A program made the translations under genes and the position numbers. The notes beneath the pieces were generated by a model. That model was not told where the DNA came from and ran no database searches. It saw only the letters and a list, made by a program, of their open reading frames with translations. A DNA stretch of 18,673 bases from Roseibacillus sp. (GTDB lineage: Bacteria; Verrucomicrobiota; Verrucomicrobiia; Verrucomicrobiales; Akkermansiaceae): contig PBTP01000063.1 in the NCBI GenBank assembly GCA_002729275.1, positions 98,225 to 116,897 of the forward strand, given 5' to 3'. Shown here in pieces: positions 1-18,673 of this stretch. Every line of letters begins with the position of its first letter. Within the stretch, counting starts at the first letter, position 1.

Positions 1-1331
1 GATCCCTTTGGCCCCTGGAAAGTCCTGCGGTAGGCCCGTAACATGTAGACCGCGCTAATGACCAGACCCCATAGGGCAATAATGGTGGCGATTTGGACAG
101 AGCCCATCCCGCTACCCGCTGACCATCCTTTAAACCCGGCAATGAAGACCATCACTTCTCCTGCGAAGTTTGCCAGGCCAGGCAGGCCAATAGATGCCAT
201 TGCCGCGAGTCCGAAGAGAAATGCTAGCCTGGGTGTGAGGCTGGCTAATCCCCCGAGGTTTCGTAAATCGAGGGTCCCAGTTTTCTTCTCAATACGATCG
301 GTGAGTCCGAAAAGCATGGCGATCGTTACTCCATGAGCAAACATGAGGAGAATTGCGGCGGGCATTGCTACTGGGTTTTCCGCTTCAGATCCGGCTTCAA
401 TCAGAGCCGCAAAGGCCAGAAAAATATAACCCATGTGCATGACGCTGGAGTTGCCAAGCATGAGATCAAGACGCTTCTGGTTGATGGTCACAAGGCCGAC
501 CCAGAGGATATTCCCGATGAGGAGGACGATCACCAGATTAAGCCAGTGACTCATCCCCTCCGGAACGAGCGGATGAAGTCTGAGTAGTCCGTAGAGGCCG
601 AATTTCTTCAATACCCCAGCGTGAAGCATGGAAATGGGAGCTGGTGCACTGGCATAGGTTGGCGCCGCCCATGAATGGAAGGGGAAGAGAGACACCAGGG
701 TGCCAAAACCAATAATGAGAAAAAGAGCGATGCCTCGCTGGTCTTCACCAGGAATGGATGTCTTGAGTAAATCCTCGAAGGCGAGGCTGGACGTTCCGCT
801 GGATGATACGAGCCAGAGTAGTCCCGCAAGGAGGACGATTGACCCAAAGGCGAGGTAAATGGTTGCCTTCCACGCAATGATTTTACGTTCCCCGCGACCG
901 AGGATACCAATCATCAGGAAGGTAGGAATCAAAGCCAGTTCATGGAACGCGTAGAAGAAAAAGAGATCAGTCGAAATAAATGCACCAATGGCTCCTGCCG
1001 CAATGAGAAGAAGAGAGATGTTCCAGAGAGCCTCATGGCGTTTTTTACAGGAACCTGTGCGCGCTGCAGCAAATGCGACCGTGACCGAGAGAAGCATCAT
1101 GATGACGCTCATGCCATCGTAGAGCCCAAGACCGAGACGGATTTCGGGTTTGCTGAGAACAATCGGGTCCATGGACAACCCCTCCCGGATTCCCATGGCC
1201 CATAACCCGGCAAGCAGGATGCCAGTTATCAGCATCACGGCAGTTGTTAGGCGCGCGGTGGCCTTTGCGTCTCGCCCCATGAGGATAGCAATGACCCCAA
1301 TGAGCGGTGTTATAACGAGGAAGGCAGTCAT
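1..1331 (-). CDS. nuoM: NADH-quinone oxidoreductase subunit M, 3' end beyond the window
   Basis: Antiporter-like proton-pumping subunit of the complex I membrane arm. The reading frame opens with ATG at 1331, 6 bases after the nuoL stop, and stays open for 443 codons to the left edge. It is hydrophobic throughout. Recognisable landmarks are HELALIPTFLMIG with Glu131 (TM5 glutamate), LHAGVLKKFGLYGLLR with Lys243 (TM8 lysine), and GLPGLANFAGE, carrying the late glutamate of the family. Odd points: the TM7 lysine that precedes the HxW motif by seven residues in NuoM and NuoL is Leu212 here (GTLVSLFPFHSW). The usual LPDAH after HxW is AAPTY. The conserved QTDxKR segment reads NQKRLDL. These look like a divergent, lineage-specific NuoM rather than decay, because the frame is intact and the other charged residues remain. 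NuoN would be expected further left. Confidence 0.93.
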   Translation of the reverse strand, partial: MTAFLVITPLIGVIAILMGRDAKATARLTTAVMLITGILLAGLWAMGIREGLSMDPIVLSKPEIRLGLGLYDGMSVIMMLLSVTVAFAAARTGSCKKRHEALWNISLLLIAAGAIGAFISTDLFFFYAFHELALIPTFLMIGILGRGERKIIAWKATIYLAFGSIVLLAGLLWLVSSSGTSSLAFEDLLKTSIPGEDQRGIALFLIIGFGTLVSLFPFHSWAAPTYASAPAPISMLHAGVLKKFGLYGLLRLHPLVPEGMSHWLNLVIVLLIGNILWVGLVTINQKRLDLMLGNSSVMHMGYIFLAFAALIEAGSEAENPVAMPAAILLMFAHGVTIAMLFGLTDRIEKKTGTLDLRNLGGLASLTPRLAFLFGLAAMASIGLPGLANFAGEVMVFIAGFKGWSAGSGMGSVQIATIIALWGLVISAVYMLRAYRRTFQGPKG

Positions 1332-1337
1332 TGGTTC

Positions 1338-3176
1338 CTAGCGGGCGAATACGGTGAGATAGATGACCAGAATAATGCCTGCTCCGAACAGGAATGCATA
1401 TCCCTGCAGGTTCCCGCTCTGGAGCTTCCGGAAAAGATTGCCGACTCCTGATGTGCTTCTCACCAAGCCTCCGACGATAAGGTTTCCGATTACAAAATCA
1501 TCGAGGAAGTGAACGACTACCGCGACTGCATTTTGGAATACCCGGACTAGGACGAGGTAAGCTTCGTCGCAGTAGAATTTATTACGAAAGATCTTGAACA
1601 AGCGATTCCCTGCGAGGGGTTCGCTATCCCGCCCCCGGTAGAGAAGAATGCCGCTGCTTATTCCAATCAGAAGAGCAGCCAGGGAGATCAGAAAGACCGG
1701 GTTGGTTGGGCTGAAGGAATGAGAGGGATGATGAAATGCTGGCGATAATTTTTCTGCAACGGGCGTGAAACCGGCAATCACTGACATGCATGAGAGCGCG
1801 AACAGTGGATATAGCATGATGGGTGGAACTTCCTTAGCTACCTGCGCACCGTGTCCTCGGCTTTTCCCAAGGAAGGCCACGATGAAGAGTCGCGTCATGT
1901 AAAATGGAGTCAAAGTGGCAACGATGATTGCCAGCCAGAATAAGACCGGTTGGTCATGGTGAGCAGCTTCGAGGATTTGCTCTTTGGACCAGAAACCTGA
2001 AAGCGGGTAAATGGCCATGAGCGCTGCAGTTCCGATGGCAAAGGTGATTGTGGTCTTCCGCATTCTCTGGAAGAGGCCGCCCATCTTCCAGATGTTCTGT
2101 TCGTGATGGCATGCATAAATCACCGCGCCAGAGCCAAGAAAGAGCAGAGCTTTGAACCATGCATGGGTGTAAAGGTGAAACATACCAGCTTCGCCGCTGT
2201 GATCCCCTGCCAGTCCCACGGCCATGACCATGTAGCCGAGTTGAGAGAGAGTGGAGTATGCCAAGACCCGTTTTATATCGTCCTGTTGAGTGGCCATTAG
2301 AGCGGCCAAAAGAGAGGTGATTCCACCAATCCAGGCTATGGTGGTTCCGGCAAAGCCTTCGAATATTTCGATACCGGCGGAGAATTGTAATCGGAACAGC
2401 ATGTAGACTCCGGCGGCCACCATGGTGGCCGCGTGAATCAGAGCAGATACCGGAGTGGGTCCCTCCATGGCGTCGGGTAGCCAGACGTGGAGCGGGACTT
2501 GCGCAGATTTTCCCAGCGCTCCACAGAAGACAAGAAGGACCGCAATTCCAGTGAGGGTGCTATTGCTATCCACCAATGCTGTTGCGCTGTCCGCCATCTC
2601 CCGGAATGCAAAGGTCCCGAGGATGCCCCAGAGCATAAGTATGCCAATCATGAAACCGAAGTCGCCGATTCGATTAACCAGAAACGCTTTCTTCGCAGCT
2701 TCAGCTGCGGAATCCTTTTGGAACCAATGACCAATGAGGAGGTAGGAACTGAATCCGACAAGCTCCCAGAAGATAAACATCATGATGAAATTGCTCGCGA
2801 ACACGATCCCTGTCATCGAGAACATGAAGATGGAAAGTCCGGCAAAGTAACGGCCTCGCGCCTCGTCCTCCTTCATGTATGCGAGTGAGAACAGGTGAAC
2901 GAGGAGCCCCACACCTGTCACTACGATCATCATGCCGCGCGAAAGGTCATCGATGATCAGCCCAATCTCGATATGAAAGCTGCCGGCATTTGCCCACTGA
3001 ACTGTCAAAGTCCTGTCCTCGCTTTCGAGCAGCAAAAGCGCGATGACAAAGGTTGCAGCGACAGACCCCACCGAAATGCGGATCGCTGTATCAGCCATCT
3101 CCCGAAGCAATAGCTGAATCACCGCTGCGGAGCAGAGCGGGAGCAGCAGCATGGTCCAGGGGAGAAGTTCGAGCAT
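1338..3176 (-). CDS. nuoL: NADH-quinone oxidoreductase subunit L
   Basis: Distal antiporter-like subunit of complex I, 612 residues, the usual length for NuoL. It couples quinone reduction to proton translocation at the tip of the membrane arm. Visible motifs: FWELVGFSSYLLIG with Glu138 (TM5), GKSAQVPLHVWLPDAMEGP with Lys223 (TM7), LIHAATMVAAG with His248, QQDDIKRVLAYSTLSQLGYM (residues 297-316), and HAWFKALLFLGSG with Lys342. The C-terminal part carries the long-helix extension and a final membrane segment typical of NuoL. All key charged residues are in place, in contrast to the neighbouring NuoM. It starts at ATG 3176, 71 bases after the nuoK stop, and ends 6 bases before nuoM. No convincing Shine-Dalgarno sequence precedes the start. 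Confidence 0.97.
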   Translation of the reverse strand: MLELLPWTMLLLPLCSAAVIQLLLREMADTAIRISVGSVAATFVIALLLLESEDRTLTVQWANAGSFHIEIGLIIDDLSRGMMIVVTGVGLLVHLFSLAYMKEDEARGRYFAGLSIFMFSMTGIVFASNFIMMFIFWELVGFSSYLLIGHWFQKDSAAEAAKKAFLVNRIGDFGFMIGILMLWGILGTFAFREMADSATALVDSNSTLTGIAVLLVFCGALGKSAQVPLHVWLPDAMEGPTPVSALIHAATMVAAGVYMLFRLQFSAGIEIFEGFAGTTIAWIGGITSLLAALMATQQDDIKRVLAYSTLSQLGYMVMAVGLAGDHSGEAGMFHLYTHAWFKALLFLGSGAVIYACHHEQNIWKMGGLFQRMRKTTITFAIGTAALMAIYPLSGFWSKEQILEAAHHDQPVLFWLAIIVATLTPFYMTRLFIVAFLGKSRGHGAQVAKEVPPIMLYPLFALSCMSVIAGFTPVAEKLSPAFHHPSHSFSPTNPVFLISLAALLIGISSGILLYRGRDSEPLAGNRLFKIFRNKFYCDEAYLVLVRVFQNAVAVVVHFLDDFVIGNLIVGGLVRSTSGVGNLFRKLQSGNLQGYAFLFGAGIILVIYLTVFAR

Positions 3177-3247
3177 GGCTAAGGATTACTAAATTTAAGG
3201 GCAGGTTTGTCTGTAGTTTGATCCGTGAGCGTTGATGGAGTGGTCTT

Positions 3248-3568
3248 TCACCCTCTCATGGAAGTCAGGTCCTTAACGTCAACTGTCTGGCGAGCCCGGT
3301 AGAGGGCCACGATGATTGCGAGTCCTACTGCAACCTCGGCAGCAGCCACGGTTATGATGAAGAAAACAAGCACCTGTCCGTTGTAATCCGGGAGTCCGTT
3401 CTCTCCGGTATTGAAACGGGAAAACGCGACAAGAGTGAGGTTGGCAGCGCTCAGCATCAGTTCGAGGCACATGAAAATCACAATGATATTGCGTCGGATG
3501 AGAACCCCTGCCAGTCCGATGGCGAAGAGGAGTCCTGATATGAAGAGGTATTCCTGGAGAGACGCCAT
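3248..3568 (-). CDS. nuoK: NADH-quinone oxidoreductase subunit K
   Basis: Small three-helix membrane subunit of complex I, 106 residues (family about 100). Both membrane glutamates of the central charge axis are visible: Glu36 in [12 protein letters not shown] and Glu78 in [14 protein letters not shown]. The second is shifted relative to the E. coli numbering by a slightly longer loop ([14 protein letters not shown]). The start ATG lies 3 bases after the nuoJ stop, so the two are probably translationally coupled. A 71-base spacer with no obvious structure separates it from nuoL. Confidence 0.96.
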
Positions 3569-3571
3569 GTG

Positions 3572-4204
3572 TTAGCTTTCAGAACCTCCGGATTTGGAAT
3601 GTTTTTTCTTCAGGGAGAGAGCAACAACTCCAACGGTCGCAACGAGTAGAAGGACTCCTGTGATTTGTAAGGGGAAGTTGTATCCGGGTGTCCGGATTGA
3701 GGCGTTATCGCCCTTGTGACCAAAGAGAGTGAGGCCGACGAGATTCACATCTGGCAGAGATTTCTGCCGCAGGCTGTTGTAGATTTCCGACTGTTTGTCA
3801 GGATCCCGCTTCTCATCGTAGAAGCCTTTCGCAGCCTCTTCGAGCGGAAGGGCTTGAGGATTTCCACCACGAACTTCGGGAAGCACCGCTGAGAGTTGGA
3901 TGACAAAAGTAAAGGGAATGATCAAGCCGCCCACAATGACCAGAGGGCTTGAACGTTTGAAAGTCGAGGGGGCCTTCAAGTCCAGAAGCATGATGATAAA
4001 CAGAAATAACACCATGATAGCGCCCGCGTAGACGAGGATCTGAATGATTCCTACGAAATAGGCATTCAGTCCGACAAAGAGAGCTGCGAGCCCGACGAAG
4101 GAACCAACCATGGAGATCGCGGAGCTTACCGGGTTACGAAAACATACGAGGGCAATTGCACCCACGATGGATATGGCGGCGAAGGCGTAGAAGAAAACAG
4201 GCAT
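3572..4204 (-). CDS. nuoJ: NADH-quinone oxidoreductase subunit J
   Basis: Membrane subunit of complex I, 210 residues, with about five transmembrane helices. The diagnostic segment is QILVYAGAIMVLFLFIIMLL (residues 55-74), which contains the conserved tyrosine of the bulged TM3. Between TM4 and TM5 there is a hydrophilic stretch of roughly 60 residues (about 113-172), rich in charged residues, followed by a last helix and a short lysine-rich tail. The stop is 3 bases from the nuoK start. An 85-base spacer without a recognised signal separates it from nuoI. Confidence 0.95.
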   Translation of the reverse strand: MPVFFYAFAAISIVGAIALVCFRNPVSSAISMVGSFVGLAALFVGLNAYFVGIIQILVYAGAIMVLFLFIIMLLDLKAPSTFKRSSPLVIVGGLIIPFTFVIQLSAVLPEVRGGNPQALPLEEAAKGFYDEKRDPDKQSEIYNSLRQKSLPDVNLVGLTLFGHKGDNASIRTPGYNFPLQITGVLLLVATVGVVALSLKKKHSKSGGSES

Positions 4205-4289
4205 CGCTAGAAGATCGATTCTTTTGGCGCCTGACAGGCCGGATATTCCCCAGGGAGCCCGGATAGGCGAATGTTCTCAGGCCGGCTCA

Positions 4290-4856
4290 TCATTTCAGCT
4301 CATTCCATTTGTTGACCAGGCCCTCGCGGATCCCTCCGATCTCATAGAGGCGGTCCTTATCATTAACCATTTCCTCACGGCTAACACCGGTCATGGCATA
4401 GTCCTGCCTCAGGAAGATGGCCTGTTCTGGGCATACTTCCTCACACATCCCGCAATAAATGCAGCGAATCATGTCGATGTCGAACTTCTGCGGAGCCTTC
4501 TCCACCTTTGCCCATGGGTCCTCAGACTGAATTTCACCAGGCATTATGGTTATTGCCTTGGGGGGGCAGATGAATTCGCAGAGTTGACAGGAGACGCACC
4601 GTTCTCGTTTTTGTTCGTCTGTGACAAGGGCGGGAACTCCCCGGTAATATTCAGGCAGCTGAGCGTCCCACTTCTGTTCAGGATACTGCATGGTCACTCC
4701 CAGGCCGGAGGAGGCCAGTTCGTTGCCGCCCTGAGCTTTTCCACGAAGCGACGCGATGGCGTGTTTAAGGGTAATGATTAAACCCTTGAGAACCGCTGGT
4801 AGATAAAGGTGCTCATACCAGTATAGCTTTGGGCGTTTGACTTTGACGATGGCCAT
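4290..4856 (-). CDS. nuoI: NADH-quinone oxidoreductase subunit I, 2x[4Fe-4S] ferredoxin-type
   Basis: Connecting-arm subunit that carries electrons through clusters N6a and N6b towards the quinone site; 188 residues. The two ligand sets are complete: CVSCQLCEFICP (Cys87, 90, 93, 97) and CIYCGMCEEVCP (Cys132, 135, 138, 142). The frame is open upstream to 5288, but that part overlaps nuoH and has no NuoI similarity. ATG 4856 (MAIVKVKRPKLYW) gives the normal N-terminal amphipathic segment and is preferred. The sequence before this ATG is C-rich and has no Shine-Dalgarno match. A 65-base spacer separates it from nuoH. Confidence 0.95.
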   Translation of the reverse strand: MAIVKVKRPKLYWYEHLYLPAVLKGLIITLKHAIASLRGKAQGGNELASSGLGVTMQYPEQKWDAQLPEYYRGVPALVTDEQKRERCVSCQLCEFICPPKAITIMPGEIQSEDPWAKVEKAPQKFDIDMIRCIYCGMCEEVCPEQAIFLRQDYAMTGVSREEMVNDKDRLYEIGGIREGLVNKWNELK

Positions 4857-4921
4857 CAGGTAGGGGGAGTGGAAGGGCTTTAGGTATTTGGGAAAGAAAG
4901 AAGAAGAGTGTGAATATTGTA

Positions 4922-6199
4922 TTAGGTAACCTTCGCCTTTCGTCTGACTTCGTTTGCCTTCGTGATGAAGAACATGAGCAAGGCGGTAATGATCAGCGCC
5001 GGTATTCCGAAGAGAAAGGTGTTTAGAAGGCCAATATGAGGGGCAGCTATGATCAGGGCCGCGAGAAAAATGTTGAAGAGAGCCAGTTCGAAGAACACGA
5101 CCCAGCCCAGTTTCATAAGTTGGTCGTAACGAAATCGTGGAACGGTCCAGCGAACCCAGATGAAAAAGATAATAAAGGCTACGGTCTTTGCTAGGAAAGC
5201 GCCCATGTGAATGAGCCCGGCATACCATTTCCAGTCTCCTTCCGAGGTTTGGAGCAGGGCGCTGTCCAAACCGAATCCAAGTGACCACCCTCCCAAGAAT
5301 ATCGTTACAATGAGAGCAGAGCCAACAATCATCGCCGCATATTCACCCATGAAAAAGAGGGCGAATTTCATGGACGAATATTCCGTATGGTAACCGCCTA
5401 CCAGTTCGGTCTCACACTCGGGGAGATCGAAGGGCATTCGATTTGTTTCGGCGAAGATGGAGGTGGTAAATACGAAGAAGGAAATCCCCATCGGGAGAAG
5501 AAGCAGCCATTGTTGCGAACTGGTCTGCCAATAGGCTTCGTGGATCAATGTGCCATTTTCGTTCCAGAGAGGGAGAAGAAGCCATCCGTTAGCCGCTTGA
5601 TATGTTACGATATCACTAAGGTTTAATTTTCCGAAAAAGAGAAGGACCGGGATCACTGAAAGGCCCAGAGCGATTTCGTAGGAGATCATCTGGGCACATG
5701 AGCGCACTCCGCCAAAAAATGGGTACTTCGAGTTCGATGCCCAACCGGCAAGGGTGATTCCGTAAACACTAAGAGAGGCAATCGCGAAGATGAAGAGAGG
5801 GCCAACCCCTATGTCGGCAATGACCATCTTGATTTCGTATCCAAATATAGTGACGGCACTTCCAAAGGGGATCACGCAGAGGCTTACGAAAGCAGGTGCT
5901 GCAGTAAAGGCAGGCGCCATCCAGTAAAAAGATTTTCTGACGTGTGCCGGGGTGAAGTCCTCTTTCAACAAGCCTTTCACGCCGTCGGCAAGAGGCTGAA
6001 TTAGGCCAAAGAGCTTCAGATCTTTTTTGAAGCCAAAAAGAGTGGCCGGGATGCCGACTCTGTTTGGGCCAACCCGATCCTGAAGGACAGCGGATACCCT
6101 GCGCTCGGCATAAGTGGAATAGGCCACCAGAGGAAGGACCACCAGAAAGGTGAATCCGAAGATCTTGACAGCCGAGGCGATAATGAAAAAGAAATCCAT
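4922..6199 (-). CDS. nuoH: NADH-quinone oxidoreductase subunit H
   Basis: Membrane subunit that forms much of the quinone chamber and links it to the proton-pumping subunits. Visible landmarks: AERRVSAVLQDRVGPNRVG (residues 31-49), GWASNSKYPFFGG (152-164), and the strongly conserved ETNRMPFDLPE and GYHTEYSSMKFALFFMGEY between residues 251 and 287. At 425 residues it is longer than the roughly 325-residue E. coli protein. Part of the excess is an insertion around residues 200-230, between membrane helices. It starts 17 bases after the nuoG stop. Confidence 0.96.
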   Translation of the reverse strand: MDFFFIIASAVKIFGFTFLVVLPLVAYSTYAERRVSAVLQDRVGPNRVGIPATLFGFKKDLKLFGLIQPLADGVKGLLKEDFTPAHVRKSFYWMAPAFTAAPAFVSLCVIPFGSAVTIFGYEIKMVIADIGVGPLFIFAIASLSVYGITLAGWASNSKYPFFGGVRSCAQMISYEIALGLSVIPVLLFFGKLNLSDIVTYQAANGWLLLPLWNENGTLIHEAYWQTSSQQWLLLLPMGISFFVFTTSIFAETNRMPFDLPECETELVGGYHTEYSSMKFALFFMGEYAAMIVGSALIVTIFLGGWSLGFGLDSALLQTSEGDWKWYAGLIHMGAFLAKTVAFIIFFIWVRWTVPRFRYDQLMKLGWVVFFELALFNIFLAALIIAAPHIGLLNTFLFGIPALIITALLMFFITKANEVRRKAKVT

Positions 6200-6216
6200 T
6201 GAAGTTCTTCGAATAT

Positions 6217-7971
6217 CTAGCCGACAATTTCTCCCGCAGTTATGCGGTTTTTTTCCGATTCCAAGAGTGGAATACTCTCACCGGTTTTCATGATGGGAAT
6301 CCCGAGATCGGTAATCTTGGAAAGATTTAATTCTTCAAATTCGTCTACCTCTTCCGCGATTTCAGCAAAGACTTCTTCGAGGAGGTATCGGGAGGGTACC
6401 TCCGGCTCGAGGGCCTTGATCAAGTCGCGGATGATCTCCCAGTCGTCCATGGCGCCGGGCGGTGGGGAAATAGCCTGGTTCAGGCGCTGAAGGCGGCCCG
6501 TGATGTTGACGAGGGAGCCTCGTTTCTCAGCAAAACCTGCGCCGGGCAAAACGACATGACTCGCTTTTGCGGTGCCGTTGGTCAGGATGTGGTTCGATAC
6601 AAGAAACTCGAGGTTGGCCAGATCGTTGGCCTCAAACTGCGCATCTGCGAGAAGGTCCTCGTAGAACACAATGAGGGCCTTGATTTTACCCTCGGCCACT
6701 CCCTGACGGATTGTCTCCAGCTTGGCATATGGATTTTTGGACGCCCAGATCAGCTTGGCTCCTGATGTGTTGGGGTTCCGATCAGCAGAAATCAGCTTCC
6801 CGTCGGACTCTCCGAGCCTTGGAACCAGAGAAAGAAGGTCTGTTTCGAGAGTATCGGAAAGCCGCCGGAGCAGATACAGCTCCTCATTGGTCATGCGGCC
6901 GGAGCCGATGACGGCTACTTCCTCTCCCTTAAAGCGGTTGAGTCCCTCCGCAGCTTTGGAGGTCGCACTGGGCCAGTCAGAAACTTCATGCTTGGCGCCG
7001 GTTTTCACGAACGGATCTCCGAGCCGGGTTTCTGAGTGAAGGTAGTGAAAGTTAAGTCTGTGGCTGTCAGGCATCCACGAGGAATTCACTTCGTTATTTT
7101 CCCTGGGAGTTACCCGGAAAATTTCATTTCCACGAGTCCAGATCACGGTGTTGCATCCGGTCCCACAGTTGACGTCGATGCTTTTCGTCTCTTTAAGGAA
7201 CCAAACTCTCATCTGGAAGCGGAAGTCGTTTGAGGTGAGAGCTCCAACAGGGCATATGTCGGCGGTGTTGAGTGAGTAGTTACTGTCCAGACGACGGCCC
7301 GGATGGACGGTGAGCTTTGTGTGAGTCCCACGGTCAATGAACCCGAGAACGGAGTCGTCGGCTACTTCGTCCATGAAGCGGATACACCTGCTGCACATGA
7401 TGCAGCGTTCATCATCGAGCCGTATTCGAGGTCCGATCTCGACATTCTTAGGCTTCTTGACCTTCATTTCCTCGAACCTCGATGAGCCACGTCCGTGTTC
7501 CACTGAGAACTCCTGAAGGCCGCACTCACCGGCCTGGTCGCAAATCGGGCAGTCGAGCGGGTGGTTGATGAGGAGAAATTCCATGACTCCATTGCGGCAC
7601 TCTTCAACGAGGTCGCCTGTCGTCCGGATTCCCATGTTCTCAGCAACAGTGTTAGCGCATGCGATAACGGGGCGAGGCATCCACGAGATCTGCTGGTAGC
7701 CATCATCCTCATAGCTGGGTGATTCACCCGGAGCGGGGCGGCTTGGCATCCCCATCTGCACGAGGCACATCCGGCAATTTCCGGGGGATGAAAGCTTGGT
7801 ATGGTAGCAGTAATGAGGAACTTCCTTTTCCGCCATTTTACACACCTCGATCATTCGGGTGCCGGAGGGAACCTGAATCCATGTGTCATCTACCTGTACA
7901 TTGACCAGGCCCTTCTCGGCAGCGAGGTCTTTGGGCAGCTTTTCAGCGGTCGCTGGTGCGGAGTCTGCCAT
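6217..7971 (-). CDS. nuoG: NADH-quinone oxidoreductase subunit G (short form)
   Basis: Iron-sulfur subunit of the NADH-oxidising arm, 584 residues against about 900 in E. coli. The [2Fe-2S] ligands are Cys55, 66, 69 and 105, a spacing like the Thermus form. The N5 set is His137, Cys141, 144, 150 (HPLDCPICDQAGEC). The N4 set is Cys190, 193, 196, 240 (CIMCSRC...CPVGA). These are followed by a molybdopterin-oxidoreductase-like domain. In that domain only Cys269 and Cys273 (NCGTGCN) remain where the extra N7 cluster would sit. The distal position reads WMPDSHR instead of the usual W-x-C-D, so N7 is probably absent. A 159-base gap upstream carries a Rex-type operator and a promoter-like sequence, so this gene may head a second transcript (nuoG-H-I-J-K-L-M). 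Confidence 0.95.
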   Translation of the reverse strand: MADSAPATAEKLPKDLAAEKGLVNVQVDDTWIQVPSGTRMIEVCKMAEKEVPHYCYHTKLSSPGNCRMCLVQMGMPSRPAPGESPSYEDDGYQQISWMPRPVIACANTVAENMGIRTTGDLVEECRNGVMEFLLINHPLDCPICDQAGECGLQEFSVEHGRGSSRFEEMKVKKPKNVEIGPRIRLDDERCIMCSRCIRFMDEVADDSVLGFIDRGTHTKLTVHPGRRLDSNYSLNTADICPVGALTSNDFRFQMRVWFLKETKSIDVNCGTGCNTVIWTRGNEIFRVTPRENNEVNSSWMPDSHRLNFHYLHSETRLGDPFVKTGAKHEVSDWPSATSKAAEGLNRFKGEEVAVIGSGRMTNEELYLLRRLSDTLETDLLSLVPRLGESDGKLISADRNPNTSGAKLIWASKNPYAKLETIRQGVAEGKIKALIVFYEDLLADAQFEANDLANLEFLVSNHILTNGTAKASHVVLPGAGFAEKRGSLVNITGRLQRLNQAISPPPGAMDDWEIIRDLIKALEPEVPSRYLLEEVFAEIAEEVDEFEELNLSKITDLGIPIMKTGESIPLLESEKNRITAGEIVG

Positions 7972-8012
7972 GAGTCAGATTCGGGCGGAGCCTCCCATTA
8001 GGTTCAGTTGAA

Positions 8013-8041
8013 AATATGCATTGAGGAACCAAGCGGAACAA
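8013..8041 (-). promoter_or_regulatory. Putative sigma-70 type promoter for nuoG
   Basis: Read on the minus strand, TTGTTC (8041-8036), 17 bases, then CATATT (8018-8013). The -35 begins 7 bases beyond the Rex operator. Transcription would begin near 8006, giving a leader of about 35 bases to the nuoG ATG. The hexamers are imperfect. Support comes from a similar arrangement upstream of nuoD. Confidence 0.35.
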
Positions 8042-8048
8042 GCGCACT

Positions 8049-8066
8049 TTGTGAAATTTTTCACAA
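8049..8066. promoter_or_regulatory. Rex operator upstream of nuoG
   Basis: TTGTGAAATTTTTCACAA sits in the 159-base nuoF-nuoG gap, 78 bases upstream of the nuoG start. It differs from the site upstream of nuoD by one spacer base. Both sites are preceded on the + strand by AC and CT flanks, and both are followed after 8 variable bases by AGTTCCTG (8074-8081 here, 11525-11532 at the other site). Two independent perfect Rex-type palindromes, both in intergenic gaps of an NADH dehydrogenase cluster, are unlikely by chance. Confidence 0.8.
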
Positions 8067-8130
8067 GCGATATAAGTTCCTGACTGTCTGGGTATTGCAT
8101 TTCTATTTTCCTTAGTCCTTGAGCCTGCCG

Positions 8131-9561
8131 TCAGGGACTTCCAACCTGGGCACCGACTCCCTTGAGGTAGCGACGTTGTGCTTTCTGCTCCGGGTTTCGG
8201 GTGGCGGCAGGGTGATCCTCGGCCGTATCTGTAAGAAGTTCGTCGCGGAACTTGTCGATCATCCCTTCCACTGGCCAAGAGCAGGCCTCTCCGAAGGCGC
8301 AGATCGTTTTGCCATCAATCTGATAGGCAACTGACTCAAGGGTATCGAGATCCGCGGGGCTCGCTTTCCCGGCGACCAGACGGTCGGTGATCTTTTTCAT
8401 CCATGTAGAGCCTTCCCGGCAGGGAGTGCACTGGCCACAGCTCTCATGAGCATAGAATTCGTTGATGTTGTTTAAGACCCAAGACATTCTGCGGGAGTCA
8501 TCCATCACGATGACACCTCCGGATCCCGCCATTGACCCGCAAGCAGCCATCGTGTCGAAATCGAGAGGAATTTCATCGAAGGTGATCTCTCGTTTGTCAG
8601 TGCCGGGAGGGCAAGACACATTGTAGGTGTCTGAACACCGGAGAATCTTTGCCGAGGATCCTCCAGGAATGACGGCCTTGAATGTTCGCCCTTCCAACGG
8701 CCCACCGCATACATCGTTGAGTAGCTCTCCCATCGTCATCTTCCCAACTTCGATCTCGTAGTAGCCCGGCTTCTGCACGTCGCCTGAGACGCAAATGATA
8801 CGAGTCCCGGTGTTACGGGGCGTTCCTATTTCCGCATATGACTCGCCGCCCATTTCAATGATGTGCTTTACGTGGCACAGAGTTTCCACGTTATTGACGA
8901 TCGTGGGGCACATGTAGAGGCCCATCGCGGCTGGGAAGTAGGGGGGCTTGATGCGGGGGTAGGGGCGTTTTCCTTCAAGGGATTCGATCAGGCCTGTTTC
9001 CTCACCGCAAATGTAGGCTCCAGCGCCGCGATGGATATAGAACTCGCAGCTGAAGTCACTTCCGCAGATCTTTTCGCCTAGAAACCCAGCTTTCCTTGCC
9101 TCCTTGATAGCGTTTTCAACGATTCTTGCGGCCTCGGGAAACTCCTCGCGAATATAAATGTAGGCCAGCTTGGCGCCCACCGCGAAGCAGGAGATGACCA
9201 TCCCCTCGATGAGTTGGTGAGGGTCTTGATGGACGATATAGCGATCTTTGAATGTTCCGGGTTCTGACTCGTCGCAGTTACAGATCAGATACACCGGCTT
9301 CTTGTTTCCGGGTGGAATGAATCCCCATTTGACGCCAGTCGGAAAGCCTGCGCCGCCTCGGCCCCGCAGGCCTGATTGTTTTACTTCCTGGGTGACCTCG
9401 CCGGGTTCCATCTGGAGGGACTTTTTGAGAGCCTTGTATCCTCCGTCTGAGAGATATTTCTTCAGGGAAGGATTCCACCCTTTCCGGTCTATGTTCCGAA
9501 AGATCAGACGGCGTTCACGCTCGTCTGGCTCCTTGCCTTCGATGTAGGTGACTTTTGGCAT
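8131..9561 (-). CDS. nuoF: NADH-quinone oxidoreductase subunit F, NADH/FMN-binding
   Basis: Binds NADH and FMN and passes electrons to the N3 [4Fe-4S] cluster; 476 residues. The FMN/NADH fold is marked by GRGGAGFPTGVKWGF (residues 67-81), CNCDESEPGTFKDRY (94-108) and GAGAYICGEETGLIESLEG (180-198). The N3 ligands are Cys375, 378 and 381 (ESCGQCTPCREGS) and Cys421. All key motifs are intact. It begins 9 bases after the nuoE stop. The C-terminal roughly 35 residues beyond the core are charged and not conserved in the family as I know it. Confidence 0.97.
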   Translation of the reverse strand: MPKVTYIEGKEPDERERRLIFRNIDRKGWNPSLKKYLSDGGYKALKKSLQMEPGEVTQEVKQSGLRGRGGAGFPTGVKWGFIPPGNKKPVYLICNCDESEPGTFKDRYIVHQDPHQLIEGMVISCFAVGAKLAYIYIREEFPEAARIVENAIKEARKAGFLGEKICGSDFSCEFYIHRGAGAYICGEETGLIESLEGKRPYPRIKPPYFPAAMGLYMCPTIVNNVETLCHVKHIIEMGGESYAEIGTPRNTGTRIICVSGDVQKPGYYEIEVGKMTMGELLNDVCGGPLEGRTFKAVIPGGSSAKILRCSDTYNVSCPPGTDKREITFDEIPLDFDTMAACGSMAGSGGVIVMDDSRRMSWVLNNINEFYAHESCGQCTPCREGSTWMKKITDRLVAGKASPADLDTLESVAYQIDGKTICAFGEACSWPVEGMIDKFRDELLTDTAEDHPAATRNPEQKAQRRYLKGVGAQVGSP

Positions 9562-9570
9562 TCTTACCGA

Positions 9571-10137
9571 CTACTTGTAGCTCTCAAGAAGTTCAGATGC
9601 TTTCTCCGCTGGGAGATCCTCGTGAAAATCATCGTTAACCAGACACACAGGTGCCGAACCGCAGGAGGCAAGACATTCTGCGAATTCTACTGACCAAGTT
9701 CCGCAGGGAGAAACTGCAACCGGGTTATGGTGAGAGGTCTGTGAACGGTTAATTCCTGCCAGTTCGCAAATTTTGTCCATCAGCTCATAACTTCCTCCCA
9801 TGGCGCAGCTCAGGGTCCGGCAGACCCGGATATGATATTTCCCGGGAGCATGCTGGCGCAGGCCCGGATAGAAGGTGACTACTTCCTCGACTTTGATGGG
9901 CTCCACATCCAGCTTGGCGGCAACCCACTCGATCGCGTCGGAGGAAATGTAACCAAACTTTGACTGGACGATGTGCAGGAGGGGGAGCACCGCTGAACGT
10001 TTCTGTTCAGCGGGATATTGACCGATACGAGCGTTGGCTTCTTTCTCAATGGCTCTGTCAGCCTCGAAAGGAGGGTGGTGCTTTGTCCCGGTGGTCGCAT
10101 GAGAAGTGACCTGGTCGGTGAGGATTGTTTGAGGCAT
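9571..10137 (-). CDS. nuoE: NADH-quinone oxidoreductase subunit E, [2Fe-2S]
   Basis: 24-kDa-type subunit holding cluster N1a near FMN; 188 residues. Thioredoxin-like ferredoxin ligands are Cys106 and Cys111 (CRTLSCAMGG) and Cys155 and Cys159 (ECLASCGSAP). The helical N-terminal part (residues 30-95, VQSKFGYIS...VEEVVTFYPGL) is typical. The first 25 residues are polar and variable. It sits 45 bases after nuoD and 9 bases before nuoF. Confidence 0.96.
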   Translation of the reverse strand: MPQTILTDQVTSHATTGTKHHPPFEADRAIEKEANARIGQYPAEQKRSAVLPLLHIVQSKFGYISSDAIEWVAAKLDVEPIKVEEVVTFYPGLRQHAPGKYHIRVCRTLSCAMGGSYELMDKICELAGINRSQTSHHNPVAVSPCGTWSVEFAECLASCGSAPVCLVNDDFHEDLPAEKASELLESYK

Positions 10138-10182
10138 GGTATTAATTTGCCGTGAGACTGGCTCCTGAGTCTTCTCAGGCTT

Positions 10183-11448
10183 TCATCGGTCACACTCTCC
10201 CATGACGAAATCGAGTGAGCCCAAAATGGTGGGGATGTCAGAGACCATGTGGCCCACGAGGAGGTCGGAAAGAATCGAAAGGTTCACGAAGGAAGGAGCT
10301 CGTATTTTCAACCGGTGAGGAACTCCTCCACCCTTGGAATTGATGTAGAATCCTAATTCGCCCTTGGGGTTCTCAGCCCCGAAGTAAACTTCGCCTTCTG
10401 GGGCCTCAATTCCCTGAGTTGCGACAATAAAATGGTGGATGAGCTCCTCCATTTTCATCATGACTTTCTCTTTTTCAGGCAAGCTGCTTTTGGTGTCAGC
10501 GACGTTAACGGGACCGTCTGGTAACGTATCCAGAACCTGCCTGACGATGGAGATCGATTGGCGCAGCTCTTCCATCCGAACTAGATAGCGGTCATAGCAA
10601 TCTCCCAGCTCTCCAACGGGGACATCAAATTCGTATTGCTCGTAGCCCAGGTAAGGTCGGTCTTTCCGCAGGTCACGGCAGGGCCCAGAGGCGCGAAGGT
10701 TTGGCCCGGTCAGCCCGTAGGAGATTGCAGTTTCGGCGGATATTATACCCACGTCCTTTGTGCGGATGAGGAAAATTTTGTTTCTGGTGAGCAGCCTGTC
10801 TACTTCATCGATGGTTTTTTCACATTCAGTCAGGAAGGAGCGCAGGCTATCCGTAAAGCCCTCCGGGAGGTCGCGGATCTGGCCGCCAACCCTCGTATAG
10901 GAGGTTGTGAACCGGGCACCCGTGAGTTGCTCTGAGAGGTTGTAGATTTTCTCTCTCTCAGTAAAAGTGTAGAGAAAAACGGTCATTGCACCCACGTCCA
11001 TTGCGTAAACGCCAACTCCGAGTAGATGAGAGGAGATTCGTGCGATCTCACAGGCGAGAACCCGAATTGCCTGGCCACGGGGAGGAAGCTCCCATCCCAT
11101 CAATTTTTCTACCGCGCAGGCGTAGGCTACATTATTGGCCAAGGGGGCGAGGTAGTCCAGTCGGTCCGTGTAAGGAACAAACTGGTTGTAGTGCATATTC
11201 TCGGCAATTTTCTCGTCGCCCCGGTGAAGGAAGCCAATATCTGGGTCGGCCTTCGTCACAACCTCGCCGTCGAGTTCGAGAATGAGACGTAGCACCCCGT
11301 GGGTGGCGGGGTGAGATGGCCCCATATTGAGGACCATTTTCTCCCCTAGGAGGTCTTCAGTGCCTGACTGATAATCGGTCGCAGCCTGCGTCGCTGTCGC
11401 GGCCGCATCAGGAACCTCGTAAATCGTTGTGGCAGAGGTCTCGCTCAT
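10183..11448 (-). CDS. nuoD: NADH-quinone oxidoreductase subunit D, 49 kDa type
   Basis: Hydrogenase-large-subunit-like protein forming the quinone-reduction site with NuoB and NuoH; 421 residues and not fused to NuoC. The N-terminal loop GPSHPATHGVLRL supplies His50. RLDYL supplies Tyr99, 49 residues later, the same spacing as the His/Tyr quinone-headgroup pair of the bovine 49 kDa subunit. The C terminus LDFVMGECDR matches the family ending. It is the first gene of the cluster on this strand: nuoA, nuoB and nuoC, which normally precede it, are absent and a divergent unrelated gene follows. The first 30 or so residues are Ala/Thr-rich and variable. A perfect Rex-type operator lies 52-69 bases upstream of the start. 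Confidence 0.96.
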   Translation of the reverse strand: MSETSATTIYEVPDAAATATQAATDYQSGTEDLLGEKMVLNMGPSHPATHGVLRLILELDGEVVTKADPDIGFLHRGDEKIAENMHYNQFVPYTDRLDYLAPLANNVAYACAVEKLMGWELPPRGQAIRVLACEIARISSHLLGVGVYAMDVGAMTVFLYTFTEREKIYNLSEQLTGARFTTSYTRVGGQIRDLPEGFTDSLRSFLTECEKTIDEVDRLLTRNKIFLIRTKDVGIISAETAISYGLTGPNLRASGPCRDLRKDRPYLGYEQYEFDVPVGELGDCYDRYLVRMEELRQSISIVRQVLDTLPDGPVNVADTKSSLPEKEKVMMKMEELIHHFIVATQGIEAPEGEVYFGAENPKGELGFYINSKGGGVPHRLKIRAPSFVNLSILSDLLVGHMVSDIPTILGSLDFVMGECDR

Positions 11449-11464
11449 TGACGGGATTCACAAG

Positions 11465-11494
11465 AATAAGGCCCCAAACAGGCCGTTCGCGCAA
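11465..11494 (-). promoter_or_regulatory. Putative promoter for nuoD
   Basis: Read on the minus strand, TTGCGC (11494-11489), 18 bases, then CTTATT (11470-11465). It starts 5 bases beyond the Rex operator, paralleling the nuoG promoter candidate. A further Rex half-site TTGTGAA (11463-11457) lies directly after the -10 candidate, where a bound repressor would block initiation. The hexamers are weak. Confidence 0.28.
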
Positions 11495-11499
11495 GGACT

Positions 11500-11517
11500 T
11501 TGTGAATTTTTTCACAA
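11500..11517. promoter_or_regulatory. Rex operator upstream of nuoD
   Basis: TTGTGAATTTTTTCACAA is a perfect palindrome with 7-base arms and an AT spacer, matching the consensus TTGTGAA-N4-TTCACAA of the redox-sensing repressor Rex. The symmetry extends to 11-base arms (11496-11506 and 11511-11521). It lies between the divergent nuoD and the deacetylase-like gene, 52 bases from the nuoD ATG. Rex is known to repress nuo genes in other phyla when NADH is low relative to NAD+. A rex gene is not in this window, so the regulator is inferred from the site only. Confidence 0.8.
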
Positions 11518-11614
11518 AGTCTTTCAGTTCCTGCAAAGAGCTTTTTTTGGAGAAAACCACCCAAAAACGCAGAGTCTCTATGAACGGGCACCGATATTTA
11601 AGAGATCCTAAGTA

Positions 11615-11643
11615 TTGCCAGCAGTGGTTATTTTTGCCAGAAT
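11615..11643 (+). promoter_or_regulatory. Putative promoter for the deacetylase-like gene
   Basis: TTGCCA (11615-11620), 17 bases, CAGAAT (11638-11643). It would place the transcript start about 25 bases before the preferred ATG at 11676. It is weak as a -10 match and rests on position and spacing only. Confidence 0.22.
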
Positions 11644-11675
11644 ATCCGGGTCTGCTGATTGTTATGGGTTACTCA

Positions 11676-12596
11676 ATGCGCTGCTTCTACTCCCCGGAGT
11701 TCTACTTGGATCTTCCGTCGGATCACCCCTATCCCATGCAAAAGTTCCGCATTTCGAAGGATATGCTCTTGGAACGCGGAACGGTAAGGCCTGAAGATAT
11801 CGTGGAAGTGCGCCCGGCGGCAACTCACGTGTTGGAGAGGGCCCATACCCCGGCATACCTGCAGAAGATCTATTCAGGCCAACTGGATCGGAAAGAGCAG
11901 ATTCAACTTGGGTTTCCCCTGACCCCTCAACTCTACACGCGAAGTGCTCTTGAGGTGGAGGCAACCCGGCTTGCGTGCGAGGCCGCTCTGCAGGATGGCG
12001 CCGCAGTTGTTCTGGCCGGAGGAACGCACCACGCTTTCCGGGAACATGGAGAGGGTTATTGCGTTTTTAACGATATAGCGGTCGCAATCCGTAGCCTGCA
12101 GGTCAAGAGGCCTGGGATCAAGGTCATGGTAGTGGATACTGACGCGCATCAGGGGAACGGGACAAACAGCCTGCTCGATAACGATCCCAATGTCTTCACG
12201 TATTCAATTCACGTCGGACGTAATGACCCGGTGCGCAAGGTGAAGGGGTCAATGGATGTTGAGACCGTGCGGTATGTCGAGGGAGAGATGTACTTGAAGC
12301 AGCTTTTCTCGACCCTGGCGGCAGCGATGGACGTTTTCTCCCCAGACCTTGTTATCTGGATCGCAGGGGCGGATAACCATCGCAATGATCAGCTTGGGCA
12401 AATGATGCTCACGGTGAAAGATATTCAGAGACGAGATGAGGTCATCCTTGGGGCCATGCTCCGGAACCGCATCCCGATCGCACTGCTCTATGGAGGGGGT
12501 TACAACCGTCAGCCGGAATATACAGCAAAATTGCACCGGAACACGGTTGTGACAGCCAAGCGGATTCTTGGTGAGGTGCAAGGGCTTGTGTCCTGA
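11676..12596 (+). CDS. Histone deacetylase superfamily zinc amidohydrolase
   Basis: Predicted zinc-dependent deacetylase of the arginase/deacetylase fold, closest in appearance to bacterial HDAC11-like proteins; 306 residues. Active-site elements, numbered from ATG 11676: the His pair in GGTHHAFREHGEGYC (His118, His119), FNDIAVA, zinc ligands Asp156 and His158 in VVDTDAHQGNG, Asp233 in AGADNHRNDQLG, and the oxyanion tyrosine Tyr276 in LYGGGY. The frame is open much further upstream (to 11427), and ATGs at 11580 and 11664 are possible. The family's N terminus is xxxYSPxYxLxL, which fits MRCFYSPEFYLDL at 11676. The substrate cannot be read from the sequence (acetyl-lysine, acetylpolyamine or another N-acyl compound). 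It is divergent from nuoD and probably co-transcribed with the reductase gene that starts 4 bases later. Confidence 0.88.
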   Translation: MRCFYSPEFYLDLPSDHPYPMQKFRISKDMLLERGTVRPEDIVEVRPAATHVLERAHTPAYLQKIYSGQLDRKEQIQLGFPLTPQLYTRSALEVEATRLACEAALQDGAAVVLAGGTHHAFREHGEGYCVFNDIAVAIRSLQVKRPGIKVMVVDTDAHQGNGTNSLLDNDPNVFTYSIHVGRNDPVRKVKGSMDVETVRYVEGEMYLKQLFSTLAAAMDVFSPDLVIWIAGADNHRNDQLGQMMLTVKDIQRRDEVILGAMLRNRIPIALLYGGGYNRQPEYTAKLHRNTVVTAKRILGEVQGLVS

Positions 12597-12600
12597 GACC

Positions 12601-13518
12601 GTGCGCCGAATCGCGATTGTCGGGTCAGGGGCAATTGGTTGCTACTATGGCGCGCGGCTTGTAGCTGCGGGCATGGATGTAAGGTTCCTCGCGCGTTCTG
12701 GCTATTTGGCCCTAAGGGAAAAGGGCCTCGGGGTGAAAAGTCCGGATGGCGATCTTCAACTGGGTTCGGTTCAAGCCTTCCGTTCGGTGGAGGACATCGG
12801 TCCAGTGGATCTCGTTGTCCTTGCATGGAAAACCACCTCGAATGGATCATGTCGGGAGGTAATTAGCCCATTACTGCACGAGGAGACGGTGATTCTGGCT
12901 CTCCAAAATGGACTAGGGACTACCGAGTTTCTTGCAGAAACCTTTGGAGGAGATCGAATTTATGGAGGGCTCTGCTTCGTCTGTATCAATCGTCTCGGTC
13001 CCAACCGGATCAATCATATCGCCCAGGGGCTGGTTACAATTGGCGACTTCAATGGAGCTGATCCGGAGCGGCTCGAACAGCTGGTATCTCTCTTCAGGAA
13101 TGCGCAAATTCCCTGCAGGGCGGTAGAGGACCTGCCAACCGCTCAGTGGGTCAAGCTGATTTGGAATGTCAGTTTCAATGGGCTTTGCATTACCGAAGGT
13201 GGGGTCACCACTGAGCAGTTACTTGCGAGTGCGGAAGGGGAATCTCGAGTCAGGAAGATCATGGGAGAGGTTATTGATGGAGCGACTGCGTTGGGGATGG
13301 ACATACCCGCCAGTATCATTGATGAGCAGATTGTATCCACGCGGGAGATGGGCTCATACCGCCCTTCAAGTCTAATCGATTACCTTGAGGGACGTGAGGT
13401 CGAGCTCCAGGCAATCTGGGCTGAGCCACTGGGCAGAGCGGAGAGTGCAGGAGCTCGTCTGCCTGCCTGGAATCAATTGCTCGCAGACCTTAGGACACGT
13501 CTCGCGGAGCGGGTTTGA
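12601..13518 (+). CDS. panE: 2-dehydropantoate 2-reductase (ketopantoate reductase) family
   Basis: NADPH-dependent reduction of ketopantoate to pantoate in pantothenate/CoA synthesis. Preferred start is GTG 12601, directly before the Rossmann strand (RRIAIVGSGAIGCYYGARL); an ATG at 12568 would overlap the previous gene by 29 bases. From GTG the protein has 305 residues. The catalytic pattern matches the E. coli enzyme in spacing: Lys185, Asn189 and Asn193 in KLIWNVSFN, then Ser256 and Glu268 twelve residues apart. LQNGLGTTE (residues 101-109) is the usual cofactor-side motif. The symbol carries some risk because paralogues of this fold reduce other 2-keto acids. The last 29 bases overlap tail-to-tail with the gene on the other strand. 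Confidence 0.85.
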   Translation: MRRIAIVGSGAIGCYYGARLVAAGMDVRFLARSGYLALREKGLGVKSPDGDLQLGSVQAFRSVEDIGPVDLVVLAWKTTSNGSCREVISPLLHEETVILALQNGLGTTEFLAETFGGDRIYGGLCFVCINRLGPNRINHIAQGLVTIGDFNGADPERLEQLVSLFRNAQIPCRAVEDLPTAQWVKLIWNVSFNGLCITEGGVTTEQLLASAEGESRVRKIMGEVIDGATALGMDIPASIIDEQIVSTREMGSYRPSSLIDYLEGREVELQAIWAEPLGRAESAGARLPAWNQLLADLRTRLAERV

Positions 13519-13960
13519 GTGCTGAATCACGATCTCTATCCGATTCGGGCTCTCCAGGTTCAAGTCCGCCTGCCATCACATCCTTGGGGAGATAAGGATC
13601 GAGAAATGCTTCGGTGAATTCGTAATGGTTAGCAAAATCTTCGCGCGTATCAGAATCTTGTTTGCCGAACATGCCCTCCTCGATCAGCTCGAAAACCATG
13701 TCTCCAACATCAGAGCACTGCGCGACGCCCCACTCCTGGAGCAGAGTCAGGGCCATTGGCCCAAACTCCTGCAGAGCGTGGTCACGAAACCCAAGGATAA
13801 GTTCAGCGCCGCTTACGTGGCGCTCTTCGCCATGCTCCTCACGAGTTCGTTTCAGGGTAAAGTCCAGAGCGTCCTTGAGGAGAAAGTAGGCTCCCGCCTC
13901 AAACCGCGTTTCACGCTCGAGAATTTTTTCAACCGCAGTGTCAAATCGCAATGCCTGCAT
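13490..13960 (-). CDS. Conserved protein of the Minf_1886 (Verrucomicrobia/Planctomycetes) family
   Basis: 156 residues, soluble and acidic, function unknown. Core features that I recognise: an N-terminal helix with ILERETRFEAGAY, FLLKDALDFTLKR, RHVSGAELILGFRDHALQEF, then FGPMALTLLQEWGV and REDFANHYEFTEAF. The family is mainly known from the PVC group, which is the strongest taxonomic hint in the window. The C-terminal roughly 25 residues (GLEPGEPESDRDR...) are low-complexity. That stretch includes the part overlapping the 3' end of the ketopantoate reductase gene by 29 bases. It begins 15 bases after the stop of the preceding PBP gene and is probably in that operon. Confidence 0.82.
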   Translation of the reverse strand: MQALRFDTAVEKILERETRFEAGAYFLLKDALDFTLKRTREEHGEERHVSGAELILGFRDHALQEFGPMALTLLQEWGVAQCSDVGDMVFELIEEGMFGKQDSDTREDFANHYEFTEAFLDPYLPKDVMAGGLEPGEPESDRDRDSALKPAPRDVS

Positions 13961-13975
13961 GATGTCTAAGTAAGG

Positions 13976-15802
13976 TTATTTTTTAGCTGAGGACGCTGAA
14001 GCCAGTTTCGGTTGGGCGGCTCCCAAACGCTGGATGGAATCCCTAAGTGTTGAAAGAAGTATATCGGGTGAGTCAAGGCGGGTCGGCGTATCGTAACCAA
14101 TCCAGAGGCAGGTGGTGCGCTCCGATCCGAGCCATACAGCCCAAGCATCGGTTTTTGATAGGCTGGTCCCCAGAAGGAATGGGGGTTGATTATCGGGAAA
14201 ATGAGTCTCCAGAGCGGCTCTCATCGCGGCCGGCGCGAACGCAGATTTGGACGAGGGCTCAATTGAGAGAATTTGATTTCCATCTGAATCGAGCAACTTA
14301 CGCAGGAAGTATGTCCGGGGTTTTTGTCCCTCAGCGGTCAGGGCTGCTGATGCGGCAGCCACTTCAAGAGGGGTGGCACTAACTCCACCTCTGAATAAAT
14401 CATCTCCCTCGAGGAAAGGCCCCCTGAATCCAAATCTTTCTGCCAATCTGATGAGGTCTTCCGTTCCAAGTTCTCGGCCTAGTGTCACTGGTTGCCCTTG
14501 TCTTGGTTTAATACCTCGTTCCGCTGCGGCGGCGTAAACAAAGGGGGTGAAAATCTCTCCGAGGTCGCGTCGAGCATCGAGGGCTCGGTTGAAGGAGGTA
14601 TTCCCGGTTGCGCGGCCTCCTACAATGCCTCTGATTGCACCGGTTCTAGTGTCGATACAGACGACGGCAATCTCGGGAGATCCCGGGATTTTTTCCAGGA
14701 GTGCTTGTGCCTCTCCTTCGAGAAGCTCCTGCGTGTTGGAGCTGATCGTGCTCTGGAGACGGAGGCCTCCATTGCGAATATCCCTCGCATCGATGAGTTC
14801 CTCAAAGTGGCGACGAACAGCTTGCAGTGCTCGATTTCCTCCGGTGGAGCCCCCGGGGGGGCTAAGACCTAGATCGCTGGATTGGATTCTTGAAGCCTCT
14901 TCCGGACTGAGGCTCTTCTCAGTGACCATGCGAGCAAGGACTTCGTCCTGTTGGAGAGTTGCTTTTTCCAGCGCTCGTAAGGGTGAGCAGGCATGTGGGG
15001 CACGTATGATTCCGACCAGCAGTGCACACTGGCGCCTCGTAAGGTCGGTTGCACTTACCCCAAAGTAGCGCCGAGAAGCCTCCTCCAGACCGTGACAGCC
15101 TGATCCGAAATAGATTCGATTGACGTAGGCGGAGAGGATCTCGTCCTTCGAGTAAGAGGCCTCGATCCGTAGCGCGATTGCAATTTCTACCAGCTTTCGG
15201 TGCAGGCTTTTCTCTCGGAGATTGAAGCTGTTACGGGCGAGCTGCATGGTCAGAGTTGAGGCCCCCTGAGTGAAGGACATGTCCGAGGCATTGCGCATGG
15301 TTGCTCGCAGGATGCCTCGAATATCGACCCCGCTGTGAGTGAAGAAACGCTTGTCTTCGCGTGCTTCCAGAGCGGAAACAAAGAAATCGGGTATTTCCAT
15401 GCGGGAAATAAGGCGCCGGTTCTCTCCATGGAGAGTAGCCAGTTCCTTGCCATCGATATCGAAAATGACCGAGCGTTCGGGCATCTTCTGTATTTCGCCG
15501 ATATCGTAACTGAGCGACGCGGTGAAGTAGAAGGCGCCAACGCCAATAATCAGGATGATACAGATCATTGCTGTGCGGAACCCGAAGCGAAGGATTTTCC
15601 CCGCCCATGGCGGCAGCCACTGAGGGGGAATTGATTTCTGCTGGGCAGGTTTCCAGCTGGAATCGTTTTCGGCGTCATTGCCCCCTATGGGCTCTCCCGT
15701 GAATCCAGATGCCTTATCAGGCTGGTCTCCAGCGCCGCCTCGCGCTGTATGCGTTCCTTCGGCCTCTGAAGAGGGCTGCCGGGCTGATGGGGCGTCGGGC
15801 AT
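13976..15802 (-). CDS. Class A PBP-like GT51 glycosyltransferase with degenerate transpeptidase domain
   Basis: 608 residues. A Pro/Ser-rich cytoplasmic tail (1-70) and one membrane helix (about 73-95) precede a GT51 peptidoglycan glycosyltransferase domain with intact motifs: EDKRFFTHSG with catalytic Glu149, QGASTLTMQLARN (179-191), RKLVEIAIALRIE (202-214) and KDEILSAYVNRIYFGSG (219-235). The transpeptidase homology region follows (IVGGR, FNRALDARRD, FTPFVYAA). Its SxxK motif reads GEIFTPF (Glu416, Thr419 instead of Ser, Lys). About 43 residues that hold SxN in the paralogue are missing, and KTG is replaced by LLG (543-545). It should therefore polymerise glycan strands but not cross-link or bind penicillin covalently. 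The frame is uninterrupted, which argues for retained function. It lies 50 bases after the complete paralogue on the same strand. Confidence 0.9.
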   Translation of the reverse strand: MPDAPSARQPSSEAEGTHTARGGAGDQPDKASGFTGEPIGGNDAENDSSWKPAQQKSIPPQWLPPWAGKILRFGFRTAMICIILIIGVGAFYFTASLSYDIGEIQKMPERSVIFDIDGKELATLHGENRRLISRMEIPDFFVSALEAREDKRFFTHSGVDIRGILRATMRNASDMSFTQGASTLTMQLARNSFNLREKSLHRKLVEIAIALRIEASYSKDEILSAYVNRIYFGSGCHGLEEASRRYFGVSATDLTRRQCALLVGIIRAPHACSPLRALEKATLQQDEVLARMVTEKSLSPEEASRIQSSDLGLSPPGGSTGGNRALQAVRRHFEELIDARDIRNGGLRLQSTISSNTQELLEGEAQALLEKIPGSPEIAVVCIDTRTGAIRGIVGGRATGNTSFNRALDARRDLGEIFTPFVYAAAAERGIKPRQGQPVTLGRELGTEDLIRLAERFGFRGPFLEGDDLFRGGVSATPLEVAAASAALTAEGQKPRTYFLRKLLDSDGNQILSIEPSSKSAFAPAAMRAALETHFPDNQPPFLLGTSLSKTDAWAVWLGSERTTCLWIGYDTPTRLDSPDILLSTLRDSIQRLGAAQPKLASASSAKK

Positions 15803-15852
15803 TGGATAGCGGGTTGGTAAGAGGATGACCTCTGTCTGAGATCAAGAGGCGT

Positions 15853-18150
15853 CTACTCCACTGGGATCGCTCTCAGGGGGTGCTTCGGGCAGAAATCGGT
15901 GGAGTGCGGTTCGAGATCGACAGGGATGAAATCGTCGTAGGCAGTCTTTGCCTTTTCGCATCCCGGAGTCGCATGTTTACCCGAGGATCGACAGAGTCGG
16001 ACGGACTTCATTTCCACAGGAGGTGTAAAGCTGCTGAATTCGTATCTTCCCAGCCGGTCGGCGGTTTTCATAACTCTGACCCATATGGGAAGTGCGAGGT
16101 CTGCCCCGTAACCTCCTTCCACGATGGGCTTAGGTTGATCGAGTCCCACCCACACGGCGCAGGTTAGACTGGATGAATATCCAACAAACCATGCGTCTTG
16201 ATATCCATCAGTTGTCCCCGTCTTTCCACCAGCCGGGCGCTGAAAGCCGAGTTGGCGCCGCATGCTCGAGGCTGTTCCTGACCGAGTAGTGTCTTCGAGA
16301 ACAGATGAAGTCGTCCATGCAGCTCCCTTCCTGTCGACTGCTTCATAGCCTAGCGGCTTGTGGACCCAGAGTTCCTTTCCGTCCCGATCCAGAATCCTAC
16401 TTACAAAGTGTGGGCCGTAACGGGTCCCTGCATTGGGGAAAATAGTATAAGCGCTTGCAACCTGTTCAGGTGTTGCCTCCCACGAGCCAAGATATGATGA
16501 TGCCTTGCTGGGAACGGTAATGGCAAAGGAGCGGTGGGCTAGGGAACGAACACTTTCCATTCCCGCGTAATTGCCAATACGGATAGAGGATGTATTCCGG
16601 GAATTCATCAAGGCCTCTCCTGCTGTTACAGTAGGTAAATACTTGTCGTCCGAGTTTCTTGGGTCCCAGTCCCGGGGTGCATACCTGATCTGCCCGGGTT
16701 TGATTCTCGAGTCATCTACGAAGGACCCGGGGCGCATCCCCTTGTCGAAGGCGGCAAGATATACGAAGGGTTTAAACACAGATCCGACCTGCCGGCGGGC
16801 ATGAATAGCACGATTGAATTTCGATTCATCTGCGTCCCGCCCACCGACGATACAGCGGATTGCGCCGGTGCCGTTCTCTACAACCACAATCGCTCCTTGG
16901 AGGTAGTCAGGAGCTTTCCGTTGGCCCGAGGGCGTGGACTGCCAGTTGCTGCGTGTGTTGTGACGGTAACCAGGGCGCCTTTCGATTTCACTGAGTTTGG
17001 AGTTGAGATGGCGCTCAGCAGATTCTTGGAGATCCTTGTCAATCGTGGTGATGATCTTAAGTCCACCTTGTTTGATGTATTTCTTCTCAAGGTGGCGCTC
17101 AATATCCCGCCTGATCGCATCCAGGGCGTAGGTGTCTTCAATAATGCGGCGATTTTTCGGGCGGATATGAAGGGGTTCAGCCTTCGCGGCTTTAGATTCC
17201 AGATCGGTAATAAAGCTGTTCGCAACCATGGAATCCAGAGTCGAATTTCTCTCCTTCTTTGTGTTTTCGACATCGTCGAAGGGAGAAAATGCGTTGGGTC
17301 CGCGAATGATCCCTGCCAGCATCGCTGCTTCGGACAGGGTAAGGTCTTCAGCAGATTTTTCGAGGTAAGCCCGTGACGCCGCTTCTACACCGTGAATGGA
17401 TCCGCCCCAGAAGATGAGATTCATGTAGTGCTGCATGATCTCGTCTTTTTCGTAAGCGTCCTCGATCCGAAAGGTGAGGGCGAGCTCGAGGAACTTGCGG
17501 TCAAGTTGTTGCCACTTGGGTCCCCTTGTGGGTAACCGGAAGGCGTTTCGTGCCAGTTGCATTGTGAGAGTCGAGGCTCCCTGAGCGAACGATTTTCGCT
17601 TAATGTTTTCTACGATGGCGCGGGCGACACCCCGTGGATCCACGCCGCGGTGCTGGTAAAAGTTCTTGTCTTCACGAGCAAGAAGAGCTCTGCGAAAGTG
17701 GGGGGAGACTTCCGCCAGATTAACGACGTGACGATGAGCTCCATGCAGGCGCCCAAGTTCCTTCATGTTTCTGTCGTAAATAATTGAACGCTGAGGCATT
17801 TCAGCCACTTGACTCATGTCGTATCTGAAAGATCTCAGAAAGTAGAAGAGTCCGCCCAGAATAAGTAATGTAATTACTCCGCAAGCTCCGTAGGAGATTC
17901 CCTTAGCTGGGATCCGGAGAAGGCCAGGCCAGTTGCCCACGAGTCGATTGATGATGAGATAAGGCCAGAATAAGAGAACGAAAAGAGGGCTATGACCTCC
18001 AGCTGCTTTTCGCTTTCCCTTTGCTCCGGGCCTGCGGGACCTCGTCTTCGTGCGAGCTGTTTTTCGTGTCCGCTTACGAGATGGTTTCCGCCGCGCCGAG
18101 AGGGGTCTTTGGCGAGCGGGCGCTTTCTTTCTTGGTCTGCGACTGGACAT
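15853..18150 (-). CDS. Class A penicillin-binding protein (bifunctional glycosyltransferase/transpeptidase, PBP1A-like)
   Basis: 765 residues. The N-terminal 50 residues are extremely Arg/Lys-rich, followed by a membrane helix (about 87-106). The GT51 domain has EDKNFYQHRG with Glu160, QGASTLTMQLARN (190-202) and KDEIMQHYMNLIFWGG (235-250). The transpeptidase has all three motifs: Ser457-x-x-Lys460 in GSVFKPFVY, Ser517-x-Asn519 in NSRNTSS, and Lys643-Thr-Gly in GGKTGTTDGYQDAWFVGY. A C-terminal cysteine-bearing extension (CRSSGKHATPGC...FCPKHP) resembles that of PBP1A proteins. It builds and cross-links peptidoglycan in the periplasm. It is first in a likely operon with the transpeptidase-dead paralogue and the small PVC-type protein. 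Start ATG 18150 is preferred since the basic tail runs directly from it. Confidence 0.95.
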   Translation of the reverse strand: MSSRRPRKKAPARQRPLSARRKPSRKRTRKTARTKTRSRRPGAKGKRKAAGGHSPLFVLLFWPYLIINRLVGNWPGLLRIPAKGISYGACGVITLLILGGLFYFLRSFRYDMSQVAEMPQRSIIYDRNMKELGRLHGAHRHVVNLAEVSPHFRRALLAREDKNFYQHRGVDPRGVARAIVENIKRKSFAQGASTLTMQLARNAFRLPTRGPKWQQLDRKFLELALTFRIEDAYEKDEIMQHYMNLIFWGGSIHGVEAASRAYLEKSAEDLTLSEAAMLAGIIRGPNAFSPFDDVENTKKERNSTLDSMVANSFITDLESKAAKAEPLHIRPKNRRIIEDTYALDAIRRDIERHLEKKYIKQGGLKIITTIDKDLQESAERHLNSKLSEIERRPGYRHNTRSNWQSTPSGQRKAPDYLQGAIVVVENGTGAIRCIVGGRDADESKFNRAIHARRQVGSVFKPFVYLAAFDKGMRPGSFVDDSRIKPGQIRYAPRDWDPRNSDDKYLPTVTAGEALMNSRNTSSIRIGNYAGMESVRSLAHRSFAITVPSKASSYLGSWEATPEQVASAYTIFPNAGTRYGPHFVSRILDRDGKELWVHKPLGYEAVDRKGAAWTTSSVLEDTTRSGTASSMRRQLGFQRPAGGKTGTTDGYQDAWFVGYSSSLTCAVWVGLDQPKPIVEGGYGADLALPIWVRVMKTADRLGRYEFSSFTPPVEMKSVRLCRSSGKHATPGCEKAKTAYDDFIPVDLEPHSTDFCPKHPLRAIPVE

Positions 18151-18247
18151 CCCGGAAAAGGAGAGGCAATAGAGCGTGGTTGTGGCTAATCGGCTATTTT
18201 TTCGAACTTTTTGATTCGGTAGATCAGATTAGACGAAAACTACTGAT

Positions 18248-18275
18248 ATTGACGCTTTATGGGTAGGCACCATAT
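18248..18275 (+). promoter_or_regulatory. Putative promoter for the HtrA-type protease gene
   Basis: TTGACG (18248-18253), 16 bases, CATATT (18270-18275). The expected transcript start falls at about 18282-18284, at the ATG at 18284, which would make a leaderless or near-leaderless message. The -10 hexamer is the same as that proposed before nuoG. Evidence is sequence match and position only. Confidence 0.35.
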
Positions 18276-18326
18276 TTCACAGCGATGAAACTAGCAAGTT
18301 CGGGGACTCCAATATCTTTAATTCTG

Positions 18327-18673
18327 GTGATCGCGTTGATCTTCTCGGAGATGGCTCCCGGAGAGCCCGCTACCAGTCCGGAGCAACTGCGAGCACTTCA
18401 AAGCAAGGTGCATGATGTTGCAGGGAGAGGATTGACTGCGACCGTATCGCTCTTTTCAGAGGCAAGCGAATCTTCTGGTAGCGGCGTAATAATCTCAAGA
18501 GGCGGACTGATCCTTACTGCAGGGCATGTCGTTGAAGGTTTGGAGGAAGTTACAGTGGTTTTTTCCGATGGTAAGCAGGCGGTGGGCAAAGTGCTAGGGT
18601 CCAATCTTTCGAAAGACGCCGCCATGGTAAAGCTGGGTGGAGACCTTGAATGGCCATTCGTTGAGCTGGGGGA
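18327..18673 (+). CDS. Trypsin-like serine protease (S1C/HtrA-type), 5' part only, start uncertain
   Basis: N-terminal part of a chymotrypsin-fold protease, cut by the right edge. SGSGVIIS, LILTAGHVVEG with the catalytic His (18525-18527) and SKDAAMVKL with the catalytic Asp (18615-18617) mark an HtrA/Deg-type domain. The serine lies beyond the window. The frame opens after TAG at 18291-18293. The first usable starts are GTG 18327, TTG 18336 and ATG 18351, and none has a Shine-Dalgarno match. GTG 18327 is listed because it keeps most of the hydrophobic run (VIALIFSEMA) that looks like a signal peptide. A better N terminus (MKLASSG... from ATG 18284) lies in another frame, see findings. It is probably exported. 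Divergent from the PBP operon. Confidence 0.72.
   Translation, partial: MIALIFSEMAPGEPATSPEQLRALQSKVHDVAGRGLTATVSLFSEASESSGSGVIISRGGLILTAGHVVEGLEEVTVVFSDGKQAVGKVLGSNLSKDAAMVKLGGDLEWPFVELG

Follow-up and report, generated by a model that had tools for sequence, protein, structure and literature searches.

The window, defined as the entire 18,673-nucleotide stretch of Roseibacillus sp. DNA that was analyzed, carries on its minus strand the genes nuoD to nuoL and part of a nuoM/N-like gene (Table 1). An inverted repeat in front of nuoD reads GACTTTGTGAA TTTT TTCACAAAGTC; its arms match perfectly over 11 bp on reverse complementing, as was claimed in the initial annotation, and the next base pair outwards is mismatched. 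The predicted start codon of nuoD lies at 11448 on the minus strand, and the 18-base core of this palindrome, TTGTGAATTTTTTCACAA (11500–11517), is 52–69 bp upstream of it. A second perfect core, which was absent from the initial annotation, lies 78–95 bp upstream of nuoG. The true start of nuoI should be sought further inside its open reading frame, since the NuoI match corresponds to residues 198–314. The window also contains a ketopantoate-reductase gene (12568–13518) and two adjacent genes for transglycosylase-type penicillin-binding proteins (13976–15802 and 15853–18150).

Table 1. Features of the window and its immediate continuation
Feature	Position	Strand	Basis
Predicted Rex operator of nuoDEF	11496–11521		11-bp perfect inverted repeat
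Predicted second perfect Rex operator, before nuoG	8049–8066		Motif scan
Predicted -35 box TTGCGC of nuoD, 5 bp off operator	11489–11494	-	Alignment
Predicted -10 box TTATTC of nuoD, 19-bp spacer, suboptimal	11464–11469	-	Alignment by eye
Predicted -35 box TTGTTC of nuoG, 7 bp off operator	8036–8041	-	Alignment; inferred
Predicted -10 box CATATT of nuoG, 17-bp spacer	8013–8018	-	Alignment; inferred
nuoD	10183–11448	-	TIGR01962 7.6e-162
nuoE	9571–10137	-	PF01257 1.4e-39; NuoE models
nuoF	8131–9561	-	TIGR01959 2.1e-164
nuoG, first gene behind second operator	6217–7971	-	TIGR01973 5e-134
nuoH	4922–6199	-	PF00146 7.4e-106
ORF holding nuoI	4290–5288	-	TIGR01971 7.1e-30, under the cut-off of the model
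nuoJ	3572–4204	-	PF00499 5.4e-34
nuoK	3248–3568	-	NF004320 1e-35
nuoL	1338–3176	-	NF005141 1.6e-181
nuoM/N-like gene, runs off window (L008:4003–5556)	1–1331	-	PF00361
Further nuoM/N-like gene beyond window	L008:2395–3993		PF00361
Divergent histone-deacetylase-like gene	11664–12596	+	PF00850 8.7e-51; start 11580 or 11664 by eye

Perfect sites in the genome

The base composition leads to an expectation of 4.5e-5 perfect cores per window and 0.009 per genome; two are observed in the window and six in the genome, a MAG of 3.67 Mb in 143 contigs with a completeness of 89.7%. When up to three mismatches are allowed, the window gives two matches versus a shuffled mean of 0.56, and 19 of 200 shuffles reach two. 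Two matches at this tolerance are thus ordinary; it is unusual that both are perfect. The genome scan for TTGTGAA-N4-TTCACAA that had been proposed with the initial annotation returned six perfect sites, no one-mismatch sites and five two-mismatch sites, the last of which are regarded as background because the reversed-pattern control also gives five. A chance origin of the palindrome is ruled out by the genome counts, the expectations and the reversed-motif control.

All six perfect sites precede respiratory or ATP synthase operons. One lies upstream of nuoBC (contig C133), two lie on C122, the contig of the window, one before nuoDEF and one before the run of genes that begins with nuoG and extends to two more nuoM/N-like genes, and one lies upstream of atpBEFHAG (C114). 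The remaining two form a tandem pair, with starts 23 bp apart, before an actABCDE-like set of alternative complex III (ACIII; C38, L005:7212–7252), in which only ActD was named by an ACIII-named Pfam model and the other genes by domain and order. Tandem pairs with a 23-bp step were also found in six of the 14 relatives with listed places (G003, G006, G011, G012, G021 and G033); the position at act was confirmed in this genome and in G003 (L142:5001–5041) only.

Conservation in front of nuoD

The closest NuoD proteins among the matches listed come from Roseibacillus MAGs (99% identity for L017 and 90–93% for L018–L020), followed by other Akkermansiaceae and Verrucomicrobiales. Upstream of nuoD, the palindrome is perfect in 62 of the 80 named loci that were kept from at least 583; it has one mismatch in L065, meets a contig edge in L096 and is absent from 16, so that the comparison with relatives proposed in the initial annotation is in its favor. 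The operator before nuoG is shared by L017, L019 and L020 (three of the 16 named loci showing nuoG, among the matches listed) and by G003.

For 50 of these 80 loci the genome, of unstated completeness, was checked for rex: each of the 18 lacking a perfect site, and 32 among the 62 in which the site is perfect. Among the latter, 30 have rex, the exceptions being L025 and L028. Nine of the 16 loci without a nuoD site belong to genomes without rex (L032, L037, L049, L061, L066, L083, L088, L091 and L093). Seven genomes bear rex and have no perfect nuoD site. In four of these (L035, L038, L044 and L054) nuoD is preceded by nuoL-like genes, and perhaps needs no promoter of its own for this reason. 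In the other three (L027, L041 and L051) the nuoD promoter still stands but both arms of the operator have decayed; these count against strict conservation of the operator, and perhaps represent a second complex I copy or a recent escape.

The suggestion that the divergent deacetylase gene might also be a Rex target is not supported. Among the matches listed, 75 loci extend 700 bp or more upstream of nuoD; this gene adjoins nuoD in four of them, all from Roseibacillus (L017–L020), and the palindrome is present in 55 of the remaining 71. Furthermore, the conserved promoter elements beside the palindrome face nuoD. Judged by this arrangement, the deacetylase gene is probably not under Rex control.

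Distribution of rex and of the motif

In the order list, which comprised this genome and 279 genomes of at least 90% completeness (280 in total), rex was counted only when the match was over the cut-off. It was found in 193 genomes and the perfect motif in 200. With relatedness ignored, 193 genomes have both, 80 have neither, seven have the motif only and none has rex only; the reversed-motif control gave one match each in two of the 280. The seven genomes with the motif only are the present one, G111, G135, G149, G214, G237 and G261. The site in G111 (spacer GGTG), inside a long reading frame of a genome without rex, was taken as chance. The 80 genomes with neither belong to four genera within the family (g3, 55; g14, 20; g13, 3; g5, 2), and the occurrence of both states in g14 and g13 suggests that rex and motif were lost together more than once. 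Weak PF06971 matches below the cut-off (E values of 1.8e-4 to 5.7e-4) in G071, G072, G074, G075, G076, G078, G094, G096 and G176 were scored as no rex.

PF06971, the N-terminal domain of Rex, is present in 46 of 58 genomes consisting of the present one and 57 relatives, including 11 of 14 congeners. In the same set the motif occurs in 53 genomes and the reversed control in none. The congener protein is identified as Rex by NCBIfam (3.3e-73) and, among solved structures, best matches 5zz5/7wb3 (1.4e-45), the latter (PDB 7WB3) being the Rex of T. maritima with NAD+ and DNA (PMC8836258). The available part of that paper names the residues that contact DNA and NAD. Thirteen of these contacts (ten of the 12 to DNA and three to NAD) were tested in 19 Rex sequences of relatives, which came from 16 genomes with three present twice; 12 are invariant in 19/19 and the last is conserved in 17/19. 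In the alignment, the remaining DNA contacts, Glu34 and Ser52, are replaced by Ser and Thr in the congener Rex, at positions that the same part of PMC8836258 calls variable.

The rex gene and its neighborhood

The initial annotation had proposed a check for rex in this genome and had named the lack of a Rex homolog as refuting; taken literally, that lack is observed, but on this point the outcome is mixed. No rex gene was found in the 89.7%-complete MAG by PF06971 profile search, and the congener Rex protein has no match in the assembly; but the whole 5.5-kb congener rex neighborhood has no match there either, in a DNA search run without a positive control. In this neighborhood (L126:3021–8302), sigma-factor and vWF-type genes adjoin rex, and PP2C phosphatase and glutamine synthetase genes are divergent (Pfam assignments); most other congener rex loci show similar reading frames by eye. 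The genome holding L017, the NuoD of which is 99% identical to that of the window, has rex. The absence of rex reads as a gap in the assembly, because the 5.5-kb block is also missing from a MAG of 143 contigs and 89.7% completeness, and the organism itself would then carry the gene. No perfect site was found at rex in 13 neighborhoods, where autoregulation was looked for; one two-mismatch match each occurs in L127, L128 and L131.

Targets and scattered gene pieces

All perfect sites (n = 83) were fetched from 12 genomes chosen for spread and listed places (the present genome, G003, G032, G029, G026, G054, G040, G041, G055, G042, G050 and G037; G052 and G293 were left out). Eighty of the 83 precede nuo, act, atp, NDH-2-like or polyprenyl-synthase genes. 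No respiratory target could be named for the other three, L179:6402 (NnrS-type and RRM genes nearby), L196:5001 (ribosomal protein S12 nearby) and L209:5001 (no family found). By extrapolated starts, the operator centers lie about 45–175 bp before the first gene, the starts of nuoE and act being poorly extrapolated. For eight atp sites the first gene is unmatched, and the site lies about 1.0–1.2 kb before the extrapolated atpE start, where atpB is expected.

The most striking arrangement is that of G054, in which complex I is encoded in eight pieces (BC, D, E, F, G, H, I–L and M) and ATP synthase in four (E-F-H with a presumed atpB, A, G and D), and an operator precedes every one of these pieces; L159 holds the site preceding atpG, and the nuo and atp pieces together with act account for all 13 sites. 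Scattered complex I pieces, every one of those located having a perfect site, were likewise found in the distant relatives G055 (L179–L187), G042 (L188–L195) and G037 (L204–L212), next to those of G054 (L159–L171). All 11 reference subunits, nuoB to nuoL, stand behind sites in G054, G055 and G042, and ten of the 11 in G037, where nuoL was not clearly found; the pieces were located through their sites, and pieces lacking a site could be hidden from this count. A nuoG joined to an upstream nuo gene can be without its own site, as in G026, G040 and G041.

Other targets are found in some genera. A polyprenyl diphosphate synthase, which presumably serves the quinone tail, is found behind L145, L181 and L198 (in G032, G055 and G050), with the NCBIfam models shown all below cut-off, and an NDH-2-like dehydrogenase, assigned by Pfam only, is found behind L148 and L200 (G032 and G050). 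In G042 a lone actE homolog has a site; it may be a paralog, because the stretch fetched at the actABC of this genome shows no actD or actE.

Promoter geometry

In the first set of 59 of the 83 sites oriented to their genes, TTG occurs 22–26 bases after the palindrome start at 46/46 non-act sites (44 nuo and two atp), and TTGC occurs at that place in 40/46, against 1.0 on average and 4 at most after shuffling. At the act sites of this set, TTG is present in 1/13 and TTGC in 0/13. Among 20 further sites, TTG is present at atp (12/12), NDH-2-like (2/2) and nuoM-like (1/1) genes and absent from polyprenyl-synthase genes (0/3) and the lone actE (0/1); at the remaining act site, the TTG is due solely to the start of the tandem neighbor. 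The operator therefore abuts a predicted TTG-type -35 box at 61/61 nuo, atp and NDH-2 sites (62/62 counting atpG), and the act and polyprenyl-synthase sites form a second promoter class without the TTG box. The same box is present at every named nuoD promoter in which the site is perfect (62/62, among the matches listed).

Boxes resembling -10 elements lie near columns 47–49, which places the operator just upstream of -35 with its center near -52 by our own arithmetic. An automatic promoter scan of the 46 non-act sites chose the TTG as -35 in 36 and a -35 inside the palindrome in ten; at act, the -35 was placed inside the palindrome in 12/13, and in six it was TTGTGA itself. In nine relatives without rex, the TTG -35 region of nuoD is kept, with 1–4 of seven bases matching in the distal arm of the palindrome and 5–7 of seven in the proximal arm.

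Discussion

The palindrome is most probably the operator of Rex, a repressor that senses NADH/NAD+ and that would lower nuoDEF transcription at low NADH; from the comparisons described above, we assign this reading a probability of about 0.92. The initial annotation had jointly proposed a Rex operator at nuoD, a verrucomicrobial organism and control of complex I by NADH/NAD+. This proposal is strongly supported by the co-occurrence of rex and motif, the conservation at nuoD and the targets of the six sites, from which we infer the response to NADH. A Rex dimer would occupy the palindrome beside the -35 box of nuoDEF when the NADH/NAD+ ratio is low, and transcription would be lowered; as NADH builds up, Rex would be released and complex I would be made. 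The same switch would act on nuoBC, on the genes from nuoG onward, on alternative complex III and on ATP synthase through identical sites, and much of the path linking NADH oxidation with ATP synthesis may be under one signal, because the operators at those genes are identical.

A perfect inverted repeat with a T-rich center between divergent genes could also be a transcription terminator or RNA hairpin rather than an operator. However, the palindrome is AT-rich and sits upstream of start codons, its sequence itself, beyond the pairing, is kept at all six places in the genome, and the motif accompanies rex and occurs in 200 of 280 genomes, leaving a hairpin with a practically negligible probability. 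The binding of a regulator of the CRP/FNR family to the palindrome is also highly improbable, if slightly less so. The CRP consensus is TGTGA-N6-TCACA, which all six sites fit, with seven such sites in the genome, and a CRP-type HTH is found at E ≤ 0.001 in 36 of the 58 genomes, over the cut-off in 18. Nevertheless, six of the seven TGTGA-N6-TCACA sites keep the longer Rex form; PF13545 has no match in the present genome or in ten of the 14 congeners, all of which bear the motif, and its strong matches (E < 1e-11) are confined to six of the 58 genomes. The presence of PF13545 also does not track the motif, because four of the five motif-less genomes (G016, G018, G027 and G030) have matches. 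CRP was rejected as the binder, with the regulator absent from this genome and the longer Rex form predominating.

A more serious alternative, although still an unlikely one, accepts Rex as the binder and makes it an activator or position-dependent dual regulator at complex I and ATP synthase, and a blocker at ACIII and polyprenyl synthase. The invariable TTG box after the palindrome at nuo, atp and NDH-2 sites and at the listed nuoD promoters with a perfect site would fit this arrangement, as would its absence from the polyprenyl-synthase sites and the lone actE and its presence in only two of 14 act sites, where both TTGs fall within the second of two tandem palindromes. By contrast, the nuoD -35 region would be expected to be weak without an activator, and the nine relatives without rex have kept it; the promoter scan puts the -35 inside the palindrome at ten of the 46 non-act sites; and Rex is a repressor in S. 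avermitilis according to the available part of PMC5355995. Because the promoter outlives the regulator in relatives without rex, a repressor fits better than an activator. Rex would then compete with RNA polymerase, as the retained proximal arm suggests that the polymerase uses those bases.

A literature search on Rex in Verrucomicrobia or on such targets found no Rex regulon described there; a 2012 paper, which is reportedly on the comparative genomics of Rex, lay outside this comparison. In the available part of PMC12578642, 'Rex' occurs only as an author name. A search on scattered nuo genes, at the level of titles and the starts of abstracts, found no paper on such scattering among the matches listed. 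The kind of operator is known; in this organism it is new, and within the literature found it is new in its phylum too. Several features stand out: the sites are uniform and lie upstream of -35, ACIII is among the targets, operators and rex are lost jointly, and each piece has one operator.

One of the closest known parallels is the Rex regulon of S. avermitilis, which is largely respiratory: in the available part of PMC5355995, the motif is TTGTGAANNNNTTCACAA and Rex controls nuo, atp, cyd and ndh2. The targets shared with the present sites are complex I, ATP synthase and ndh2. The motifs of that scan are mismatched (36 in total, of which two have one mismatch, ten have two and 24 have three), whereas perfect sites were counted in the present study. 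The rex-hem operon of S. avermitilis has a site and cyd is a target, whereas no perfect site is present at rex in the neighborhoods above. Furthermore, in S. avermitilis the -35 box lies under the operator at both nuoA1 and atpI (PMC5355995), while at nuo and atp the operator lies upstream of -35 here, and not across it, which makes the mode of repression less obvious. Compared with the portion of the S. avermitilis regulon described there, ACIII, polyprenyl synthase in some genera and a separate site for each scattered piece are added. The proven Rex site of S. aureus, TTGTGAAW4TTCACAA (PMC2883068, available part), is nearly identical to the sites found here; that motif stands before anaerobically induced genes, whereas the present sites stand before respiratory complexes and ATP synthase.

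If Rex acts as proposed, complex I, ACIII and ATP synthase would be made according to the NADH level in a large and mostly uncultured order. The joint loss of rex and operators provides a natural knock-out series, and the scattered nuo and atp genes with identical operators provide a natural test of co-expression after the breaking of an operon. Tentatively, and with slightly less than even odds in our judgment, one redox repressor may in this order hold together a dismembered bioenergetic gene set: new first genes would have kept or gained a cassette of operator, 5–7 bp linker and TTGC-type -35, the scattered subunits would respond together, and lineages without Rex would have lost the operator and kept the promoter, the shared operator perhaps making the break-up tolerable. 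The scattering in G042 is not contig breakage, because 250 kb of a single contig separate its nuoD piece from its nuoBC piece.
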